From contig SXOD01000064.1 in NCBI GenBank assembly GCA_005776885.1, positions 1 through 64,000 on the forward strand: a stretch of 64,000 nt of DNA, in the 5' to 3' direction. This DNA comes from Planctomycetia bacterium. GTDB taxonomy: Bacteria; Planctomycetota; Phycisphaerae; Phycisphaerales; SM1A02. The notes below the pieces were generated by a model. The model was not told the origin of the DNA. It saw only the letters and a list, made by a program, of their open reading frames with translations, and did not search any database. Shown one piece after another: positions 1 to 64,000 of the stretch; position 1 is the first letter of the stretch; each line of letters begins with the position of its first letter. The position numbers were made by a program, and so were the translations under genes.

Positions 1-1
1 C

Positions 2-832
2 CGCTTGCTCACCTTCGAGCAGATCGGCTTGCCGCCGCTCGTGCAGGATCTGCTTCGCCGCCCTCGCGGCCTGTTCATCGTGACAGGTCCGACCGGCTCG
101 GGAAAGACGACCTCGCTGGCGACGATGATCGACTACATCAACCAGACCCTCGAACGGCACATCGTCACGATGGAGGACCCGATCGAGTACTACCACTGGC
201 ACAAGAAGTCGGTGGTCAACCAGCGCGAGGTCGGCCACGACACGCCGTCCTTCGCCGAAGCCCTGCGTCGCGTGCTTCGTCAGGACCCCGATTGCATCCT
301 CGTTGGTGAAATGCGCGACCTCGAGACGATCGAAGCCGCCATCCGTGCCGCCGAGACGGGCCACTTGGTGTTCGCGACGCTGCACACGACAGGCGCATCG
401 GGCACGATCAACCGCATCATCGACGCCTTCCCGACCAACCAGCAGGAACAGGTCCGCGTCCAGCTCTCCACATCCCTCATTGCCGTCCTCAGCCAGGCGC
501 TGCTGGCTCGCAGCGACAAGCCCGGGCGGGTGGCTGCGTACGAGTTCTTGGTCATCACCCCGGCCATCAGCAACCTCATCCGCGAGAACAAGACCTTCCG
601 CATCGACTCGGCGATCCAGACCGGCAAGAAGTTTGGCATGCAACTCCTGGACGACCACCTCTGGTCGCTCTACTCCAAGGGCTGGATCTCGGCGGAGGAG
701 ATGGTTGACAAGGGCCGGAACCCAGGCGACTTGACCGATAAAGTGCACCGGAGCGGTGGGACTGTCGGCCGCACCGAACTGGACCAGCCCGACGTGAGCA
801 CGGGTGATGCGAAGGCCCCCGCGAAGGGCTAG
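2..832 (+). CDS. pilT: PilT-type twitching ATPase (5' partial)
   Basis: Retraction ATPase of the type IV pilus/T2SS family, which hydrolyses ATP at the cytoplasmic face to depolymerise pilin. The reading frame is open to the window edge, so the N-terminal domain lies outside. Counting from the first in-frame leucine codon at 5, Walker A GPTGSGKT is near residues 28-35, Walker B CILVGEMRD near 97-105, and the His box HTTGASGTINRIIDAFP near 127-143. The 'GMQLLDDHLWSLYSKG' stretch is typical of PilT rather than PilB. A polar tail of about 35 residues follows the usual C-terminus. The next gene is the assembly ATPase, 160 nt downstream. Family assignment is firm; a role in motility rather than secretion is inferred. 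Confidence 0.93.
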   Translation, partial: RLLTFEQIGLPPLVQDLLRRPRGLFIVTGPTGSGKTTSLATMIDYINQTLERHIVTMEDPIEYYHWHKKSVVNQREVGHDTPSFAEALRRVLRQDPDCILVGEMRDLETIEAAIRAAETGHLVFATLHTTGASGTINRIIDAFPTNQQEQVRVQLSTSLIAVLSQALLARSDKPGRVAAYEFLVITPAISNLIRENKTFRIDSAIQTGKKFGMQLLDDHLWSLYSKGWISAEEMVDKGRNPGDLTDKVHRSGGTVGRTELDQPDVSTGDAKAPAKG

Positions 833-920
833 TGCGACGGGGCAGCCCTTTGCTCCATGGCTGCGGTCGGCAATCCTGGACAGCCGGTTGGGGCCCCATC
901 ATCGCAAAACGCGATGTCCA

Positions 921-928
921 TATAGGAT
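921..928 (+). promoter_or_regulatory. possible -10 element upstream of pilB/gspE
   Basis: TATAGGAT lies in an unusually A+T-rich stretch (about 903-975) of the 160-nt gap between pilT and the assembly ATPase gene. I see no convincing -35 element. This may be the start of a separate transcript for the downstream cluster. Confidence 0.35.
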
Positions 929-992
929 TTTTGCTCCGAAACGATGCTCGAACGATTGTTTTGTCGAATAACTTCTAGGTGGACCAGGCGTC

Positions 993-2759
993 ATGAAAAA
1001 CCGTTCCGTCGAAGAACTCAAGGGCCGCCGAATCGGGCGGGTCCTCAACAAGCTCGGGCTGCTCACGAAGGAGCAGGTCGAGGAAGTTGTTCGCGAGCAG
1101 ATCGCCACTCGGCAGCAGGACCCGCGGGGCAACCGGGCAGACTCGATGGTCGGCGCCATCTGCATCGCCAAGGGGTGGGTGACGGAACGGCAGGTTGAAC
1201 GTGCGATCGCTGGATCCAAGGGATTTGAGTACGTCGAATCCCTTTCCACCTCCGAAGTGCCCACCGCCTGCGCGGAGAAAGTGACCCCCCAGTCGGCACG
1301 CAGCTTCAAGATCATTCCGCTTGCTTTTGACCCGGGCACGCAGACCCTCCGGGTCGCCGTGGCCGGAATCGAGGGGGCGTTGGACACCACGTCGATCGCC
1401 CAGCTCCTCAACTGCAAGGTTCAGGCGGTTGTCGCCCCGGCGAGCGAGGTGGAAGCGGCGCTGAAGCGGATCTACGGCGGCGCGTCGACGCAGGCGCAGG
1501 GTGTCACCGCCGATCGAGACTACTCCGACGCCGTGAAGGCCACGGCCGGACGCGGCGAGTCGATCGACCTCGAGACGCTTGCGAAAGCCGCAGACAGCAA
1601 CGAGATCGTCCAGCTGGTGAACTTGATGGTGCTCACCGCCGTGAAGGAGCGCGCCTCGGACATTCACCTGGAGCCCTTCGAAAATGGATTCCGGGTCCGG
1701 CAGCGCATCGATGGCGTCCTGTACGAGATGAAGGGAGTGGACCACAGCCTTGCCGCCGCATGCGTGAGCCGCGTCAAGGTCATGGCCAAGCTGAACATCG
1801 CCGAGCGACGGTTGCCGCAGGATGGCCGCATCGAGCTCAAGTTCGGCAAGAACCCCATCGACATGCGTGTCTCGGTCCTGCCGACGATCTTCGGCGAGAG
1901 CGTCGTCATGCGCGTGCTGGACCGATCCAACGTGCAGCTGGACCTGCAGAACATCGGACTGCGCGAAGACGAGTACGAGCGCGTCGACCGGATCATCCGG
2001 CGGCCGAACGGGATCGTGGTGGTGACTGGCCCGACGGGGTCGGGCAAGACCACGACGCTCTATGCGGCGCTCTCGGCGCTCAACGACACGGAGACCAAGG
2101 TGCTCACGGCAGAGGACCCGGTCGAGTACGACATCTCGGGACTGATCCAGTGCCAGGTGAACATCGACCAGGAACTCACGTTTGCCAAGCTGCTCCGGTC
2201 GTTCCTCCGCCAGGATCCTGACGTCATCCTGATAGGCGAGATCCGTGACCTGGAGACGGCACAGATCGCCATCCAGGCCTCGCTCACCGGCCACTTGGTG
2301 CTGACGACCCTTCACACCAACGATGCACCAAGCAGCATCTTGCGCCTCCTGGACCTGGGCGTGGAAAACTTCCTGCTCACCGCGACGCTGGAGGCCATCG
2401 TGGCGCAGCGCCTCGTCCGCCGCGTCTGCGTGCATTGCAAGGAAGAGTTCAAGCCCTCGGAAGCGGAGGCGATGGAGCTTGGCATGCGGCTGGCCGACCT
2501 GGGCGGCCGCAGCCTCTACCGCGGGCGCGGCTGCGAGAAGTGCAGCGGCGGGTATCGCGGGCGCCGTGCGCTGTTCGAGATCATGGCGATGGATGACGAC
2601 CTGCGTGAACTGGTCATGCAGAACGCCTCCACGTCGGTGCTTGCCGCCGAGAGCCGCAAGCGCGGGATGCGCACCCTCCGCGAGAGCGGGATGCTGGCGC
2701 TCTACGAGGGACAGACGACGATCGAAGAAGTGCTCCGCGAGACGCTCGGAGACGAATGA
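993..2759 (+). CDS. GspE/PilB-type assembly ATPase
   Basis: 588-residue type II secretion/type IV pilus extension ATPase, which drives pseudopilin polymerisation at the inner membrane. Residues about 1-160 form an MshEN-like N-terminal domain. The Asp-box SDIHLEP is at 222-228, Walker A GPTGSGKTTT near 346-355 and Walker B VILIGEIRD near 411-419. A zinc tetracysteine is visible at C479/C482 and C514/C517. The start is supported by an AGGTGG Shine-Dalgarno-like sequence about 10 nt upstream. It sits between pilT and a GspF homologue. The data do not decide between GspE and PilB; the neighbouring pseudopilins favour a T2SS-like role and pilT a pilus role. Confidence 0.94.
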   Translation: MKNRSVEELKGRRIGRVLNKLGLLTKEQVEEVVREQIATRQQDPRGNRADSMVGAICIAKGWVTERQVERAIAGSKGFEYVESLSTSEVPTACAEKVTPQSARSFKIIPLAFDPGTQTLRVAVAGIEGALDTTSIAQLLNCKVQAVVAPASEVEAALKRIYGGASTQAQGVTADRDYSDAVKATAGRGESIDLETLAKAADSNEIVQLVNLMVLTAVKERASDIHLEPFENGFRVRQRIDGVLYEMKGVDHSLAAACVSRVKVMAKLNIAERRLPQDGRIELKFGKNPIDMRVSVLPTIFGESVVMRVLDRSNVQLDLQNIGLREDEYERVDRIIRRPNGIVVVTGPTGSGKTTTLYAALSALNDTETKVLTAEDPVEYDISGLIQCQVNIDQELTFAKLLRSFLRQDPDVILIGEIRDLETAQIAIQASLTGHLVLTTLHTNDAPSSILRLLDLGVENFLLTATLEAIVAQRLVRRVCVHCKEEFKPSEAEAMELGMRLADLGGRSLYRGRGCEKCSGGYRGRRALFEIMAMDDDLRELVMQNASTSVLAAESRKRGMRTLRESGMLALYEGQTTIEEVLRETLGDE

Positions 2760-2791
2760 CCTGCCTGCTGTTCGCGAGGAGTTGACCACCC

Positions 2792-4057
2792 ATGCCCACG
2801 TTTGCCTACCAAGCCAAGGATCGAACCGGCGAGAAGAAGAAGGGGGAGATCGAGGCCGCCAATGCCGATGAGGCGAAGAAGCTGCTTCTGGGCCAGGGGC
2901 TGGCCGGCGCAACCCTGAAGGTCAAGAAGGACGTCGCCAAGAAGGACCCGGGCGCCAAGAAGAAGAAGGGGTTTTCGATCTCGATCGGGCGCGTGGGTGC
3001 CAAGCAGCTCACGACCTTCACCCGGCAGCTCTCGACGCTCCAGGACGCCGGCCTGCCGCTCCTTCGGTCGCTCCAGATCCTGAAGGAACAGCAGAAGTCT
3101 GGCAAGCTCAAGAGCGTGCTCGAGACCGTGTGCGAGGACGTCTCCAGCGGTGACTCGCTCTCGACGGCCTTCGGGAAGCACCCCAAGGCCTTCGACCGCC
3201 TGTACGTCAAGATGGTCGCGGCCGGCGAGGTCGGCGGCGTCCTGGACGTGATCCTGCAGCGACTCGCGGAGTTCATGGAGAAGGGGCAGCGCCTCAAGCG
3301 GCGCATCATCGGCGCCATGATCTACCCGTCGGTGGTCATCTGCATCGCCGTCGCCATCGTGACGGGCATCATGTACTTCGTCATCCCGAAGTTCCAGGAG
3401 ATCTTCAATGACTTCGACGTGAAGCTCCCGGGCCTCACGCTCTTCCTGATCGATGCGTCGCGATGGGTCGCCGGCCAGAACCCAGACCAATCGGTCCCCG
3501 GGGCCGCCTGGATCGCGTTCTCGCCGTTCATCATCTACTTCTCGGTCCTGCTGATACGGAAGACCAAGTTCGGGCGTGCCGGGACGGACATCATCCGCAG
3601 CTGGATACCGGTCATCGGCGGGCTGGTGCGGAAGACCGCGGTGGCGCGATTCACGCGGACGCTCGGGACCTTGGTGACGGCCGGCGTGCCGATCCTGGAG
3701 GCGATCAACATCACGCGTGACACCTCGGGCAACTACATCTATGAGCAGGCGCTCCAGAAGGTCCACGACTCCATCCGCGAGGGTGAGACCTTCTCCAAGC
3801 CGCTGCGCGAGTCCAAGGTCTGCGATTCCATCGTCGTCAACATGATTGACGTCGGCGAGGAGACGGGCGACCTGGACATCATGCTGATGAAGATCGCCGA
3901 CAACTACGAGGAAGAAGTGGACGTGGCCGTCGGCAGCCTCTTGAGCCTGCTGGAACCGTTCATGGTGGTGATCCTGGGCGGCATCGTCGGCACGATCGTG
4001 CTGGCGCTCTTCCTCCCGCTGGTCTCCATGATCGAGAGCGTTTCCTCCTCCAAGTGA
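2792..4057 (+). CDS. GspF/PilC inner-membrane platform protein
   Basis: 421 residues, the polytopic platform on which the ATPase acts. It carries the two T2SSF domains (about 75-200 and 275-405). Hydrophobic segments lie near 173-199, 234-255 and 388-415, matching the three-helix GspF topology. The N-terminal 70 residues are Lys-rich. A GAGGAG Shine-Dalgarno lies 10 nt before the ATG. The stop overlaps the start of the next pseudopilin gene (GTGA at 4054), indicating translational coupling. Confidence 0.94.
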   Translation: MPTFAYQAKDRTGEKKKGEIEAANADEAKKLLLGQGLAGATLKVKKDVAKKDPGAKKKKGFSISIGRVGAKQLTTFTRQLSTLQDAGLPLLRSLQILKEQQKSGKLKSVLETVCEDVSSGDSLSTAFGKHPKAFDRLYVKMVAAGEVGGVLDVILQRLAEFMEKGQRLKRRIIGAMIYPSVVICIAVAIVTGIMYFVIPKFQEIFNDFDVKLPGLTLFLIDASRWVAGQNPDQSVPGAAWIAFSPFIIYFSVLLIRKTKFGRAGTDIIRSWIPVIGGLVRKTAVARFTRTLGTLVTAGVPILEAINITRDTSGNYIYEQALQKVHDSIREGETFSKPLRESKVCDSIVVNMIDVGEETGDLDIMLMKIADNYEEEVDVAVGSLLSLLEPFMVVILGGIVGTIVLALFLPLVSMIESVSSSK

Positions 4058-5142
4058 CCTCACCCGTGACACGCATGCGACCATCTCGCCCGTCCCTCGC
4101 CACCCGCCCAGGCTTCACGCTGCTGGAGCTCCTGGTCACCGTGGCGATCATCGTGTCGCTGCTGGGGTTGCTGCTGGTGGGGCTGGGAAAGGCCAGCGAG
4201 TTTGCCAAGGTCGCCAAGACCAAGTCGCTCATGCAGGCCCTCATGACCGGTCTGGCGCAGTTCAAGGAAGACACGGGCTACTACCCGCCGGTCCTTGGCG
4301 TGGGAACTGGTGGCGTGTCCGTGGCCAGCCTGCCCGGCGAGCGTGGATTTGCCCGCGACCTCCTCCGCCCGCCAACCTTCGCCAACGCCAGCAACCCGAC
4401 CCAGAACGAAATCGACGCCGTCAACGGGTGGTGGTCGGTGACTTCGATGCCGGACTACCTGCTTGGCTACGACACGAGGGAGTTTGACGCCTACGGCTTT
4501 GAGCCACTCACTCCCGCGAACAACAGCCCAGGCTCCCGCGAGATTCCGCCAGTCGGCATCCGCCACCCCGGCCGCGACGGCGTGTGGGGCGCGGCGCTCA
4601 ATCCCAGGACCATGGCCTCCAACGCCATCGGCTTCTATCGACAGCGCAATCCCGGCAATGGCGCCGGCGGGAATCCCAACTCGTGGAACGGCGAGGGCGT
4701 CCGTGGGGCGGTCCTCGGGCCGTACCTCAACCTGAAGGACTCCGACATCTTGGGCGCCCTCTCCGGCGTCGACGCCCAGGGCGAGCCGATCGTGCTTCGC
4801 GCGGAGGAGACCGCGGACTTTGACCTCTTGCCCAAGTGCTTCATCGACTATTGGGGTCGCCCGCTCCGCTACTACCGACGTGGATACAACGCGCTTGATC
4901 CGTCCAGCTTCAGTGCGGACTTCAACCTTGGCGACGTGATCGCCCTCCGTCCACAGTCGATCGCGCCGGGAACGGAGTACGACGGGTACCGCGACGCGAA
5001 CAACGATTCCAGCTCGACGCGCTCCCTGGTCGCCGCCGAGTTTGCGCTGTTGTCCACGGGACCCGACCGGGCGTGGGACGCCGTGGTCCGCGTCGATGCG
5101 GCGGGCCGCAATGTAGACAACATCGTGGAGGTCGGGCCATGA
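4054..5142 (+). CDS. GspG-like pseudopilin 1
   Basis: 362-residue prepilin-like protein. A short basic leader ends in Gly before the methylation-motif segment FTLLELLVTVAIIV, with Glu at mature position 5, so cleavage is expected at RPG|F. After the helix, FKEDTGYYPP, DYWGRPLRYY and ALLSTGPDRAWD match conserved GspG positions for the shaft pseudopilin. It is more than twice the usual GspG length (about 140 residues), with a long insert between these motifs. GTG 4054 (overlapping the gspF stop), GTG 4066 and ATG 4075 are all possible starts; coupling favours 4054. The stop overlaps the next gene (ATGA). Confidence 0.85.
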   Translation: MTSPVTRMRPSRPSLATRPGFTLLELLVTVAIIVSLLGLLLVGLGKASEFAKVAKTKSLMQALMTGLAQFKEDTGYYPPVLGVGTGGVSVASLPGERGFARDLLRPPTFANASNPTQNEIDAVNGWWSVTSMPDYLLGYDTREFDAYGFEPLTPANNSPGSREIPPVGIRHPGRDGVWGAALNPRTMASNAIGFYRQRNPGNGAGGNPNSWNGEGVRGAVLGPYLNLKDSDILGALSGVDAQGEPIVLRAEETADFDLLPKCFIDYWGRPLRYYRRGYNALDPSSFSADFNLGDVIALRPQSIAPGTEYDGYRDANNDSSSTRSLVAAEFALLSTGPDRAWDAVVRVDAAGRNVDNIVEVGP

Positions 5143-5879
5143 CACGGATGAATCGATCCACCCTTCGACACGCTCGCGGCTTCAGCTTGCTTGAGCTGGT
5201 CGTCGTGATGGGCATCATCCTGGTGCTCATCGGGCTCGTCCTGGCGGTGAGCGGGGCCCTGACGGCCGGCGCGGAAAAGCGGGCCTTGGAGCAGTCGTTT
5301 GCGATCCTGGACAGCGCCGTCCAGGAATGGCAGCAGGAGATGGGTCGTGAGATGACCTTCCGCCGCACCGTGCCCGTGGCGGGTTTCACCACGGACCCCG
5401 TGACGCTGGACCATGACCAGAATCCGAACACGCCGATGATCACGCTCGGGTGGGACGTCCAGGAGGTGCCCACGGCGCAGGCTGACACGCAGAGCCGGAC
5501 GTTCCTGGATGTGCTCCTGTACTCGGAGCGCCCGCGAGAGATCCTGGCCAACCTGCCGGAGAAACTGCTTCGCAACGCTGGGTTCAACACCACCACCCAG
5601 CAGCCCATCCAGGAGCTGATCGATCCTTGGGGCAAGCCGGTCCGGGTCGTGTTCCCCTGCCGAGAGTGGGGGAAGGGGACGGGGCCCGACACGGGCGCTG
5701 CAGACATCGACGGGACCGTTCGCTCGCTGCAGGAGACGCAACTCGGCTCCTGCCTGGATCGTCGCATCCGCTTCGTGAGTGCGGGTCCTGATGGTGTGTT
5801 TGGCGACATCACCCAGCCGACATCCTCCACGCTCTACAAGCTGAGCGAGGACAACATCGAGAGTTACCCGACCCGATGA
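5139..5879 (+). CDS. GspG-like pseudopilin 2
   Basis: 246 residues. The prepilin N-terminus ARG|FSLLELVVVMGIILVL has Glu5 and a Gly -1 cleavage site. The C-terminal part has DPWGKPVRVVFPC and RFVSAGPDGVFGD, again resembling the GspG calcium-site end. ATG 5139 overlaps the preceding stop (ATGA) and was chosen over upstream in-frame starts inside the previous gene. With its neighbour, this gives two GspG-like proteins side by side; one may be a dedicated minor pseudopilin. Confidence 0.83.
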   Translation: MTRMNRSTLRHARGFSLLELVVVMGIILVLIGLVLAVSGALTAGAEKRALEQSFAILDSAVQEWQQEMGREMTFRRTVPVAGFTTDPVTLDHDQNPNTPMITLGWDVQEVPTAQADTQSRTFLDVLLYSERPREILANLPEKLLRNAGFNTTTQQPIQELIDPWGKPVRVVFPCREWGKGTGPDTGAADIDGTVRSLQETQLGSCLDRRIRFVSAGPDGVFGDITQPTSSTLYKLSEDNIESYPTR

Positions 5880-6796
5880 AGGGCGCCCTCCACCAACACT
5901 CCCCGCGCGCCCGCCGCGCCTTCACGCTGGCGGAGCTGCTGGTCGTGATGGGGATCATCGCGCTCTTGGCCACGCTCACCGCGATCAGCGTCGAACAAGT
6001 GGCCGGGACGTCTCGGCTGGCCACCGGCACCAATACGGTTATGGGTGCGCTCGGCGAGGCGCGGGCCATGGCCATCAAGGAGAACAAGCCCACCTGCGTG
6101 GCATTCGCGGTGTTCCGTGCCAACTCCGCCGCTCCGCAGCAGACCATCGTGGTCGTGGCCATGGCCACCGGACGGATGCTCAACCTCAATCCCGGGAGCG
6201 GTGCCACCGACAACGACTTGATCGCCGAGGAATTCCTCCCGGTGGATGGGCTGCCCGTGCGCCGGTTGCCGCCGGGCATCAAGGTCGCGGGACCCTTCAC
6301 GGACTATTCGCAACCGCAGTACGGCTCCTCTGACGACATCTGGATCACGCAGCCGGAGTTCTCCAACAGCGAGAATGGCTCGATGCTGGTGGTCCGTTTC
6401 GGGCCCGATGGCGGTGTGCAGACTCGCAATCCCGCGCTCCCTGCCAACATCACCCCGACGGCCGCGACCGACACGGCCTACGCCTCGCTCTGGGTGGATG
6501 TCGACCGTGACGGCCTGGTGGACATCGGGACCACGGGCGGTTCCAGCAATGGTCGCTTCTTTGACTTTGACGAGCTCGGCGACGAACCCGTCGGCGACGT
6601 CGTGGAGTTCCTCGCGATCTTTGATGATCGCGACGCACGGGAGCGCTACAACATCGCCGCGTGGAACCCGGCGACGGGCGGCGGCACGAATGCGGCCGAG
6701 GATGCCAGACGAGACGACCTGACCGAATACATCGACCAGTTCGCCGACCGGATCCACTTCAATCGCTACACCGGGGTGGCCGGGAGGCTCCGTTGA
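5876..6796 (+). CDS. GspH-like pseudopilin
   Basis: 306 residues. The N-terminal segment FTLAELLVVMGIIALLATL carries Glu5, but the residue before the expected cleavage is Ala (RRA|F) rather than Gly. The following TNTVMGALGEARAMAIKENK helix and CVAF strand are typical of GspH/FimT. It is longer than usual (GspH is about 170 residues), with an acidic, DxDxD-containing region in the C-terminal half. It overlaps both neighbours by ATGA/TTGA start-stop junctions. Confidence 0.83.
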   Translation: MKGALHQHSPRARRAFTLAELLVVMGIIALLATLTAISVEQVAGTSRLATGTNTVMGALGEARAMAIKENKPTCVAFAVFRANSAAPQQTIVVVAMATGRMLNLNPGSGATDNDLIAEEFLPVDGLPVRRLPPGIKVAGPFTDYSQPQYGSSDDIWITQPEFSNSENGSMLVVRFGPDGGVQTRNPALPANITPTAATDTAYASLWVDVDRDGLVDIGTTGGSSNGRFFDFDELGDEPVGDVVEFLAIFDDRDARERYNIAAWNPATGGGTNAAEDARRDDLTEYIDQFADRIHFNRYTGVAGRLR

Positions 6797-8142
6797 CGCG
6801 CAGGGGACCAGCCGCGAAACCGGGTGCTCGTGGGTTCTCGCTCATCGAGCTGTTGCTGGCGGTCTTCATCCTGGCGATCGGCATCATCGGCGTGAGCGCG
6901 ATCTTCCCGGCGGGCATCGTCCAGCAGCGGCAATCGCAGGACGACACCTACGGCCCGCTGGTGGCGGAGAGCGCGCTCTCCGTGATCCGGGGCAAGGTCC
7001 GGGTGCGAGACTTTGGTTCGTTCGAGCAGTTCCAGGACGGAGGCGGGAACCCCAGCCCGGACTTTGTGCCCGGCATCGCCGGCCCGACGCCGATCATCAA
7101 CCCGAGCACGCTTGCCACGAACTTCGTCACGATGGTCCCCCAGGGCTACCGTCCGCTCGTGGGGGACTGGCGGTGGAAGCGGCCGGCCATCATCTTCCAG
7201 GATTCGATTGCCGGCTTGAATCCGAGCACCGGATTCATGAGTGCGATCGACGTCTTCGGTGCGACGCTCTTCGAGACGATGAACGCCGGGACGGGCGGTT
7301 ACGTGGCGCGCGTGGGCCCCGCGAATGTCCGGTGCGAGTCGACGCTTTCGGGGTATCCGGCGAGCGCCGGCCCACTCGGGCGCTGCTACGGCATTCCTTG
7401 GAACATCGATTCACAGGGGTCGGCCCCCTGGGCCATCATCACGCAGCGTGAACGCACGTGGCCGCAGGGCATCGACTACGACCCCGTGAACGGGAATGGC
7501 AGCAATGGCCTGCTGGCGCGGCAGCAATACGTGTGGGACTGCATGTTCCGGCGTCGCGGCGGCCGGATCCAGGTGGCCGTGTTTGTCTACCGGACTTCCA
7601 GCCCCGGCGGCGAGTCCACCCCCTATGTCGTCCCCGCGAACCAGATCGTCGCGATGCCGACGGACCCGCTCGGCGGGCCGCTGCCGGTCTTCCCCCGGAG
7701 CTGGACCTTTGCGGCGAATGAGCGTTGGGGCGTCGGTGGCGCCGACGGCAACCTGCAGACCGCGGTCGATGCCAACGTCCTCCCGCTGACCACCGCCAAC
7801 TCGGGCCCCGGCAACTGGACATTGCTCGAGGACTCGTTCGGGTGGCAAGGCCCCGGACAGTGGATTCTTGACAACTACGGGACCGTCCACCGGCTTGTGC
7901 GCGGGCGGCGCAACAAGTCGGAGGGGCCATGTCGGCTCAGCAGCCCGATCGCGTACCAGGCGCCGTGTGCAGCCAACTTCCCGTACGGTTGGCAGGCCAT
8001 CAACTCGGGGCAGTTTGAGTCAACCCCGACGGCCACGGCCCAAGTCCCCAACTCCTGGGTCGACCAAATCTGGTTCATGCCGGTCCAGGATTCAGCCGGC
8101 AACACCCTCACTCCCGTCTTCGTCGCGGTGCAGGAGCTTTGA
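6793..8142 (+). CDS. GspI/PilV-like pseudopilin
   Basis: 449 residues if TTG 6793 is used; this codon overlaps the previous stop (TTGA), as at several junctions in the cluster. The N-terminus is ARG|FSLIELLLAVFILAIGIIG with Gly -1 and Glu5. The 'FILAIGIIGVSAIFPAGI' run resembles PilV/GspI. The family is normally about 120-180 residues, so the soluble domain is greatly enlarged. It is rich in Trp, Pro and Gly and has no domain I recognise. Confidence 0.8.
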   Translation: MTRRGPAAKPGARGFSLIELLLAVFILAIGIIGVSAIFPAGIVQQRQSQDDTYGPLVAESALSVIRGKVRVRDFGSFEQFQDGGGNPSPDFVPGIAGPTPIINPSTLATNFVTMVPQGYRPLVGDWRWKRPAIIFQDSIAGLNPSTGFMSAIDVFGATLFETMNAGTGGYVARVGPANVRCESTLSGYPASAGPLGRCYGIPWNIDSQGSAPWAIITQRERTWPQGIDYDPVNGNGSNGLLARQQYVWDCMFRRRGGRIQVAVFVYRTSSPGGESTPYVVPANQIVAMPTDPLGGPLPVFPRSWTFAANERWGVGGADGNLQTAVDANVLPLTTANSGPGNWTLLEDSFGWQGPGQWILDNYGTVHRLVRGRRNKSEGPCRLSSPIAYQAPCAANFPYGWQAINSGQFESTPTATAQVPNSWVDQIWFMPVQDSAGNTLTPVFVAVQEL

Positions 8143-9914
8143 CGATGGAACGGCGCCCCTCACCAACCGATCGACCGACGTCTCGTGCGTTCACGCTGAC
8201 CGAGATCCTCGTCGCGGTCGTGGTGCTGGTCGTGGTCATTGCCGCCACCGCCCAGATTTTCGGCACGGCGGGCAAGGTCGCTGGGCTTGGACAGGCCAAC
8301 CAGGCCGTTCTCCAGGAATCCAGCGTGGTCGAACGCATGATCCGGCAGGACTTGGAGGCGCTGGCGAACGAGGGTTACTTCATGGTCCAGTGCGTGGCCG
8401 TCCGCAACGATGCGGCGCGGTTCTGGCCAAGTGGCGACCCGAATGCGCCGCTGCTCGATTCCAACCGGCCGGCCACCGAGTATCTCCGCGCCGACCGAAT
8501 CGTTTTCTTCCGCCACGGCCAAGAGGAGACCACTCGATTCATCGGCAGCCGGGACCAGGGTGCCTTCGGCGGGCTCCCGGCAGCCACGCTTTCGCGCGTG
8601 ACCTATGGCCACGGCGTGCAGATGGAGGACTCGGTCATCCAGTCAGGGTCAAGCGTCCAGCGATTGGATCCACTTGGCTTCGACAGCGGCCCGCTCACGC
8701 CGTGGGCGGGGGACAACCCGCTTGACGGCCCAGACCTGAACACGGCGATTTGGCCCGCGGGAACCGCCGGCCCTCGCCGGAGTGGCCGCCAGCCCGAGGC
8801 CCGCGACTGGATCCTTGCGCGGAGCGCGGTCCTCTTGGCAAATGATGGCGGGTCACGCGATCACCTCGCGACCGACAACTCGTACGGCCCCTCCAGCACC
8901 GTCGGGCTCTTCCAGCAGTCCAACGCCTGGCAGCCAGTCAATGCGCCGTTCCCTGCCTACGACCTGATGGCCTCGCGCGTGGACGCCGCCAGCAGCACGA
9001 TCGACGAGGTGGAGCGGTCGGTGTGCAATGGCATCATTCCGGTGAACGGTTCGTCTTCCAGCGTCTTCTACGAAACCAACCTGCCGTTCTGGAGCTCGAC
9101 TGCCGCATGGAACCAGCAGGTCCGCGGCCGGTTGATTGGCGGCACATTTGGTCCCTTCGTCGGGCAAGTGGCCGTGGGCGGCTACCCGCGCGTGGAGAAG
9201 GTGGCTCCCAGCATGGATCGGCAGGACCAGATGCTGGTGGCACCGATGCTCGCCGGCAATTGCTCCAGCTTCACGGTTGACTGGACCTGGGATCGATGGG
9301 TGGGACACGAGCACACGGGTGACCACGACTCTCCGGACGTGCAGGTCTGGAACGCGGCCGGGACACAGGCGTGGCAGGCGTCCGGATACATCCCGAACTT
9401 TGCCGAGCCTCGCGTCTGGTATGGGTTGCCGGACGGATTGCCCGGTCAGGGGGGCAATGCTGGGCCCAATGAGCGTGGTGTGTACTCGCTTTCCGAGCGC
9501 GTGGGCTCCGCCGGACCGGCACCATTCAACTTCCTGACGGGACCCGCACAGCCCACGCTGTATCCCCCGCTGTGGGATCCGATCACGGGCATCGGGGCGC
9601 AGCGGATCGAGGGTGGGATGAACAATGCGCTGCCTGTGCCTCAGCCGATCCTGGCTTGGCCATCGACTGCCAACCCGGTGCTCTGGGTGTACACGGCGAC
9701 GTTTGGGTTCAATCACGAGGAGGGGGTCAGTGTCGTGACGAACACGGCAACCGACCCACCGACCGTCCGTGCGACCTCGCGCACCGACGTGACGCCATTG
9801 CCAAGCGCACTCCGATTCACGGCTGTGTTGCACGACCCCGAGAAGAAACTGGAGCGGGGCCGGTCGTTCCAGTTCGTGGTCGAGCTCACGCGCGCAGGAG
9901 GACGAGAGCGATGA
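8139..9914 (+). CDS. GspJ/PilW-like pseudopilin
   Basis: 591 residues. SRA|FTLTEILVAVVVLVVV carries Glu5 and Ala at -1. The following helix (QANQAVLQESSVVERMIRQD) matches the GspJ/PilW pattern. Starts at TTG 8139 (overlapping the previous stop) or ATG 8145 are both possible. The protein is about three times the usual GspJ length; the extra C-terminal region has no recognisable domain. The stop overlaps the next start (ATGA 9911). Confidence 0.8.
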   Translation: MTMERRPSPTDRPTSRAFTLTEILVAVVVLVVVIAATAQIFGTAGKVAGLGQANQAVLQESSVVERMIRQDLEALANEGYFMVQCVAVRNDAARFWPSGDPNAPLLDSNRPATEYLRADRIVFFRHGQEETTRFIGSRDQGAFGGLPAATLSRVTYGHGVQMEDSVIQSGSSVQRLDPLGFDSGPLTPWAGDNPLDGPDLNTAIWPAGTAGPRRSGRQPEARDWILARSAVLLANDGGSRDHLATDNSYGPSSTVGLFQQSNAWQPVNAPFPAYDLMASRVDAASSTIDEVERSVCNGIIPVNGSSSSVFYETNLPFWSSTAAWNQQVRGRLIGGTFGPFVGQVAVGGYPRVEKVAPSMDRQDQMLVAPMLAGNCSSFTVDWTWDRWVGHEHTGDHDSPDVQVWNAAGTQAWQASGYIPNFAEPRVWYGLPDGLPGQGGNAGPNERGVYSLSERVGSAGPAPFNFLTGPAQPTLYPPLWDPITGIGAQRIEGGMNNALPVPQPILAWPSTANPVLWVYTATFGFNHEEGVSVVTNTATDPPTVRATSRTDVTPLPSALRFTAVLHDPEKKLERGRSFQFVVELTRAGGRER

Positions 9915-12900
9915 CCAGTCCCACGATTCCCGCATCGTCGAGCCGAGTGAACCGTCCGTGCCGTCGAGGCAACACGCTGGTCTTGGTGACCGCGATCCTG
10001 GTGCTGCTGGCGATCGTTGCCGTGGCGTACCTCTCACGCACGCAGGCCGGGCGCGCGACCGCAGCGGCGCAGCAGCTGGCCAACTCGCGTGGCGAGCGCA
10101 TGGATGCGATCAGCGACAACCTGGCGCAGATCGTTTCCGAGGCACTTTTCGTCCGCCCCGCGGACCCCGGGGATCCGTGGCTCACGTTGTCGCCCAATGC
10201 AGCGACGCAGATGCCCACGCCATCGCCATCGCGGCCGCGTGGTGCCGTCGACCCCAATGCCCATCGATACAACATCGACGGCTTGGACATGTTCGGGAGC
10301 GTGAATGACCCGGACCTCGATGGCCTGCTGGATGCCACCGCCGGGTCGGACGGCATCCCCGAGGGGTACAACTATGCGCCATACGTCGTGCAGCCCTGGA
10401 CCAACTGGCCTGATGTCTTCGGCGTCTTTGCCGGCGATGGGAATCCTGCGGGGAATCCTTCGTACGGGGACTCCCGCTGGCTCCGGAGTTCGGAACCTGT
10501 CCGGCAGCTGATCCCTCCCACCCTCGCGAACCCGCCAATCCCCAACGGATCGCCGTTCGGGTCGTTTACCCACTGGCAGCACCTTTCATGGCTGCCCACG
10601 GCGGACAATGGATGGCGGCTGATCACCGACCTGAAGGACGTGGACTCGTCGCTCGCCGCATCCGTCGCCTTTTCGCCGCAGCAGTTGGGCGTTCCCCTGG
10701 TCGGGCAGGCCGGGTGGGCACTGGACATGCCATACGAGCAGTGGCTCCCGGACGTGGTTCCCAATCCGGCGTACTTGACGCACCTCAACGGGTCCAATGG
10801 TTCGATGGCGTTGGCGCAGCAGTTCCGGACGCATGCACAATCGTGGTTCTCCAACTACTACGGCTTGGTCGGTGCGGCTCCCGCCGGCGGCGACCCCTTG
10901 CCGAACTTCTTCCGGTTGGCCTCGTGGGGGCCGCCGACGGATGAGTTCGTCGATGGCAGCGCACGCCAACTGATCACTCGCACGCTTGCCGACGCCGACG
11001 GCGACGGGTTCACCGATTCCTACTGGTTCCTCGCTCCCACCAGCACGGATCGGGGCGTTCGCCAGGCGGTGGCTGTTTCGATCACCGACAACAGCGCCCT
11101 GGTCAACGCCAACGTTGCGTCGCGGTTCGATCGCCGGACCTCGTTTGGTGCGACGCCAGCCGACGTGGCCCTCGTCGGGTCCTTCGACCTCGTCGCTGGG
11201 ACCGTGTCGCCGTTTGACCTGCCGACGGGCTTCTTCACCGATTGGGCCAACCAAGCCGACTTGCTCCCCAGCGGGGCGATCGCGACATCGGCCAACTACC
11301 TGTACAAGCCAACGCGCGTCCTCTACGACGAGGCGATGTTCGGCGCGGCGACCAACGCCAATGTCATTGGCGGGCCGCAGAGCCTCCTCCTGACGGGGGA
11401 CTCCGACAACCCGACGTACCTGCGAGCCCTCGGAGCGGTGCGGCAGACCGCCACGGGGACATCGGGCCTGCTGGATGCGTTCCGATACCAGCTTCGTGAG
11501 CCCGCCGAACGCGTTCGCTGGTTCAAGGCGATGGGACAGGACGGCGAGATCAACAGTTGGATCAACGGCGACGACACCGCATCCGGCGGGCCGGCTGCGT
11601 CGACCTTCCTTCGTCCGGCGAGCGGCGACCCGCCGGGTCGCCTTCGGTCGTTTGACGAGAGTGACGAGATCGAGCTACGCATGCGTGCCGGCAGCAACAA
11701 CGCGTCCGTGCTCTCGCGGCTTGAACGGGCGGTGCAGCGGACAGACGCGCTCGGTGCCGGCGCAGACACGAACCCAGACACCTACTTCGACTTCCTCCGG
11801 GCGAGCAACGACCGGCTGGAGACGCTTGATGCCCTCGACGCCCAGGCGGCTGGCACCGGCGGCCAGTGGGATCGCTTCCGTCGCCTCAACGCACAGCAGT
11901 TGCTTCGCGACAATCGCCGCAAGATGACGGTGATGTCCGGAGCTCGCAACGAAGAGCTCCCGCCGTGGCTGTGGACCGTTCCGCGTGGCACATTCAACTT
12001 CCAGACCGGGCTTTGGACGTACTTCTCAGGATGCGCGCCAACGCAGGTCTGGCCGGCGCCGGCGACCACCCCGAACGCGTCCGCCCAGGCGAGCGTTGGG
12101 TACATCGCGGGGAACGGCTACTTCCGAAACGACTGGCTGGCGTGGAACCGAAAGGTGGACCTGCGGCGTGCGGCCGTTGAGCCGACGTATGACGCGGCCT
12201 GGACCCTTGTCAACGGTCCGGCGATTCGCCAGGGTCGCACGGAGTTCCTCAACCAGGTGTCGCGCGTGCTGGAGCGGTCGCTGCTGGACCCCGTCGTGAA
12301 CCCCGCCGACCCCAACGCCGTTCGAGCCAGTTACTTCGGCATACAGGCCACGGGCAATGATGCCGTGCTCACGACTCGCCGGATGGTTGCGTCGTGGGCT
12401 GCCAACATCGAATCCTTCCGGGACCCGCCGAAAGTGCAGCCGGACGGGTCGTTCATGGACCACCCGTTCCACCCCAACGAGGCGTACACGATCGCGGAAG
12501 ACGTGGGTGGTTCTGAGCCTCGCGCCTACATCGGGTACGAGAAACAGCCGTTCATCCAGGAAGTCTTCTTCGCCTTGGTCTACCCCAAGAGCGAGGTGGG
12601 GCCAGGGTGGCCCACCGCAGGGCAGTCCACGATCCCGCCTGGCTATCCAGACGGCGGCGAGAACTTCGTGACCTACGACCCCAACGGGCCCGCCGACCAG
12701 CAGCCGGCCGTGGTGTTGGCTGTGCAGATCGCCAACCCACACCACGAGCCGATCCCCTTGGGGAACTTCGCGATCCGCGCGTTTGGCCAGACGTTCCGGC
12801 TTGGCCAGCTCTCCACGACGGGCTGGGGATACGGCATGAACCCCATGCTCGGTCCCGCGACCGAGACGGCACCCAGGAGTGCCATCGTCTTCTGCTGCCC

Positions 12901-15331
12901 CAAGGACCTCGGTGGCGACGCTGACTTCCGCGTGAAGTGGGTGGACTTCCTCGACCTCACGCACGAGTGGATCCGCAACGGTGCACCAGCCGGCTCCACG
13001 CATCCGTATCCAACCAACTTCATGGCCGAGCTCACGGCCGCGTCGGCGGGCGGCGTCCAGGCGTGGCCGCTCCCGCCCGACAACTCGGAGACCGACCTGT
13101 TCGAGGATGCCGCCACGGCCTACCCCGACACGCTGGTGTTCAATGCCACCCAGGAAGCAGGCAACCTGTTTGGGCGGTGGGACGAGGGTGTCACGTCGGC
13201 CGGTGTGGCCAAGTACCGCAACTACCTGACAGGCGGGACGCAGCCCACTGTGGAGCTGCTTCGCAACGTCATTCCGCTGGATCCGCTGAACAGCGTGGCG
13301 GAGGTCGTTGTCGACCGCATCGAGAATGAATTCAACGAGGATTCTGGTGACTTTCGCGATGCGCTCGAGCGCCTGTTCGATCCGGCCGGTGACCACGTGC
13401 CGCCGCCTCCCACGGCCTATGACGCGGCGGCCGACCCGGGCGCGGGCGGGACGCAGTCACCGACCTTCAACGGGATTCGTCTCGGCGGGACCGGCGACTA
13501 TTTTTGCACCTGGATTCGGGTGGCACGCCCATGGGCGTACGACACGGACGCCGACGGTGCCTTTGAACTGATGGAACGCGCGCCACGATTCGTGGTGGCC
13601 GCAGGACAGCGACCGATCGTCGTGACCAGCACGGCCACGGCGATGGAGGGTGGTGTACGGAGGGACCGAACTGGCAGCATCTGGGATGACGCACTCGATC
13701 CGGATGGCACGTCGCTTGGTGCTCCGGCCCCCTGGTTCGTGGCCAACTCGCGTGACATCTACGGTCGATCGGTTCGTGGGAAGCCGACCCGCTTCAACAG
13801 CCAGGGTGTCTTCGTGGGAGCCAGCACCGATCGGGTGTACACGGCATTCAACTACCCGCAGTCGTCGACGTGGGGCGATTACTCAGGCACCTCCCCCGGC
13901 GGATTGCCAGGGCTCAACATCCAGCCGGGTGACAAGGGCATTGAGAACGACACCGCGGTGAGTGGCCAACAGACCGAGGTCTGGCGCGGGACCCTGGACA
14001 TGACGTGGAAGGATCGGGACTTTGACCAGATCGCGGAGGTGGCCAATGTCTGGCAGTGGGGGCCCGTCCTCCAGGGAGGCTCCACCTACGCCACCTTCTC
14101 CGAGATCATGTCGGGAGAAGTTGACGAGTACCCGATCATCAAGGGGCCATGGTTCGAGGCTGACGGTTCCACCAGCTACACCGACGGCACGCTGGCCAAC
14201 CGACTTTCGTTCCCATACGACCAGGCAAGCGCGGACCAGACCACCGCGCACGGCTTTGACCCGACGAGGACCCGCACGATGCTCCGCAGCCTCGCGGCGT
14301 ACCTCCCCGCATTGCCGGCGGGTTGCGCGATCTTCGATGGATTCACCATTGACGATCGAGGCGCCGCGTACGTCGCCGGCAGCTACGACGAGCTCCAGCA
14401 GGGGGTCTCGACGCCGCAACAGCGAGCCGAGAGCGAGGCCCGGGCCGAGGATCGTCGATTCAGGCTGGCCATGGGGTACCAAGCCCAGTCAACGCCTGGC
14501 TTGATCAACGTCAACACGGCACTGCTGGAGTCGCTCAACGCGATGCCGTACATGCGCGCGCTCCCGGTGAATGAGCAGGCCGCGGGGCCGATGTGGGCGA
14601 CCTCGGGCGGGGCCGGCCCGGACCTCGTGGGGGGGTGGGACCCCAATGCCACACCGCTCGTTCGAGTGCCCTCGTCGCTGCTGATGTACCGGGACCTCCG
14701 CGGCGGGGCCATCGGCTACAACCCAGCCAATACGAACGCGCCGCCGTTCTATACGGATCGTGGCCTCCAGCCCAACGCCATCGCCGGCACTCCCGGCATG
14801 TGGCCCGGGATGCGGCGTGGCCAGGGACTGTGGTCGCTTGGCGAACTGGCCCTCCTGAAGCGCACCGTCGGCCAGACACAGGCGGCTGGCTATCCGTCCT
14901 CCGGCCGAAGCTGGAGCATCCAGTTCGCGGGACTGGATCCTTATCAGGATGCCGGAATCGGCTGGTATTCGTGGGCCAGCATGGATGTCCGCAACGGGTT
15001 GGATCGCAATGTGGCCGCGATCCAAGGTGACCTGACCTTCACCAACGAGGTCGAGCCAACGATCCTCAGCAGCGACGGTGACGTGGCGACCGCCGAGGAA
15101 CTCAACATGCTCCACGGCGCGATGTCCAACATCGCTTCCGTTCGCAGCGACTACTTCACGGTCCACTTCCTGGTGCGGACATTCCGTCCCAACAGCCTCA
15201 CGGGACGATGGGACGCAACCGACCCGAGTTCCGTCATCGATGAGTCGCGATACGTCATGCTGGTGGACCGGACCCCAGTGGATCGACCCGGCCAGAAGCC
15301 CCGCATCCGATACTTCACCAAGGTGCCGTGA
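9911..15331 (+). CDS. giant GspK-like minor pseudopilin (1806 aa)
   Basis: The N-terminus has a basic leader and one hydrophobic helix at about residues 21-41 (NTLVLVTAILVLLAIVAVAY). Glu5 is absent, as is normal for GspK/PilX. Near residues 1527-1545, LINVNTALLESLNAMPYM matches the helix-hairpin-helix hallmark of GspK, so this is a GspK relative at the end of a pseudopilin set. Normal GspK is about 320 residues. The insert contains DxDxDG calcium-loop-like stretches near residues 360 and 1210 and no domain I can name. ATG 9911 overlaps the previous stop. It probably forms part of the pilus tip complex with the GspI- and GspJ-like proteins. Confidence 0.8.
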   Translation: MTSPTIPASSSRVNRPCRRGNTLVLVTAILVLLAIVAVAYLSRTQAGRATAAAQQLANSRGERMDAISDNLAQIVSEALFVRPADPGDPWLTLSPNAATQMPTPSPSRPRGAVDPNAHRYNIDGLDMFGSVNDPDLDGLLDATAGSDGIPEGYNYAPYVVQPWTNWPDVFGVFAGDGNPAGNPSYGDSRWLRSSEPVRQLIPPTLANPPIPNGSPFGSFTHWQHLSWLPTADNGWRLITDLKDVDSSLAASVAFSPQQLGVPLVGQAGWALDMPYEQWLPDVVPNPAYLTHLNGSNGSMALAQQFRTHAQSWFSNYYGLVGAAPAGGDPLPNFFRLASWGPPTDEFVDGSARQLITRTLADADGDGFTDSYWFLAPTSTDRGVRQAVAVSITDNSALVNANVASRFDRRTSFGATPADVALVGSFDLVAGTVSPFDLPTGFFTDWANQADLLPSGAIATSANYLYKPTRVLYDEAMFGAATNANVIGGPQSLLLTGDSDNPTYLRALGAVRQTATGTSGLLDAFRYQLREPAERVRWFKAMGQDGEINSWINGDDTASGGPAASTFLRPASGDPPGRLRSFDESDEIELRMRAGSNNASVLSRLERAVQRTDALGAGADTNPDTYFDFLRASNDRLETLDALDAQAAGTGGQWDRFRRLNAQQLLRDNRRKMTVMSGARNEELPPWLWTVPRGTFNFQTGLWTYFSGCAPTQVWPAPATTPNASAQASVGYIAGNGYFRNDWLAWNRKVDLRRAAVEPTYDAAWTLVNGPAIRQGRTEFLNQVSRVLERSLLDPVVNPADPNAVRASYFGIQATGNDAVLTTRRMVASWAANIESFRDPPKVQPDGSFMDHPFHPNEAYTIAEDVGGSEPRAYIGYEKQPFIQEVFFALVYPKSEVGPGWPTAGQSTIPPGYPDGGENFVTYDPNGPADQQPAVVLAVQIANPHHEPIPLGNFAIRAFGQTFRLGQLSTTGWGYGMNPMLGPATETAPRSAIVFCCPKDLGGDADFRVKWVDFLDLTHEWIRNGAPAGSTHPYPTNFMAELTAASAGGVQAWPLPPDNSETDLFEDAATAYPDTLVFNATQEAGNLFGRWDEGVTSAGVAKYRNYLTGGTQPTVELLRNVIPLDPLNSVAEVVVDRIENEFNEDSGDFRDALERLFDPAGDHVPPPPTAYDAAADPGAGGTQSPTFNGIRLGGTGDYFCTWIRVARPWAYDTDADGAFELMERAPRFVVAAGQRPIVVTSTATAMEGGVRRDRTGSIWDDALDPDGTSLGAPAPWFVANSRDIYGRSVRGKPTRFNSQGVFVGASTDRVYTAFNYPQSSTWGDYSGTSPGGLPGLNIQPGDKGIENDTAVSGQQTEVWRGTLDMTWKDRDFDQIAEVANVWQWGPVLQGGSTYATFSEIMSGEVDEYPIIKGPWFEADGSTSYTDGTLANRLSFPYDQASADQTTAHGFDPTRTRTMLRSLAAYLPALPAGCAIFDGFTIDDRGAAYVAGSYDELQQGVSTPQQRAESEARAEDRRFRLAMGYQAQSTPGLINVNTALLESLNAMPYMRALPVNEQAAGPMWATSGGAGPDLVGGWDPNATPLVRVPSSLLMYRDLRGGAIGYNPANTNAPPFYTDRGLQPNAIAGTPGMWPGMRRGQGLWSLGELALLKRTVGQTQAAGYPSSGRSWSIQFAGLDPYQDAGIGWYSWASMDVRNGLDRNVAAIQGDLTFTNEVEPTILSSDGDVATAEELNMLHGAMSNIASVRSDYFTVHFLVRTFRPNSLTGRWDATDPSSVIDESRYVMLVDRTPVDRPGQKPRIRYFTKVP

Positions 15332-15335
15332 TCCG

Positions 15336-16091
15336 ATGGGTGTCGCACCGCTCGCCACGGCCGGCCAAGGCACGAAGCCCGCTCGAGATGAGGGGATGCC
15401 ACGCCACGTCGCCATCATCAGGGATGGCAACGGCCGGTGGGCCAGCCGCCAGGGACTCCCTCGCCTCATGGGGCATCAAGCTGGAGTGTCCACTGTTCGG
15501 CGGATCACCGAAGCGTGCGCGAACCGCGGCATCGAGGTGCTGACGCTCTATTCCTTCAGCACCGAGAATTGGTCCCGCGCAGCTGAGGAAGTGGAAGGGC
15601 TGATGGGGCTGGCGCGGATCCAGCTCGCCATGCAGCGAAGCGAACTCAGGAAGAGCAACGTCCGCGTGAAACACTTGGGCCGGCGAGAGGGACTGCCGCC
15701 GGCCGTCCTGGAGGAGCTGGACAAGACCGTGGAGGCGACGGCGGATTGCACCGGGATCACGCTCGTCGCAGCACTCAACTACGGATCACGGCAGGAGATC
15801 GTGGACGCTGCGCGCTCGCTCGCCGCTGACGTCGCGGCGGGCCGGATCGCTCCAACTGAGATCGATGAGGCGGCGATTGGAGCTCGCCTTGGGACGGCCG
15901 GACTCCCGGATCCGGACCTGATGATCCGGACGGCAGGGGAACTCCGACTGTCCAACTACCTGCTTTGGCAGGCCAGCTACGCGGAGTTCATCGCCGTTCC
16001 CACCCTCTGGCCGGATTTCACGGAGGATGACCTCGCCCGTGCCCTGGATGAATTCCGACGCAGGCGGCGGACGTTTGGGGGGAAGCGATGA
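15336..16091 (+). CDS. uppS: undecaprenyl diphosphate synthase
   Basis: 251-residue cis-prenyltransferase that condenses isopentenyl diphosphate units onto farnesyl diphosphate to make the undecaprenyl carrier for cell-wall and glycan synthesis. The motif HVAIIRDGNGRWA (24-36) holds catalytic Asp30. TLYSFSTENW and the C-terminal RTAGELRLSNYLLWQASYAE are the other signature blocks. Position 29, Met in the usual IIMDGNGRWA motif, is Arg here. ATG 15336 lies 4 nt after the GspK-like gene, so uppS may ride on the pilus operon transcript. A GTG/ATG further inside (ATG 15396) would also leave the domain intact. Confidence 0.93.
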   Translation: MGVAPLATAGQGTKPARDEGMPRHVAIIRDGNGRWASRQGLPRLMGHQAGVSTVRRITEACANRGIEVLTLYSFSTENWSRAAEEVEGLMGLARIQLAMQRSELRKSNVRVKHLGRREGLPPAVLEELDKTVEATADCTGITLVAALNYGSRQEIVDAARSLAADVAAGRIAPTEIDEAAIGARLGTAGLPDPDLMIRTAGELRLSNYLLWQASYAEFIAVPTLWPDFTEDDLARALDEFRRRRRTFGGKR

Positions 16092-16155
16092 TGGCGACTG
16101 CTCAAGGTGGCCGCAGAACCGGGAAGATTCGACTGGCCCTTCCGGCGGCCCGGGC

Positions 16156-16161
16156 TACACT
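16156..16161 (+). promoter_or_regulatory. possible -10 (TACACT) for the Cys-rich protein gene
   Basis: TACACT, the same hexamer seen before several other genes in this window, lies 61 nt before GTG 16223. A GGAG Shine-Dalgarno-like sequence at 16212-16215 fits that start codon. Confidence 0.4.
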
Positions 16162-16222
16162 TACCGGACTGCACGCAGCCCGACGGTCGGGCGCCAATGG
16201 ATTGGCATTACGGAGCGACCAC

Positions 16223-19200
16223 GTGACGCTGGATCGAACGAGTTGTTGGCTCGATGCCGCTGCATGGCCCAGCCGGATGGCGGTGCTGGCGATGTTGGCT
16301 TGCGTGGCCCTGTTCTCGCTCCCGCGCCTGGCGATGGCACAGATGCCATGGGTCGGTGCGACGGGCACCCTTGGCGACCTCAACAATGACCGCCGGGTCG
16401 ACGCACGCGACATGTTCATCCTGGAGGCGGACTTTGCGTCGGGAACCAACCCCGCGCGCAGTGACCTCAACCGGGATGGAGTCGTCAATCAGCGGGATGC
16501 CACCGACCTCGATCGCGCGATCGCGATCGCGGCCGAGGGGATTCGCGTCCCCCAGTTCTATTTCAGCGAGATCAGGTGGGGACGCCCCAACTTTGGTGGC
16601 CTGAACCAGGCCCGATTCCTTGAGTTTGGCATCACGACGCAGCCCGTCACCACGCAGTACACCGGTGTCTTCCCCGCAGGCGTCTATTACCTTGCGGTGA
16701 CGAAGACGGGCTCGGGACAGTCAGGCAATCAGGGCATCATCGTGGCGGTGGAGGACCTGAGCGGTCGGGCGTTTGGCACCTCCGGGGCGGGACTGGGCCG
16801 GTGCCTGCTGTTGGATCCGTACTACCAGAACAATGCGTTCCCGCTGGCGCTTCCTCCCGAGTCGGAGTCCCCGCGCAACTATGCACTCCGAAACCTGGGC
16901 GATCCCAACTACGACAACCCAGACTTTGGCGTCTTCTACGAAGACCTGAACGTGGTGCACTACCTGGTCTACCGTCGGCCCAGCGCCGGGGCCTATGTCT
17001 CGCCGCTCGCTCGGCCTGACCTGGGGCAAGACCTTGACACGGTGCCAGCGCCCGGATGCACGATCGACGACCGATCAGGCGCGATTGGGAGCCAACTCCC
17101 GCCCTGGGACTTCATCCTTGACGGCGTCACGATGCTCAGGAGCTCCAACACGGCGCAAAACGCCACGTTTGGGTGCCCGTACGCCAAGGGCAACTCCTAC
17201 ATGGTCGGGCCTGATGGTTTTGGCTCCGCGCCATACCACTCCTGGCGGTGTGAGCCCTTCGGGCTCTGGCGGTTCCACAGCCCACTCGCATTTGGCGCCG
17301 ACACGCCGGGGCGATCGAATTCGCTGTGTGACCCCGAGAACTATTGCGGTTCCGAGGCGACGGGTGACTGCGTCAAGCCCCACAGCGGCCCCTTCTGCAG
17401 CGACTCCGACTGCTGCAACTACGTGTGCTCCGTGGATGTGGCGTGCTGCGAGGTGAGCTGGGACTCGGATTGCGCGGACTTGGCGCTGGCCCAGTGCACC
17501 AGTTGCGGAGGACTGGGCACCGGCAGTTGCTTTGATCCGCACGACAATCCCTACTGCGACGACGGCGACTGCTGCGCGCTGATTTGCGCGACGCGACCGC
17601 TGTGCTGCGTCCTGGATTGGGACGAAGACTGTGCCGAGGCGGGGCAGGACCAGTGTCTCGCCTGCGGGAGCCCGATCACGGGTCCATGCGACCTGGTGCA
17701 TGCCTATCCCTCGTGCGAAGACAACGAGTGCTGCACCATCGTGTGCAATGCAGACCCGGCGTGCTGCGCGTTCTCGTGGGACCAGTCGTGCGTCGAGTAC
17801 GCCGCCCTCTACTGCAACTCCAGCGAGTGCGGGGCGGTGTCCGCTGGCTCCTGCTGCTTCTCCAAGGACACGCCAGGGTGCAACGACGCAAGCGTGTGTG
17901 CCATTGTCTGCGCCAAGGACCCATACTGCTGCGAGGTGAGGTGGGACATCTTCTGCGCGCAGCTCGCGGACGACTACGTCCCGGGAGGGTGTGCGTGCGG
18001 GCCACTCCCGCTGCTGCCTCCCGTCTCGCTCAACTGCTTCACGACGCACTATTCGCCTGGATGCGGAGACTGGGCGTGCTGCGACCAAGTCTGCAATGCC
18101 GATGCGTTCTGCTGTGCGGTGGAGTGGGACAGTGCCTGCGTGGCGGTGGCCCAGTCGCTGTGCTCGGAAAACTTTCCGGACGTGTGCGGGCTCCAGCTGG
18201 ACAACGACCCGCTGGCCTACAGCTGCCTCGTGGTCCACGCCACGCCGGGCTGCGATGACGGCGGCTGCTGCGACGTCGTGTGCAGCCTGAACCCGTGGTG
18301 CTGCGACCCATCCATTGGATGGGACCAGTCGTGCGTGGATGCCGCCGGAACGGAGTGCGAGAGTTGCGGCGAGGCGCTCACCGAGTCTTGCTACTCGGCT
18401 CATGGGACCCCATCGTGCTCGCACGCGGAGTGCTGCGACGTCGTGTGCGCCGCGGATCCGTTCTGCTGCGAGTACGAATGGGACGGTGTCTGTGTCGACC
18501 AGGCACTCTCCCTCTGCGCGGAGCCGATCGCACAATGCGGCGCGGACGGCTTGCGGCCCTGCGAGACCTGGAGCACCTTGCCCGGTTGCGCCGACACCGA
18601 TTGCTGCACCACGATTTGCGAACTGTACGACCCCTTCTGCTGCGAGACCAGGTGGGACGCCGTATGCGTGCAAGAGGCGATCACGTTCTGCCGTCCGCCC
18701 CTTGGCTCAGGCCGTGGCGACTGCCTGGAAGTGCATGAACAGGAGGGATGTGCCGACGCTTCGTGCACCGCGACCGTCTGTTCGGTCGACCCCGCGTGCT
18801 GCGAGGACTCGCTTCGCTGGGACCAGTCATGCGTGGACGCCGCGGCCGCCCTGTGCCTGGCGACCGGGACGTGCCCCTCCGCCGGCTCCCCGTTCTCGGC
18901 GCGAAACGAGCCCGGTTGCGAAGACGTGGCCTGCTGCAACGTGGTGTGCGAGATTGATCCCACCTGCTGCGATGAAGCGTGGGATGCCAGTTGCGTCCAG
19001 ACGGCGCTGGTGCAGTGCAAGCCATTCCCGCAATGGGAGTGCCCGTGCTTTGGCAGCCCCTTCGAGATTCACGACAACCCGGGGGCGGACGACGAGTCGT
19101 GCTGCTCCGTGGTGTGCCAGGTCGACCCTGGCTGCTGCATCGACGGATGGGACGAGGGATGCGTGGTGCTGGCGCGCGAGCGCTGCTGTGGCCCCATCGG

Positions 19201-20242
19201 GTGCGGCTCGGGCTGCAACGGGGACTGCTACGTCGACCACGATGGCCCATTCTGCTCGGATCCGTACTGCTGCGAAGCCGTCTGCCAGGAAGACCCCTTC
19301 TGCTGCTCGGCGGGTTGGGACGGTTTCTGCGCGGAACTGGCCTCGGAGCGATGCACTGGCTGCGGGTCCCTCAGCCCTGAGGCTGGCTGCTTCGTGGGGC
19401 GCGATTCGCGTGGCTGCAACATCCCCGCTTGCTGCGAGGCGGTCTGCGAAGTGGACGCCTTCTGCTGCCAGACCGCCTGGGACTCGACCTGTGCCGAGCA
19501 GGCGGTGGCCTCGAGCGATTGCGTGGACGAACGACGCGAGTGTGGCGATGCCGGCCTTGGCGATCCATGCGTGGCCCATCAGGACGTCGGCAGCAACGAC
19601 GAGGATTGCTGCGAGGCCATCTGCGCGCTGGACTCCTACTGCTGCGAGACAGCCTGGGACGCGACGTGCGTCGGCCAAGCCTTGGAGAACGATGACTGCC
19701 CCTGTGCCCGCGATGCCGGAGATCCCTGTGCCGGACCCTGCTGCGAGGCACACGAGGGACCGAGTTGCGACAACGAGGACTGTGCCACCGCTGTGTGCGC
19801 CGCCGACGCCTATTGCTGCTCCACCGAGTGGGACGCGACGTGCGCCAGCTCCGCTCGTGCCCTGTGCTACGACGACAATGGCGGCGCATGCCCATTTGTC
19901 TGCGGCGTGCCCGGGTCCGGCAGTTGCTGCATCGCCCACATCTCGCCGACGTGCGACGACGCCTCGTGCTGCGAAGAGATCTGCGCCAAGGACCCGTACT
20001 GCTGCATCCAGTCTTGGGATGAGACGTGCGTGGGCTTGGCCGTCCGTGGTTGCGGCACGCTCTGTGACACGGAAGCGCTCTTCTGCGGGTCACCAATCGC
20101 CGGCGACTGCTTCGAGGCACACAGCGACCCGTACTGCGACAACAAGGGCTGCTGCTCGTTTGTCTGCTCGCTCCTCCCCGAGTGCTGCCTCGTCGCGTGG
20201 GACGAGACATGCGCGGCGGTGGCGGGCAAGATCTGCCCGTAG
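16223..20242 (+). CDS. secreted dockerin/LTD-like protein with 17 Cys-rich repeats
   Basis: 1339 residues from GTG 16223. This start gives a signal peptide (hydrophobic MAVLAMLACVALFSLP, cleavage near AMA|Q) and has a GGAG Shine-Dalgarno; ATG 16088 is an alternative that adds 45 residues. About residues 50-100 hold a dockerin type I-like pair (GDLNNDRRVDARD and SDLNRDGVVNQRD). About 112-366 resemble a lamin-tail domain, opening YFSEIRWG and closing DTPGRSN. From about 381 to the end run 17 tandem repeats of about 56 residues. Their pattern is C-x-H-xx-P-x-C-xDxx-CC-xx-[VI]C-xxDP-xCC-xxx-WD-xx-C-xxxA-xxxC. The repeat has no name I recognise. Disulfide-rich extracellular or outer-surface location is inferred; whether a cohesin partner exists is unknown. 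Confidence 0.85.
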   Translation: MTLDRTSCWLDAAAWPSRMAVLAMLACVALFSLPRLAMAQMPWVGATGTLGDLNNDRRVDARDMFILEADFASGTNPARSDLNRDGVVNQRDATDLDRAIAIAAEGIRVPQFYFSEIRWGRPNFGGLNQARFLEFGITTQPVTTQYTGVFPAGVYYLAVTKTGSGQSGNQGIIVAVEDLSGRAFGTSGAGLGRCLLLDPYYQNNAFPLALPPESESPRNYALRNLGDPNYDNPDFGVFYEDLNVVHYLVYRRPSAGAYVSPLARPDLGQDLDTVPAPGCTIDDRSGAIGSQLPPWDFILDGVTMLRSSNTAQNATFGCPYAKGNSYMVGPDGFGSAPYHSWRCEPFGLWRFHSPLAFGADTPGRSNSLCDPENYCGSEATGDCVKPHSGPFCSDSDCCNYVCSVDVACCEVSWDSDCADLALAQCTSCGGLGTGSCFDPHDNPYCDDGDCCALICATRPLCCVLDWDEDCAEAGQDQCLACGSPITGPCDLVHAYPSCEDNECCTIVCNADPACCAFSWDQSCVEYAALYCNSSECGAVSAGSCCFSKDTPGCNDASVCAIVCAKDPYCCEVRWDIFCAQLADDYVPGGCACGPLPLLPPVSLNCFTTHYSPGCGDWACCDQVCNADAFCCAVEWDSACVAVAQSLCSENFPDVCGLQLDNDPLAYSCLVVHATPGCDDGGCCDVVCSLNPWCCDPSIGWDQSCVDAAGTECESCGEALTESCYSAHGTPSCSHAECCDVVCAADPFCCEYEWDGVCVDQALSLCAEPIAQCGADGLRPCETWSTLPGCADTDCCTTICELYDPFCCETRWDAVCVQEAITFCRPPLGSGRGDCLEVHEQEGCADASCTATVCSVDPACCEDSLRWDQSCVDAAAALCLATGTCPSAGSPFSARNEPGCEDVACCNVVCEIDPTCCDEAWDASCVQTALVQCKPFPQWECPCFGSPFEIHDNPGADDESCCSVVCQVDPGCCIDGWDEGCVVLARERCCGPIGCGSGCNGDCYVDHDGPFCSDPYCCEAVCQEDPFCCSAGWDGFCAELASERCTGCGSLSPEAGCFVGRDSRGCNIPACCEAVCEVDAFCCQTAWDSTCAEQAVASSDCVDERRECGDAGLGDPCVAHQDVGSNDEDCCEAICALDSYCCETAWDATCVGQALENDDCPCARDAGDPCAGPCCEAHEGPSCDNEDCATAVCAADAYCCSTEWDATCASSARALCYDDNGGACPFVCGVPGSGSCCIAHISPTCDDASCCEEICAKDPYCCIQSWDETCVGLAVRGCGTLCDTEALFCGSPIAGDCFEAHSDPYCDNKGCCSFVCSLLPECCLVAWDETCAAVAGKICP
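17367..20239 (+). repeat. 17 coding repeats, about 168 bp each, Cys-rich
   Basis: Diverged tandem units within the surface-protein gene. Each codes a CC-xx-[VI]C-xxDP-xCC-xxxWD core, usually with 8-9 cysteines. Units 4, 9, 10, 11, 13, 14 and 15 lose or shift single conserved residues. Linkers vary from a few to about 15 residues. Divergence is high enough that the DNA repeats are not near-identical, which suggests old duplication rather than recent slippage. Confidence 0.9.
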
Positions 20243-20278
20243 GCCGGGTCGTGGAGCCTTGGGGGGGTGCGTGTCGCC

Positions 20279-20310
20279 TGCGCGTCGTTTGCGCGTCGTC
20301 TGCGCGTCGT
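20279..20310. repeat. 11-bp tandem repeat, 3 units
   Basis: TGCGCGTCGT followed by one variable base occurs three times at an exact 11-bp period in the convergent gap between the Cys-rich protein gene and purA. A degenerate further unit follows. No hairpin with a T-run is evident here. Confidence 0.8.
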
Positions 20311-20322
20311 TCGCGCCGCCGC

Positions 20323-21696
20323 TCAGCAACACGCGGCGGGCTGGCGGACCAGCGTCTGCGAACGGTCGGGCCCGATGCCAACCATCTCGATCGGAATGCC
20401 AAGGTGTTGCTCGATGCGAGCGAGGTAGGCCTGGGCGTTCCCGGGCAGCGCCGCTCGGTCGCTCGCCGGCAGGGCCGTCTCGGGCCACCCCGGAAGGGTC
20501 TCGTAGACAGGCTCGTAACCCTCCAGGCCCCGGGCGTCGGGCACGAATCGGTCGGTCATCGAGCCGTCGGGCCGACGGTAGGCGACGCAGATCTTGAGTT
20601 CGTCGAACCCCGCGAGCACATCGAACAAGGTGCACGCGATGCCAGTGGCGCCACAGAGCATGGAGGAGTATCGGACGGCGACGAGGTCCAGCCAGCCGCA
20701 CCGACGCGGGCGCCCGGTGGTCGTCCCGTACTCGCGTCCTCGTTCGCGGATCCGGTTCCCCGTGTCGTCGAGCAACTCCGTCGGGAATGGGCCACCGCCG
20801 ACCCGTGTGCTGTAAGCCTTCATGATGCCGAGCACTCGCCCGACGTTGCCACCGGGGACACCGGTTCCGGCTGGGATGCCGAGGGCCGAGCAGTTCGAGC
20901 TGGTGACGTAGGGGTAGGTCCCGTGGTCGATGTCCAGGAGCGCGGCGTTGGCTCCTTCGAAGAGCAGCGATCGGCCCGCCGCAATGGAATCGTGGAGGAA
21001 GTACACCGTGTCGGTGACATGGGGGGCAAGCCGTTGGCCGATCTCGGTGTACCGGGCCGCCATCGCATCGGGGTCCAGCGGCGCCACGGCAACCCCGAGC
21101 GCCTCCAGCTCCGCCGTGCGCAGTCGGCAGATGACGTGCATCCGCTCGCGCAGGTACGCGGGGTCCAGCAGGTCTCGCATCCTGATCGCGGTGCTTCGCC
21201 GGACCTTGTCGGAGTAGGCCGGACCGATCCCACGACGGGTGGTCCCGATCGCCAGGCTTCCGCGCTGGCCGGCGGTGACGCCCGAGAGATACTCCTCCAA
21301 GGCCGCGTCCTGGTCCTTGTGCCATGGCATCACGACGTGGGCGCGGTCGCTGATGAGCAAGTTGCGGCCGTCCACGCGAATGCCCCGGGACCGGAGCTTC
21401 TCCATCTCCTCAAGCACCTTCTCGGGATCCACGACCGTGCCGTTTCCAATGACGCACGTCTTGTCCGGGTACAGGATGCCGGAGGGGATCAGGTGGAGGG
21501 CGTACTTCTGCCCCTCGGCCACGACCGTGTGCCCGGCGTTCGCCCCGCCGTTGTACCGAACGATGACGTCGTGGCGTGCGGTGAGCACGTCCACGATCTT
21601 TCCCTTGCCCTCATCGCCCCACTGGAGGCCGACGACGGCGGTGTGGGTCGTGCGGGACGGAGATGCGTGATTGCTGCAGCAGGACTGGCCGGGCAT
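20323..21696 (-). CDS. purA: adenylosuccinate synthetase
   Basis: 457 residues; makes adenylosuccinate from IMP, aspartate and GTP in AMP synthesis. The P-loop QWGDEGKGKIVD is at about 25-36, followed by NGGANAGHT; GTTRRGIGPAY and TTTGRPRRCGW are further signature blocks. The N-terminus has about 17 extra residues before the first strand, so a shorter start is possible, but no better in-frame ATG is present. It is convergent with the Cys-rich protein gene and divergent from hemW. Confidence 0.96.
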   Translation of the reverse strand: MPGQSCCSNHASPSRTTHTAVVGLQWGDEGKGKIVDVLTARHDVIVRYNGGANAGHTVVAEGQKYALHLIPSGILYPDKTCVIGNGTVVDPEKVLEEMEKLRSRGIRVDGRNLLISDRAHVVMPWHKDQDAALEEYLSGVTAGQRGSLAIGTTRRGIGPAYSDKVRRSTAIRMRDLLDPAYLRERMHVICRLRTAELEALGVAVAPLDPDAMAARYTEIGQRLAPHVTDTVYFLHDSIAAGRSLLFEGANAALLDIDHGTYPYVTSSNCSALGIPAGTGVPGGNVGRVLGIMKAYSTRVGGGPFPTELLDDTGNRIRERGREYGTTTGRPRRCGWLDLVAVRYSSMLCGATGIACTLFDVLAGFDELKICVAYRRPDGSMTDRFVPDARGLEGYEPVYETLPGWPETALPASDRAALPGNAQAYLARIEQHLGIPIEMVGIGPDRSQTLVRQPAACC

Positions 21697-21706
21697 GAAG
21701 CGTCAA

Positions 21707-21712
21707 ATGCTA
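21707..21712 (-). promoter_or_regulatory. -10-like TAGCAT for purA
   Basis: On the minus strand TAGCAT ends 10 nt before the purA ATG. No Shine-Dalgarno is visible in between. Part of the window-wide pattern of -10 hexamers close to start codons. Confidence 0.4.
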
Positions 21713-21751
21713 GCGGCGGTGCCCACGCGACTGGCCGGAGCCTGGTGTTCG

Positions 21752-21757
21752 TAGGCT
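21752..21757 (+). promoter_or_regulatory. -10-like TAGGCT for hemW
   Basis: TAGGCT ends 10 nt before the GTG start at 21768. It lies in the 71-nt divergent gap shared with purA. Confidence 0.4.
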
Positions 21758-21767
21758 CCCCCTTCAC

Positions 21768-23006
21768 GTGGACCAAGGAAACCCAGCATCGCTCAGCCTC
21801 CAACAACACTCCGGGGGGGTGCCGGCACTTGCCGCGGTCGCCCCGCCTCCAGGCGCCGAGTCGATCCAAGGGCTCTACGTCCACGTACCGTTTTGCCGGC
21901 ACAAGTGCCACTACTGCGACTTCTACAGCTTCGTGGACCGCGATTCACGGCAACCGGCGTACGTGGACGCACTCCAACGGGATGTCGAGGCCTCGCGACC
22001 TTGGCTCACGAGCCAACTCTCCACGATCTTCGTCGGCGGTGGGACGCCGACGCTGCTGGGGCCGGCGGAACTGGCCCGCGCGCTGGCCTCGATCGCCTCG
22101 CTGCCTCGGGAGGCCACGGTTGAGTGGACCGTGGAGGCGAATCCCGAGACGGTCGACGCGGAGAAGGCTGCCGTCATGGCGAATGCGGGGGTGAACCGGG
22201 TCTCGGTGGGGGCCCAATCGTTTCATGAGCCCAGCTTGGTCATGCTTGAGCGGCACCACGACCCCGCCAGCGTCGGCCGCGCCGTCCGCACGCTTCGGGC
22301 GGCTGGCTTGTCTGACATCAACCTGGACCTCATCTTCGGCGTGCCAGGCAGCTCGCTCGGCTCGTGGAGGGAGGACCTCGCGCGCGTGATCGAGCTGGAG
22401 CCGACGCACATTTCGTGCTATGCCCTGACCTACGAACCCGGGACGCCGCTGGAGTCCCGACTCCGGCAGGGGCGGATCGTGCGGATGGATGAGGATCGAG
22501 AACTGGACATGCTGCAGTCCGCGATCGAGACGCTTGCGGAAGCTGGATACGAGCACTACGAGATCTCCAACTGGGCCAGGCGGGGCCATCGATGTCGGCA
22601 CAACGAGCTCTACTGGCAGATGGGTTCGTGGTGGGCGATCGGGCCGAGCGCCACCGCGCAGGTCGGCCGGACGCGGTGGAAGGTCGTGCCGCGGTTGGGG
22701 GACTGGCTCAGTGGACCGCCCCTGGGGACCGTCGTGGATGTGGAACGGCCTGATGGCGACACCTGGGCGGGGGAGTCGTTCATGATGGGATTGCGGCTCA
22801 TCGATGGGTTGCCTGCCGGGCGAGTGGAGGCGCTCCTTGCCTTGGGCCAGGAGGGTGGGAGGCGGCGAGCGGCGCTGGCAGGGAGCATCGCCAAGGGCTG
22901 GCTGGAATGGAACGGCGGCGCCCTGCGATTCACCGGCCGGGGGCTTCCCCTGGCCAACGAAGTCATCGCTGAACTCTTGCCCGCCAACCCACGAATCAGT
23001 CCATGA
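21768..23006 (+). CDS. hemW: HemW-like radical SAM protein
   Basis: 412 residues. The radical-SAM cluster CRHKCHYCDFYS places C43, C47 and C50 as the 4Fe-4S ligands; GGGTPTLL and the NPETVDAEK strand follow. The spacing and the C-terminal HemN_C-like region match HemW (haem chaperone) rather than true HemN coproporphyrinogen dehydrogenase. The latter normally has a CxxxCxxCxC motif, and Phe occupies the last position here. GTG 21768 was chosen because a -10 element lies just upstream. Confidence 0.88.
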   Translation: MDQGNPASLSLQQHSGGVPALAAVAPPPGAESIQGLYVHVPFCRHKCHYCDFYSFVDRDSRQPAYVDALQRDVEASRPWLTSQLSTIFVGGGTPTLLGPAELARALASIASLPREATVEWTVEANPETVDAEKAAVMANAGVNRVSVGAQSFHEPSLVMLERHHDPASVGRAVRTLRAAGLSDINLDLIFGVPGSSLGSWREDLARVIELEPTHISCYALTYEPGTPLESRLRQGRIVRMDEDRELDMLQSAIETLAEAGYEHYEISNWARRGHRCRHNELYWQMGSWWAIGPSATAQVGRTRWKVVPRLGDWLSGPPLGTVVDVERPDGDTWAGESFMMGLRLIDGLPAGRVEALLALGQEGGRRRAALAGSIAKGWLEWNGGALRFTGRGLPLANEVIAELLPANPRISP

Positions 23007-23081
23007 CGTCCGCATCCCGGCCCCGGAGACCTGGGCCTCAATTGGGTGGTCGATCTGCCTGACGTGCCGATAAGCATTCCC

Positions 23082-24008
23082 ATGCCAGCCCTTGGATCGA
23101 TCCTCCGACTCCTCCGCCCGGGCGATTGGACCAAGAACGTGTTCGTGGTGATCCCGGTCGTCTTCTGGGCGGCGAGCCGTGGCCAGGACGTCAGCCACGA
23201 GGAACTTCACCGCGCCCTGCTGGGAACGGCCCTTGCCTTCGTGGCCTTTTGTGCGGCCAGCAGCGGGTGGTACTGCATCAACGACGCGCTGGACGCGGGA
23301 CACGACCGATTGCACCCCAAGAAGCGACTTCGGCCGGTTGCCTCGGGAGACGTGTCGAGCACGTTCGCGGCTGGCCTTGGCCTCACGTTGGTGGCGACCG
23401 GGCTCCTCGTGGCCTCGATGGCCTCGCGCGGCGCACTGATCGTGATGGCCGCCTACATCGGGCTCCAGGTGCTCTACAACCTGCGTCTCAAGCGAACGAC
23501 CTACGTGGATGTCGCGGCCATTGCGACGGGCTTCTGCCTCCGGGCCGTCGATGGGGCGGCCGCCGCAGGGATCGATGTTTCGGCGTGGCTCCTCCTGTGC
23601 ACGTTTTTCCTCACGCTCTACCTCGGCTTGGTCAAGCGCATGTGCGACCTGTCTGCGGGCGCGGGCTGGACGCAGCGAGCCGGCTATGGCGACCATCGTG
23701 AACTGGATTGGCTGCTGGGCATCTCGGCGTGCCTGACGGTTGTCCTGTACCTCGGGTACACGATGAGCGAGCACGCGGATCGACTGTATGGTTCCCGCGC
23801 GCTTGGGCTGGCACTGCTTTCGCCGTTCGTGCTCCTGGCGTTGCATCGATTCCACCGGCGCGCGCTCCTGGGCCTGAGCGATTCTCCGCTGGCCGCGCTC
23901 CGGGAGGACGCGTGGATCCGGGTGGCCATCGGCGGATGGGCGATCGGTGCCGGCGCCGTGCTGTTCTGGCCGCCGCTCGCGCCTATCCTCCAACGGCTGC
24001 ACCTATGA
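23082..24008 (+). CDS. UbiA-family prenyltransferase (polyprenyl-P phosphoribosyltransferase-like)
   Basis: 308 residues, polytopic membrane protein of the UbiA superfamily. The NDxxDxxxD motif is at 67-75, followed by HPKKRLRPVASGDVS. LRLLRPGDWTKNVFV at the start and YNLRLKRTTYVDV match the decaprenyl-phosphate phosphoribosyltransferase group, which transfers phosphoribose to a lipid carrier. ATG 23082 is preferred because it places the RLLRPGDWTKN block at the usual distance from the N-terminus; GTG 23046 would add 12 residues. The next gene is coupled (ATGA) and codes a GT-C glycosyltransferase-like protein, consistent with a lipid-linked sugar pathway. Confidence 0.82.
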   Translation: MPALGSILRLLRPGDWTKNVFVVIPVVFWAASRGQDVSHEELHRALLGTALAFVAFCAASSGWYCINDALDAGHDRLHPKKRLRPVASGDVSSTFAAGLGLTLVATGLLVASMASRGALIVMAAYIGLQVLYNLRLKRTTYVDVAAIATGFCLRAVDGAAAAGIDVSAWLLLCTFFLTLYLGLVKRMCDLSAGAGWTQRAGYGDHRELDWLLGISACLTVVLYLGYTMSEHADRLYGSRALGLALLSPFVLLALHRFHRRALLGLSDSPLAALREDAWIRVAIGGWAIGAGAVLFWPPLAPILQRLHL

Positions 24009-25627
24009 CCGACACACGAGGTGGCCTGCGCCGCCGAAACTTCTGGGCGCTCCTCGCGCTGCTTGCGGCGCACGCCCTCCCGGTCCTGTTTCTCATGTCC
24101 CGGCCAGACGCGGGAAGCGAATCGTGGGACCAGAACTACCACCACGCCGTGCTCGTGAGCCGATTCGCGCAGACGCTTGATGCGCCCGACCTGTCCGACT
24201 ACCCGTCGGCCACGAGCCCGGGGTACCACCTTGTGTTGGGAGCCATGGTGCGAGCCGGATTGGTCTCGATGGAGGACATGCGGGCCCTGTATCCATGGAC
24301 GGCTCGATCCGTCGAACAGGACGAGGTGATCCGGCGAAGCCGACTCGCACAAGGGATGAGTCAGTTCCGCCAGTCCGGCCAGGACACGATCTTGTCCGAG
24401 CTCGAGCGCGACGGGACGGGAGGAGCAGACCTTGCTGCGGTGCGCCGGGTCGCTTCGGGGGACGCCACGGACGCGGAACGGGCAGAACTGGTGGCGGCTT
24501 ACGGCCCGGAAGGCGAGGCCTTCACGGCACATGCCATGGGTGACGCGGCGAACGAAGCAACGGCGGCCAGCCGATTCCGGAACGTGCTCTTGCCGCTGCG
24601 ATTGGTGCAGCTGGGGGCGTCGCTCGCCGCACTGGCGATCGTCTGGCTCGTCGCGACCAGGCTGGGGCTCTCGTCATGGACGGCCATGGCGGTCACGCTG
24701 ACGGCGGCCTGGAATCCGTACGTGCTTGCGGGTGGCGCGTGGATCACCACTGACTGCATCGCCATGCTCTGCGCCTCGATCGTGCTGCTCGACGTGGTCT
24801 CCAACGCGCAGGCCGTCCGCCCGCCGGGCTGGCTCGCGGCCTTCGGGATGATCGGTGCGGTGTTGGTGCGCCAAAGCTTTCTCTGGGTGGAGGGGGCGGT
24901 GATCGTGGCGGCGTTCCTGCCGCTCGTGATGGGTGATCGATTCACGTGGCGACGCGCGTGTCCCTCCATCGTGGCGATCGTGGTCCCCATCGCCCTGGTG
25001 GCATGTTTCGTGCTCCTTTGGGGTGGATTGGTGCCGCCGGCCTACAGGCCGCGCCATGGCGAGTCCTTCAACCCGACGGCTGCCCTCGTCTTCTTCTCGG
25101 TGATCGCACTCTGGGGGGGAAGCCTCGCGTACCAACTGCGCGGCGACCGGCTGACCGCCGTGGCCGGCGTGGCATTGCTCGCCTTTGCGCTGGCCTGGAT
25201 CCCGCACTCTGGCTTCAGCAGCGACATCACCGCCGGCCGATTCGGCGGTGCGATCTGGCGGTTGGCCCAGTTGGGACCGGCCATTGGCGACAGGAGCCTG
25301 GTGATGGTGGCGGGGGCGTCGCTGGGCGTGGCGGCGTGCGCGCTCTATGGGCGGAGCATGCGCGGACGGGGGCATGGACGGGAGATGCTGGTGCTGGGTG
25401 GCGCGATTGGCCTCCTCATGGCCTCGCTCATGGTGAACCCGAAGTCATGGGAGCGGTACGCCGACGTCCCCATCGTCTTCATGCTCCCGATCATCGCTGC
25501 GGCCGCCGTCCGGGGAAGCACGACGAATCTGGATCGGCGCGTCGCCATCTCCAGCGTCCTCCCGGCCGCCGTCGCGCTGGTCCTCAGCGTTTTCAGCCTT
25601 CTCCTCCCGGCGATGCGGCAGCCCTGA
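24005..25627 (+). CDS. GT-C membrane glycosyltransferase, ALG10-like
   Basis: 540 residues with about 11-12 hydrophobic segments. The first periplasmic loop has SWDQNYHHAVLVSRF and YPSATSPGYHL, which resemble the acidic/His pocket and 'TTPPGLY' block of DIE2/ALG10 glucosyltransferases. VLVRQSFLWVE and RHGESFNPTA also fit that family. An approximately 100-residue charged insert follows the first loop. ATG 24005 overlaps the prenyltransferase stop, so the two are co-translated. The sugar donor is probably lipid-linked. The specific ALG10 relation is my reading of short motifs and needs profile comparison. Confidence 0.55.
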   Translation: MTDTRGGLRRRNFWALLALLAAHALPVLFLMSRPDAGSESWDQNYHHAVLVSRFAQTLDAPDLSDYPSATSPGYHLVLGAMVRAGLVSMEDMRALYPWTARSVEQDEVIRRSRLAQGMSQFRQSGQDTILSELERDGTGGADLAAVRRVASGDATDAERAELVAAYGPEGEAFTAHAMGDAANEATAASRFRNVLLPLRLVQLGASLAALAIVWLVATRLGLSSWTAMAVTLTAAWNPYVLAGGAWITTDCIAMLCASIVLLDVVSNAQAVRPPGWLAAFGMIGAVLVRQSFLWVEGAVIVAAFLPLVMGDRFTWRRACPSIVAIVVPIALVACFVLLWGGLVPPAYRPRHGESFNPTAALVFFSVIALWGGSLAYQLRGDRLTAVAGVALLAFALAWIPHSGFSSDITAGRFGGAIWRLAQLGPAIGDRSLVMVAGASLGVAACALYGRSMRGRGHGREMLVLGGAIGLLMASLMVNPKSWERYADVPIVFMLPIIAAAAVRGSTTNLDRRVAISSVLPAAVALVLSVFSLLLPAMRQP

Positions 25628-25651
25628 GCGGTCCCGCGGAGAATCGTATGG

Positions 25652-26158
25652 TCAGCCTGGGATGATGATGCTGGGCTTGGCGGGCGCGGTCGATCCTGCC
25701 GCTGGTGAGCCAGTCATCGCGGCCGGCGAAGGCATCCCGCCCATCGCTCCGGCGCCTCCGGCCTGGGCTTGCTGCTGCGCAACGACCTGGAGGAGCTGCA
25801 CGAATCGACTGCGGAGTTCCGTCAGCACCTGCCTCAATTCGGCCGATTCGTCCTCGGCGAGGTTTCCCTTGGTTTTCTCCTCGAGGACGCCGAGCAGGTC
25901 GATGGCAAACTTGGCTCCCTCGAAGTCGACGACCACGCGCCCCGAATCCCGATCGCCGTACATGCCCAACCCAGCCAGTGCCTGCGTGGCGATCATCCCG
26001 ACGAGCGATCGCATGTCCGCCGGGGGAAGTGCCCCGTGGCCGCCCTCTGCCTCGTGGGCGGCCTTCGATTGTTCGGCCTTCGCCAACCGGTCCCGCTCGG
26101 CCTCCGCCTGTGCCTTCCAGTCGCTGTCGATGTGGAGTTGCGGGGCTTCGTTGGTCAT
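25652..26158 (-). CDS. DUF1844-family protein
   Basis: 168 residues. The central segment, from RSLVGMIATQALAGLGMYGD to FAIDLLGVLEEKTKGNL, matches the small conserved DUF1844 family, whose function is unknown. The N-terminal third is charged and probably helical. The C-terminal tail is low-complexity, rich in Gln, Ala, Gly, Met and Pro. ATG 26158 follows a TATACT hexamer by exactly 6 nt, suggesting a leaderless mRNA. It is divergent from the SurA-like lipoprotein gene. Confidence 0.72.
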   Translation of the reverse strand: MTNEAPQLHIDSDWKAQAEAERDRLAKAEQSKAAHEAEGGHGALPPADMRSLVGMIATQALAGLGMYGDRDSGRVVVDFEGAKFAIDLLGVLEEKTKGNLAEDESAELRQVLTELRSRFVQLLQVVAQQQAQAGGAGAMGGMPSPAAMTGSPAAGSTAPAKPSIIIPG

Positions 26159-26164
26159 GTCCCA

Positions 26165-26170
26165 AGTATA
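26165..26170 (-). promoter_or_regulatory. -10 TATACT, DUF1844 gene
   Basis: Near-consensus TATACT on the minus strand with 6 nt between it and the ATG at 26158, leaving no room for a 5' UTR. Confidence 0.6.
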
Positions 26171-26187
26171 GAGATCGCGCCCACCGT

Positions 26188-26193
26188 TACACT
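26188..26193 (+). promoter_or_regulatory. -10 TACACT, SurA-like gene
   Basis: TACACT ends 8 nt before ATG 26202. The 43-nt divergent gap holds this and the opposite-strand TATACT only 17 nt apart. Confidence 0.55.
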
Positions 26194-26201
26194 CCCTGCG
26201 C

Positions 26202-27440
26202 ATGCCGAAGCCCCAGCCACCTGACGTGCGCAGTGTCGTGGTGCTGGCGGCGATGGTGACGGCCGTGGCGGGATGTCGAGGGGTTGAGCCATTGCCATCC
26301 CCGAAGCGAAGTGTGACCGTGGCGGCCTTTTCGGACCCCAGTCAATCGCCCAACCCTGTGCCTCCAGCCGTGGCTGAAGCCGCGTCACCATCGGCCGGCG
26401 CAGCGGAAGGCGGCTCAGGTGATGGCGGGACTGGCGAGGGCATCGCGGCCTTCCCGGCCGGGGACGGTGAAGAGATCCGCGTCGGCCGCGTGTGGGTGGT
26501 GGATGCGCTGATCGGGCAAATCAATGGTCGGCCGCTGTATGCGGGCGAGTTCTTGGACTCGCTGGAGGATCGCATCCTGCGCCTTCGCACGGAGGAGTCC
26601 GATGATCGCGCCCGGCTCGCGACGGCAGACTTGGTCTCGCAGCGCCTCCAGCAGTACGTGAACAACGAGCTGGTGATCGCCGAGGCTGAACAGCAGCTTT
26701 CACCCGAGATGAAGGTGGGGCTCATGTCCTTCCTCCAGCAGATCCGGGAGACGACGATTGCCGGATACGGCGGGACGCGGCAGGGGGCCGAGGATTCGCT
26801 CGCCGAGGAGTACGGGATGTCGCTCGATGAGTACGTGAACGAACGGAAAAACGAGGCGTTGGCGCGAGAACTCCTCCGCAAGCGCATCCAGCCCAGGGTC
26901 GTGGTGGCTTGGCGAGATGTCGAACTTGCGTTTTCCAGGGTCGAATCCCAGGCATCGACGAAGGGGACCGTGCTCGTGGCGCGCATTCGATTGCCCATTG
27001 AAGACCCACGCGTGCCGGATGTGCGCGAGCGACTGGGGTCGGGTGCGCCGTTTGGCGACCTGGCCAATGAGCTGGGCCTCCCCGACGGCGGCAAGTGGCA
27101 GTCCTTCGACTATCCGGAAGACGGGCTCGCGGGACTTGACCTGGCCGAGGACATCCGTTCGGCCATCACGTCGATTCCGCAGGGTCACGCTTCGGCGCCG
27201 ATCGAGCGCGCGTCCAGCATCCAGTGGTATTGCGTGACGGACATCACCAAGCCCAACAAGGCGTCGATCTGGAATCCGGTCATCCAGCTCTCGCTCCGCG
27301 GCGAACTGGAAGCCATGCGGCGCCGTCGGGAACAGGACAAGTACCTCCTGTCGCTGCGCGATCGATGGATCAGCAACGACTTTGATGACATGCGCCGACG
27401 CCTCGTGTCGATCGCCATCCAGCGCTACTTCCCCGAATAG
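26202..27440 (+). CDS. SurA/PpiC-like periplasmic lipoprotein
   Basis: 412 residues. The N-terminus has a hydrophobic stretch ending in the lipobox-like VAGC (Cys25), then a Ser/Pro/Gly-rich linker to about 90. Residues about 105-250 resemble a SurA N-terminal chaperone domain: INGRPLYAGEFLDSL, LVIAEAEQQ and SLDEYVNERK. Residues about 260-360 have a degenerate parvulin-like layout (ARIRLPIEDP, FGDLANELG, GKWQSFDY), and I cannot confirm catalytic residues. It is likely an outer-membrane-protein chaperone. Its last 16 bp overlap the convergent yraN. Confidence 0.68.
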   Translation: MPKPQPPDVRSVVVLAAMVTAVAGCRGVEPLPSPKRSVTVAAFSDPSQSPNPVPPAVAEAASPSAGAAEGGSGDGGTGEGIAAFPAGDGEEIRVGRVWVVDALIGQINGRPLYAGEFLDSLEDRILRLRTEESDDRARLATADLVSQRLQQYVNNELVIAEAEQQLSPEMKVGLMSFLQQIRETTIAGYGGTRQGAEDSLAEEYGMSLDEYVNERKNEALARELLRKRIQPRVVVAWRDVELAFSRVESQASTKGTVLVARIRLPIEDPRVPDVRERLGSGAPFGDLANELGLPDGGKWQSFDYPEDGLAGLDLAEDIRSAITSIPQGHASAPIERASSIQWYCVTDITKPNKASIWNPVIQLSLRGELEAMRRRREQDKYLLSLRDRWISNDFDDMRRRLVSIAIQRYFPE

Positions 27441-27829
27441 CGCGCGTCATCGAGGTCCTCGACCCAATCGACCGCGGGGTCGCCGTGGCTGGGGAAGGTC
27501 ACCAGGGCCGCAAGCAGGCGAACCGGAGTCGGGAGTCCGCGGAGCCGGGCGATCGTCTCGGCGGCGCGCCGGACACGACCAAGTTGCCGTGGGTCCAGTC
27601 GCTGGTGGAGGGTGTCGGCCGCCATGGAGTCGGCCTGGGCGGACTTCACCTCAATCGCCCACGTGACTCCCCTGGAGAGGATCATGAGGTCGACCTCGGC
27701 ATGACCGGATCGGAGGTTGCGCCCGACGATCTCCGCACCACGGGCCGTGGCGATCGCCGCGATCGCGTCTTCGCCGCGTCGTCCGATTCCGGAAGGCGTC
27801 CGGCTCCCCATGGCATCGTCGTCATCCAT
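27425..27829 (-). CDS. YraN/UPF0102-family putative nuclease
   Basis: 134 residues. The family core is present: GRRGEDAIAAIA, IVGRNLRSGHAEVDLMI and AIEVKSA, that is, a PD-(D/E)xK-like E..D..ExK arrangement. The molecular role of UPF0102 proteins is not established. ATG 27829 (MDDDDAMG) was chosen over an upstream in-frame start because TATGGT lies 8 nt before it. The 3' end overlaps the convergent SurA-like gene by 16 bp. Confidence 0.8.
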   Translation of the reverse strand: MDDDDAMGSRTPSGIGRRGEDAIAAIATARGAEIVGRNLRSGHAEVDLMILSRGVTWAIEVKSAQADSMAADTLHQRLDPRQLGRVRRAAETIARLRGLPTPVRLLAALVTFPSHGDPAVDWVEDLDDARYSGK

Positions 27830-27837
27830 GGATCGAG

Positions 27838-27843
27838 ACCATA
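27838..27843 (-). promoter_or_regulatory. -10 TATGGT, yraN gene
   Basis: TATGGT on the minus strand ends 8 nt before ATG 27829. Confidence 0.5.
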
Positions 27844-27914
27844 TCGAGGATTCAAGCCTGATCGCACCGACGCCCCAAACGGCAGCCGCGCCGGTCCGGC
27901 ACCGGCGCCGGGAA

Positions 27915-27920
27915 TACACT
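27915..27920 (+). promoter_or_regulatory. -10 TACACT, GATase-like gene
   Basis: TACACT ends 7 nt before ATG 27928. The weak GAGG in the 7-nt gap would be too close to serve as a ribosome site. Confidence 0.55.
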
Positions 27921-27927
27921 TTGAGGC

Positions 27928-28662
27928 ATGTCAGTCATCATCGTCGAGCACGTGGAAAGCCTTGGTTCGGGGCTGGTGGGCCGCGCCTTGCGCGAGCATG
28001 GGTTTGCGACCCGGGTGGTCCGTCGGTGGCGAGGCGAGAAGTTGCCGCCTGATGCTGACGACCTCGCTGGATTGGTCCTGTGCGATCATGGACCGGAGGT
28101 CGGTGTCGGGGCGCCCGACTTGGGTGACGAACGTCGGATCATCGGGGCGGCGCAAGTGGGGAAGGTGCCGATCATCGGGCTTGGCTTCGGTGCGCGATTG
28201 CTGGCGACCGCGCTCGGCGGGACGGTGGCGACTGCCGATCCGGCGCCGTGCGGATGGGATCCCGTGGCGCTGAGCCACCACGGCAAGGAAGACCCGCTCT
28301 TCGGCGGGCAGCCGTGGCGACAGCCGTGGTGGCGTTGGAGTCGGGAACGGATCGACGCGCTCCCGCCATCGGCGAGGGCGTTGGCGTCGGTCGCACACGA
28401 CACGATGGCGTTCGCGATCGGCACGAGCACGTACGGATTCGTGCACCACTGGGAACTCACCCCGGCGGAGTTCGAGGGATCGTTGCGCGCCTTCCCGTCG
28501 TGCCTTGGGTCGACCACCCCCGAAGCCGCGCGCGAAGGCTGGCGCATCCACGGCTCGGCATGCGAGCGGCTGGGCACCCGGCTGGCCACCAACATCGTGC
28601 GGTGCCTGTTCATCCCGGACCGCCAGCACCTGGGTCGGCCGCGCGAGATGGAACTGGCCTGA
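27928..28662 (+). CDS. class I glutamine amidotransferase-like protein, nucleophile missing
   Basis: 244 residues with a GuaA-like class I GATase layout: VIIVEHVE at the start, a strand-turn PIIGLGFGARLLATALGG at about 81-98, and GFVHHWELTPAEF near 170-182. The nucleophile-elbow Cys of the GxCxG motif is Gly86 (GLGFG), so glutamine hydrolysis is not expected. The downstream H-x-E-like triad region (HHWE) is partly kept. It may bind a ligand or act as an inactive regulatory subunit. It stands alone between yraN and ubiE. Confidence 0.7.
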   Translation: MSVIIVEHVESLGSGLVGRALREHGFATRVVRRWRGEKLPPDADDLAGLVLCDHGPEVGVGAPDLGDERRIIGAAQVGKVPIIGLGFGARLLATALGGTVATADPAPCGWDPVALSHHGKEDPLFGGQPWRQPWWRWSRERIDALPPSARALASVAHDTMAFAIGTSTYGFVHHWELTPAEFEGSLRAFPSCLGSTTPEAAREGWRIHGSACERLGTRLATNIVRCLFIPDRQHLGRPREMELA

Positions 28663-28687
28663 GCGACGCGGGCAACCCGACGCGCAA

Positions 28688-29485
28688 TCAACTGGCCCTG
28701 GCCAGCGTCAACACGCACACGCCGAACGTCATCGGCACTTGTCGCACCGACGAGAAACCGGCTTGGCCAACCGCGGCCGCGAGGGCTGCGGGAGCCAAGT
28801 ACGTCTCGACGCTCCGCGGCAGGTAGGCATACGCGCCGGATCGGTCGCGCGCGATGAGGGAGGCCGTGACGGGCATGATGCGCTCCGTGTAGAGGCGGTT
28901 GGCCCAGCGCAACATCGGTTGCGCGGGTTGGCCGAACTCCAGGATGGCCAGCCGACCGCCGGGACGGAGGACACGGCGGAACTCCGAGAGCGCCTTGCCC
29001 GTGTCGGTGACATTGCGGATGCCGAAGGCGATGCTGACCACGTCAAAGCTCCCATCCGCAAACGGAAGGGCTTGCGCATCCGCCTCGACGTAGGAGATGG
29101 GCCATGTCGTCCGTCGGCGGGCGAGCTTGGCGCGCGCCAGGTCCAGCATCGCGGGCGTGTAGTCGCTGCCCACCACTCGGCGGGCGCCACCGCGGGCGAA
29201 GGCCTCGGTCAGGTCACCGGTTCCGCACGCGACATCAAGCACCTCGTCCTGCGGAGCCAGAGCAACCTCCCGCACGGCCCTTCGACGCCAGGCCTGGTCC
29301 ATCCACATCGAGTGCAGTCGGTTGTTCAGGTCATAGGCGTGGGCGATCGACGTGAACATCGACTGCACCCGTCGGGCCTTCTCGGCATCCTCATGCGGAT
29401 TGCTGGCCAGCCGAGCTGTCGACCAGGACGGGCCGGACGGCCCCGAACCGTCCGGAGGGGCTGATTCGGGTGCCGTGGTGTGCAT
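28688..29485 (-). CDS. ubiE: demethylmenaquinone methyltransferase-like
   Basis: 265-residue SAM methyltransferase of the UbiE/MenG family, which makes menaquinone or ubiquinone. DEVLDVACGTGDLTEAF is the SAM-binding motif I. FGIRNVTDTGKALSEFRRVL and GGRLAILEFGQP are UbiE signatures. ATG 29485 was chosen over upstream in-frame starts because the extra N-terminus has no family match; a TACCAT hexamer lies 11 nt upstream. It is divergent from the B12-fold gene. Confidence 0.9.
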   Translation of the reverse strand: MHTTAPESAPPDGSGPSGPSWSTARLASNPHEDAEKARRVQSMFTSIAHAYDLNNRLHSMWMDQAWRRRAVREVALAPQDEVLDVACGTGDLTEAFARGGARRVVGSDYTPAMLDLARAKLARRRTTWPISYVEADAQALPFADGSFDVVSIAFGIRNVTDTGKALSEFRRVLRPGGRLAILEFGQPAQPMLRWANRLYTERIMPVTASLIARDRSGAYAYLPRSVETYLAPAALAAAVGQAGFSSVRQVPMTFGVCVLTLARAS

Positions 29486-29646
29486 GAGGGGGTCCGATGG
29501 TACCGATAACGGGTGCCAAATCCGTATCGGACCTTCGCTGGTGAGGCGAAGTTGCTGGCGTCGATCAATGGGGACCAACCAACCGGCCCCGTGCCGGAAT
29601 CGACCCTCCCTGACCCGCCCCAGCACCACACACGAAGCACAAGACC

Positions 29647-30378
29647 ATGAACGCCGAACTCGCCATCGAACGTCTCTACAACATCCTTCTCACCGGCGAT
29701 CGCCAGGCAGCGCGTCAACTCTGCCTCGGCCTGCGATCCAACAGCACGACCTGCGAGGACGTGAGCCACAACGTGTACTGGCCGATCCTTTCAATGCTCT
29801 ACCAGCAACGCAAGGGCGACCAGATCACGACGCTGGCGTTCAACTATGCGACCCGGCTGATGCGGTCGATCGTGGACGGCTGGCGCGCCGGGTACACGCA
29901 TGCCCCGCGCAACGGCAAGACCGTGCTGATCTACTCCGGCGAGGGCGAGGTGGAAGACATGAGTGCGCAGCTCGTCGCCGACCTGGTGGAGAGTGCCGGG
30001 TGGACTGTCCAGTTCGCCGGTGGCGGCATCGCGGCTGACGAGATCATCCACGAGGCCGGGAACCTCCAGCCGGATGCCCTGGTGATCTGGGCACCCCTCG
30101 GCAGCAACGTGCCGGCCGTGCGCAGCCTCATCGACACGCTCCGCACCCGAGGTGCCTATCCCGACATGCCGGTCATCTGCGGCGGCGGCATCTTCTGCCG
30201 GGCGGAGGGACTGGCCGACGAAGTGGGCGCCGATGCGACGGCGACCACGCCGGGTGCGCTGATCCACGAGCTGGATGGCGTGGACCGGGCGGCGGTGCGC
30301 GCCAGCCGACTCAACGCGGCGCTGCCGACCAATGCCGCGCGGCGGCAGCGGATCCAGCAGCAGCGCGCGGCGGCGTGA
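29647..30378 (+). CDS. cobalamin-binding-fold protein lacking the B12 His
   Basis: 243 residues. About 1-88 form a helical cap resembling the B12-binding-2/MetH cap. About 90-210 have the flavodoxin-like B12-binding layout, with KTVLIYSGEGEVEDMSAQL followed by the GWTVQFAGGGI and WAPLGSNV strands. The DxHxxG loop that carries the lower-ligand His reads GEVEDM here, so base-off/His-on cobalamin binding is not expected. CGGGIF is kept near the second glycine loop. A sensor or scaffold role is possible. No Shine-Dalgarno is visible. Confidence 0.65.
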   Translation: MNAELAIERLYNILLTGDRQAARQLCLGLRSNSTTCEDVSHNVYWPILSMLYQQRKGDQITTLAFNYATRLMRSIVDGWRAGYTHAPRNGKTVLIYSGEGEVEDMSAQLVADLVESAGWTVQFAGGGIAADEIIHEAGNLQPDALVIWAPLGSNVPAVRSLIDTLRTRGAYPDMPVICGGGIFCRAEGLADEVGADATATTPGALIHELDGVDRAAVRASRLNAALPTNAARRQRIQQQRAAA

Positions 30379-30412
30379 CCTTCACGACACGAATCGCGCC
30401 GGCGAGGCGGGA

Positions 30413-30418
30413 TAGGAT
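30413..30418 (+). promoter_or_regulatory. -10 TAGGAT, tilS
   Basis: TAGGAT with exactly 6 nt to the GTG start at 30425. The same hexamer and spacing occur at xseB. Confidence 0.6.
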
Positions 30419-30424
30419 CGGGCC

Positions 30425-31414
30425 GTGGACGACCACGCGCCTGCGCCTCCCGCCTCGCTTGCATTGCTGGACGCCGGGAGGCATCCGGTCGCGGCGCGGC
30501 TGGACTGGAACCTCCGGCATCGGTGCGCCGTCGGCCCTCAAGCCCCTGTGGCCGTGGCGCTCAGCGGAGGAGCGGACAGCACCGCGGCATGCGCGCTCAT
30601 GGCCGCGATCGCCGCGCGCGATGGCGGCCCGGCCCTTGCGGGTGCCATTCACGTCCACCACCACCTTCGCGAGTCAGCCGATGCGGATGCAGCGTGTGCC
30701 CAACAGACGGCCGCGCTGCTGGGCATCCCGTTCGTGCAACGCGACGTGACGGTGGACCCAGCCGGGAATGTGATGGCCCATGCTCGCGAGGCCCGGTATG
30801 TCGCCCTGGCCGAGGCCGCACGTGCGTTGGGTGCCGTGGCCGTGCTGACGGCCCATCACGGCGATGACCAGGTGGAGTCGATGCTGATGCAGGCGCTGCG
30901 CGGGGACCGTCCGCTGCATCCGGCGACCTCGTGGCGGCGACCCATCGGCGACGGCATCGTGGCGATCAGGCCGCTGCTGGATGTCTCGCGAGCGGAACTG
31001 CGCGAATGTGCCTTTGCCCTGGCCCTCCAGTGGTCGGAGGACCCGACCAACGGGGACCCCGGCCGCCAGCGTGCACGACTTCGGATGGAAGTGCTCCCCG
31101 CGCTCCACGCGATGTTTCCGCATGGGTCCACACATGGAGCGTCCTTCGTGCACTTGGTCCAGGACTGGGCATCGCTCGCCCGCGAGCACATGCAGCGCAT
31201 GGTGGGGGCGGGCCCGCTCTGGGATCGGCGGCTGCTGGCGCAGACGTCACCCGACCTGCTGGCGTGGTGGCTTGGCCACTGCGGGGGATCGACCGTGCCC
31301 GTCTCGACGATGCACGCCATCGTTCGCGCGATTCGCGACGACACGGAGTCGCCGCGGCAGTGGAACGGCTGGCGGCTGGATGGCCGGACGCTCAGTTACT
31401 CGCAGCCGGACTGA
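30425..31414 (+). CDS. tilS: tRNA(Ile)-lysidine synthase
   Basis: 329 residues; attaches lysine to C34 of tRNA-Ile(CAU) so that it reads AUA. The PP-loop ATP motif SGGADS is at 47-52, followed by HVHHHLRESADADAA, TAHHGDDQVES and the RPLL...WSEDPTN block, all TilS signatures. GTG 30425 gives the expected N-terminus. The last 23 bp overlap the convergent thioredoxin-like gene. Confidence 0.92.
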   Translation: MDDHAPAPPASLALLDAGRHPVAARLDWNLRHRCAVGPQAPVAVALSGGADSTAACALMAAIAARDGGPALAGAIHVHHHLRESADADAACAQQTAALLGIPFVQRDVTVDPAGNVMAHAREARYVALAEAARALGAVAVLTAHHGDDQVESMLMQALRGDRPLHPATSWRRPIGDGIVAIRPLLDVSRAELRECAFALALQWSEDPTNGDPGRQRARLRMEVLPALHAMFPHGSTHGASFVHLVQDWASLAREHMQRMVGAGPLWDRRLLAQTSPDLLAWWLGHCGGSTVPVSTMHAIVRAIRDDTESPRQWNGWRLDGRTLSYSQPD

Positions 31415-32339
31415 GGCACTGCGCAAAGTCCTTGGTCGCGACGCAGGTCACGATCCCATCCCGCAGGCGCACGACCGTCGGGATCTCGACCAGCCACAGG
31501 GGGCCAGCGGGGAGCGAGACCCGATCGCAGTGCGGACAGTCCAGTTCCTCGACGCCATCGCCCGCGGCCTCCACCTGCGCCTTGGCCGGTGGCACTTCGA
31601 TGGCGACGATTCGCTCCGTGCGATCAGGCCCCAAGTGCTCGTGGAAGAGCTCCTGGCAGTGGCTGCACCGCGGGTTGTGGAAGACGACGATGACATCGCC
31701 TTCCATGGTGAGGGCCGTGAGGAGCGGGACGTGCCTTGTGAGCCCCGTGTCCGGCATCGAGCGGCCGACCCACTGAGCCGTGTCCAGTTCGATCGGTTCG
31801 TAGCCCTGCCCAGACAGCCGCTCGAGCTCGATCGTGTCCGCCACGGGGATTCTGGCGATGACCGCAACCGTCGCGACCGTGAGAATGGCCGAGAGCGCCA
31901 GGCGTCGGCCACCCAACGGTCCGGCGTCGGTGCCCGGTCCTCGCGTCCGGTCGATCGCAATCAAGAGACCGAGCGAGAGCGCCAGCTCCACGGCCACCCA
32001 GAGGAGGGCCGAGGCCCCTTGCAGCTGCCCAGCCACTGGAGGCTGGGCCAGGACGGCCGCCCCCTCGGCCACCGAGGCGAAGGCGATGGCGATCAGCCCC
32101 GTGCGCGCCACCAGTCGCTGCCATCCGATCGCGCTTTGCCAGGCCAGGACGATGCACGCCGCGGCAGCGAGGGCGCAGGCGCACAGGGTCGTGGCCTGGA
32201 TCGCCGTCAACCCAGATCGACCCAACAGGTTCACGATCCAATGCGGTGCCCAGGACGAACCGCCGCGCAGGATGGCCGACGCCGTGCCCAGAAAAAGCAG
32301 CGGGGAGGCGGTGTCGATCAATCGTCGGTGGAGCGTCAC
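31392..32339 (-). CDS. membrane protein with C-terminal thioredoxin-like Cys domain (paralogue 2)
   Basis: 315 residues from GTG 32339, which overlaps the stop of the upstream paralogue (GTGA). The N-terminal part (about 10-165) has four to five hydrophobic segments with Cys53 and Cys55 in one of them. The C-terminal domain (about 187-310) has C225-x-x-C228 in NPRCSHCQELF, a second pair C268/C271 (DCPHC), and C299 and C308. These cysteines align one to one with those of the upstream gene product. A thiol-disulfide exchange role at the outer face of the membrane is inferred. I do not know a family name for it. Confidence 0.65.
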   Translation of the reverse strand: MTLHRRLIDTASPLLFLGTASAILRGGSSWAPHWIVNLLGRSGLTAIQATTLCACALAAAACIVLAWQSAIGWQRLVARTGLIAIAFASVAEGAAVLAQPPVAGQLQGASALLWVAVELALSLGLLIAIDRTRGPGTDAGPLGGRRLALSAILTVATVAVIARIPVADTIELERLSGQGYEPIELDTAQWVGRSMPDTGLTRHVPLLTALTMEGDVIVVFHNPRCSHCQELFHEHLGPDRTERIVAIEVPPAKAQVEAAGDGVEELDCPHCDRVSLPAGPLWLVEIPTVVRLRDGIVTCVATKDFAQCLSPAASN

Positions 32340-33469
32340 TCGATGCACGCTTCCACCTCCGAGGGATCTTCGGGATCGCCACAGAGCCGCGTGACGATGC
32401 CGTCCTCCAGGCGAAGCAGGACTGGGGTGGAGAGCACGTACTGCGGGCCCTTCGCGAGCGAGCGCAACTGACACTCCTCGCAGGGCATCTCAAGCGCCGC
32501 GTCTGGCTCGGTGTCGGGAATGGCGATGCAGAGCGTTGGATGCCGGACGGCCGGCGAGAAATAGCTGCCAAGCAGTTCGTGGCAGTGGTCGCAGTCCTCT
32601 CGGTAGAAGACGATGTTCCACACGCCGTGCTGGATGTCTACCGGCGGGGCGGGCATGATCAGCGCGGCCTCGGGCTGCGAGCCCAGCCGGGTGCCGACCC
32701 AATCGGCAAACTCCGGCATGTAGAACGCCTGCATAGTCGATGGCATCGCCGGCCAGGGTGCGGCCTGAGTGGCCGTCGGCACGGCGGGTGGCGATGGTGC
32801 CGTCTCATCCTCGCCGGGAGCGGGCGCGGGCATGACCGGGGGATCGACCAGGATCGTGCCCCTTGCTGGCACCAGGAATGAGGTGATGGCCAGTGCCAGG
32901 CCCACCAGCGCGGCAAGCGAGGCACCGCGAGCCAGCCCGACGGAGTGCGGGGCTGTCGCACTCGTGATCGGCTGCGGTGGAGGGAAGAGCAGGACGAGAA
33001 CGAAGAGGACCGCGTCAGCGCCGAGCATGAGCACGGGATTGGGGCCACTCTCGCCGAAGCAGCCGCACGATCCTTGGAGCACCTTGCCAAACCCCTCGCT
33101 GGCCCACAGCGGCACGATGAGCGCCAGAAGCGTGGCGATGAAGATCCCCAGGATCAAGAGTGCCGCTCGTCGCGCCAGCCCGGGCATGAAGACCATGATG
33201 GCCACCAAGACGAACTCGATGGCGACGAACGATCGCAGCGCGAAGTCGAGCCACTCCAGACCGGCCATCCCGAGGGTGCCGTCACCGGCACGAACGAGGT
33301 CGAAGAGTGGCTTGGGGAGGAGGAGCGGATTTCGCTCGACCAGCTTGAAGGTGGCGCCCGTGGCGACCCACGCCGGCACGGCGAGGCGTGCCAGGACGAA
33401 GCCGAGTTGTCCCGCCCACGCGGCTCGCGGGGGACCGGCTGCGGGAGTCTGTGGAGGAGTGCTGGCCAT
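32336..33469 (-). CDS. MauE/DoxX-like membrane protein with thioredoxin-like Cys domain (paralogue 1)
   Basis: 377 residues. Residues about 15-200 are polytopic with GSCGCFG at 133-139 (C135, C137), the hallmark of MauE-type membrane redox proteins. A Pro/Ala-rich linker (210-245) leads to a thioredoxin-like domain with C293-x-x-C296 (DCDHCHELL), C330-x-x-C333 (PCEEC), C363 and C375. The same domain occurs in the next gene. TAGAAT lies 9 nt before the ATG. The redox partner and substrate are unknown. Confidence 0.72.
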   Translation of the reverse strand: MASTPPQTPAAGPPRAAWAGQLGFVLARLAVPAWVATGATFKLVERNPLLLPKPLFDLVRAGDGTLGMAGLEWLDFALRSFVAIEFVLVAIMVFMPGLARRAALLILGIFIATLLALIVPLWASEGFGKVLQGSCGCFGESGPNPVLMLGADAVLFVLVLLFPPPQPITSATAPHSVGLARGASLAALVGLALAITSFLVPARGTILVDPPVMPAPAPGEDETAPSPPAVPTATQAAPWPAMPSTMQAFYMPEFADWVGTRLGSQPEAALIMPAPPVDIQHGVWNIVFYREDCDHCHELLGSYFSPAVRHPTLCIAIPDTEPDAALEMPCEECQLRSLAKGPQYVLSTPVLLRLEDGIVTRLCGDPEDPSEVEACIE

Positions 33470-33478
33470 GAGCGCGCG

Positions 33479-33484
33479 ATTCTA
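33479..33484 (-). promoter_or_regulatory. -10 TAGAAT, membrane/Trx pair
   Basis: TAGAAT on the minus strand ends 9 nt before ATG 33469; it probably drives both paralogous genes. Confidence 0.55.
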
Positions 33485-33525
33485 GAACTCCCGGTCCAAG
33501 CCGGGTGCTATGGGATCATGGCGGG

Positions 33526-34461
33526 ATGAGTTCATGCGATTCTGGACCCACGCTGGTGACGGGCGCGACAGGGCTCGTCGGGGGACCGCTGTGTCAACGG
33601 CTTCAGCTGGAGGGGCACCGCGTGCTCCGCGCGCGTCGAGGCGCGACCAAGGCAACTCGCGCGGACGAAGTGGCCTGGGAGGTCGCCACCGGCGGGCTGG
33701 CCATGGGGGACCAGCCGATCACGGCGGTCGTGCACCTCGCGGGCGAGTCGTTGGCCGGCGGACGCTGGACCCGACGTCGCCGCGCCGCGATCTGGTCCAG
33801 TCGTGTGGACGCAACGGCCGCGCTTGCGACATCGCTCGCTCGTGGACCGCATCTCCCACGCACCTTCATCCACGCCAGCGGGGTGGGGTATTACGGGGAC
33901 AACGACACACGGGCGATCGATGAGGATTCCCCCCGTGGCGCGGGATTCCTGGCGGATCTCGCCGCCGCGTGGGAGGCTTCGGCAGAGCCGCTGCGGCAGG
34001 CCGGCGTTCGCGTGGTGTCGGCCAGGCTGGGGATGGTGCTGTCGCGCGAGGGTGGAGCCCTGGCGGCGATGCGCCTCCCGTTCCGCCTGGGCTTGGGTGG
34101 ACGCGTGGGGTCCGGTCGACAGGGAGTGTCATGGATCACGTGTGACGATGCGGTGCGCGCGATGTGCTGGTTGGCGTCGCCGGCAGCTTCCGCGGTTGGC
34201 GGCCCCGTCAACCTGTCGTCACCCGGGCCGGTCTCCCAAGCTGTGTTTGCCTCGACCCTCGCACGCGTCCTTCACCGTCCGGCGCTCTTGCCCGCACCCG
34301 CGTGGGCACTCCGATTGGTGCTTGGGGAGCTGGCGGACGAGTTGTTGCTCTCCGGACAATTCGCGATGCCGCGGAAACTGCTCCAGTGTGGATTTCGATT
34401 CGAGGACCCCGACCTTGAACTCGCGCTCACCCGAGTGCTTGGGTGCGGCGCCACCGGATGA
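33526..34461 (+). CDS. TIGR01777-family NAD(P)-dependent epimerase
   Basis: 311-residue extended short-chain dehydrogenase (YfcH/SulA-like). The N-terminal VTGATGLVGGPLCQRL is the nucleotide-binding Rossmann motif, ASGVGYYGD carries the Tyr of the active-site strand, and the C-terminal LLSGQFAMPRKLLQCGF is the family-specific DUF1731 part. The substrate is not known. ATG 33526 is preferred over 33505; a GATCAT or TATGGG -10-like hexamer lies 6 or 11 nt upstream. The 3' end overlaps the convergent transporter gene by 35 bp. Confidence 0.85.
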   Translation: MSSCDSGPTLVTGATGLVGGPLCQRLQLEGHRVLRARRGATKATRADEVAWEVATGGLAMGDQPITAVVHLAGESLAGGRWTRRRRAAIWSSRVDATAALATSLARGPHLPRTFIHASGVGYYGDNDTRAIDEDSPRGAGFLADLAAAWEASAEPLRQAGVRVVSARLGMVLSREGGALAAMRLPFRLGLGGRVGSGRQGVSWITCDDAVRAMCWLASPAASAVGGPVNLSSPGPVSQAVFASTLARVLHRPALLPAPAWALRLVLGELADELLLSGQFAMPRKLLQCGFRFEDPDLELALTRVLGCGATG

Positions 34462-35629
34462 AGGGTCGGAGTGCGGGGATGCCGCTGATGACGCAGAGCG
34501 CGAGCACCGCGGTGGGCATGCCGACGCTGCCGCCCATCGCCACGCCGCCGGCCGCCACGAGTGGTCCAGCCACGTAGCCCGCACCGATCAACGCCTCGTG
34601 CGTGCCACCGGCCTCGACGCCGGCACTCCCCACTCGCATCGCGTAATAGAGCGCGGCGTAATAGGCGATGGCGTGGCCAAGGCCGAAGCAGGCCAGCCCG
34701 GCCAGCACGACTGGGACCGTCGGCCCGAACGAGACGATGGCAAACCCGCCGACGAGGCCCAGGGCCGCGATCCCGATCGCACCCCATCGCCCATGCCACC
34801 CGTGCGTAAACGCGAGGATGCCAGTCGCAAAGGTCCGTACGCCCAGCCATGTCGCCGCGAGTGGCGTCTGCCACGTGTCCGGCAGGGCCAGGGCGGAGAG
34901 TGTGTAGGGGAGCATCGCCGCCATCGCACTCACCAGGACGTAGGAGACTGGCAGGAGGATGCGTGCCGAGTCCAGCAGGGGCTTGTAGGCAGGCGGGGCC
35001 ACCTCGGCGTCGTGTGGGTGGGGGGCGGGATGGCGTGGGAGCAATCCAAGCAGCAGGAGGGAGACGGCGCCGACGAGGACAATGCCCGTGACGGTTGCAC
35101 CGGCGATGTTCTCCAACGCGAAGAGCGGACCCATCGCGATGAGCGTGAGGGTGACGGCCGACATCCAGGCGATGCACCAGACGCCGATCGACTTGCGCAT
35201 GGCGTGACCGTGCTTGCCGCCGGCCACGTAGGCCTCCATGACCGGCCACAGGAGGGCGCCGGCGATGCTGGCCGTCACGGCGGCGACAAGCAGGGTCGTT
35301 TCGGGAGAGGCCCACGGAAGCAGGGTGATCGGAGCGATCTCGAACGCGAAGGCGATGCCGATGAGTCCGCGCGCGGACAGTCGGCCGCGCGACCGCGAGA
35401 GCAGCGGCCCGGCCGCGCTGGCGGCGGACACGTACACGATCGCGGTCACCACGTACACCATCATCGTCTTCCACTCCGGGTAGTGGAACTGGTGCTTGAA
35501 GACGAAGCTCATCCCGTTCCAGAGCACGCTGGTCCCGACGGAATTCAGGAACGTGAGCACGAGCAGCACGGTGGTGCCGCCGACCGTGGAAGGGCGATCG
35601 TGCGCCATCGTGCCTGCGCGATTGGTCAT
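34427..35629 (-). CDS. multi-pass membrane transporter, MFS-like
   Basis: 400 residues with about 11-12 hydrophobic segments in two halves, separated by a cytoplasmic Pro/His/Asp-rich loop (LLPRHPAPHPHDAEVA). This looks like a major-facilitator fold. The A-motif is poorly kept (LLSRSRGRLSARGLIGI). I do not recognise a substrate family. ATG 35629 (MTNRAG) was chosen because upstream in-frame codons (TTG 35671, ATG 35650) would run into the divergent tRNA gene and its promoter, and TACTAC lies 9 nt before it. Confidence 0.7.
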   Translation of the reverse strand: MTNRAGTMAHDRPSTVGGTTVLLVLTFLNSVGTSVLWNGMSFVFKHQFHYPEWKTMMVYVVTAIVYVSAASAAGPLLSRSRGRLSARGLIGIAFAFEIAPITLLPWASPETTLLVAAVTASIAGALLWPVMEAYVAGGKHGHAMRKSIGVWCIAWMSAVTLTLIAMGPLFALENIAGATVTGIVLVGAVSLLLLGLLPRHPAPHPHDAEVAPPAYKPLLDSARILLPVSYVLVSAMAAMLPYTLSALALPDTWQTPLAATWLGVRTFATGILAFTHGWHGRWGAIGIAALGLVGGFAIVSFGPTVPVVLAGLACFGLGHAIAYYAALYYAMRVGSAGVEAGGTHEALIGAGYVAGPLVAAGGVAMGGSVGMPTAVLALCVISGIPALRPFIRWRRTQALG

Positions 35630-35638
35630 CGTGGGGTG

Positions 35639-35644
35639 GTAGTA
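35639..35644 (-). promoter_or_regulatory. -10-like TACTAC, transporter gene
   Basis: TACTAC on the minus strand ends 9 nt before ATG 35629. It is essentially the complement of the tRNA -10 on the other strand. Confidence 0.4.
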
Positions 35645-35645
35645 T
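35640..35645 (+). promoter_or_regulatory. -10 TAGTAT, tRNA-Arg
   Basis: TAGTAT ends 11 nt before the tRNA 5' nucleotide, a plausible distance for a short 5' leader removed by RNase P. Confidence 0.5.
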
Positions 35646-35656
35646 CCCATGCTCCA

Positions 35657-35730
35657 GTCCACGTAGCTCAATTGGATAGATCGTCGCCCTCCGAAGGAGA
35701 AGGTTGCAGGTTCGATCCCCGCCGTGGACG
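35657..35730 (+). tRNA. tRNA-Arg (anticodon CCG), with stem mismatches
   Basis: Cloverleaf with a perfect 7-bp acceptor stem (GTCCACG/CGTGGAC), TA at 8-9, a D-loop with GG, a seven-base anticodon loop CTCCGAA and a TTCGATC T-loop. The anticodon CCG is at 35691-35693. Each of the other three stems has one mismatch: C11-U24 in the D stem, G29-A41 in the anticodon stem and A51-C63 in the T stem. No CCA is encoded (G73 is followed by CTGG). It may be a weakly folded but functional tRNA or a decaying copy. Confidence 0.82.
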
Positions 35731-35751
35731 CTGGCCCAACCCCATCCCACC

Positions 35752-36036
35752 ATGCGCATCGCCGACTTCCAGGCCCACATCCGCGATCGGTATTTCGCCA
35801 CAGACAACGCCCGCGGCGTCGGTGGCACCTTCCTCTGGTTTGCCGAGGAGTTTGGCGAGCTGGCCGAGGCCCTCGGCGACCATGAGCGTGGCAAGGGAGA
35901 TCCCAAGGCGCTGGCGGAGGAGTTCGCGGACTGCATGGCGTGGATGTTCACGCTGGCGAACATCACCGGGATCGACCTCGAGCAGGCGGTGCGAGACAAG
36001 TACCTCACGGATGGCGGGCCGAAGGGCACCAAGTGA
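35752..36036 (+). CDS. MazG-like nucleotide pyrophosphohydrolase
   Basis: 94 residues. The four-helix MazG fold motif ExxE...ExxD is visible in WFAEEFGELAEAL and ALAEEFADCMAWMFTLANITG, which bind Mg2+ for hydrolysis of nucleoside triphosphates. It starts at ATG 35752, 21 nt after the tRNA, so it may share the tRNA transcript. The stop overlaps the GTG of the next gene. Confidence 0.82.
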   Translation: MRIADFQAHIRDRYFATDNARGVGGTFLWFAEEFGELAEALGDHERGKGDPKALAEEFADCMAWMFTLANITGIDLEQAVRDKYLTDGGPKGTK

Positions 36037-36551
36037 GCGTGGACGTCAGCGATCCCGCACCGTCGGACGCAACCTGCGGCGTCTGTGCGCGGTCGATGGA
36101 CCCAGCACTTGAACGCCTCGTGGCCTGGCGTTCTCGGCACTGGACGATTCGTCATCATGCTCCCCCGGCTCCGCTCGCGGGTTGGTTCCAACTGGAGTCC
36201 ACTCGACACGTCGCGGGACCGGCCGACCTTGACGACGAGGAGTCCATGGAACTTGGTCCGGTCCTGAGGGCGGCCTCACGTGCCGTCCGCGAGGCGACCG
36301 GATCGCTCCGCGTCTACGCCATTGCGTTTGGGGAGGGGGCACCGCACCTGCACGTGCACCTGGTGCCGCGACGGCCGGGGCGGGACGACACCGCCGCATG
36401 GCGCGTGGCCGACTGGTACCGCGCCGTCGAAAGGGACCCGGCACTCGCCGCGGACCCGGCGCAGGTCGCGGCGATGGTCACGGCGGTGGGAGCGATCGTG
36501 CGGCGGATCGACCCGCCAGTGTCCCCGTCGCCCACGCCCACTGGAAGTTGA
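36033..36551 (+). CDS. HIT-family hydrolase-like protein
   Basis: 172 residues from GTG 36033 (GTGA overlap with the MazG-like gene). CGVC at 15-18 is a zinc-binding-type pair near the N-terminus. The histidine triad H105-x-H107-x-H109 occurs in PHLHVHLVPR, as in HIT nucleotide hydrolases/transferases. The substrate is unknown. The final 74 bp are shared with the convergent flavoprotein gene, an unusually long overlap. Confidence 0.83.
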   Translation: MSVDVSDPAPSDATCGVCARSMDPALERLVAWRSRHWTIRHHAPPAPLAGWFQLESTRHVAGPADLDDEESMELGPVLRAASRAVREATGSLRVYAIAFGEGAPHLHVHLVPRRPGRDDTAAWRVADWYRAVERDPALAADPAQVAAMVTAVGAIVRRIDPPVSPSPTPTGS

Positions 36552-37731
36552 AGCCACCGATGCGACCGTCGACGTCCAGGATCTCGCCGCACAGGGAGAG
36601 CCCCGGGCAGCGGCGCGACTCCATCGTCGCCAGCTTCACCTCGTCAAGCGGCACGCCGCCGGCCGTGGCCTCCGCGTAGGTGAACCCGCGCGTCTCGCTC
36701 GGCCGGACGGGGCACTGCGTGATGAGCGAGGCCAGCGCACGTCGCGATTCCTTCGGGAGCTGGCGCATGGAGGCATCGACCGGCACGCGGGCCGCGTCAA
36801 GGAGCGCCCGTGCGAGCCGCTCGGGAACGACCTCTCGCAGCCACGGGAGGGCGGGGGCGTGCGAGCCACGCATCATCGACTCCACCGCATCAAGGGTGAG
36901 GCCGGACTGCCACGACACGAGAATGTGCGCGCCGCGATCGGCCACCCTCGCCATCTGCCAGTGCCGACTGACGTCCATCGGCCCGGGCCCGCTCAGGCCA
37001 AAGTGGGTGCAGAGCATGTCGCGGTCCATCGTGAGGAGGTGCTTGCCGGACGATGACACCAGCGTGATCGAGGCATGCACGGCCACCCCGGACAGCTCCC
37101 GGATCCACGGCGGGTCGGTCACGACCAGCGGCGCCAACGCCGGCAGGATCGGCTCGCGAAGCGAGTGGCCGAGGGCGCGCGCGATGGCATACCCGCCCCC
37201 ATCAGACCCACTCTTGGGGAGTGCCATGCCACCGGTCGCCATGATCACGCGATGCGCCAGGAGCGTGACGCCATCAGCTTCCACCCGGAAAGGGCCATCG
37301 GCCGGCGACCGCGTGATCGACCGAACGCGCGTCGGGTGGGAAAGCTCGCCACCCGCCTCGCGCAGGCCGGTGAGCAAGGCGTTGAGCACCGTGCGGGCAG
37401 TGTCGGTGGTTGGGAAGAGCTTTCCGGTCCCTTCGCGCTTCAGTTCCACGCCCAGTTCCTGGAAGAACGCCACCGTGTCGCGGACGCCGAATGACCGAAG
37501 CACCTGCTTGATGGCATGGGGCGAGCCGCCGGCGTAGTCGCGCTCGGAGACCTCGTGGTGCGTGACGTTGCATCGGCCGCCGCCGGCGACGAGGATCTTG
37601 GCGCCAATCGTCCGGGCACCGTCGAGTGCGACGATCCGGCGCCCGGGCGCCTCGCGTGCCGCGACGATCGCAGCCATGAGCCCGGCGGCACCCGCCCCGA
37701 CGATCACGACGTCCGCGGCTTCGATGGACAT
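36478..37731 (-). CDS. BaiN/HI0933-family flavoprotein
   Basis: 417 residues. FAD-binding VIVGAGAAGLMAAIVAA is at the N-terminus, followed by AGGGRCNVTHHE, GKLFPTTDTARTVL and MALPKSGSDGGGY, the signature series of the BaiN/HI0933 flavoproteins. NFQWAWATGTLAG near the C-terminus is the second FAD contact. The physiological reaction of the family in this lineage is unknown. Its ATG overlaps the stop of the DUF3299 gene (TGATG), making it the last gene of the ABC operon. Confidence 0.87.
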   Translation of the reverse strand: MSIEAADVVIVGAGAAGLMAAIVAAREAPGRRIVALDGARTIGAKILVAGGGRCNVTHHEVSERDYAGGSPHAIKQVLRSFGVRDTVAFFQELGVELKREGTGKLFPTTDTARTVLNALLTGLREAGGELSHPTRVRSITRSPADGPFRVEADGVTLLAHRVIMATGGMALPKSGSDGGGYAIARALGHSLREPILPALAPLVVTDPPWIRELSGVAVHASITLVSSSGKHLLTMDRDMLCTHFGLSGPGPMDVSRHWQMARVADRGAHILVSWQSGLTLDAVESMMRGSHAPALPWLREVVPERLARALLDAARVPVDASMRQLPKESRRALASLITQCPVRPSETRGFTYAEATAGGVPLDEVKLATMESRRCPGLSLCGEILDVDGRIGGFNFQWAWATGTLAGRSAARSLPPP

Positions 37732-38465
37732 CACATGTCCATCGTCAGCGACGCATCTTCCATCAGGTAGAGGCCCACAAGCCACTTGTCCACGACGTAG
37801 GGATCGATCTCCAGCTTGCCCGTGATCGTGGCGTACTGGATCTGGTGGCGCTTGCCGATCTCGATGGCGTGATCGAGGCGAACCTCGACGGCGTCGTACG
37901 GGGTGGGGGGCACGCCGATGCAGCAGCCATCCCATTGGTTGAGCATGAGGAGCACTTCGTCGGTCTCCGTGGCCACGAGCGGGAATGCGATGTATCCGCT
38001 GACCGTGACCCACGATCCCTGCAACAGCGCCACGCGTTGGGGGATCGCAGACATGCCCAGGCGAGGCACGTAGGAATCCTCCGCGCTGGTGAGGAGCTCC
38101 CAGGAAAGGAGATACGGGTGCTCGCGGGTGCCGTCGCCGGCGACTTCGTATCGACCATCGCAGGACAACGCGCCTGCCGCGGTGCGGGAAACGTGGCCCG
38201 GCGCCACGGTCGCGGCGGGGATGACCGCGTCCAGGCCGAGCGGAAGCGAGGCGCCCTGGACCGCAGGGCTTGTCGCGGTGATCGTGGGGGTCGGCGTCGG
38301 AGCCGTGGCTGGTGTCAGCGGAGGCGTCGGCTGAGTCGGCTGAGTCGGCCCAGTCGTGGGCGGCGGCCCAGCATCAACTGCGGTCGTGCCCGTCTCGCCA
38401 CCCAGCCACCACGCCGCCGCACCGACGCCACACAACGCGACGAGCGAGGCCCACAGCCAGCGCAT
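37731..38465 (-). CDS. DUF3299-like exported protein
   Basis: 244 residues. An N-terminal membrane anchor/signal (LWASLVALCGVGAAAWWLGG) is followed by a Pro/Thr-rich linker to about residue 70. The C-terminal domain has VTVSGYIAFPLV and WDGCCIGVPPTPYDAVEV, close to the 'GaCIHvPPPP' block of DUF3299. The family is often found next to LolD/FtsX-like ABC genes. The start and stop overlap both neighbours. The role is unknown; the Cys pair CC may bind metal. Confidence 0.7.
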   Translation of the reverse strand: MRWLWASLVALCGVGAAAWWLGGETGTTAVDAGPPPTTGPTQPTQPTPPLTPATAPTPTPTITATSPAVQGASLPLGLDAVIPAATVAPGHVSRTAAGALSCDGRYEVAGDGTREHPYLLSWELLTSAEDSYVPRLGMSAIPQRVALLQGSWVTVSGYIAFPLVATETDEVLLMLNQWDGCCIGVPPTPYDAVEVRLDHAIEIGKRHQIQYATITGKLEIDPYVVDKWLVGLYLMEDASLTMDM

Positions 38466-39829
38466 CAGTCGATTGCTCCAAGGTGGTGCACGATCGGGGT
38501 GCGGTAGGCGCGCAACGCGGGGATGATGCCGGCCAGCATCGAAAGGGCCACGGCACCGGCCGTCACCGCGATGATCGTGCGAATCGTGGGCATCGCGTCC
38601 AGGACCAGCCCCACGCGGGCCTCGACGATCTCGCTGGCCACCGTCCCGGCGATGGCGGTCAGGATCACGCCTGCCACGGCGCCCATCAGCCCGATGAGTG
38701 CGGCCTCGGCGAGGACCATCCCGAAGATCCGCCCCGCGCTCGTGCCCAGGACCCGGAGGATGGCCACATGGCGGCGGCGCATTTCCATCGAGTTGTAGAG
38801 CGACAGCAGGATGCCCAGGCCGGAGGAGACCAGCACCGCAACCGCCATGGCGAGCAGGATCTCGTCAATGCTGCCGACGATCGCGAAAAGCTTGCCGACC
38901 TCCTGGGCCGGCTGCGCCACCGTGATGGTGGGATCGCGGCGCAGTCGGTCGTACTGGGCCTGCATCGCCGCGCTGGCATCGGATCCCGCGCGCGTGGGGA
39001 GCCGAAGCAGGATGTCCGTCACCAAACGATCCTCGTCCCGGAGGTCGTCAACCTCCACGTGCACGTGCCCGTGCCCGTTCTCCTCGTGATCGACATGATC
39101 GTCGTGGTCGTCGTTTTCCCCGGCATGGTCGCCGCCGTCGGCATCGGGGCTGGCCGCCTCGCTCGCCTGCTCGCGTTCCAGCCGCTCTTCGGCGTGAATC
39201 ACCCACGAGGTTTCAAGGGCCGTGAAGAGCGCCCGGTCATGCGCGCTGCCGGTCGGACCCAGGATCCCCACGACCTCGCACGGATGGCTCTCGTGCTGGT
39301 GGCCCCCTTCGCGGCTCCCCCAGGAGCCGTGGGTGGTCACGATGTCATCGCCGAGGCGGAGGCCGTGGAGCGCAGCAGCCTCGCTGCCCACCACGACCTG
39401 GAACGGCTGGTCGAATGCCTTCCCGCTCCTGAACTGGAATGGCCGGCCGGCCACGGGCTCGAACGACGTGAAGAATGCCTGTTCGGTCGCCACCAGCGGG
39501 CTGCCGCGGTAGCTGTCCCCCAGTTGCGTGGCCACCGACCACGCCCAAGGAAAGCTGGAGCGGATGTCGCTGCTCTTCGCCCACGGAATCGCCCGCGCAG
39601 GGGGATTGGCATAAAAGAGTCCGTTGAGCACAACCACAAGCGGGCTGGCATCGGCGCCGACCATCAAGTGGGCATTGCCCGATCCGCGACGGAACGCCTG
39701 CGTGGCGCTCTCGCGCAGGGAGAGGAGCACCAGGAGCAACGCCACCGCGACAGCCACGCTCGCGACGGAAATGGTGGTGGACAGCAGTCGAGTGCGGAGG
39801 CTCCGCAGCACGATCGAGAAGTCATTCAT
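38465..39829 (-). CDS. FtsX/MacB-like ABC permease with His-rich loops
   Basis: 454 residues. One N-terminal helix (about 14-36), a large outer domain, and three C-terminal helices (about 310-340, 365-390, 405-435) give the FtsX/LolC/MacB topology. Two insertions in the outer domain are metal-ligand-rich. Residues 167-184 hold four His and a Cys, and residues 235-257 hold seven His among Asp, Glu and Gly. The start (ATG 39829) overlaps the ATPase stop (ATGA). A metal-linked transport or sensing role is inferred from composition only. Confidence 0.85.
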   Translation of the reverse strand: MNDFSIVLRSLRTRLLSTTISVASVAVAVALLLVLLSLRESATQAFRRGSGNAHLMVGADASPLVVVLNGLFYANPPARAIPWAKSSDIRSSFPWAWSVATQLGDSYRGSPLVATEQAFFTSFEPVAGRPFQFRSGKAFDQPFQVVVGSEAAALHGLRLGDDIVTTHGSWGSREGGHQHESHPCEVVGILGPTGSAHDRALFTALETSWVIHAEERLEREQASEAASPDADGGDHAGENDDHDDHVDHEENGHGHVHVEVDDLRDEDRLVTDILLRLPTRAGSDASAAMQAQYDRLRRDPTITVAQPAQEVGKLFAIVGSIDEILLAMAVAVLVSSGLGILLSLYNSMEMRRRHVAILRVLGTSAGRIFGMVLAEAALIGLMGAVAGVILTAIAGTVASEIVEARVGLVLDAMPTIRTIIAVTAGAVALSMLAGIIPALRAYRTPIVHHLGAID

Positions 39830-40512
39830 GCCGTTGACCCTCCGGATGTGCGAGTGCGCACGATTGAGGAGAGCTCCACGACGCGGTCGAATCGAGAACG
39901 CATGGCGGGGTCGTGGCTGGTGCACAGGAGTGCCGCGCCGGCGGCACGGCACGTATCGCGCAGGAGGACGATCGCGGCATCGGCGTTCGCGGGATCGAGG
40001 CTCGCGGTCGGCTCGTCAGCCAGCACAAGCGCCGGCCGGGCCGCGACGGCGCGCGCCACGGCCACTCGCTGTTGCTGCCCCACGCTGAGCCGGTCGGCAG
40101 CTCGGTCGCGATCGGGAGCCGGCAGGCCGACGGCGCCAAGCAATGCCTCGCCGCGCGGGCCACGCTCCGAATCCGGGATCGAGCTGGACATCATGGCGAT
40201 CAGCAGGTTTTCACGGGCCGAGAAGCCTGGCAGCAGGTGGTGGGTCTGGAAGACCATGCCGATGGCGCGCCCGCGAAAGGCGTCGCGTGCGGCGCCGCGG
40301 AGCGACCCGATCGTGGTCCCCGCGATGGCGATCGACCCGCCGGCGGCTTCCTCCAACCCGGCGATCAAGTGCAGCAAGGTGCTCTTGCCGCAGCCGCTGG
40401 TGCCCGCGAGCAGCACCTGTTCCGACGCGTCGAGTCGAAACGTGGGCACCGCGAGGCTGAAGCCGTCGGGATATGCAAACTGGAGGGAATCGATCTCGAC
40501 CGCGGCGCTCAT
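39826..40512 (-). CDS. LolD/MacB-type ABC ATPase
   Basis: 228 residues. Walker A GTSGCGKST is at 37-45, the Q-loop at FQTHHLL, the signature LSVGQQQRV at 142-150 and Walker B LVLADEP at 162-168, with a downstream CTSHDP switch His. This is the FtsE/LolD/MacB subfamily that drives mechanotransmission-type permeases. ATG 40512 was chosen over an upstream in-frame start because TACCAT lies 9 nt before it. First gene of the four-gene operon. Confidence 0.92.
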   Translation of the reverse strand: MSAAVEIDSLQFAYPDGFSLAVPTFRLDASEQVLLAGTSGCGKSTLLHLIAGLEEAAGGSIAIAGTTIGSLRGAARDAFRGRAIGMVFQTHHLLPGFSARENLLIAMMSSSIPDSERGPRGEALLGAVGLPAPDRDRAADRLSVGQQQRVAVARAVAARPALVLADEPTASLDPANADAAIVLLRDTCRAAGAALLCTSHDPAMRSRFDRVVELSSIVRTRTSGGSTA

Positions 40513-40521
40513 GGGCGACGC

Positions 40522-40527
40522 ATGGTA
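40522..40527 (-). promoter_or_regulatory. -10 TACCAT, ABC operon
   Basis: TACCAT on the minus strand ends 9 nt before the ATPase ATG, in the 36-nt gap after the recG stop on the same strand. Confidence 0.45.
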
Positions 40528-40548
40528 GGGGCGCAACGTGCGACGGGT

Positions 40549-42660
40549 TCACCCGACGTCGGCCAGGCCAAGCGCGGAGCCATACCGTTGGAGCGCCGCC
40601 ACGCGAAGCAGTCGTTCGCCGGGGAGGTCCAGCTGCGGGCTCTGGGCGACGCGGCGGCTCGCCGCGGCGCGTGCGTGCTCCAGCAGGAGTCCGTCCTGCA
40701 TGAGATCCGCGACGCGGAACGGCGGGAGTCCCGACTGCCGTTCGCCGAAGAAGTCGCCGGGGCCGCGGATGGCCAGGTCAGCTTCGGCGATGCGGAAGCC
40801 GTCATTCGACTCGGCGATCACCTTGAGGCGGTGCCGCGCATCGTCCGTCGTCGGGTCCCCGATGAACACGCACAGGCTGGCCGCCGTGCCCCGGCCCACG
40901 CGCCCGCGGAGTTGGTGCAGCTGGGCCAAGCCGAAGCGCTCCGCGTGTTCGATCACCATGAGCGAGGCATTGGGGACATCGACGCCCACCTCGATCACCA
41001 CCGTGGCCACCAGCACCTGGGTCCGTCCGGCGCGGAACGCTTCCATGGCGGCGTCGCGGTCGGAGGCGGACAGGCGGCCATGGACTGCGCCGACCGACAG
41101 TCCCTGGAAGTGCGTGGCGCGGAGCCGTTCGACGGTGCTGGCCACGTCAGAGAGTCCCGCATCCGACTCCTCCACGGCAGGCACGACGACGTAGCACTGC
41201 TCACCCTTGTCGATCCGGGTGCGGACATATCGGTAGACGTCGTCGGACCGGTCGAACCCGACGACGCGCGTGGCCACTGGCTGCCGGCCGGGCGGCAGGT
41301 GCCGGATGGTCGAGACATCCAGGTCACCGAAGAACGCCATGGCCAGGGTGCGCGGGATCGGGGTGGCCGTCATGACCAACGTGTGTGGCGCGCCGCCGGC
41401 ACCCTTGGCACGCAGCGCCGCTCGCTGGGAGACTCCAAATCGGTGCTGTTCGTCGATCACCGCCAGTGCGAGGCTCTTGAAGTCGATGGACTCCGTCAGG
41501 AGCGCGTGGGTCCCGACGACCAGCGGGATCGATCCGCCGGAGAGGCCCGCGAGGATCGCTCGGCGCTCTGCGGTCGGCGTGCTGCCGGTCAAGAGCGCCC
41601 ATTCCATCGGGGCACCGGTGAGCATCGCGCGGAGGCTCCGCGCGTGCTGCTCCGCGAGCAATTCCGTCGGGGCCACGAGCGCGCCTTGGTGGCCGGCCGC
41701 AACGGCAGCGAGCAGCGCGTAGACCGCGACGGCGGTCTTGCCCGATCCGACGTCGCCCTGCAGGAGGCGATTCATCGGCACGGTCGAGTGCAGGTCCTGG
41801 GTGATCTCGGCGATCGCGGTGGATTGGTCGGGCGTCAACGAGAACGGCAGCCGACGGCGGATGGCGTCGTCAACGGCTTCGGTGACGGCGATCGCGCAAG
41901 AGCCCCCGGCATGTCGGACCTGCCATCGCCGCATGGCGAGCGCCACCTGAAGGAGATACAGCTCGTCAAAGGCCAGCCGTCGACGGCCAAGGGGGACGTC
42001 CTCCGGCGCTGCGGGCGAGTGCACCATCCTCATCGCATCCGCCAGCGATGGGAGACCCTGCTGCAAGCGGTCGGCCTCGGGGAGCCAGTCGGACAGCATC
42101 GATTCGACCTGGGGAAGGAGTGGGCCGATGAGCTTCTCGAATCGATCCTGCGGGATGTCCTCCGTCGTTGGGTAGATCGGGCGGAGGCGAGCCCCCCCGA
42201 GGTCGGCGCGCGGTTCGTCGGGACGCATTGGCGTCCACTGCGGATTGGCGATCTGGAGGTAGCCGCGGAAATGGGTGCACTTGCCCTGAACGATGCCCCA
42301 CGCCCCGGGATGGAGCTTGCGAGCGATCCAGGGTGAGTTGAACCAGACCAGCCGCATCGTCGTGGTCCCGTCGGAGATCGTGGCCTCCACACGAGCACGC
42401 CCGCCACCGGCTCGAACGGAGCGCACGGCGGCGACTTCGCCCCGCACCGTCACCAACTCGCCGTCGGTCAGCGAGGTGTCCAGTGCGGTGATCGACTGTT
42501 CGGCCAGCAATCGCTCGTGGCGGTGGGGAACATGCCACAGGAGGTCCTCGATCGAACCGATGCCAAGCCGGGCGAGCGCCGCCGCGGTCCGAGATCCCAC
42601 GCCGGGCATGGCGGCCACGGAGAGTGTCGCGCCGGGATTGAGTGCGGCCGTACTCGACAT
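40549..42660 (-). CDS. recG: ATP-dependent DNA helicase RecG
   Basis: 703 residues; branch-migrates replication forks and Holliday junctions. The N-terminal wedge/OB domain (VRGEVAAVRSV...GKCTHFRGYLQIANP) is followed by helicase motif I GDVGSGKT, the DEQH box VIDEQHRFGV, motif III TATPIPRT and the C-terminal LRGRVGRG. Length is normal for the family. It is divergent from xseA with only 20 nt between start codons. Confidence 0.96.
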   Translation of the reverse strand: MSSTAALNPGATLSVAAMPGVGSRTAAALARLGIGSIEDLLWHVPHRHERLLAEQSITALDTSLTDGELVTVRGEVAAVRSVRAGGGRARVEATISDGTTTMRLVWFNSPWIARKLHPGAWGIVQGKCTHFRGYLQIANPQWTPMRPDEPRADLGGARLRPIYPTTEDIPQDRFEKLIGPLLPQVESMLSDWLPEADRLQQGLPSLADAMRMVHSPAAPEDVPLGRRRLAFDELYLLQVALAMRRWQVRHAGGSCAIAVTEAVDDAIRRRLPFSLTPDQSTAIAEITQDLHSTVPMNRLLQGDVGSGKTAVAVYALLAAVAAGHQGALVAPTELLAEQHARSLRAMLTGAPMEWALLTGSTPTAERRAILAGLSGGSIPLVVGTHALLTESIDFKSLALAVIDEQHRFGVSQRAALRAKGAGGAPHTLVMTATPIPRTLAMAFFGDLDVSTIRHLPPGRQPVATRVVGFDRSDDVYRYVRTRIDKGEQCYVVVPAVEESDAGLSDVASTVERLRATHFQGLSVGAVHGRLSASDRDAAMEAFRAGRTQVLVATVVIEVGVDVPNASLMVIEHAERFGLAQLHQLRGRVGRGTAASLCVFIGDPTTDDARHRLKVIAESNDGFRIAEADLAIRGPGDFFGERQSGLPPFRVADLMQDGLLLEHARAAASRRVAQSPQLDLPGERLLRVAALQRYGSALGLADVG

Positions 42661-42668
42661 GCGATCCG

Positions 42669-42675
42669 TACATTA
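42669..42675. promoter_or_regulatory. overlapping divergent -10s for recG and xseA
   Basis: TACATTA holds TACATT (plus strand, 6 nt before the xseA GTG) and, on the minus strand, TAATGT (9 nt before the recG ATG). The two promoters appear to share the same base pairs, so initiation in one direction may exclude the other. Confidence 0.5.
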
Positions 42676-42680
42676 CCTGC

Positions 42681-44078
42681 GTGACCACACGAAAGCCCTT
42701 CAAGGCACGCGAGGCGCTGGGCAGCCTCTTTGCCGCGTCGCCGGGCGCAACACCTCCGACGGACACCGATCCGGGATCGCCTTCGCCGGCTGATCGGCCG
42801 CTTTCCGTCTCGCAGCTCTCCGCAAGAGTGGTGAGCGCGATCGATGCCGCCTTCCCGGAACGGCTGTCGGTGGTGGGCGAGGTCAGTCGCCCCACCACCA
42901 AGACCCACATCTACTTCCGCCTGAAGGATGAACGCTCCGTCGTGGAGGCGATCTGCTATCGCGGCGACATCCCCAAGTTGGCCATGCAGCCGCGCGAGGG
43001 CGACAAGGTCCTGGTCAAGGGAAGGGTCGGCTACTGGGCCGAGGGTGGCCGACTGACGCTGCGCGTGGACGCCATGGAACATGTGGGGCAGGGGAGCCTT
43101 GACGCCAAGCTGCGCCTGCTGAAGGAACAGTTGATGACCCGTGGCTGGCTGGACCCCGCCGCCAAGCGCCCCCTGCCCGCGCATCCCAGGCGGATTGCGA
43201 TCGTCACCAGCCGCACCAGCGCCGCCTTGCAGGATTGCCTGGTGACGGCTCGGCAGCGACTCCCTTCGACGGAGATCGTGGTGGTCGATGTCCGCGTGCA
43301 GGGCGCCGGCGTGGAGCACGAGATCGCCGCGGCGATTGCCGCCGTCGATCGCGCTGCCGCCCGGATGGGAATCGATGCCCTTGTCCTCACCCGCGGCGGT
43401 GGGAGCCTGGAAGACCTCTGGTGCTTCAACGAGGAGGTCGTGGCGCGAGCCATTCACGAGGCTCGGATCCCGATCGTCGCGGCCATCGGCCACGAGATCG
43501 ACACCACCCTCGCCGAGCTGGTGGCCGATTGCCGTGCGGCGACCCCGACGGCCGCGATCGCCGCGCTGTTGCCCGATCGCGCGGCCCTTGGCGAGGAACT
43601 CGCTGCGCTCGCCGACCGGGCCCGCGTGGGGCTGGCGATGTGCGTCGCGGGCCGACGCGACGCCCTCCGCGCGGTGGCGACCCGGCCGTGCCTGGTCGAT
43701 CCGGCGGCCCCGATCCACCGGCAGAGGGAACTCCTTCGTGAAGTGGCGCGACGGATGCAGGGCCAGGCCACGACGCGCGTCGCGCGGGCCGTGGACGCAC
43801 TGGCTGCCGAGCGAGCTCGACTCCTTCGCGCGATACCCGCGCGCACTGCGCTCGCACGGGGGGCGATCGAGGCACTTGGCGGAAGACTCGCCGCCGTCAG
43901 CCCTTATTCGGTACTGGATCGCGGCTACGTCATGGTGCACGGAACGACGGGTGTGCTGACCTCCGCGGCCGCAATGCCATCCGGCGGCACGGTGTCACTG
44001 GTCTATCGAGACGGTGAGCGGCGCGCCGACCTCCATGGGGTGGGGGAGCCATCGGACTCCCCGGGAACGCGCCCGTAG
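42681..44078 (+). CDS. xseA: exodeoxyribonuclease VII large subunit
   Basis: 465 residues. After a Pro/Ser/Thr-rich leader, the OB-fold (LSVVGEVSRPTTKTHIYFRLKD) and the catalytic region (IAIVTSRTSAALQD, RGGGSLEDLWCFNEE, GHEIDTTLAE) are clear. The C-terminus ends in the usual small domain (YSVLDRGYVMV). GTG 42681 is supported by TACATT exactly 6 nt upstream. The small-subunit gene follows. Confidence 0.94.
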   Translation: MTTRKPFKAREALGSLFAASPGATPPTDTDPGSPSPADRPLSVSQLSARVVSAIDAAFPERLSVVGEVSRPTTKTHIYFRLKDERSVVEAICYRGDIPKLAMQPREGDKVLVKGRVGYWAEGGRLTLRVDAMEHVGQGSLDAKLRLLKEQLMTRGWLDPAAKRPLPAHPRRIAIVTSRTSAALQDCLVTARQRLPSTEIVVVDVRVQGAGVEHEIAAAIAAVDRAAARMGIDALVLTRGGGSLEDLWCFNEEVVARAIHEARIPIVAAIGHEIDTTLAELVADCRAATPTAAIAALLPDRAALGEELAALADRARVGLAMCVAGRRDALRAVATRPCLVDPAAPIHRQRELLREVARRMQGQATTRVARAVDALAAERARLLRAIPARTALARGAIEALGGRLAAVSPYSVLDRGYVMVHGTTGVLTSAAAMPSGGTVSLVYRDGERRADLHGVGEPSDSPGTRP

Positions 44079-44081
44079 GAT
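44076..44081 (+). promoter_or_regulatory. -10 TAGGAT overlapping the xseA stop, for xseB
   Basis: TAGGAT begins with the TAG stop codon of xseA and ends 6 nt before the xseB ATG. The hexamer and spacing are identical to those at tilS. Confidence 0.5.
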
Positions 44082-44087
44082 CGCCCC

Positions 44088-44327
44088 ATGTCGAGTCGAC
44101 AGCCAGAGGCCCCGAAACCAGTCGAAAGCCTTTCGTACGAAGAGGCGTTCCAGGAACTCCGCGCCGTGGTGCAATCCATCGAAGGCGGCCAACTGCCGCT
44201 TGACCAGAGCGTGCAGGCATTCCAACGTGGCACCGAGTTGCTCAAGCGATGCCAGTCGGTGCTGGATACCGCCGAGCTTCGCGTCAGGGAACTGACCACG
44301 GCACAACTCGCCGGCGGGCAGGATTGA
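44088..44327 (+). CDS. xseB: exodeoxyribonuclease VII small subunit
   Basis: 79 residues. SYEEAFQELRAVVQSIEGGQLPLDQS and the RGTELLKRCQSVLDTAELRV helix are typical of XseB, which coats XseA to form exonuclease VII. It lies 9 nt after xseA. A prepilin peptidase gene follows 19 nt later. Confidence 0.94.
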   Translation: MSSRQPEAPKPVESLSYEEAFQELRAVVQSIEGGQLPLDQSVQAFQRGTELLKRCQSVLDTAELRVRELTTAQLAGGQD

Positions 44328-44346
44328 ACGACCTGGATTCCTCGAC

Positions 44347-45570
44347 GTGATCCTCCTCGCCGCGGCATGGTTTGAAATGGCCCTTCCCGCCGTCGTGGAA
44401 GGGTTCTTCGCGTTTTGGTTCGGCGCTGCGGTCGGCAGTTTCGTGAATGTGCTGGCGTACAGGATCCCGGAGGGACTCAGCGTCATCCGACCCCCAAGCC
44501 GCTGTCCCAAATGTGGTCGACTCCTGACGGCCCGCGAGAACCTCCCGGTCATCGGCTGGCTGCTCTTGCGGGGAAAGTGCCGAGGATGCTCGCAGCCGAT
44601 CTCGATCCAATACCCGTTGGTGGAACTGGCGGTCGGCATCGTGACCGTGTGGCTCTATGTGATGCTCTATCACGTCGAACCGGGTGGTTGGTGGGCCGGT
44701 GGCACCAGCCGCTGGTGGCGCGCCGCGGGACTCACGGGAAGCCTTCCGGCCGCCGCGGGACTGGTGGTGCTCATTGGGGGCATGGCCGCGGTGGCCCTCT
44801 GCGACGCGGCCCGCTACCTGGTGCCTATGTCCATCGTGCGATGGGTCGCGGGTGTCGGTCTCGCGTCGTGGGTCGTCCAGTCCTCTTTTTCCACGCGACC
44901 GGCTTCGCTGTGGCCGCCGATCCCGGCGGTCGCTGGCACCTGGCAGGCGGTGACCATCGGGGCAAGCATCGGGCTGCTGCTGGCCAACGTGATGCTCTGG
45001 AAGGGGTGGATCCGCCGGAGTTTTGCCGACTACGAACAGTTTGTCGCGGAAGGAGAGACGCTTGGCGACTACCCGCATGCACGACGTGAGATGTGGCCAG
45101 AGTTGGCCTTCATCGGCGTGATCGCGCTTGGCGCCGTCGCGGGCTGGCTTTCCCGTGGAACCCTTGGGGCGCCGCTCCCGAACGCAGCCCTGGAAGTCCT
45201 TGTGGCCGCGCTGGCCGGCTACCTGTGCGGCGGTGCCATCGTCTGGCTGGTCCGAGTGGCCGGGACTTTGGCGTTCGGCCGGGAGGCGATGGGGCTGGGA
45301 GATGTGCATATCTTGGCAGCAGCGGGGGCCGTCCTCGGGTGGCGCGACCCACTGGTGGCTTTCCTCGTCGCCCCGTTCCCGGCCCTGGCCTGGACGGTGG
45401 CGCAACGACTGATCCGTGCGCCATCCGCCCGGAGGGAACTCCCCTTCGGCCCGTACCTCGTGATCGGGCTGGCGGTGGTCCTGCTCCTCCGCCCCGCGCT
45501 CGTGGACCTGGCCCAGTTGCTGCAGTGGATTCCCGCGGATTCTGCGGCAACCGTGCGCGCCTACGAGTAG
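44347..45570 (+). CDS. prepilin peptidase (A24)
   Basis: 407-residue aspartic membrane peptidase that cleaves and often N-methylates prepilins. GSFVNVLAYRIPEG is followed by the zinc tetracysteine C53/C56 and C78/C81. The first catalytic Asp is D153 (LCDAARYLVP) and the second D319 in GLGD (316-319). The usual GxGDxK Lys is His321 here. The protein is longer than E. coli PilD because of a loop at 175-250. It probably processes the five pseudopilins encoded at 4-10 kb. GTG 44347 is the start. Confidence 0.87.
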   Translation: MILLAAAWFEMALPAVVEGFFAFWFGAAVGSFVNVLAYRIPEGLSVIRPPSRCPKCGRLLTARENLPVIGWLLLRGKCRGCSQPISIQYPLVELAVGIVTVWLYVMLYHVEPGGWWAGGTSRWWRAAGLTGSLPAAAGLVVLIGGMAAVALCDAARYLVPMSIVRWVAGVGLASWVVQSSFSTRPASLWPPIPAVAGTWQAVTIGASIGLLLANVMLWKGWIRRSFADYEQFVAEGETLGDYPHARREMWPELAFIGVIALGAVAGWLSRGTLGAPLPNAALEVLVAALAGYLCGGAIVWLVRVAGTLAFGREAMGLGDVHILAAAGAVLGWRDPLVAFLVAPFPALAWTVAQRLIRAPSARRELPFGPYLVIGLAVVLLLRPALVDLAQLLQWIPADSAATVRAYE

Positions 45571-45577
45571 CCGAAGG

Positions 45578-45583
45578 TAGAGT
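45578..45583 (+). promoter_or_regulatory. possible -10 TAGAGT, Pal-like gene
   Basis: TAGAGT lies 34 nt before ATG 45618, leaving a 5' UTR with an AAAGGA Shine-Dalgarno. This contrasts with the leaderless-type genes nearby. Confidence 0.4.
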
Positions 45584-45617
45584 CCGCACGGGGATGTACC
45601 CTGAAAGGATTCGCCAC

Positions 45618-46292
45618 ATGATGTTGACTCGAAACACGCTGTACGGTGTCGGGCTCGCCACGATGAGCCTCTGTGTCGTTGGACTCACTGGATGTGACAA
45701 CAAGGTCAAGGACGAGAATGCCATGCTCCTTCGGGAGAATGATGCGCTCCGTTCGCAGCTGACGCAGCGAAATGATGCGCTGACGTCGGCCGAGAAGGAA
45801 CGCCTGGCTGCCGATGCTCGCGCCTCGGACGCCGAGCGACGCCTCACCGAAGTGGAGAGCGCTCCACCGTCCATCATGGCGGTCGACGTGGTGAACGCCG
45901 GCAACACGCCGTTCATCGACGAGAACATCACGGTCAACACCACGGCCGAGGGGCTCAACATGACGATCCCCGGAGACGTGCTGTTTGACAGCGGCAAGGC
46001 ATCGCTCAAGTCCGGAGCCAAGAAGACGCTGGACAAGATGATCGCCGCGATCAAGAAGGACTACTCGGGCAACAAGCTCCGCGTGACCGGCTTCACCGAC
46101 GATGACCCGATCAAGAAGTCTGGGTTCAAGTCCAACTACCACCTCGGCTTTGACCGGGCATGGTCGGTCCGTGAGTACTGCACGTCCAACGGACTTGACG
46201 GTGCTGACATCGCCCTGGCCTCCTACGGTCCGCAGGATCCGAAGGCCACGAAAGCCGCCAGCCGTCGTGTCGAGGTGCTCGTGATCCGCTGA
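45618..46292 (+). CDS. OmpA/Pal-like lipoprotein
   Basis: 224 residues. The signal peptide ends in lipobox GLTGC (Cys26). Residues about 34-80 are Glu/Arg/Leu-rich and likely coiled coil. The C-terminal OmpA domain (about 110-224) shows VLFDSGKASLKSGAKKTLD, LRVTGFTDDDPI and NYHLGFDRAWSVREY, the peptidoglycan-binding pattern with the Asp/Arg pair. It presumably tethers the outer envelope to the wall. AAAGGA 8-10 nt before ATG 45618 supports the start; ATG 45621 is equally possible. A strong terminator follows. Confidence 0.88.
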   Translation: MMLTRNTLYGVGLATMSLCVVGLTGCDNKVKDENAMLLRENDALRSQLTQRNDALTSAEKERLAADARASDAERRLTEVESAPPSIMAVDVVNAGNTPFIDENITVNTTAEGLNMTIPGDVLFDSGKASLKSGAKKTLDKMIAAIKKDYSGNKLRVTGFTDDDPIKKSGFKSNYHLGFDRAWSVREYCTSNGLDGADIALASYGPQDPKATKAASRRVEVLVIR

Positions 46293-46326
46293 CGCGCTTC
46301 ACCCCGACACGTTCACATGTTCATGG

Positions 46327-46358
46327 GCGGGGAGGCACACAGGTGCCTCCCCGCTTTT
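46327..46358 (+). terminator. intrinsic terminator after the Pal-like gene
   Basis: Perfect 12-bp stem (GCGGGGAGGCAC/GTGCCTCCCCGC) with a 4-nt loop, followed by TTTT. It lies 35 nt after the stop codon and before the convergent mlaD. Confidence 0.9.
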
Positions 46359-46398
46359 GTGTTGATGGCCCCGTGTCGTGGCGTGAGCGTCGGCCGGA

Positions 46399-47385
46399 CT
46401 ACCACTTGACGTCCAGGCCCTCTTCGCGAATCTTGCGCAGGAGCAGCTCCATCTCGGCCAGCGTGGCGCGGAGCCTGGTCGCCGAGTCATCCAGTGAGTT
46501 GTAGAGATCCGGGTTCGTCAGCAGCTGGCCGATCGTCCCCTTGCCTTCGCGCGCATCGGCAGCGAGTGCGTCGACGTGTGCCAGCGTGGATCGCATGGAT
46601 TCCACGACCGGCTGGAGTTCCTGCACGCGCAGTTCCACCTTCCCGGCGACGGCGCCCAGCGAGCGCATCGCGGCGGAGGCCTCGTCGATGAGGGTGTTCG
46701 CCTTCCAGACGGCGCTTCGGACGTCGGCGCGAAGCTGCTCGTCGCCGAGCAGTTCGGCGGCCCCGTCAAAGGCGCGCCCGGCGCTGGCCAGCATGCGGTT
46801 GAGGCGCCGGACGCTGGTGCGCACGTTCCATTCTTCCTCGGGGCTGCCGGCCGGCACTTCGCTCACCAGCGAATCCAGGTCGTCGGCCAGCCGGGAAAAA
46901 CTGCGGAGGGTCTCATCCATGTGGCCGAAGTTGCTTTCGACGACGGCGAGCAATCGTTCGTCCAGGCTCTGGAAGCTGGCGCGCACCAAGGCCGTCCCGT
47001 CCTTGGGCAGGTACGCGGTGGCGGGTTGGACACCGCGGGGCAGGATGAAGTCAAGCCGTGCTCCCGAGCCCAGCAGGCTGGCATCGGCACCAGCGACGGC
47101 GTTGAGCGGAATGGCCGTGTCAAGGTCGATGCTCAGGCGAATGAGGACCGGGTCCATGGAGTCGGTATCCAGGGCAACGGCGTCGACCGAGCCAATCGCC
47201 ACGCCGTTGAGCATGACCTGCGATCCAGCGCGCAATCCCGATCCGCGATCCGCGCGAACCGTCACCAGGTACGACTTGCGGAAGAACTGGTCCAGTTCGC
47301 CGAAGGAGAACAGGACGGCGGTGAGGCCGACGAGTCCACCGAGGGTGGTCAGGCCGATCTTGAAATCGCGGTGTGCGTCGCTCAT
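46399..47385 (-). CDS. MlaD/MCE-family lipid transport protein
   Basis: 328 residues. One N-terminal membrane helix (about 8-30) and an MCE domain (about 38-120: GLRAGSQVMLNGVAIGSVDAV) are followed by a long helical, probably coiled-coil C-terminal part ending in LLLRKIREEG. This is the substrate-binding subunit of an Mla-type phospholipid transporter. The start (ATG 47385) overlaps the ATPase stop. No MlaE permease gene lies beside it. Confidence 0.88.
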   Translation of the reverse strand: MSDAHRDFKIGLTTLGGLVGLTAVLFSFGELDQFFRKSYLVTVRADRGSGLRAGSQVMLNGVAIGSVDAVALDTDSMDPVLIRLSIDLDTAIPLNAVAGADASLLGSGARLDFILPRGVQPATAYLPKDGTALVRASFQSLDERLLAVVESNFGHMDETLRSFSRLADDLDSLVSEVPAGSPEEEWNVRTSVRRLNRMLASAGRAFDGAAELLGDEQLRADVRSAVWKANTLIDEASAAMRSLGAVAGKVELRVQELQPVVESMRSTLAHVDALAADAREGKGTIGQLLTNPDLYNSLDDSATRLRATLAEMELLLRKIREEGLDVKW

Positions 47386-48248
47386 GGTCGATCTTCCTGC
47401 ACTGTACCCGTGGGGCGCGACACGCCGGTCGGCCAGATCGCGGAGAGCTCTTCGGGAGTGGCCTCGCCCCGGAGGAATCGCTGCACGATGGGGTCGCGCG
47501 ACGCCCAGAATGAGTCGGGGGGGCCCTGCAGTCGCACTTGCCCCTCATGAAGCATCACCATCCAGTCGGCGACCTTGAAGGCGCTCTGGAGGTCATGCGT
47601 CACCACGATCGACGTGATCCCGAGCGACTCCTTCAGCTTGATGATCAGTTCATTGATCACGTCAGAGCGGATCGGGTCGAGGCCGGTCGTCGGCTCGTCG
47701 TACAGCACGAGGGACGGCTCGAGGGCGATGGCTCGAGCGAGGGCGACTCGCTTGCGTTGCCCACCGCTCAGGTCAGTGGGCCACTGCTTGGCCGTGTGAG
47801 CCAGGCCGACTTGGTCCAGCACCTGGCCGACGCGCTCGGCGATCGCCCGTGAGTCCGTCCAGCCGTGCTCGCGCAGGGGGAACGCGACGTTGTCAAACAC
47901 CGACAGGGAATCGAACAGCGCGCCCTGCTGGAAGAGGAACCCGATCTCGCGGCGGGCCCGGCCAAGCTCGGGCTCCTTGAGGCGGTCCATGCGTCGCCCG
48001 TTGAACCAGACCTCGCCCGAGTCCGGATGGAGGAGCGCGACGATGTGCTTGAGCATCACGCTCTTCCCGCAGCCGGAAGGACCCAGGACGACGGTCGTCT
48101 TTCCCTTCCGGAACTCGATGGAAACGCCCCCCAGCACGGCATGCCGGCCGAACGACTTGTGCAGGTTCACCACCCTCGTCGTGCAGCCGGGCTCGCCGCA
48201 GTCGGGTGGCGCATGGCCAGCAGGCGACGTGTCGTTGGGCCGTCTCAC
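47382..48248 (-). CDS. MlaF-type ABC ATPase
   Basis: 288 residues from GTG 48248. Walker A GPSGCGKS, signature LSGGQRKRV, Walker B LVLYDEP and the MlaF-like TTGLDPIRSDVINELI block are all present. It energises MCE-type lipid transport. TAGCGT lies 8 nt before the GTG, which decides this start over longer in-frame options that run into the rhomboid promoter. About 25 N-terminal residues are low in family similarity. Confidence 0.9.
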   Translation of the reverse strand: MRRPNDTSPAGHAPPDCGEPGCTTRVVNLHKSFGRHAVLGGVSIEFRKGKTTVVLGPSGCGKSVMLKHIVALLHPDSGEVWFNGRRMDRLKEPELGRARREIGFLFQQGALFDSLSVFDNVAFPLREHGWTDSRAIAERVGQVLDQVGLAHTAKQWPTDLSGGQRKRVALARAIALEPSLVLYDEPTTGLDPIRSDVINELIIKLKESLGITSIVVTHDLQSAFKVADWMVMLHEGQVRLQGPPDSFWASRDPIVQRFLRGEATPEELSAIWPTGVSRPTGTVQEDRP

Positions 48249-48256
48249 GTGGCGAG

Positions 48257-48262
48257 ACGCTA
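48257..48262 (-). promoter_or_regulatory. -10 TAGCGT, mlaF-mlaD
   Basis: TAGCGT on the minus strand ends 8 nt before GTG 48248. Confidence 0.45.
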
Positions 48263-48280
48263 CCGCAGGACCGATGCGGG

Positions 48281-48286
48281 TAGCCT
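48281..48286 (+). promoter_or_regulatory. -10 TAGCCT, rhomboid operon
   Basis: TAGCCT ends 10 nt before ATG 48297. It probably starts the rhomboid-tgt-yajC-secDF transcript. Confidence 0.4.
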
Positions 48287-48296
48287 CCCCCTCCCC

Positions 48297-49451
48297 ATGG
48301 TTGCGGGTGATCGAGCGTGGATGTCCCAACACCAATCGAGGCCGAGCCGGCGTCGATGGAGCATCACGGTATGGCTCATCGTGGCGTGCTGCGCCGTCTT
48401 CGTCCTGGATTCGCTCCTCACGCCGTCGCTCCCCGCGCAGTGGATCTTTCTCTCCCAGCGGCAAGTGATGGATGCCTCGACCGAGGGGGCCAGTTTCCGC
48501 GTCTCGCCCATTGAACCGCTGCGGTCCCGGACCGCGAACGGGCGCGTGGTCCAGGCGCCGCGCGGATCAGGCACCGGCGTGCAGCTGGTCTCCACCGTCA
48601 CGGGTGGCCGCGAGGTCGTCGTCGCCGAGCGCACGTACGTGGGGACACCGTTTTTCCAGAAGTGGCTCTACTTCTCCACGTCCACCGCGCTGGTGACGTG
48701 GTCCAAGGAGTTCGGCCTCCGGGGATTCGAGTTCTGGCGCTTCATCGGATTCCAGTTCTGCCACGCGAACATGAGCCATCTCCTGTTCAACATGCTGGCG
48801 CTCTGGTTTTTCGGCCCCATCGTGGAGCACGCCCTGGGTCGCAAGCGGTTCTTGGCGTTCTACCTGACCTGCGGCATCGCAGGCGCGTTGCTGTACCTGC
48901 TGCTCAATGCGGCCGGATCGGCGGCGGGTGATCTCTTCGGGCCCGGGACGCGCCTCCCAGGTTTCCTGTTCAACAACCCGAACATGCCGCTGGTCGGCGC
49001 GAGCGCGGGCATCTTCGGCGTCCTCATCGCGGCGGCGCGATACGTGCCCAACGCCACCGTGCTCCTCTTCTTCGTCATCCCGATGCGGCTGTCCACGATG
49101 GCCTACGGGCTGGTGGTCATCGCCGTCGCCACGATCCTCTTCGCGAGCCTGGGGATCAACCTCCCGTTCTTCTCCCTGCCCACCGAGAATGCCGGCGGCG
49201 AGACGGCGCACCTCGGTGGCGCGATGGCGGGCTGGTACTTCGCCCGGCGACCGCACCACCTGAGTGACTTTTTCGATTTCCTCGGCCGGTTCGATCCCTG
49301 GAGCAACACCCGGCGCGCAAAGCAACGAGCCCAGTCTCAACCCGGCGTGCAGGCCGAGGTGGACCGGATCCTGGACAAGATCCGCCAGCACGGGCTTGGA
49401 TCCCTCACGGCGCAGGAGCGCGAGACGTTGCGGCAAGCGAGCAGCCATTGA
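48297..49451 (+). CDS. rhomboid-family intramembrane serine protease
   Basis: 384 residues (ATG 48321 would give 376). One N-terminal helix is followed by a large outer loop (about 45-135), then the six-helix rhomboid core. FEFWRFIGFQFCHANMSHLLFNM is the L1/TM2 region. Ser236 in GASAG and His305 in AHLGGAMAG are the catalytic dyad. The C-terminal 70 residues are cytoplasmic and helical. The stop overlaps the TTG start of tgt, an unexpected partner. Confidence 0.87.
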   Translation: MVAGDRAWMSQHQSRPSRRRWSITVWLIVACCAVFVLDSLLTPSLPAQWIFLSQRQVMDASTEGASFRVSPIEPLRSRTANGRVVQAPRGSGTGVQLVSTVTGGREVVVAERTYVGTPFFQKWLYFSTSTALVTWSKEFGLRGFEFWRFIGFQFCHANMSHLLFNMLALWFFGPIVEHALGRKRFLAFYLTCGIAGALLYLLLNAAGSAAGDLFGPGTRLPGFLFNNPNMPLVGASAGIFGVLIAAARYVPNATVLLFFVIPMRLSTMAYGLVVIAVATILFASLGINLPFFSLPTENAGGETAHLGGAMAGWYFARRPHHLSDFFDFLGRFDPWSNTRRAKQRAQSQPGVQAEVDRILDKIRQHGLGSLTAQERETLRQASSH

Positions 49452-50614
49452 GCATCCGGTTCGAGTTGGCCGCTCGGTGCGGCGAGGCGCGAGTGGGCCG
49501 GGTCCACACCCCGCACGGGAGCTTTGACACCCCAGCGTTCATGCCAGTGGCCACCGCAGGGGCGATGAAGGGGATCACGCCGAAGCAGGTCCGCGGGACG
49601 GGGTCGCAGATCATCCTCAACAACGCGTACCACCTCTTGCTTCGACCGGGACCGGAGCGGATGGCGCGGTTTGGCGGCTCGCACCGATTCATGAGGTGGG
49701 AGGGCCCGATCCTCACCGACAGCGGTGGGTACCAGGCTTTTTCGATGGCCCAGATCCGCGACCTCAACGAGGATGGCGTCACCTTCCGGTCGTTCATTGA
49801 TGGGTCGCGCGTCCACCTTGGGCCAGAGTCCTCGATCGGCATCCAGCAGGCGATCGGGTCCGACATCATGATGGCGTTCGATGACTGTCCGCCCGCCCGC
49901 GGCGAACTCGATGCATCCGAGTACCGGCGCCGGGTCATCGCCGCGAACGATCGCACGGCGCGGTGGCTTGCCCGATGCATCGCTGCCCACCGGCATGCCG
50001 ATCGGCAGGGTCTGTTCGGCATCGTCCAGGGGGGAACGGAGCCCGACCTGCGCCGAGCCAGCGTCGATGCCGTGTGCGCCCACGACCTCCCCGGCTTCGC
50101 GATCGGGGGAGTGGCCGTCGGGGAGGGCCCCCAAGCCATCCACGACACGGTCCGGATGACGGCCCCCATGTTGCCGGCCGACCGCCCGCGGTACCTGATG
50201 GGTGTCGGGTACGAGCGCGACATCTGGGCCGCCGTCCAGGCGGGGGTGGACATGTTCGACTGCGTCCTCCCCACCCGCAACGGCCGAAATGGGTTCGTCT
50301 TCACGCCTGCCGGCCCGATCCGTCTCCGGAACGCCCGTTTTGCCGATGACCAGGATCCGATCGACCCGGGGTGTGATTGCGAGGCGTGCGGCGGGGGATT
50401 CTCCCGGGGGTACCTGCGGCACTTGTTCATGGCGGACGAGATGCTTGGGCCAACCTTGGCCAGCATCCACAACATCCGGCATTTCCAGCGATTCATGGCC
50501 GACATGAGGCGGGCACTTTCCGATAATCTCCCCACTTCATTCGAGCGTCGGTGGCCGGTCGCGGTGCAGGAAGCACCCCCGGACCGAGATGACGCCGAAG
50601 TGACGATCCCATGA
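49448..50614 (+). CDS. tgt: queuine/preQ1 tRNA-ribosyltransferase
   Basis: 388 residues; exchanges G34 for preQ1 in tRNAs with GUN anticodons. DSGGYQAFS, the GGVAVGEG strand, MGVGYERDIWAAV with DMFDCVLPTRNGRNG, and the zinc site CDCEAC...H are present. TTG 49448 overlaps the rhomboid stop (TTGA) and is the only start that leaves the FELAARCGEARVG opening intact. Precedes yajC, as in many bacteria. Confidence 0.95.
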   Translation: MSIRFELAARCGEARVGRVHTPHGSFDTPAFMPVATAGAMKGITPKQVRGTGSQIILNNAYHLLLRPGPERMARFGGSHRFMRWEGPILTDSGGYQAFSMAQIRDLNEDGVTFRSFIDGSRVHLGPESSIGIQQAIGSDIMMAFDDCPPARGELDASEYRRRVIAANDRTARWLARCIAAHRHADRQGLFGIVQGGTEPDLRRASVDAVCAHDLPGFAIGGVAVGEGPQAIHDTVRMTAPMLPADRPRYLMGVGYERDIWAAVQAGVDMFDCVLPTRNGRNGFVFTPAGPIRLRNARFADDQDPIDPGCDCEACGGGFSRGYLRHLFMADEMLGPTLASIHNIRHFQRFMADMRRALSDNLPTSFERRWPVAVQEAPPDRDDAEVTIP

Positions 50615-51039
50615 CCTCGATCCTGCATACCGTGACCCTCCTCGCGATCCAGTCCGGGCCCCAAGGCGGCCCCGCCAAGCCGGGTGACCCGATCGCCACG
50701 TCAACGAGCCTCACGGGTGAAGCCGGTGGCACCGCGGGCGGTGCCGCGACGCAGGGCGCGCCTTCGTTCGACATCTTCTGGATCTTCATCCCGGTCCTCG
50801 TGGTGATGATCCTCTTCTCGGTGTTTGGCCAACGCAAGGAGCGCAAGAAGCGGGCGCAGCTGCTTGCGTCCATCGAGAAACATGACAGGGTGCAGACAGC
50901 GGGCGGGATCATCGGCCACGTCGTCGAGATCAAGCCCGACACCGTCACGCTCAAGGTGGACGAGACCTCCAACCTTCGGATCACCTTCGCGAAGAGCTTC
51001 GTGACGGAAGTGCTCGACAAGAGCACGGCCTCGAACTGA
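50611..51039 (+). CDS. yajC: Sec translocon accessory protein YajC
   Basis: 142 residues. A Gly/Ser/Thr-rich N-terminal extension (1-50) precedes the single helix (FDIFWIFIPVLVVMILFSVF) and the conserved RKERKKRAQ...GGIIGHVVEIKPDTVTLKVDE region. It forms a subcomplex with SecDF at the inner membrane. ATG 50611 overlaps the tgt stop. The usual YajC is about 110 residues, so the extension is extra. Confidence 0.92.
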   Translation: MTSILHTVTLLAIQSGPQGGPAKPGDPIATSTSLTGEAGGTAGGAATQGAPSFDIFWIFIPVLVVMILFSVFGQRKERKKRAQLLASIEKHDRVQTAGGIIGHVVEIKPDTVTLKVDETSNLRITFAKSFVTEVLDKSTASN

Positions 51040-51093
51040 CCGGGTCGCGCTGTCGCGAGCCACTGACCACGCCTCCGTGAACAAAGACGTCCG

Positions 51094-54000
51094 ATGAAGA
51101 GCCTGACCACTCGTTTCCTGATCATTGCCGCCCTGGCCTCCCTGTGTGCGTGGAGCCTGTTCCCGCTGGACAAGGCGATCAAGCTGGGCAAGGACCTCCG
51201 TGGGGGCGTGAGCCTCCTCTATGCCGTCGAGTTGCCCGAGGGCGCGCCCGGCACGGAAGTGGTGGGGCAGGTCATCGACAGCCTCAAGCGTCGCGTCAAC
51301 CCGCAAGGCGTGCTGGACATCTCATTCCAGCCGCAAGGTCGCGATCGCATCGAGATCGTGATGCCGCTCCCCGGCGCCGAAGTCAAGGCCCTTCAGTCGG
51401 CCTTCCGGTCGAAGCTTGCCGAAGTCAGCGCCATGGTCGACGTGACGCCTCGCGCGCTGGAGGAAGCACTGGCCTCGGGGCGTGCCGCGGACTTGGCCCC
51501 AGCGACGGCGGCAGGGGACGCCCCGGCCACGGGATCCCGCCGTGACACCTTGATGCGGCTCCAGGCCGCATACGACCAGGAACATGCGTCCCGCGCTCGC
51601 TACGTCGAGGCGATTCAGCGCGGAGCCGATGTCGGCGAACTCGGTCCCATCGAGACGGACATCGCGCGCGCCGAGATCGACATGGAGCGGCTGCGCACGG
51701 CGGCCCTGGCCTCGGCCATCAGCCCCACCCGGCTGGAGCGGGCGATTCGACTCAGCCCCCAAGGGGTGCCCCAGAAGGACGCCAAGGGGCGCGTCGTCCG
51801 AGACGAGGCGGGCAAGCCCGTCCTCGGGCCCTCGCCGCGCGATGCGGAACTGGAGGCGCTGCGGTCGCAGGCGCCGGACCTTGCCCCTGACTTGGCGACG
51901 TTGGTCGCTGCCTACGACGCCTATGCCGCCGTCGTGACGGGCTACGACGACCCGGAAGACCTCAAGCGACTCCTCCGCTCGGCAGGTGTGCTGGAGTTCC
52001 ACATTGCCGTCGATGCCCGGAGCCCGGCCGGGGTGGACGTCCCCAGCCTTCGGAGCCAGCTCGCCGAACGAGGCCCCGATGCCACGGAGAGCCCGGTCGC
52101 CCGCTGGTATCCGCTGGAAAGCCTGGACCAGTGGTACGACTCGCCGCAGCAGCTGGAGCAGTTGGTCGCCAACCCCGAGGCGTACCTGCAGGGGCGCAAC
52201 CTGCTGGCGACCACGCACGATGGTCGCATCTACGTGCTCCTGTACACCACGGATGCCATGAGCATGACGCATGGCGGCAGTTCGCCGTGGGCGATGAAGC
52301 GCGCCGCTGCCGACCGGGACGAACTGGGCAAGCCGTGCGTCTCCTTCCAGACTGACCAGCAGGGCGGACTGCTGATGGCCAAGCTCACTGGCTCAAACGT
52401 CGGCAAGCAGATGGCGATCGTGCTGGACGGCGAGGTGTACACCGCACCGACGCTCCAATCCCAGATACCGGGAAACGGCCGCATCACCGGCAAGTTCTCG
52501 CAGGCCGACGTGACCTACCTGATCCGGGTGCTTGAGGGCGGCGAACTGGAGGCGAAGCTGAGCGAAGAGCCGGTTTCCACCAGCATCCTCGGCCCGGCCG
52601 TCGGGCGCGACAACCTGCACCGCGGCCTCGACGCCGTCTTCTATTCGGTCATCGCCACGGCGGTGATCATGCTCCTCTACTACCTGCTGCCCGGACTGGT
52701 GGCCGACTTCTGCCTGGCCCTCAACGGCGTCATGCTCTTTGGCGTGATGGCGATGATCGACGGCACGTTCACCTTGCCCGGGCTTGCTGGCGTGGCGCTC
52801 ACCATGGGCATGGCGGTGGACGCCAACGTCCTCATCTTCGAGCGACTCCGCGAGGAGCTGGTCGACAACGGCGCCAGCCTTCGCGAGGGCATCCAAGTGG
52901 CCTACGCGCGCGCGCTGAGCGCGATCATCGACGGCAACATCACCAACCTCATCGTCTGCATCGTGCTGTACCAGACGGCAGCGACCGAGGTGAAGGGATT
53001 CGCGCTGACGCTGGCCATCGGCGTGCTCACCACGCTGTTCACGGCACTGTTCGCTTCACGCTGGATCTTCGACGTCCTCACGGGGCCGCTCGGCGTGCGC
53101 TCGATGCCGATGATCACCACCGTGATCCCAACCGTCGGCCGCCTCTTGACCCCGCGCCTCAACTGGTACGCGATGCGCGGCGTGCTGTGGGCTGGATGCG
53201 CCGCCATCGCCATCGCGTCACTCTTCAGCGTCTTCAGCCTCGGCCGGAACATGCTGGAGACTGAGTTCCGGGGCGGCCTCACCATGACCCTCAGCACGAG
53301 GGCCGCCAGGGAAGGGGAACCGGCGGATGCCGCGGGGCGGCTCCTGATCGCACGGGATGACGTGGAGCAGCGCGTGCGGGCGGCGGGCAACGCCCCCGCG
53401 GCCGCGCGCGGCGTGTCCGAACTGGTCTCCGCCACCGTTCTCACGGTCGGCGAACCCGACGAACAGTTCCGCGCCTCCAGCTTCCAGGTCAAGGTGGCGA
53501 ACCCGGCCGACCTCGGCTCGGACGAGACCGTCACCAACGAGGTGGTCGACGCGGTCGCCGCCGAGTTCTCCGATGTCCTCGACATCACGATGCCAAGCTC
53601 GTTCGCGGGGAACGCCTCCGCGGACGGTGCTGCCCACACCCGCCCGATCACCTCGGCGCAGTTGGGCGATGCCACGGGGAACTCGGCCCACCGACAGGAC
53701 GTCGGGGAGTTCCAGGGGGGCGTCGCCGTCCTCATCGAGGGGTTGGAACCGCCGCTCAGCTTGCCCGAGGTCAAGGCTCGGTTGGCTCGCATGCGCGCGC
53801 AGCCAGATTTCAGCGGCATCGCCAGCCGCGCCAGCGACGTGATCGGCCTCGAGGCGGCGGGGGACGTGGGCGGAGAGCCCTCCTACCGTTCGCTGGCCAT
53901 CGTCTCGGTGGATCCCAAGGCGCTCCTGGAAAAGGTGGAGGCCACGACGTGGGACCGCGTGGTCGCGCAGCCCGAGTGGGCCCTGGCCCGTGCGGCGCTG

Positions 54001-54642
54001 GGCCAAAAGCTCTCGATGGACCAGGTCAGCAGTTTCTCGCCCGAAGTCGCCGAGAACCTCGCGGCCAGCGCCATCGTGGCTGTCATCCTCAGCCTGATCG
54101 GGATGTTGCTCTACATCTGGCTGCGGTTCGCCAGCTTCCGCTATTCCTTCGCCACGATCGTCTCGCTCGCCTTCAACGTGACCGTGTGCCTCGGGGCCAT
54201 CTCCCTGAGCATCCGGATGGCCGGTGGCGAGTTGGCGCAAACGATGCTCGTGGAGAGCTTCCGCATCGACCTCAATGTCATCGCGGGCCTGCTCACGATC
54301 ATCGGCTACTCGCTCAATGACACGATCGTCATCCTCGACCGGGTCCGCGAAAACCGTGGTCGGCTGACGTATGCCGATCCCGACTGCATCAACCGATCCA
54401 TCAACCAAACGTTCTCCCGCACCCTCCTCACCGGCGGCACGACCCTGGCCACGGCCATGATCCTCTACTGGTACGGCGGGACGGGGATCCGTCCGTTCGC
54501 GTTCACTTTCATCGTCGGCCTCATCGCCGGCACCGTCTCCAGCATCGTCATCGCGGCGCCGCTCTGCCGAGCGCGCCCAGTGGCCGCTGCTGAGGGCGAT
54601 GCTGCGACCGCCGGCACCTCACCACTCACGCATGGAGCGTGA
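51094..54642 (+). CDS. secDF: SecD-SecF fusion protein
   Basis: 1182 residues; uses proton motive force to pull exported proteins out of the SecYEG channel. The SecD half has the N-terminal helix, LGKDLRGGVSLLY, a long P1 head with an extra Asp/Arg/Ala-rich helical insert (about 145-280), and the six-helix block ending near residue 690. The SecF half has ETEFRGGLTMTL near 723, its own head and a second helix block (NVIAGLLTIIGYSLNDT). Fusion makes one polypeptide of the usual two. Confidence 0.95.
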   Translation: MKSLTTRFLIIAALASLCAWSLFPLDKAIKLGKDLRGGVSLLYAVELPEGAPGTEVVGQVIDSLKRRVNPQGVLDISFQPQGRDRIEIVMPLPGAEVKALQSAFRSKLAEVSAMVDVTPRALEEALASGRAADLAPATAAGDAPATGSRRDTLMRLQAAYDQEHASRARYVEAIQRGADVGELGPIETDIARAEIDMERLRTAALASAISPTRLERAIRLSPQGVPQKDAKGRVVRDEAGKPVLGPSPRDAELEALRSQAPDLAPDLATLVAAYDAYAAVVTGYDDPEDLKRLLRSAGVLEFHIAVDARSPAGVDVPSLRSQLAERGPDATESPVARWYPLESLDQWYDSPQQLEQLVANPEAYLQGRNLLATTHDGRIYVLLYTTDAMSMTHGGSSPWAMKRAAADRDELGKPCVSFQTDQQGGLLMAKLTGSNVGKQMAIVLDGEVYTAPTLQSQIPGNGRITGKFSQADVTYLIRVLEGGELEAKLSEEPVSTSILGPAVGRDNLHRGLDAVFYSVIATAVIMLLYYLLPGLVADFCLALNGVMLFGVMAMIDGTFTLPGLAGVALTMGMAVDANVLIFERLREELVDNGASLREGIQVAYARALSAIIDGNITNLIVCIVLYQTAATEVKGFALTLAIGVLTTLFTALFASRWIFDVLTGPLGVRSMPMITTVIPTVGRLLTPRLNWYAMRGVLWAGCAAIAIASLFSVFSLGRNMLETEFRGGLTMTLSTRAAREGEPADAAGRLLIARDDVEQRVRAAGNAPAAARGVSELVSATVLTVGEPDEQFRASSFQVKVANPADLGSDETVTNEVVDAVAAEFSDVLDITMPSSFAGNASADGAAHTRPITSAQLGDATGNSAHRQDVGEFQGGVAVLIEGLEPPLSLPEVKARLARMRAQPDFSGIASRASDVIGLEAAGDVGGEPSYRSLAIVSVDPKALLEKVEATTWDRVVAQPEWALARAALGQKLSMDQVSSFSPEVAENLAASAIVAVILSLIGMLLYIWLRFASFRYSFATIVSLAFNVTVCLGAISLSIRMAGGELAQTMLVESFRIDLNVIAGLLTIIGYSLNDTIVILDRVRENRGRLTYADPDCINRSINQTFSRTLLTGGTTLATAMILYWYGGTGIRPFAFTFIVGLIAGTVSSIVIAAPLCRARPVAAAEGDAATAGTSPLTHGA

Positions 54643-54662
54643 CACAGAAGCAAGGCAGCATC

Positions 54663-55508
54663 ATGAGTAAGGCCACGCAAGGCGCACTGTTCCTCCTGGC
54701 GATCCTCTTCCTGGGACTGGGCGGGTACTACCTGTTCGTCGCCCCGGAACCATCCACTCCCTCCGCGACCGATCCCTCCACGACGCTGGTCGATGACGCC
54801 GGCATGGATGCGGGCCAGCCCGACGGAGTGGTGGTGGAGGCGATCGACCTCACCAACCTCGACGAACCCGTCTCGACGATTGGCATGGGGACGATGCCGC
54901 CGGACTCCGTTTTTGACTCGCCCCCGCGTGCGGGCAACCCAGTCGATGGTGCCACAGTCGTCGACGTGGCTGTCGCCGCTCCGGTCACCTCCACGGCCCA
55001 GCCCACCGCAAGCCCGACGGCCGGCACCGCTCCAGTTCGCAGCGATGTGCCGCCCGCCGTCGCGCCTGTCGCGATCCAGCCAACGCCGGGGCCAGCGTCG
55101 GCGCCAGCCACCATTCCGGCCGCGCCCGCCAGCCAGTCCTACGTCGTCAAGAGCGGCGACACGCTGACCTCCATTGCCCAGAACTTCTATGGCCCGAAGG
55201 GCAAGTGGGAGACCATCGCGGCCGCCAACCCCGGGATCAACCCGAACAAGCTCAAGGTGAACAGCACGATCACCATCCCCCACATGGATGGTGCAAGCTC
55301 GCTGTCCTCCCCCGGGACCGCAACGGCGACTCCGTCGACGGACTCCTACACCGTCGTCGGCGGCGACACGCTCTCGGGCATCAGCCAGAAGGTCTATGGG
55401 TCCCAGAAGCATTGGCGCGCGATCTACGAAGCGAACAAGTCGGCCATCGGTTCTGACCCAGCGGACCTCAAGGTCGGGATGAAGCTGAAGATCCCGGCAA
55501 AGCCCTGA
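54663..55508 (+). CDS. membrane-anchored protein with two LysM domains
   Basis: 281 residues. An N-terminal membrane anchor (ALFLLAILFLGLGGYYLF) is followed by a Pro/Ala/Thr-rich periplasmic linker (about 25-160) and two LysM domains near 165-212 (YVVKSGDTLTSIAQNFYG) and 232-280 (YTVVGGDTLSGISQKVYG). LysM binds peptidoglycan N-acetylglucosamine. The GTG at 54639 overlaps the secDF stop, but ATG 54663 has an AAGG sequence upstream and gives a normal signal anchor. Confidence 0.88.
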   Translation: MSKATQGALFLLAILFLGLGGYYLFVAPEPSTPSATDPSTTLVDDAGMDAGQPDGVVVEAIDLTNLDEPVSTIGMGTMPPDSVFDSPPRAGNPVDGATVVDVAVAAPVTSTAQPTASPTAGTAPVRSDVPPAVAPVAIQPTPGPASAPATIPAAPASQSYVVKSGDTLTSIAQNFYGPKGKWETIAAANPGINPNKLKVNSTITIPHMDGASSLSSPGTATATPSTDSYTVVGGDTLSGISQKVYGSQKHWRAIYEANKSAIGSDPADLKVGMKLKIPAKP

Positions 55509-55545
55509 TGCCGATCGATCGACCGCAACCCAAGGCGAGCAGACC

Positions 55546-56571
55546 ATGACGAAGGCCGTGTTGATCGAGGGGGACGGTATCGGTCCCGAAGTGAGCCGCG
55601 CCACCATCCGCGTCCTGGACGCGGCTGGTGCCGGCATGGAGTGGGAGCGACACCTCGCTGGGGTTGCGGCGATCGAGGCGGGCCACGCCAAGACCTTGCC
55701 GCAGGAGACGGTCGATGCGGTCGTGCGCACGGGCATCGCGCTGAAGGGGCCGTGCACGACGCCCGTCGGGGGCGGCTTTTCCAGCGTCAATGTCGCGCTG
55801 CGCAAGGCAGCCAACCTCTACGCGGCGGTGCGACCGGTCCGATCCATGCCCGGGGTCCCGACCCGATACAGCGACGTCGACCTGATCGTGGTTCGCGAGA
55901 ACACGGAGGGCCTCTACGCCGGCATCGAGAACGAGATCACGCCCGGCGTGGTGACCAGCCTCAAGGTGGCCACCCGCCCGGCGTGCCTCCGCATCGCTGC
56001 CTACGCCATGCGCATGGCGGTCGCCCGTGGCCGCCACAAGGTCAGCGTCTTCCACAAGGCCAACATCATGAAGTTGTCCGATGGGCTCTTCATTCGATGT
56101 TCCAAGGAAGTGTGGGAATCGGCCTACAAGGATCGACTGGAGTACGAGGAACTCATCATCGACGCGGCTTGCATGCGACTCGTGCAAGACCCGAGCCGGT
56201 TCGACGTCGTGCTGATGGAAAACCTCTACGGTGACGTCATCAGCGATCTCTGCGCGGGCCTCGTTGGCGGCCTCGGCGTCACGCCAGGCGCCAACATCGG
56301 TGAACAGGCGTCCGTCTTCGAGGCCGTGCATGGCTCTGCGCCGGACATCGCCGGCAAGGGAGTGGCCAACCCGCTGGCCCTGATGATGTCGGGCGTGATG
56401 ATGCTGAACCACCTGGCCACGACCCGCGACCAGCCGGGAGCGAAGGAGGCGGCCACGCGAATCCGCGACGCGTACAACCGGGCCCTGCTGGACGGTTGCA
56501 AGACGCGCGACCTGGGGGGCTCGCTGGGGACGGAGGGTTTCGCCGACGCCGTCATCGAGCGGCTGGCGTAG
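55546..56571 (+). CDS. NAD-dependent isocitrate dehydrogenase-like
   Basis: 341 residues. The isocitrate/isopropylmalate dehydrogenase fold is clear: EGDGIGPEV, PVGGGFSSVNVALRKAANLYAAVRPVRS with the substrate-binding Arg/Ser series, VVRENTEGLYAGIE, HKANIMKLSDGLF and VFEAVHGSAPDIAGK. The SSVNVALRK block and length match the mitochondrial-type NAD-IDH rather than LeuB. Its stop overlaps the convergent hydrolase gene by 20 bp. Confidence 0.87.
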   Translation: MTKAVLIEGDGIGPEVSRATIRVLDAAGAGMEWERHLAGVAAIEAGHAKTLPQETVDAVVRTGIALKGPCTTPVGGGFSSVNVALRKAANLYAAVRPVRSMPGVPTRYSDVDLIVVRENTEGLYAGIENEITPGVVTSLKVATRPACLRIAAYAMRMAVARGRHKVSVFHKANIMKLSDGLFIRCSKEVWESAYKDRLEYEELIIDAACMRLVQDPSRFDVVLMENLYGDVISDLCAGLVGGLGVTPGANIGEQASVFEAVHGSAPDIAGKGVANPLALMMSGVMMLNHLATTRDQPGAKEAATRIRDAYNRALLDGCKTRDLGGSLGTEGFADAVIERLA

Positions 56572-57580
56572 GCGAACCGAGGTCCAAGGCCGCCAGGAAC
56601 GACGCGATCGCGTCTCGAGTCTCGAGCGGCGCGTCCGCGAAGACGACGTGTCCGGCGCCTGGAATCAGGCGGCACGTGGCGTTGGGGAGTCGTCCCTCGA
56701 ACACGGGGAGGCATGATGGGTCGATCACGCGATCCTCGGAACCGAACACGACCATCGTCGGCTGCTGGATGTCGGCCAATGACGCCAGGATCCCGTCCCC
56801 AAGCAGCCACGGGCCAAGTTGATCCGCCGCACGGTCGCGGGCCTCGCGAGTGGCCAGTGCTTGCTCGACCAAGAATGCCTTGATTGGCGCCGGGGTCGCC
56901 GGTGGGTGCGAGAAGACCATGCCGAGGACACGCTCGAGGTCCTCTTCACTGGCGATACGCAGTGGATTCCCGCCCGCACGAGCGTCGCGCACGAAGGCGT
57001 TCTCGGTGGGAGCCTGCACCCCAGCCGGGGCAAGCAGGATGAGCGCCGTGACCGCCTCGGGGTGGGAGTGGGCGTATGCCGCCGCCAGCGCTCCTCCCAT
57101 GCTGGTGCCCAGGACGATGGCCGGCTGCGCCTCCACGGCACTGGCGAATCGGTCGATGTACGCCACCAGGTCCTCGGGGCGGTACGCGGGTACGGCGGTG
57201 GGGTCGGATTCCCCGAAGGGTGGGAGATCCGGCGCGATGAACCGTGTGCCCGGTGCCATCTGCGACAGGATGAAGCACGACTCCTTGCTCGTTCCGAACC
57301 CGTGCAGGCACAGCACGGTCGCGGGAGCGGCACCGCCGCCGGCGGAGGGTGTCGCGGCCGGGCGTTCGAGGTAGGGGATGACATGGCCATCCACGGTCAC
57401 CTCGCGTCGCTCCATCCCCGTGGCCAGGCACGCCAGCCGCACGCTCACCCACTGGAACGCCGACGGCGAGTTCCACAGGACGATCATGCCGATGATCGCA
57501 AACGTCATGAGGCCAACCAGCACGAAGGCCACGCGTCGGAGGAGTGAAGGCTTGGGGCGTCGCGGCATGGGCAGCGTCAC
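56552..57580 (-). CDS. membrane-anchored alpha/beta hydrolase
   Basis: 342 residues. One N-terminal helix (about 15-36) is followed by an alpha/beta hydrolase domain: oxyanion region LHGFGTSKES, nucleophile Ser160 in GTSMGG, acid in FGSEDRVID and His in IPGAGHVVFAD. The substrate is unknown. GTG 57580 overlaps the pseudouridine synthase stop (GTGA); ATG 57568 is an alternative. It shares a transcript with the upstream gene. Confidence 0.85.
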   Translation of the reverse strand: MTLPMPRRPKPSLLRRVAFVLVGLMTFAIIGMIVLWNSPSAFQWVSVRLACLATGMERREVTVDGHVIPYLERPAATPSAGGGAAPATVLCLHGFGTSKESCFILSQMAPGTRFIAPDLPPFGESDPTAVPAYRPEDLVAYIDRFASAVEAQPAIVLGTSMGGALAAAYAHSHPEAVTALILLAPAGVQAPTENAFVRDARAGGNPLRIASEEDLERVLGMVFSHPPATPAPIKAFLVEQALATREARDRAADQLGPWLLGDGILASLADIQQPTMVVFGSEDRVIDPSCLPVFEGRLPNATCRLIPGAGHVVFADAPLETRDAIASFLAALDLGSPTPAAR

Positions 57581-58326
57581 GCTACTGCCCCCAGCCGATC
57601 GACCCGGTCCCGCAACGAATCGGGCAAACCAGCCAGAAAGGTGGCCGGAGGTGCGGCGCGCACGGTGACCAGCTCGCCGGACAACGGAATCACGATCTCC
57701 CAGGCGTGCAGCCTCAGGTCGCTGGCTCCGCGGAACCCGCTTGTATTGGGAGGCAGGAGCGGCCGATACACGCGGTCCCCCAGGATCGCCGCGCCTTGGT
57801 GTGCCAAGTGGACCCGGATCTGGTGCGTGCGCCCCGTCTCGATGCGCACTTCAAGCAGGGACAGTGTTCCCTCCCGTGCCAGCGTCGTCCAGTGGGTCAC
57901 GGCCTCTTGGCCACGCGGATCCGGCACCGAGATCAATGCATCACCGCGCTGCACCTTGCGCAGTGGAGTCGTCGATGTTCCTTGCGAGGCGGAGAGCCGG
58001 CCGTCGATGACCGCGAGATATCGCTTTTCGATCGAGCGAGCGGCGAAGGCGTGCCGGAGTGCGTCGTAGGCAGCGGGCTCGCTCGACACGAGCACGACTC
58101 CCGACGTATCCCGGTCCAATCGGTGGAGCAAGCCCCAGTCACGCTCGTCATCCAGGCCCAGGAGCGCAGGCCACCGAGCCACCAAGCCATTGAGCAGCGA
58201 CGTCGTTCGATGCCCGGGCCCCGGTTCCGTGGCCACGCCACGCGCCTTGGCGACGGCGATCACGCCGCCGCGCTCGAGGAGCACATCGAATGGAACGCGC
58301 GGATTGGCCAGGGGAGGAGGCGGCAT
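57577..58326 (-). CDS. RluA/RluD-family pseudouridine synthase
   Basis: 249 residues. HRLDRDTSGVVL contains the catalytic Asp, ARSIEKRYLAV and ETGRTHQIRVHLAHQGAAILGD are the other conserved blocks. No S4 domain is present at the N-terminus, so it is a minimal RluA-type enzyme; the target uridine (rRNA or tRNA) cannot be told. It is divergent from the aminotransferase gene, with 23 nt between the start codons. Confidence 0.9.
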   Translation of the reverse strand: MPPPPLANPRVPFDVLLERGGVIAVAKARGVATEPGPGHRTTSLLNGLVARWPALLGLDDERDWGLLHRLDRDTSGVVLVSSEPAAYDALRHAFAARSIEKRYLAVIDGRLSASQGTSTTPLRKVQRGDALISVPDPRGQEAVTHWTTLAREGTLSLLEVRIETGRTHQIRVHLAHQGAAILGDRVYRPLLPPNTSGFRGASDLRLHAWEIVIPLSGELVTVRAAPPATFLAGLPDSLRDRVDRLGAVA

Positions 58327-58337
58327 GCGGTGGCCTT

Positions 58338-58343
58338 TATGAT
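58338..58343 (+). promoter_or_regulatory. -10 TATGAT, aminotransferase
   Basis: Near-consensus TATGAT with exactly 6 nt to ATG 58350, one of the clearest leaderless-type arrangements in the window. Confidence 0.6.
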
Positions 58344-58349
58344 CGCAGA

Positions 58350-59513
58350 ATGACGCAAACCAGTCGTGCGCTCCAGCCCTTCGGGACGTCGGTGTTTGCT
58401 CGAATGAGTGCCCTGGCCAGCGCCCACGGGGCGATCAACCTCGGGCAGGGGTTTCCAGACTTTGATGCTCCGGCGTTCCTCCGCCGCCGGGTGGACGCGG
58501 CGTTGTCTGGGCCGACGGGCCAGTATGTCCGGAGCATGGGGTTGCCTGCGTTGTGCCAGGCCATCGCGTCGCATGCGCGCCATCGGCTCGGCGCCGTGCC
58601 CGAGTGGGATCGCGAAATCGTGGTCACGACGGGAGCGACGGAGGGAATCGCCGCGGCGATCCTGGGGGCCGTGAACGCCGGCGATGAAGTGCTGCTGATG
58701 GATCCAGGGTACGACTCCTACGCTGCGTGCGTGGCGATGGCGGGAGCCACTGCCGTCCGCATCCGCCTGGACCCGACCACATTTGAGGTCCCGTGGGCCG
58801 CGCTCGAAGCCGCTGTCTCCGCGCGCACGCGAATGCTGATCCTGAACAGCCCGCACAACCCAAGCGGACGCATCTTCGGCCGGGACGAACTGGCACGTCT
58901 GGCGCGACTGGCGATCAAGCATGACATCATCGTGCTCAGTGACGAGGTCTACGAACACCTCATCTTCCAGGGCGAAGCGATTTCGATCAGCACATTTCCG
59001 GGAATGCGAGAGCGAACCATCGTCCTGGGAAGCCTGGGCAAGACGTTCTCCTGCACGGGATGGAAGATTGGCTGGGCGATCGCCCCCGCGCCGCTCGCGT
59101 CAGCCGTGCAGTCCGCACACCAGTTCCTGACTTTCTGTGCGCCTGCCCCGTTCCAGGCCGCGGCCGCGGAAGTGGTGGCGGATCTCGCACCGGGTGCCCC
59201 GTACCTCGTGGAGTACGTCGCCGACTACCGTCGCCGCCTGGCCGCGCTGGCCGATCCATTGGAGGCGGGTGGACTTGAAATCAGGAGGCCGCAGGGGACC
59301 TACTTCATGCTGGTTCGCACTGACCGTTTCCCAGGTGGCACGGAGGAGGAGGCGGCCCGGTGGTTGGTGGAGCATGCGGGGGTCGCGGGTATCCCGCTGA
59401 GCCCGTTCTGCGCACCCGGGAGCCCCGAAGGTGGCTGGCTGCGGCTGGCCTTCTGCAAGGACATCGCGCTGCTGGGGGAAGCGGCCAGTCGCCTCGTCCG
59501 GGCCGCCCGGTAG
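58350..59513 (+). CDS. class I PLP aminotransferase (YbdL/kynurenine type)
   Basis: 387 residues. INLGQGFPDFD opens the fold, NSPHNPSGRIF, SDEVYEHLIFQ and SLGKTFSCTGWKIGW (Schiff-base Lys) follow, and an Arg near the C-terminus (GGWLRLAFCKD) contacts the carboxylate. The GQGFPDFD opening matches methionine/kynurenine aminotransferases. ATG 58350 follows TATGAT by 6 nt; an upstream in-frame ATG 58290 would overlap the divergent gene. Confidence 0.9.
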   Translation: MTQTSRALQPFGTSVFARMSALASAHGAINLGQGFPDFDAPAFLRRRVDAALSGPTGQYVRSMGLPALCQAIASHARHRLGAVPEWDREIVVTTGATEGIAAAILGAVNAGDEVLLMDPGYDSYAACVAMAGATAVRIRLDPTTFEVPWAALEAAVSARTRMLILNSPHNPSGRIFGRDELARLARLAIKHDIIVLSDEVYEHLIFQGEAISISTFPGMRERTIVLGSLGKTFSCTGWKIGWAIAPAPLASAVQSAHQFLTFCAPAPFQAAAAEVVADLAPGAPYLVEYVADYRRRLAALADPLEAGGLEIRRPQGTYFMLVRTDRFPGGTEEEAARWLVEHAGVAGIPLSPFCAPGSPEGGWLRLAFCKDIALLGEAASRLVRAAR

Positions 59514-59550
59514 GTCTGGACAGGCTTGGCGGGGGCGGGGAACGGCCATC

Positions 59551-59579
59551 TTGCCCAAACGGAGGCGCCGCGGTACACT
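59551..59579 (+). promoter_or_regulatory. promoter TTGCCC-N17-TACACT, rplU
   Basis: A -35-like TTGCCC at 59551-59556 and TACACT at 59574-59579 are separated by 17 bp, the best two-box promoter in the window. The transcript would have a leader of about 25 nt containing a GAGG Shine-Dalgarno before GTG 59611. Confidence 0.7.
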
Positions 59580-59610
59580 TCCCGATTCCCCACCAGGAAC
59601 GAGGCCACAC

Positions 59611-59931
59611 GTGTACGCGATCATCGAAGACAGCGGAACCCAGATCAAGGTCAGCCAAGGCGACGTCGTCGAGGTTGATCTTCGCACCCTTCCCGGCGGC
59701 GCCGAGAAGATCGTCTTCGAACGCGTCCTCGCGATCGGCACCGCCGATGGCACCCCGGCCAAGCTTGGCGCACCGTACCTGACGGGCGCCTCGGTCTCGG
59801 CCACGATCGTCGAGGAGACTCGCACGGCGAAGATTCGCCGCGCGATGTACAAGCGCCGCAAGGGCACTCGCCGACAGGGTGCGCACCGGCAGGGCTTCCT
59901 CCGCGTGCGGATCGACGGCATCACTGGCTGA
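59611..59931 (+). CDS. rplU: 50S ribosomal protein L21
   Basis: 106 residues. YAIIEDSGTQIKVSQGDVVEV, ASVSATIVEETRTAKI and KRRKGTRRQGAHRQGFLRVRI are the L21 signatures. GTG 59611 follows GAGG at a normal distance. In most bacteria rplU is followed by rpmA (L27); here the next 100 nt are non-coding and the next gene is on the opposite strand, so rpmA is elsewhere. Confidence 0.95.
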   Translation: MYAIIEDSGTQIKVSQGDVVEVDLRTLPGGAEKIVFERVLAIGTADGTPAKLGAPYLTGASVSATIVEETRTAKIRRAMYKRRKGTRRQGAHRQGFLRVRIDGITG

Positions 59932-59959
59932 GCCAGCGATCGCCGCCGCATCCTCCCGT

Positions 59960-59987
59960 CCATCAACGCCGCTTGGCCATCAACGCC
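59960..59987 (+). repeat. short direct repeat after rplU
   Basis: CCATCAACGCC occurs twice, 17 bp apart, in the convergent gap after rplU. Its role is unknown. Confidence 0.6.
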
Positions 59988-60032
59988 ACTTTGGGGGTTC
60001 CGTCCCGGATTCGTCGGGACGATTTGCCGTCG

Positions 60033-60962
60033 TCAAGAATCTTGGGGGACCATCCGCGAGGCCTCGGCGACGTAGCAGGGCTCGTCCGTGGCCAGGGAGT
60101 GCGCCGTGGCACAGGACACCCACGCGAGGAGGGTCATCGGGAGAGCCAGGGGGTCGCCACTGCCCAGTCGCCGGAGCTGCTGCTCCAAGGCTTGGAGGGG
60201 TGTCTCGCGAACCCGCGTGACGGTGCTGCCGTCGCCGACCAGTTCGGTCCAACCTGGACCGGCCATGGCCGCCCAGTCTGAACCGTGGGCTCGGATTTCC
60301 CGGAGGACGCCGCCCGCGGCGTTGCTGATCGAAATCGTCGACGTCGTGCCGTTGGAGCCTTCCAGCAGGATGGCCACGCTTCCGTGGCCATCGCGCAAGA
60401 AGGCCCTGGCCTCGTCTATGCCTTCAAGGGAACTGGACGCCCGCGCCGCAACGCGGCTCGGTTCCCCCATCACGCGGACCACGGCTTCGAGGGCATCATC
60501 CAGGAGGGATGAGAGTGCTGCAGCGGGGGCCGGCCACCACGCGGTGCACTGGACCTGTTGCGCGGGCCCCAGTTCCTCCACGTTCTCGGCCATCCAGCTC
60601 ACCTCGGCCCCACGCGCGAATCCTGGAACGCGCTCAACAGCGGCCCACGTGTCCACTGGGATCCTGCCCAGCATCGGCACGTGTTGGCACGCCAATGTTC
60701 TCCCGGGGGCCCCGTGCTCAGCAAGCGCCATGATCGTCTCTCGCTTTGCCGGGCCCACGATGAAGATGGGCAGCTGGGGCACCTCACGGGCCATCGTCCT
60801 CGGGTCGGAGTAGGCGGTTGCGGACGCGGCCAGTTCGAAAGCGGCGAGCGACGACGTTCGCTGCGCCCCGATGGCTTCGATGGAACGGCCAGCCGAGGCC
60901 AAGGCCCGTGCCACCTCAGGCGACGCATCACCCTCGAGCCAGACCGCGATCGGTGCATTCAT
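60033..60962 (-). CDS. unrecognised 309-residue protein
   Basis: I do not recognise this protein. It has alternating alpha/beta composition with no signal peptide or membrane helix. The first half suggests a Rossmann-like or flavodoxin-like order (IAVWLEGDASPEVARALASAG, LPIFIVGPAKRETIMALAEHG, RTLACQHVPMLGR) but lacks a GxGxxG motif. It could be a very diverged Gfo/Idh-type oxidoreductase-like protein, which is only a guess. TAGGAT lies 10 nt before ATG 60962, back to back with the rnpB promoter. Confidence 0.6.
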   Translation of the reverse strand: MNAPIAVWLEGDASPEVARALASAGRSIEAIGAQRTSSLAAFELAASATAYSDPRTMAREVPQLPIFIVGPAKRETIMALAEHGAPGRTLACQHVPMLGRIPVDTWAAVERVPGFARGAEVSWMAENVEELGPAQQVQCTAWWPAPAAALSSLLDDALEAVVRVMGEPSRVAARASSSLEGIDEARAFLRDGHGSVAILLEGSNGTTSTISISNAAGGVLREIRAHGSDWAAMAGPGWTELVGDGSTVTRVRETPLQALEQQLRRLGSGDPLALPMTLLAWVSCATAHSLATDEPCYVAEASRMVPQDS

Positions 60963-60972
60963 CGTGGCGCGG

Positions 60973-60978
60973 ATCCTA
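60973..60978 (-). promoter_or_regulatory. -10 TAGGAT, 309-residue protein gene
   Basis: TAGGAT on the minus strand ends 10 nt before ATG 60962. Confidence 0.45.
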
Positions 60979-60995
60979 GTGAGGGGATTCTCGTG

Positions 60996-61001
60996 CTACA
61001 G
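60996..61001 (+). promoter_or_regulatory. -10 TACAGT, rnpB
   Basis: TACAGT ends 6 nt before the proposed 5' end of the P1 helix of RNase P RNA, which fits direct initiation at the mature end. Confidence 0.55.
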
Positions 61002-61006
61002 TGCCG

Positions 61007-61398
61007 CCGCGGTGAGGTGACCGCCCTCGGGGCAACCCGAGCGAGGAAAGTCCGAACACGACAGGACACGGTTGTGGCTAACGGCCACCAGCCTCTGACG
61101 CGAGGCTCGGGACAGTGCCACAGAGAAGAGACCGCCGAACTCCGCGCCTCGGTGCGGGGTGGCAAGGGTGAAACGGTGCGGTAAGAGCGCACCGCCCTCC
61201 TGGTGACAGGGGGGGCACGGCAAACCCAACCGCGTGCAAGCGCAAGCAGCTCCGCCAGCTTCGGCTGGCACCTGTGGTCCGCAGGATGGAGCGGGTCGCG
61301 TGCTTCGAGCCGCCCGGCAACGGTCGGCCAGAGAGAAATGGTCACCGGGCTCCCCTTCGGGGGAGTTCAACAGAATTCGGCTTACGTCCGCATCGCGT
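61007..61398 (+). ncRNA. rnpB: RNase P RNA (bacterial type A)
   Basis: The conserved core is unmistakable: GAGGAAAGTCCGAAC near the 5' end, ACAGAGAAGAGACCGCC, GGTAAGAGCGCACCG, and GAGAGAAATGGTCACC with ACAGAATTCGGCTTAC near the 3' end. P1 can form from CGCGGTG (61008-61014) and CATCGCG (61391-61397), which sets the ends within a few bases. The predicted length of about 392 nt is normal for a type A catalytic RNA that matures tRNA 5' ends. Confidence 0.95.
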
Positions 61399-61410
61399 CA
61401 TGTGTGCATG

Positions 61411-61439
61411 GTGGCCCCGGGGCAATCCCTCGGGGCCAC
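61411..61439 (+). terminator. hairpin after rnpB
   Basis: GTGGCCCCG/CGGGGCCAC, a perfect 9-bp stem that may extend by three G-C pairs, lies 13 nt after the rnpB 3' end. No T-run follows, so termination may be Rho-assisted or the hairpin may be a processing barrier. Confidence 0.55.
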
Positions 61440-61461
61440 CGCCCTCAACGGGGCGTGCGCC

Positions 61462-61497
61462 CTCGATTCCTCGCCCTCGACTCCTCGCCCCCGATTC
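61462..61497. repeat. 14-bp tandem repeat, about 2.6 units
   Basis: CTCGATTCCTCGCC and CTCGACTCCTCGCC are adjacent, followed by a partial third copy, in the gap between rnpB and the next gene. Confidence 0.75.
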
Positions 61498-61551
61498 AGG
61501 GCCCACGAGGGCGGCACTTGGGCAATCTGGAACAGAATCTGCGGATTGGTA

Positions 61552-61579
61552 TTGCTTTTTCGATCAACTTCGCGATACT
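61552..61579 (+). promoter_or_regulatory. promoter TTGCTT-N16-GATACT
   Basis: TTGCTT at 61552-61557 and GATACT at 61574-61579, 16 bp apart, lie in the only A+T-rich part of the 216-nt gap before ATG 61614. No Shine-Dalgarno is visible. Confidence 0.55.
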
Positions 61580-61613
61580 GTCGCCCTCCTGAGCTCCACT
61601 CGGGCACCGAACC

Positions 61614-62168
61614 ATGAGCAACCCCAAACTGACCAGCCTGCAGTCGTACACCATGCTCCTCTACCGGAAGGCCGTGCACCCCGAGTTCTTCGGGATCGAG
61701 GGCCGGCAACACGTGGAGCAGGGCGGCGCCGAATCGGAAGCCTGGATCTTCCGCGGCGGCCATTGCGTCCGGTTCCAGGCCGGTGACTCCGTCCTGTGCG
61801 AGGTCGTGACCGACAACCCGGCCGTCCTCCCGGACCGCGCGCTCAACGTCCAGTTCCCGTGCGCCGGCGAACATGACCACGACGAGCGCATGAGCCCCAA
61901 GCACCACTTCTACACCACCATCCAGACCGAGACGCTCAGCGAGCACCTCTACCTGGGCGAGTACAAGGAGCTGCTCGCTCGTGCGCGCGGGAGCCAGTCG
62001 CTGCTCTCGATGTGGAAAGACGCGCAGGATCGCCCCAACCTCTCGGTCGTCGAGATGAGCCGTTCCACCGCCGGCCTCAACATCGAGGCGTGGCACCTTC
62101 GATCCGATTGTGGCTTGATCCTCCGGTCTTCATCGATGATCCTGGTCGGCGGGCGCACGGGCGCGTGA
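61614..62168 (+). CDS. conserved-looking hypothetical protein, 184 aa
   Basis: I do not recognise a named family with confidence. The protein is soluble and beta-rich with an invariant-looking charged centre: MLLYRKAVHPEFFGI, WIFRGGHCVRFQAGDSVLCEVV, FPCAGEHDHDERM and HHFYTTIQTETLSEHLY. His and Asp clustering (EHDHDE) could bind metal. Its stop overlaps the GTG of a uracil-DNA glycosylase, so the two are translationally coupled. Confidence 0.65.
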   Translation: MSNPKLTSLQSYTMLLYRKAVHPEFFGIEGRQHVEQGGAESEAWIFRGGHCVRFQAGDSVLCEVVTDNPAVLPDRALNVQFPCAGEHDHDERMSPKHHFYTTIQTETLSEHLYLGEYKELLARARGSQSLLSMWKDAQDRPNLSVVEMSRSTAGLNIEAWHLRSDCGLILRSSSMILVGGRTGA

Positions 62169-62971
62169 GCAAGTCAACTTCGCGGATGGCGGTGCTCCGG
62201 ATGGACGCGGCGTTTGGCGTCGAGGGCTCGCCCATTCGTGCCAGGCGGACGCCCGTCAAGTCGACCGGCGTGGCTGAACCCTCGGCAGGGGCCGCGGAGT
62301 CCACGCGAGGCGTGACACGCCCGGAAGTGGAAGTGTTCGGGCTGGAGGCGCAGTTGGCGGCGCTGGTGTCATCCCCCGATCCCGCACACGTCAAGCTCTC
62401 CAAGTTGGAGCAGCTCCATGCGGCCCAGTGTCCGCATTGCCTCACGGCGAGCGGGCATACGCAGTTGGTTTTCGGGGAAGGATCACCCACTGCGGACTTG
62501 ATGTTCATCGGCGAGGCCCCCGGCGAGACCGAGGATTCCGTAGGGCGCCCATTCGTGGGTCGCGCCGGGCAGAAGCTGGATGAGATGATCAAGGCGATGG
62601 GGCTCGCGCGCGAGGGCGTCTACATCGCCAACGTCCTCAAGTCGCGGCCTCCAGAGAATCGAACGCCGCTTCCGCTCGAAGTCGCGCGCTGCGGGCCGAC
62701 GCTCGCCGGACAGATCGCCATCATCAAGCCGAGATGCATCGTGACACTTGGAGGCCCGGCGACGAAACTGGTCCTGCAGACTGAGGTGGGGATCACAAAG
62801 CTTCGTGGATCATGGGCGCGCTGGGCACCGCCGGCATGGCTGGTCGGGGCGGAGCCCGTGGATGTCATGCCCACCTTTCACCCCGCCTACCTCCTTCGGA
62901 ACTACACGGCGCAGACGCGCGCCGAAGTCTGGTCCGACCTCAAGCAGGTCATGGGGCGGATCGGCCGCTGA
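62165..62971 (+). CDS. family 4-like uracil-DNA glycosylase
   Basis: 268 residues; removes uracil from DNA in base-excision repair. After an 80-residue low-complexity N-terminus, the Fe-S pair C89/C92 (CPHC), the active-site block GEAPGETEDSVGRPFVGRAG and the TFHPAYLLR motif are clear. Of the usual four cluster cysteines, the third ('KCRPP') is Ser160 (KSRPPENR); the fourth is Cys176. The cluster may use another ligand or be altered. GTG 62165 overlaps the previous stop (GTGA). Confidence 0.85.
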   Translation: MSKSTSRMAVLRMDAAFGVEGSPIRARRTPVKSTGVAEPSAGAAESTRGVTRPEVEVFGLEAQLAALVSSPDPAHVKLSKLEQLHAAQCPHCLTASGHTQLVFGEGSPTADLMFIGEAPGETEDSVGRPFVGRAGQKLDEMIKAMGLAREGVYIANVLKSRPPENRTPLPLEVARCGPTLAGQIAIIKPRCIVTLGGPATKLVLQTEVGITKLRGSWARWAPPAWLVGAEPVDVMPTFHPAYLLRNYTAQTRAEVWSDLKQVMGRIGR

Positions 62972-63321
62972 CCGGACCGCTTCATGGGCCGCGGGACCCG
63001 AGTCTCCGGCGTGGGTTCGACGGGGAGCCGCCCCAGGAGTGGGGGCCCGCCGAAAAAAAGTTTTTCCCAAGGGAACCCCCGAGCCGTTTCATCCGGATTG
63101 TGTCGTGGAGGGAAGGGAAAGGGTGCGAAGGCCGTCGGGACCGGCTTTTGCAAGCGGCGCAGGAAACGTGGGACTTGCGCCGCCACCTATGGCTGCACTC
63201 CACAGCCCCCCCACGAGGAGCCTGTCGCGCCTTTACGGCTGCGGCGGGCTCTTTTTTTTGGCTGGGACAGTTCGGGCCCATTCAGGCCCATTCAGGCCCA
63301 TTCAGGCCCACTCAGGTCGAG
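62972..63321 (+). other. 350-nt non-coding stretch, possible structured RNA
   Basis: No convincing gene lies here. It holds a low-GC island with AAAAAAAGTTTTT (63053-63065), a TTCCC-AA-GGGAA inverted repeat just after it, a perfect 8-bp stem GCGGCGCA/TGCGCCGC around 63155-63185, and a strong intrinsic terminator on the plus strand (63218-63259). The terminator is about 250 nt beyond the glycosylase stop. This suggests either a long 3' UTR or a separate small RNA. I could not match it to tmRNA, SRP RNA or 6S RNA by eye. Confidence 0.45.
63218..63259 (+). terminator. strong intrinsic terminator
   Basis: A 12-bp stem (GAGCCTGTCGCG with TGCGGCGGGCTC, three G-U pairs) is followed directly by eight T residues. 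Orientation is plus strand. It ends whatever is transcribed from the 62972-63217 stretch. Confidence 0.85.
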
Positions 63322-63324
63322 TCA
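63275..63324. repeat. 10-bp tandem repeat, 5 units, touching the dtd stop
   Basis: GGCCCATTCA occurs three times in a row, then GGCCCACTCA and a degenerate GGTCGAGTCA. The last unit contains the dtd stop codon (minus strand). Confidence 0.85.
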
Positions 63325-63777
63325 GCCTTGCTCCGCCGGGGAATCGAGGATGATCGTCACGGGACCGTCGTTGCACAGTTCCACCAGCATCTGTGCTCCA
63401 AATCGCCCCTCCTCAATGCGCAGCCCGTGACCGGCCCGAAGCTGGGCTGCCAACGCCTGCACGAGCGGGTCGGCCTGTTCGGGGCGGGCCGCTCCAATGA
63501 AGCTTGGTCGATGGCCGTGTGAGGCGTCGGCCAGGAGCGTGAACTGGCTGACGAGGAGGATCGACCCAGCCGCCTCGATGACCGATCGATTCATCTTGCC
63601 GGACTCGTCCTCGAAGATCCGGAGCGCGGCGAGTTTCCGCGCCATCCAGACGACGGTTCGCTGGTCATCCTGGGGAGCAATGGCGATGAGCACGCAGAGC
63701 CCACCCGAGATCTCGCCAACGACTTCCCCGGCCACCACGACCCGGGCCTGTCGGACGCGTTGGACAACGGCTCGCAT
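63322..63777 (-). CDS. dtd: D-aminoacyl-tRNA deacylase
   Basis: 151 residues; removes D-amino acids (and glycine from tRNA-Ala) mischarged on tRNA. VSQFTLLADASHGHRPSF carries the SQxT nucleophile region, and ELCNDGPVTIILDSP contains the Gly/Pro NxGPVT motif that sets chirality. Length is normal. It is preceded 21 nt upstream by a partial gene on the same strand. Confidence 0.94.
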   Translation of the reverse strand: MRAVVQRVRQARVVVAGEVVGEISGGLCVLIAIAPQDDQRTVVWMARKLAALRIFEDESGKMNRSVIEAAGSILLVSQFTLLADASHGHRPSFIGAARPEQADPLVQALAAQLRAGHGLRIEEGRFGAQMLVELCNDGPVTIILDSPAEQG

Positions 63778-63798
63778 GCTGGCGCGCTGGAAATCCGG

Positions 63799-64000
63799 TC
63801 AAGCCGGGAGCAGCGCCATCGCAGCACTGGAAACCAGCGTCGTGCGCTTCTCGTCCAGCGAGACGCGGTACTGCAGGAGTTCGGCCGTTCCGCCGGACGC
63901 GGTCCGGACCGCCCACATGTTCCCCAGGCTGCACCAGCGGGTTGGGTTTCGATGGCCGGCCATCTCGCTGAGGAAGGTGTCGGGATCATTGGCGCAGTAA
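63799..64000 (-). CDS. C-terminal fragment of an unrecognised protein
   Basis: The minus-strand frame from the window edge to TGA at 63799-63801 codes the last 66 residues of a protein whose start lies beyond position 64000. The fragment includes FLSEMAGHRNPTRWCSLGNM and ELLQYRVSLDEKRTTL. Codon use fits the neighbours. I cannot assign a family. The 21-nt spacing suggests an operon with dtd. Confidence 0.55.
   Translation of the reverse strand, partial: YCANDPDTFLSEMAGHRNPTRWCSLGNMWAVRTASGGTAELLQYRVSLDEKRTTLVSSAAMALLPA

Follow-up and report, generated by a model that had tools for sequence, protein, structure and literature searches.

A conserved array of 17 units of an undescribed disulfide-rich domain in a predicted secreted protein of Phycisphaerales

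We describe a small disulfide-rich domain family, the CC-WD unit, not described before, and a protein made largely of 17 tandem copies of it, encoded in a stretch of 64,000 nucleotides (the window) of a planctomycete genome. Across relatives the array is orthologous, of old descent and kept in synteny: its copy number hardly varies, its units correspond position by position, selection on it is purifying, and its heads are swapped. A secretion signal was read from the sequence, the unit fold was predicted, and two cysteine pairs were derived by covariation. As the best explanation, with about an even chance of being right, we propose a rod or scaffold outside the cell, stapled by disulfides, fixed in length and bearing heads that can be exchanged.

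Results

Gene and locus

The source bacterium is a lake-type member of the Phycisphaerales. The gene (Table 1), whose longest frame encodes 1384 aa, 178 of them cysteines, had initially been delimited at positions 16223 to 20242: the stop is correct, while 16223 is a possible GTG start inside the longer ORF. The other candidate start is the ATG at 16277, encoding the methionine of the signal peptide. For the neighboring uppS, the true start lies downstream of the ORF start in Table 1. The order uppS-[array]-purA-hemW-ubiA is kept among relatives, and a consensus scan found no terminator 3' of the array gene.

Table 1. Features of the array gene and its neighbors, in window coordinates
Feature	Position	Strand	Basis
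uppS (undecaprenyl diphosphate synthase), upstream	15078..16091	+	Pfam PF01255 E 5.7e-76, synteny
Whole ORF of the 17-repeat protein	16088..20242	+	longest frame, 1384 aa
Predicted Sec signal peptide, MAVLAMLACVALFSLPRLAMA/Q	16277..16339	+	read from sequence
Type I dockerin-like EF-loop pair (DLNNDRRVDARD ... DLNRDGVVNQRD)	16370..16522	+	Pfam Dockerin_1
LTD-like beta-sandwich region	16556..17329	+	hhalign to paralog LTD-like domains
CC-WD repeat 1	17345..17497	+	HMM
CC-WD repeat 2	17504..17656	+	HMM
CC-WD repeat 3	17663..17815	+	HMM
CC-WD repeat 4, without C23 and C51	17828..17974	+	HMM
CC-WD repeat 5	18026..18163	+	HMM
CC-WD repeat 6	18209..18358	+	HMM
CC-WD repeat 7	18365..18517	+	HMM
CC-WD repeat 8	18536..18691	+	HMM
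CC-WD repeat 9, without C1 and C24	18710..18856	+	HMM
CC-WD repeat 10	18875..19018	+	HMM
CC-WD repeat 11, C9 and C18 both missing	19043..19186	+	HMM
CC-WD repeat 12	19202..19354	+	HMM
CC-WD repeat 13	19361..19510	+	HMM
CC-WD repeat 14	19541..19687	+	HMM
CC-WD repeat 15	19718..19867	+	HMM
CC-WD repeat 16	19901..20053	+	HMM
CC-WD repeat 17	20084..20236	+	HMM
purA (adenylosuccinate synthetase), downstream, convergent	20323..21696	-	Pfam PF00709 E 1.9e-166, synteny

The repeat unit

The repeat array noticed in the first-pass annotation is real, and the number of units given there is exact: all 17 match, at E<=1e-10, a repeat HMM whose training set is in part made of these same units. A CC-WD unit is about 51 aa long, recurs in the window protein at a spacing of 52-66 aa, and has the consensus CGxxxxGxCxxxHxxPxCxDxxCCxxVCxxDPxCCxxxWDxxCVxxAxxxC. 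The core originally recognized (CC, VC, DP, CC, WD, C, A, C) is present but incomplete, the true one being wider (CG...G.C...H..P.C.D..CC..VC..DP.CC...WD..CV..A...C); a degenerate DNA pattern of this core gave 11 matches in the window and none in 100 dinucleotide shuffles. Cysteines, first put at 8-9 per unit, number 8-12, mostly 9-11 and most frequently 10, some units containing extra or odd ones. Units of the window array share about 41% aa identity, and TRF detected no DNA repeat of unit length there. Linkers are short, units 1, 2 and 3 being joined by C-xx-CG. The array contains neither a transmembrane segment nor a known C-terminal anchor; indeed, the protein stops one residue past repeat 17, leaving it without one.

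Predicted fold and cysteine pairing

A three-unit AlphaFold2 model (pLDDT 94.9, pTM 0.71) features the same helix-short helix-helix arrangement in every unit: the compact, self-contained fold anticipated earlier is thus borne out as a prediction, consistent across the modelled units. Foldseek found no PDB match to this model at E<=10, a search in which small disulfide-rich folds are often missed.

Cysteines tend to be lost in pairs, and this covariation is consistent with intra-unit disulfides, in line with the pairing first proposed. Co-loss supports the pairs C9-C18 (phi 0.77-0.80) and C28-C35 (phi 0.70-0.74), and less firmly C1-C24 (phi 0.35) and C23-C51. For the latter, assigned by inspection of a few units lacking C23, most of which lack C51 too, the raw phi is only 0.11, because insertions blur the position of C51.

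The N-terminal head

The secreted nature first attributed to the protein agrees with the predicted signal peptide, and orthologs have comparable hydrophobic N-termini with A-x-A. The dockerin was likewise recognized by Pfam Dockerin_1 (PF00404, E 2.2e-7, 31.4 bits versus a cut-off of 22.9; 37.8 bits in the genome-wide search), and is modelled as two helices with pLDDT of about 80-92. Its supposed binding to cohesin is unsupported, because no match to cohesin PF00963 was found in the same genome (about 85% complete), which contains 20 dockerin-like matches. Pfam cohesin is also absent from the two other genomes of the genus, and is found in 14 of 101 relatives.

The lamin-tail assignment is supported only indirectly. 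The region matches the LTD-like domains of paralogs (hhalign E 9.3e-25), but no direct Pfam match was obtained: PF00932 does not match residues 150-440, nor any of the paralog LTD-like domains on their own, and one paralog scores 19.1 bits, under the cut-off of 34.3. The model of the region is of low confidence (pLDDT 63, strands only), and its Foldseek matches are weak, many being Ig-like, with a best E of 0.04.

Conservation among relatives

Exactly 17 units are present in 23 of 30 complete relatives; three have 18, and four, all from one genus, have 17 plus decayed extra units. When the 27 relatives with 17 detected units were compared position by position, the pairing of unit i with unit i was favored in 351 of 351 genome pairs (z>=3.3, median 6.8), and among 500 permutations per pair the observed value was reached by one, in one genome pair. 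Single positions retain their own traits: CC at 9-10 is kept specifically in units 4, 15 and 16, and the loss of C1 and C24 at unit 9 is found in most orthologs. Spacings of units 5-17 are nearly invariant; units 1-3 are less conserved, and it is at this end that copy number varies. The array protein is under purifying selection (dN/dS about 0.14).

The head is swapped or missing among relatives while the array persists: it may consist of a dockerin alone, of LTD-like, vWA-like and dockerin modules, or be lacking, and several orthologs have neither dockerin nor LTD-like region. Array carriers span at least six genera, between which roughly one residue in two is different. At least 17 unit matches were found in 51 of 101 sampled family genomes, the others having too few for an array; about half of the sampled genomes thus probably lack it, and the array is not essential to the family. 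Near-fixed copy number, positional orthology, swappable heads, synteny and the reuse of single units lie beyond the first-pass annotation and need comparison to be seen.

Occurrence outside the array

Single CC-WD units are found on secreted subtilases, reprolysins, C-type lectin, kelch and FG-GAP proteins; P-domain and TSP3 proteins are also among the repeat-bearing set. Units occur in Myxococcota and Flavobacteriales as well. Plasmid and phage records contain no match to the repeat; in a screen of genome and IMG/VR contigs with the degenerate DNA pattern, 14 IMG/VR (putative viral) contigs matched, 13 of them also by HMM.

Comparison with known families

The repeat has no match in Pfam, NCBIfam, PHROG or PDB sequences, and we found no paper naming it, in keeping with the initial statement that it corresponds to no named domain. 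Of the initial interpretation, domain novelty, fold, cysteine pairing and the secreted array are supported; the dockerin as a cohesin-binding module is not.

Several identities were considered and rejected. The conserved Trp-Asp is single and lies inside a 51-residue cysteine unit that no WD40 profile matches. The string CC...WD..C brought phospholipase A2, whose motif is CC..HD.C, into consideration; the spacing is unlike, W stands at the place of the catalytic His, and Foldseek gave no PDB match. The I2-superfamily conotoxins (PF17557) have a similar cysteine spacing, and one myxobacterial protein exceeds the Pfam cut-off; this best match (residues 191-220) falls on a separate small Cys module, not on a CC-WD unit, and we take the similarity as a coincidence of spacing. 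An LNR/Notch-like stretch in the 931 aa paralog L010 has no support from Pfam. DUF4215, the nearest curated myxobacterial-type repeat in the scans, matches only two of the proteins that contain the repeat, and in the window protein it matches none of the CC-WD units. TraA, a secreted myxobacterial surface receptor (PMC3325183), also has cysteine-rich tandem repeats, and CC-WD units too are found in Myxococcota; the likeness is one of description. As in cellulosomes (type I dockerin PF00404, cohesin PF00963), an EF-loop pair exceeds the Dockerin_1 cut-off, but no cellulase part accompanies it, the genome lacks a Pfam cohesin, and some array orthologs are devoid of dockerin.

Discussion

The near-constant count and order of the units, despite the exchanged front end, suggest a rod or scaffold on the cell surface whose length is fixed. 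Once secreted, the protein would reside on the surface of the cell or within its extracellular matrix, where 17 abutting disulfide-stapled helical hairpins would form a stiff rod or superhelix, and exchangeable N-terminal modules would attach it or supply binding functions. We infer the rod shape and the surface location, and selection would then keep the length together with position-specific side surfaces. Stable copy number could also reflect a mere loss of recombination, as the copies are diverged and no DNA repeat of unit length was detected. Also against our explanation are the missing transmembrane segment and C-terminal anchor, the lower conservation and variable count at units 1-3, the half of the sampled family genomes that probably lack the array, and the absence of DsbA and VKOR matches in the same genome, about 85% complete.

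An alternative is a polyvalent adhesin, in which all units would recognize one type of ligand (a metal, a peptide or a glycan) and the tandem copies would give avidity, for example on lake-snow particles. Single units do ride on secreted enzymes and lectins, as carbohydrate-binding modules do, and a family genome can contain at least 68 units; but avidity predicts interchangeable units in varying number, contrary to the positional traits and near-constant count, and the invariant non-structural residues amount at most to H13 (63%) and D20 (70%). We regard this as unlikely. More improbable is a part in the planctosome, a hypothetical outer-membrane complex of peptidases based on cohesin and dockerin in freshwater Phycisphaerae. 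In the passages of Andrei et al. 2019 (PMC6461901) outlining the model, reprolysin-like peptidases and P-domains are combined with dockerins and an anchor of LTD type. The rod would be docked into this complex by its head of dockerin and LTD-like region, and the likeness extends to secretion, lake bacteria and repeat-bearing reprolysin and P-domain proteins. However, the model as outlined there has no CC-WD array and needs cohesins, whose scarcity in this genus and its relatives speaks against it, as do the orthologs without dockerin and LTD-like region.

There is only a slim chance that the protein is a structural wall component cross-linked by disulfides between chains, which would correspond in Phycisphaerales to the YTV proteins of Planctomycetales. 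Like these, it is large, secreted, cysteine-rich and planctomycete, and odd or extra cysteines among its 178 could link chains. Since the passages of PMC8567305 on these proteins (citing Hieu 2008 and Mahajan 2020) report them from Planctomycetales only, Phycisphaerae would be without them. Yet the window protein has no YTV string and a different order-level range, most of its cysteines appear paired within the unit, Thioredoxin_4 (DsbA-like) matches are absent from most array-carrying genomes, and so broad a lack of the array in the family fits a wall protein poorly. Conservation of copy number and position was established for the CC-WD array.

Returning to the rod of set length, we tentatively propose, as a possibility rather short of even, that a general secreted building block became fixed in one lineage as a 17-unit ruler, with selected length and order and an exchanged head; the domain family is common to lake-type Phycisphaerales and Myxococcota.

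The undescribed CC-WD family is widespread in uncultured lake planctomycetes and myxobacteria. Its consensus is strong enough for a profile, and its confident predicted fold has no PDB match. In genomes without a Pfam cohesin, the array may represent an addition or an alternative to the cohesin-based planctosome. The 17-unit array offers a comparative test of whether selection acts on the length of a bacterial surface rod and, if the ruler reading is true, it would itself be such a rod, with its length fixed.

The CC-WD repeat

The open reading frame (ORF) at 16088-20242 of the window (+ strand) encodes 1384 residues, 178 of them cysteines, and is made up, in this order, of a signal peptide, a type I dockerin, a lamin-tail-like (LTD-like) region and 17 tandem repeats followed by the stop codon. 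The reading of 17 units in the first-pass annotation was reproduced; its start at 16223 (GTG) is possible, but the ORF opens at 16088 and the Met of the predicted signal peptide lies at 16277.

Features of the array protein and its upstream neighbours
Feature	Position	Strand	Remarks
Type I dockerin	aa 95-145	+	Pfam E 2.2e-7
LTD-like region	between dockerin and repeats	+	260 residues
17 CC-WD repeats	aa 420-1383	+	stop codon 1 residue after last repeat
Four N-methylation (pseudopilin-like) genes in a row and 1919-aa ORF	window 5073-15331		upstream of uppS

The repeat, here called CC-WD, has the consensus CGxxxxGxCxxxHxxPxCxDxxCCxxVCxxDPxCCxxxWDxxCVxxAxxxC, derived from the 17 window units and 9 paralog units; its core, searched as a DNA pattern, matched the window 11 times, against zero matches for 100 shuffled versions. 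It was described as no named domain, and this holds: Pfam, NCBIfam and PHROGs contain no match, nor do PDB sequences searched by phmmer and by profile, and a literature search found no paper naming it. A consistent fold across units, as had been anticipated, is predicted by AlphaFold2 for units 1-3 (alignment of 145 triples; mean pLDDT 94.9, pTM 0.71), all three featuring an extended N-terminal part, a helix (residues 21-30), a short helix (33-36) and a further helix (41-51). Foldseek retrieved no PDB match to this model at E<=10; two BFVD matches were discarded as meaningless.

Disulfide pairing was deduced from joint cysteine loss in about 660-696 distinct units, which are related sequences, so that losses are not independent events. 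Joint loss is clear for consensus columns C9-C18 (phi 0.77-0.80) and C28-C35 (0.70-0.74) and moderate for C1-C24 (0.35), while C23-C51 is based on few units, such as unit 4. C34 and C43, almost invariant, would pair with each other, since only these two remain once the other cysteines are paired.

Distribution and protein contexts

Further repeat proteins, which the first-pass annotation had thought worth seeking, are present: profile search found 29 units on seven contigs of the own genome, carriers including two adjacent paralogs (contig C79), a subtilase-like protein (C16) and an LTD-like protein (C42). Units occur in 92 of 101 genomes of the family and, outside it, in only 2 genomes of an order-wide sample (n=301); in a phylum-wide sample of 199 genomes, the own genome was the sole carrier. 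When named genomes were scanned with a degenerate pattern, at least 117 stretches matched, those listed including Phycisphaerales, other Planctomycetota, Flavobacteriales and Myxococcota (Sorangium, Minicystis, Corallococcus, Paraliomyxa). In myxobacteria the unit reads CxHxVCxxGxxLxxxCxxCxxxVCAxDPYCCxxxWDxxCVxEAxxxC, and hhalign aligns it with the core of the planctomycete form over 30 columns (E 5.5e-14). The core pattern was also seen in 14 putatively viral IMG/VR contigs (L214-L227), most with clear units, and one Myxococcales protein (L140:3-1043) has five conotoxin I2 profile matches next to two CC-WD-like units.

Pfam identified the following partner domains in a set of 111 other ORFs that carry the repeat: subtilases (12), GBD_T9SS (9) and dockerin (9), along with FG-GAP, kelch, C-type lectin and reprolysin, and, in single cases, transglutaminase, P-domain and TSP3. 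One further ORF (L234:4044-8438, - strand) combines a HEAGHNWGAGH metallopeptidase, three units and a dockerin-like tail.

VKOR, DSBA and Thioredoxin_4 are all without match in the own genome. Within the family, Thioredoxin_4 is found in 15 of 51 genomes with at least 17 unit matches versus 37 of 50 others (Fisher p 9e-6, ignoring relatedness of genomes). The lineages richest in cysteine-rich secreted proteins thus often seem to lack this usual oxidase family; array proteins contain about 170 cysteines each.

Conservation of the array

In most relatives the array gene is flanked by uppS and convergent purA, then hemW and ubiA; in several relatives and genera the upstream pseudopilin operon and 1919-aa ORF are kept as well. 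Three secretins lie elsewhere in the own genome. The gap that separates the array gene from the convergent purA contains, at 20268-20316, about 4.5 tandem copies of an 11-bp sequence (TGCGCGTCGTC-like).

Among the relatives read, complete arrays number 30, excluding the duplicate L206 and contig-edge fragments. Seventeen units were detected in 27, of which 23 have no gap and four, from one genus (L198, L199, L238, L239), are interrupted between units 2 and 3 by a ~135-residue insert in which decayed units are seen; the other three have 18 units, the surplus one aligning at the N-terminal end. Comparison of unit i with unit i outscored the permuted-order mean in all 351 pairs of the 27 arrays (z at least 3.3, median 6.8). 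Specific traits are kept across arrays: columns 9-10 are CC in units 4, 15, 16 and mostly 14, unit 9 lacks C1 and mostly C24, unit 8 lacks H13, and spacing is almost constant from unit 5 onward. The nearest relative (74% amino acid identity) shows dN 0.20 and dS 1.43. Judged from these comparisons, the array is an old, ordered object.

Units are about 41% identical to one another and TRF detects no DNA repeat of unit length, so that unequal recombination would be rare, a plain cause for the stable unit number. It leaves unexplained the persistence of unit-specific traits and the absence, among the arrays compared, of deletions within units 4-17.

The modules preceding the array (heads) are swapped among relatives: dockerin plus LTD-like region in the window protein and some relatives, dockerin alone in the four insert-bearing arrays, LTD-like region plus dockerin in L202, the same two separated by a DTSxSM stretch, vWA-like by sequence reading only, in the 18-unit L203 and L205, and only a signal peptide in L105, L204 and L208.

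Possible functions

Andrei et al. (PMC6461901) proposed a cohesin/dockerin/LTD "planctosome" for freshwater Phycisphaerae (CL500-3). Contigs of their Lake Zurich MAGs (L105, L107, L133) are among the repeat matches, which makes it probable that the window derives from bacteria of this type. The LTD-like region matches those of the paralogs (E 9e-25), which match PF00932 weakly, or not at all when searched alone; the region was modelled at pLDDT 63, and what Foldseek matched to it was weak and often Ig-like. Dockerin-like loops had been regarded as cohesin-binding or structural modules; cohesin binding found no support in the own genome (completeness 84.6%), where 20 dockerin-like matches and no Pfam cohesin were detected; a cohesin match occurs in 14 of 101 relatives. 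That the array protein is part of a planctosome is improbable.

A disulfide-linked wall protein, resembling the cysteine-rich YTV proteins of Planctomycetales (PMC8567305), is slightly less probable still, and a small remainder falls to none of the readings considered here. A polyvalent binding protein is somewhat easier to entertain, if unlikely. The reading we favor, at about even chances, is that the array protein may act outside the cell as a stiff scaffold of set length, in which each unit would present a lateral surface of its own and the heads would be exchangeable.
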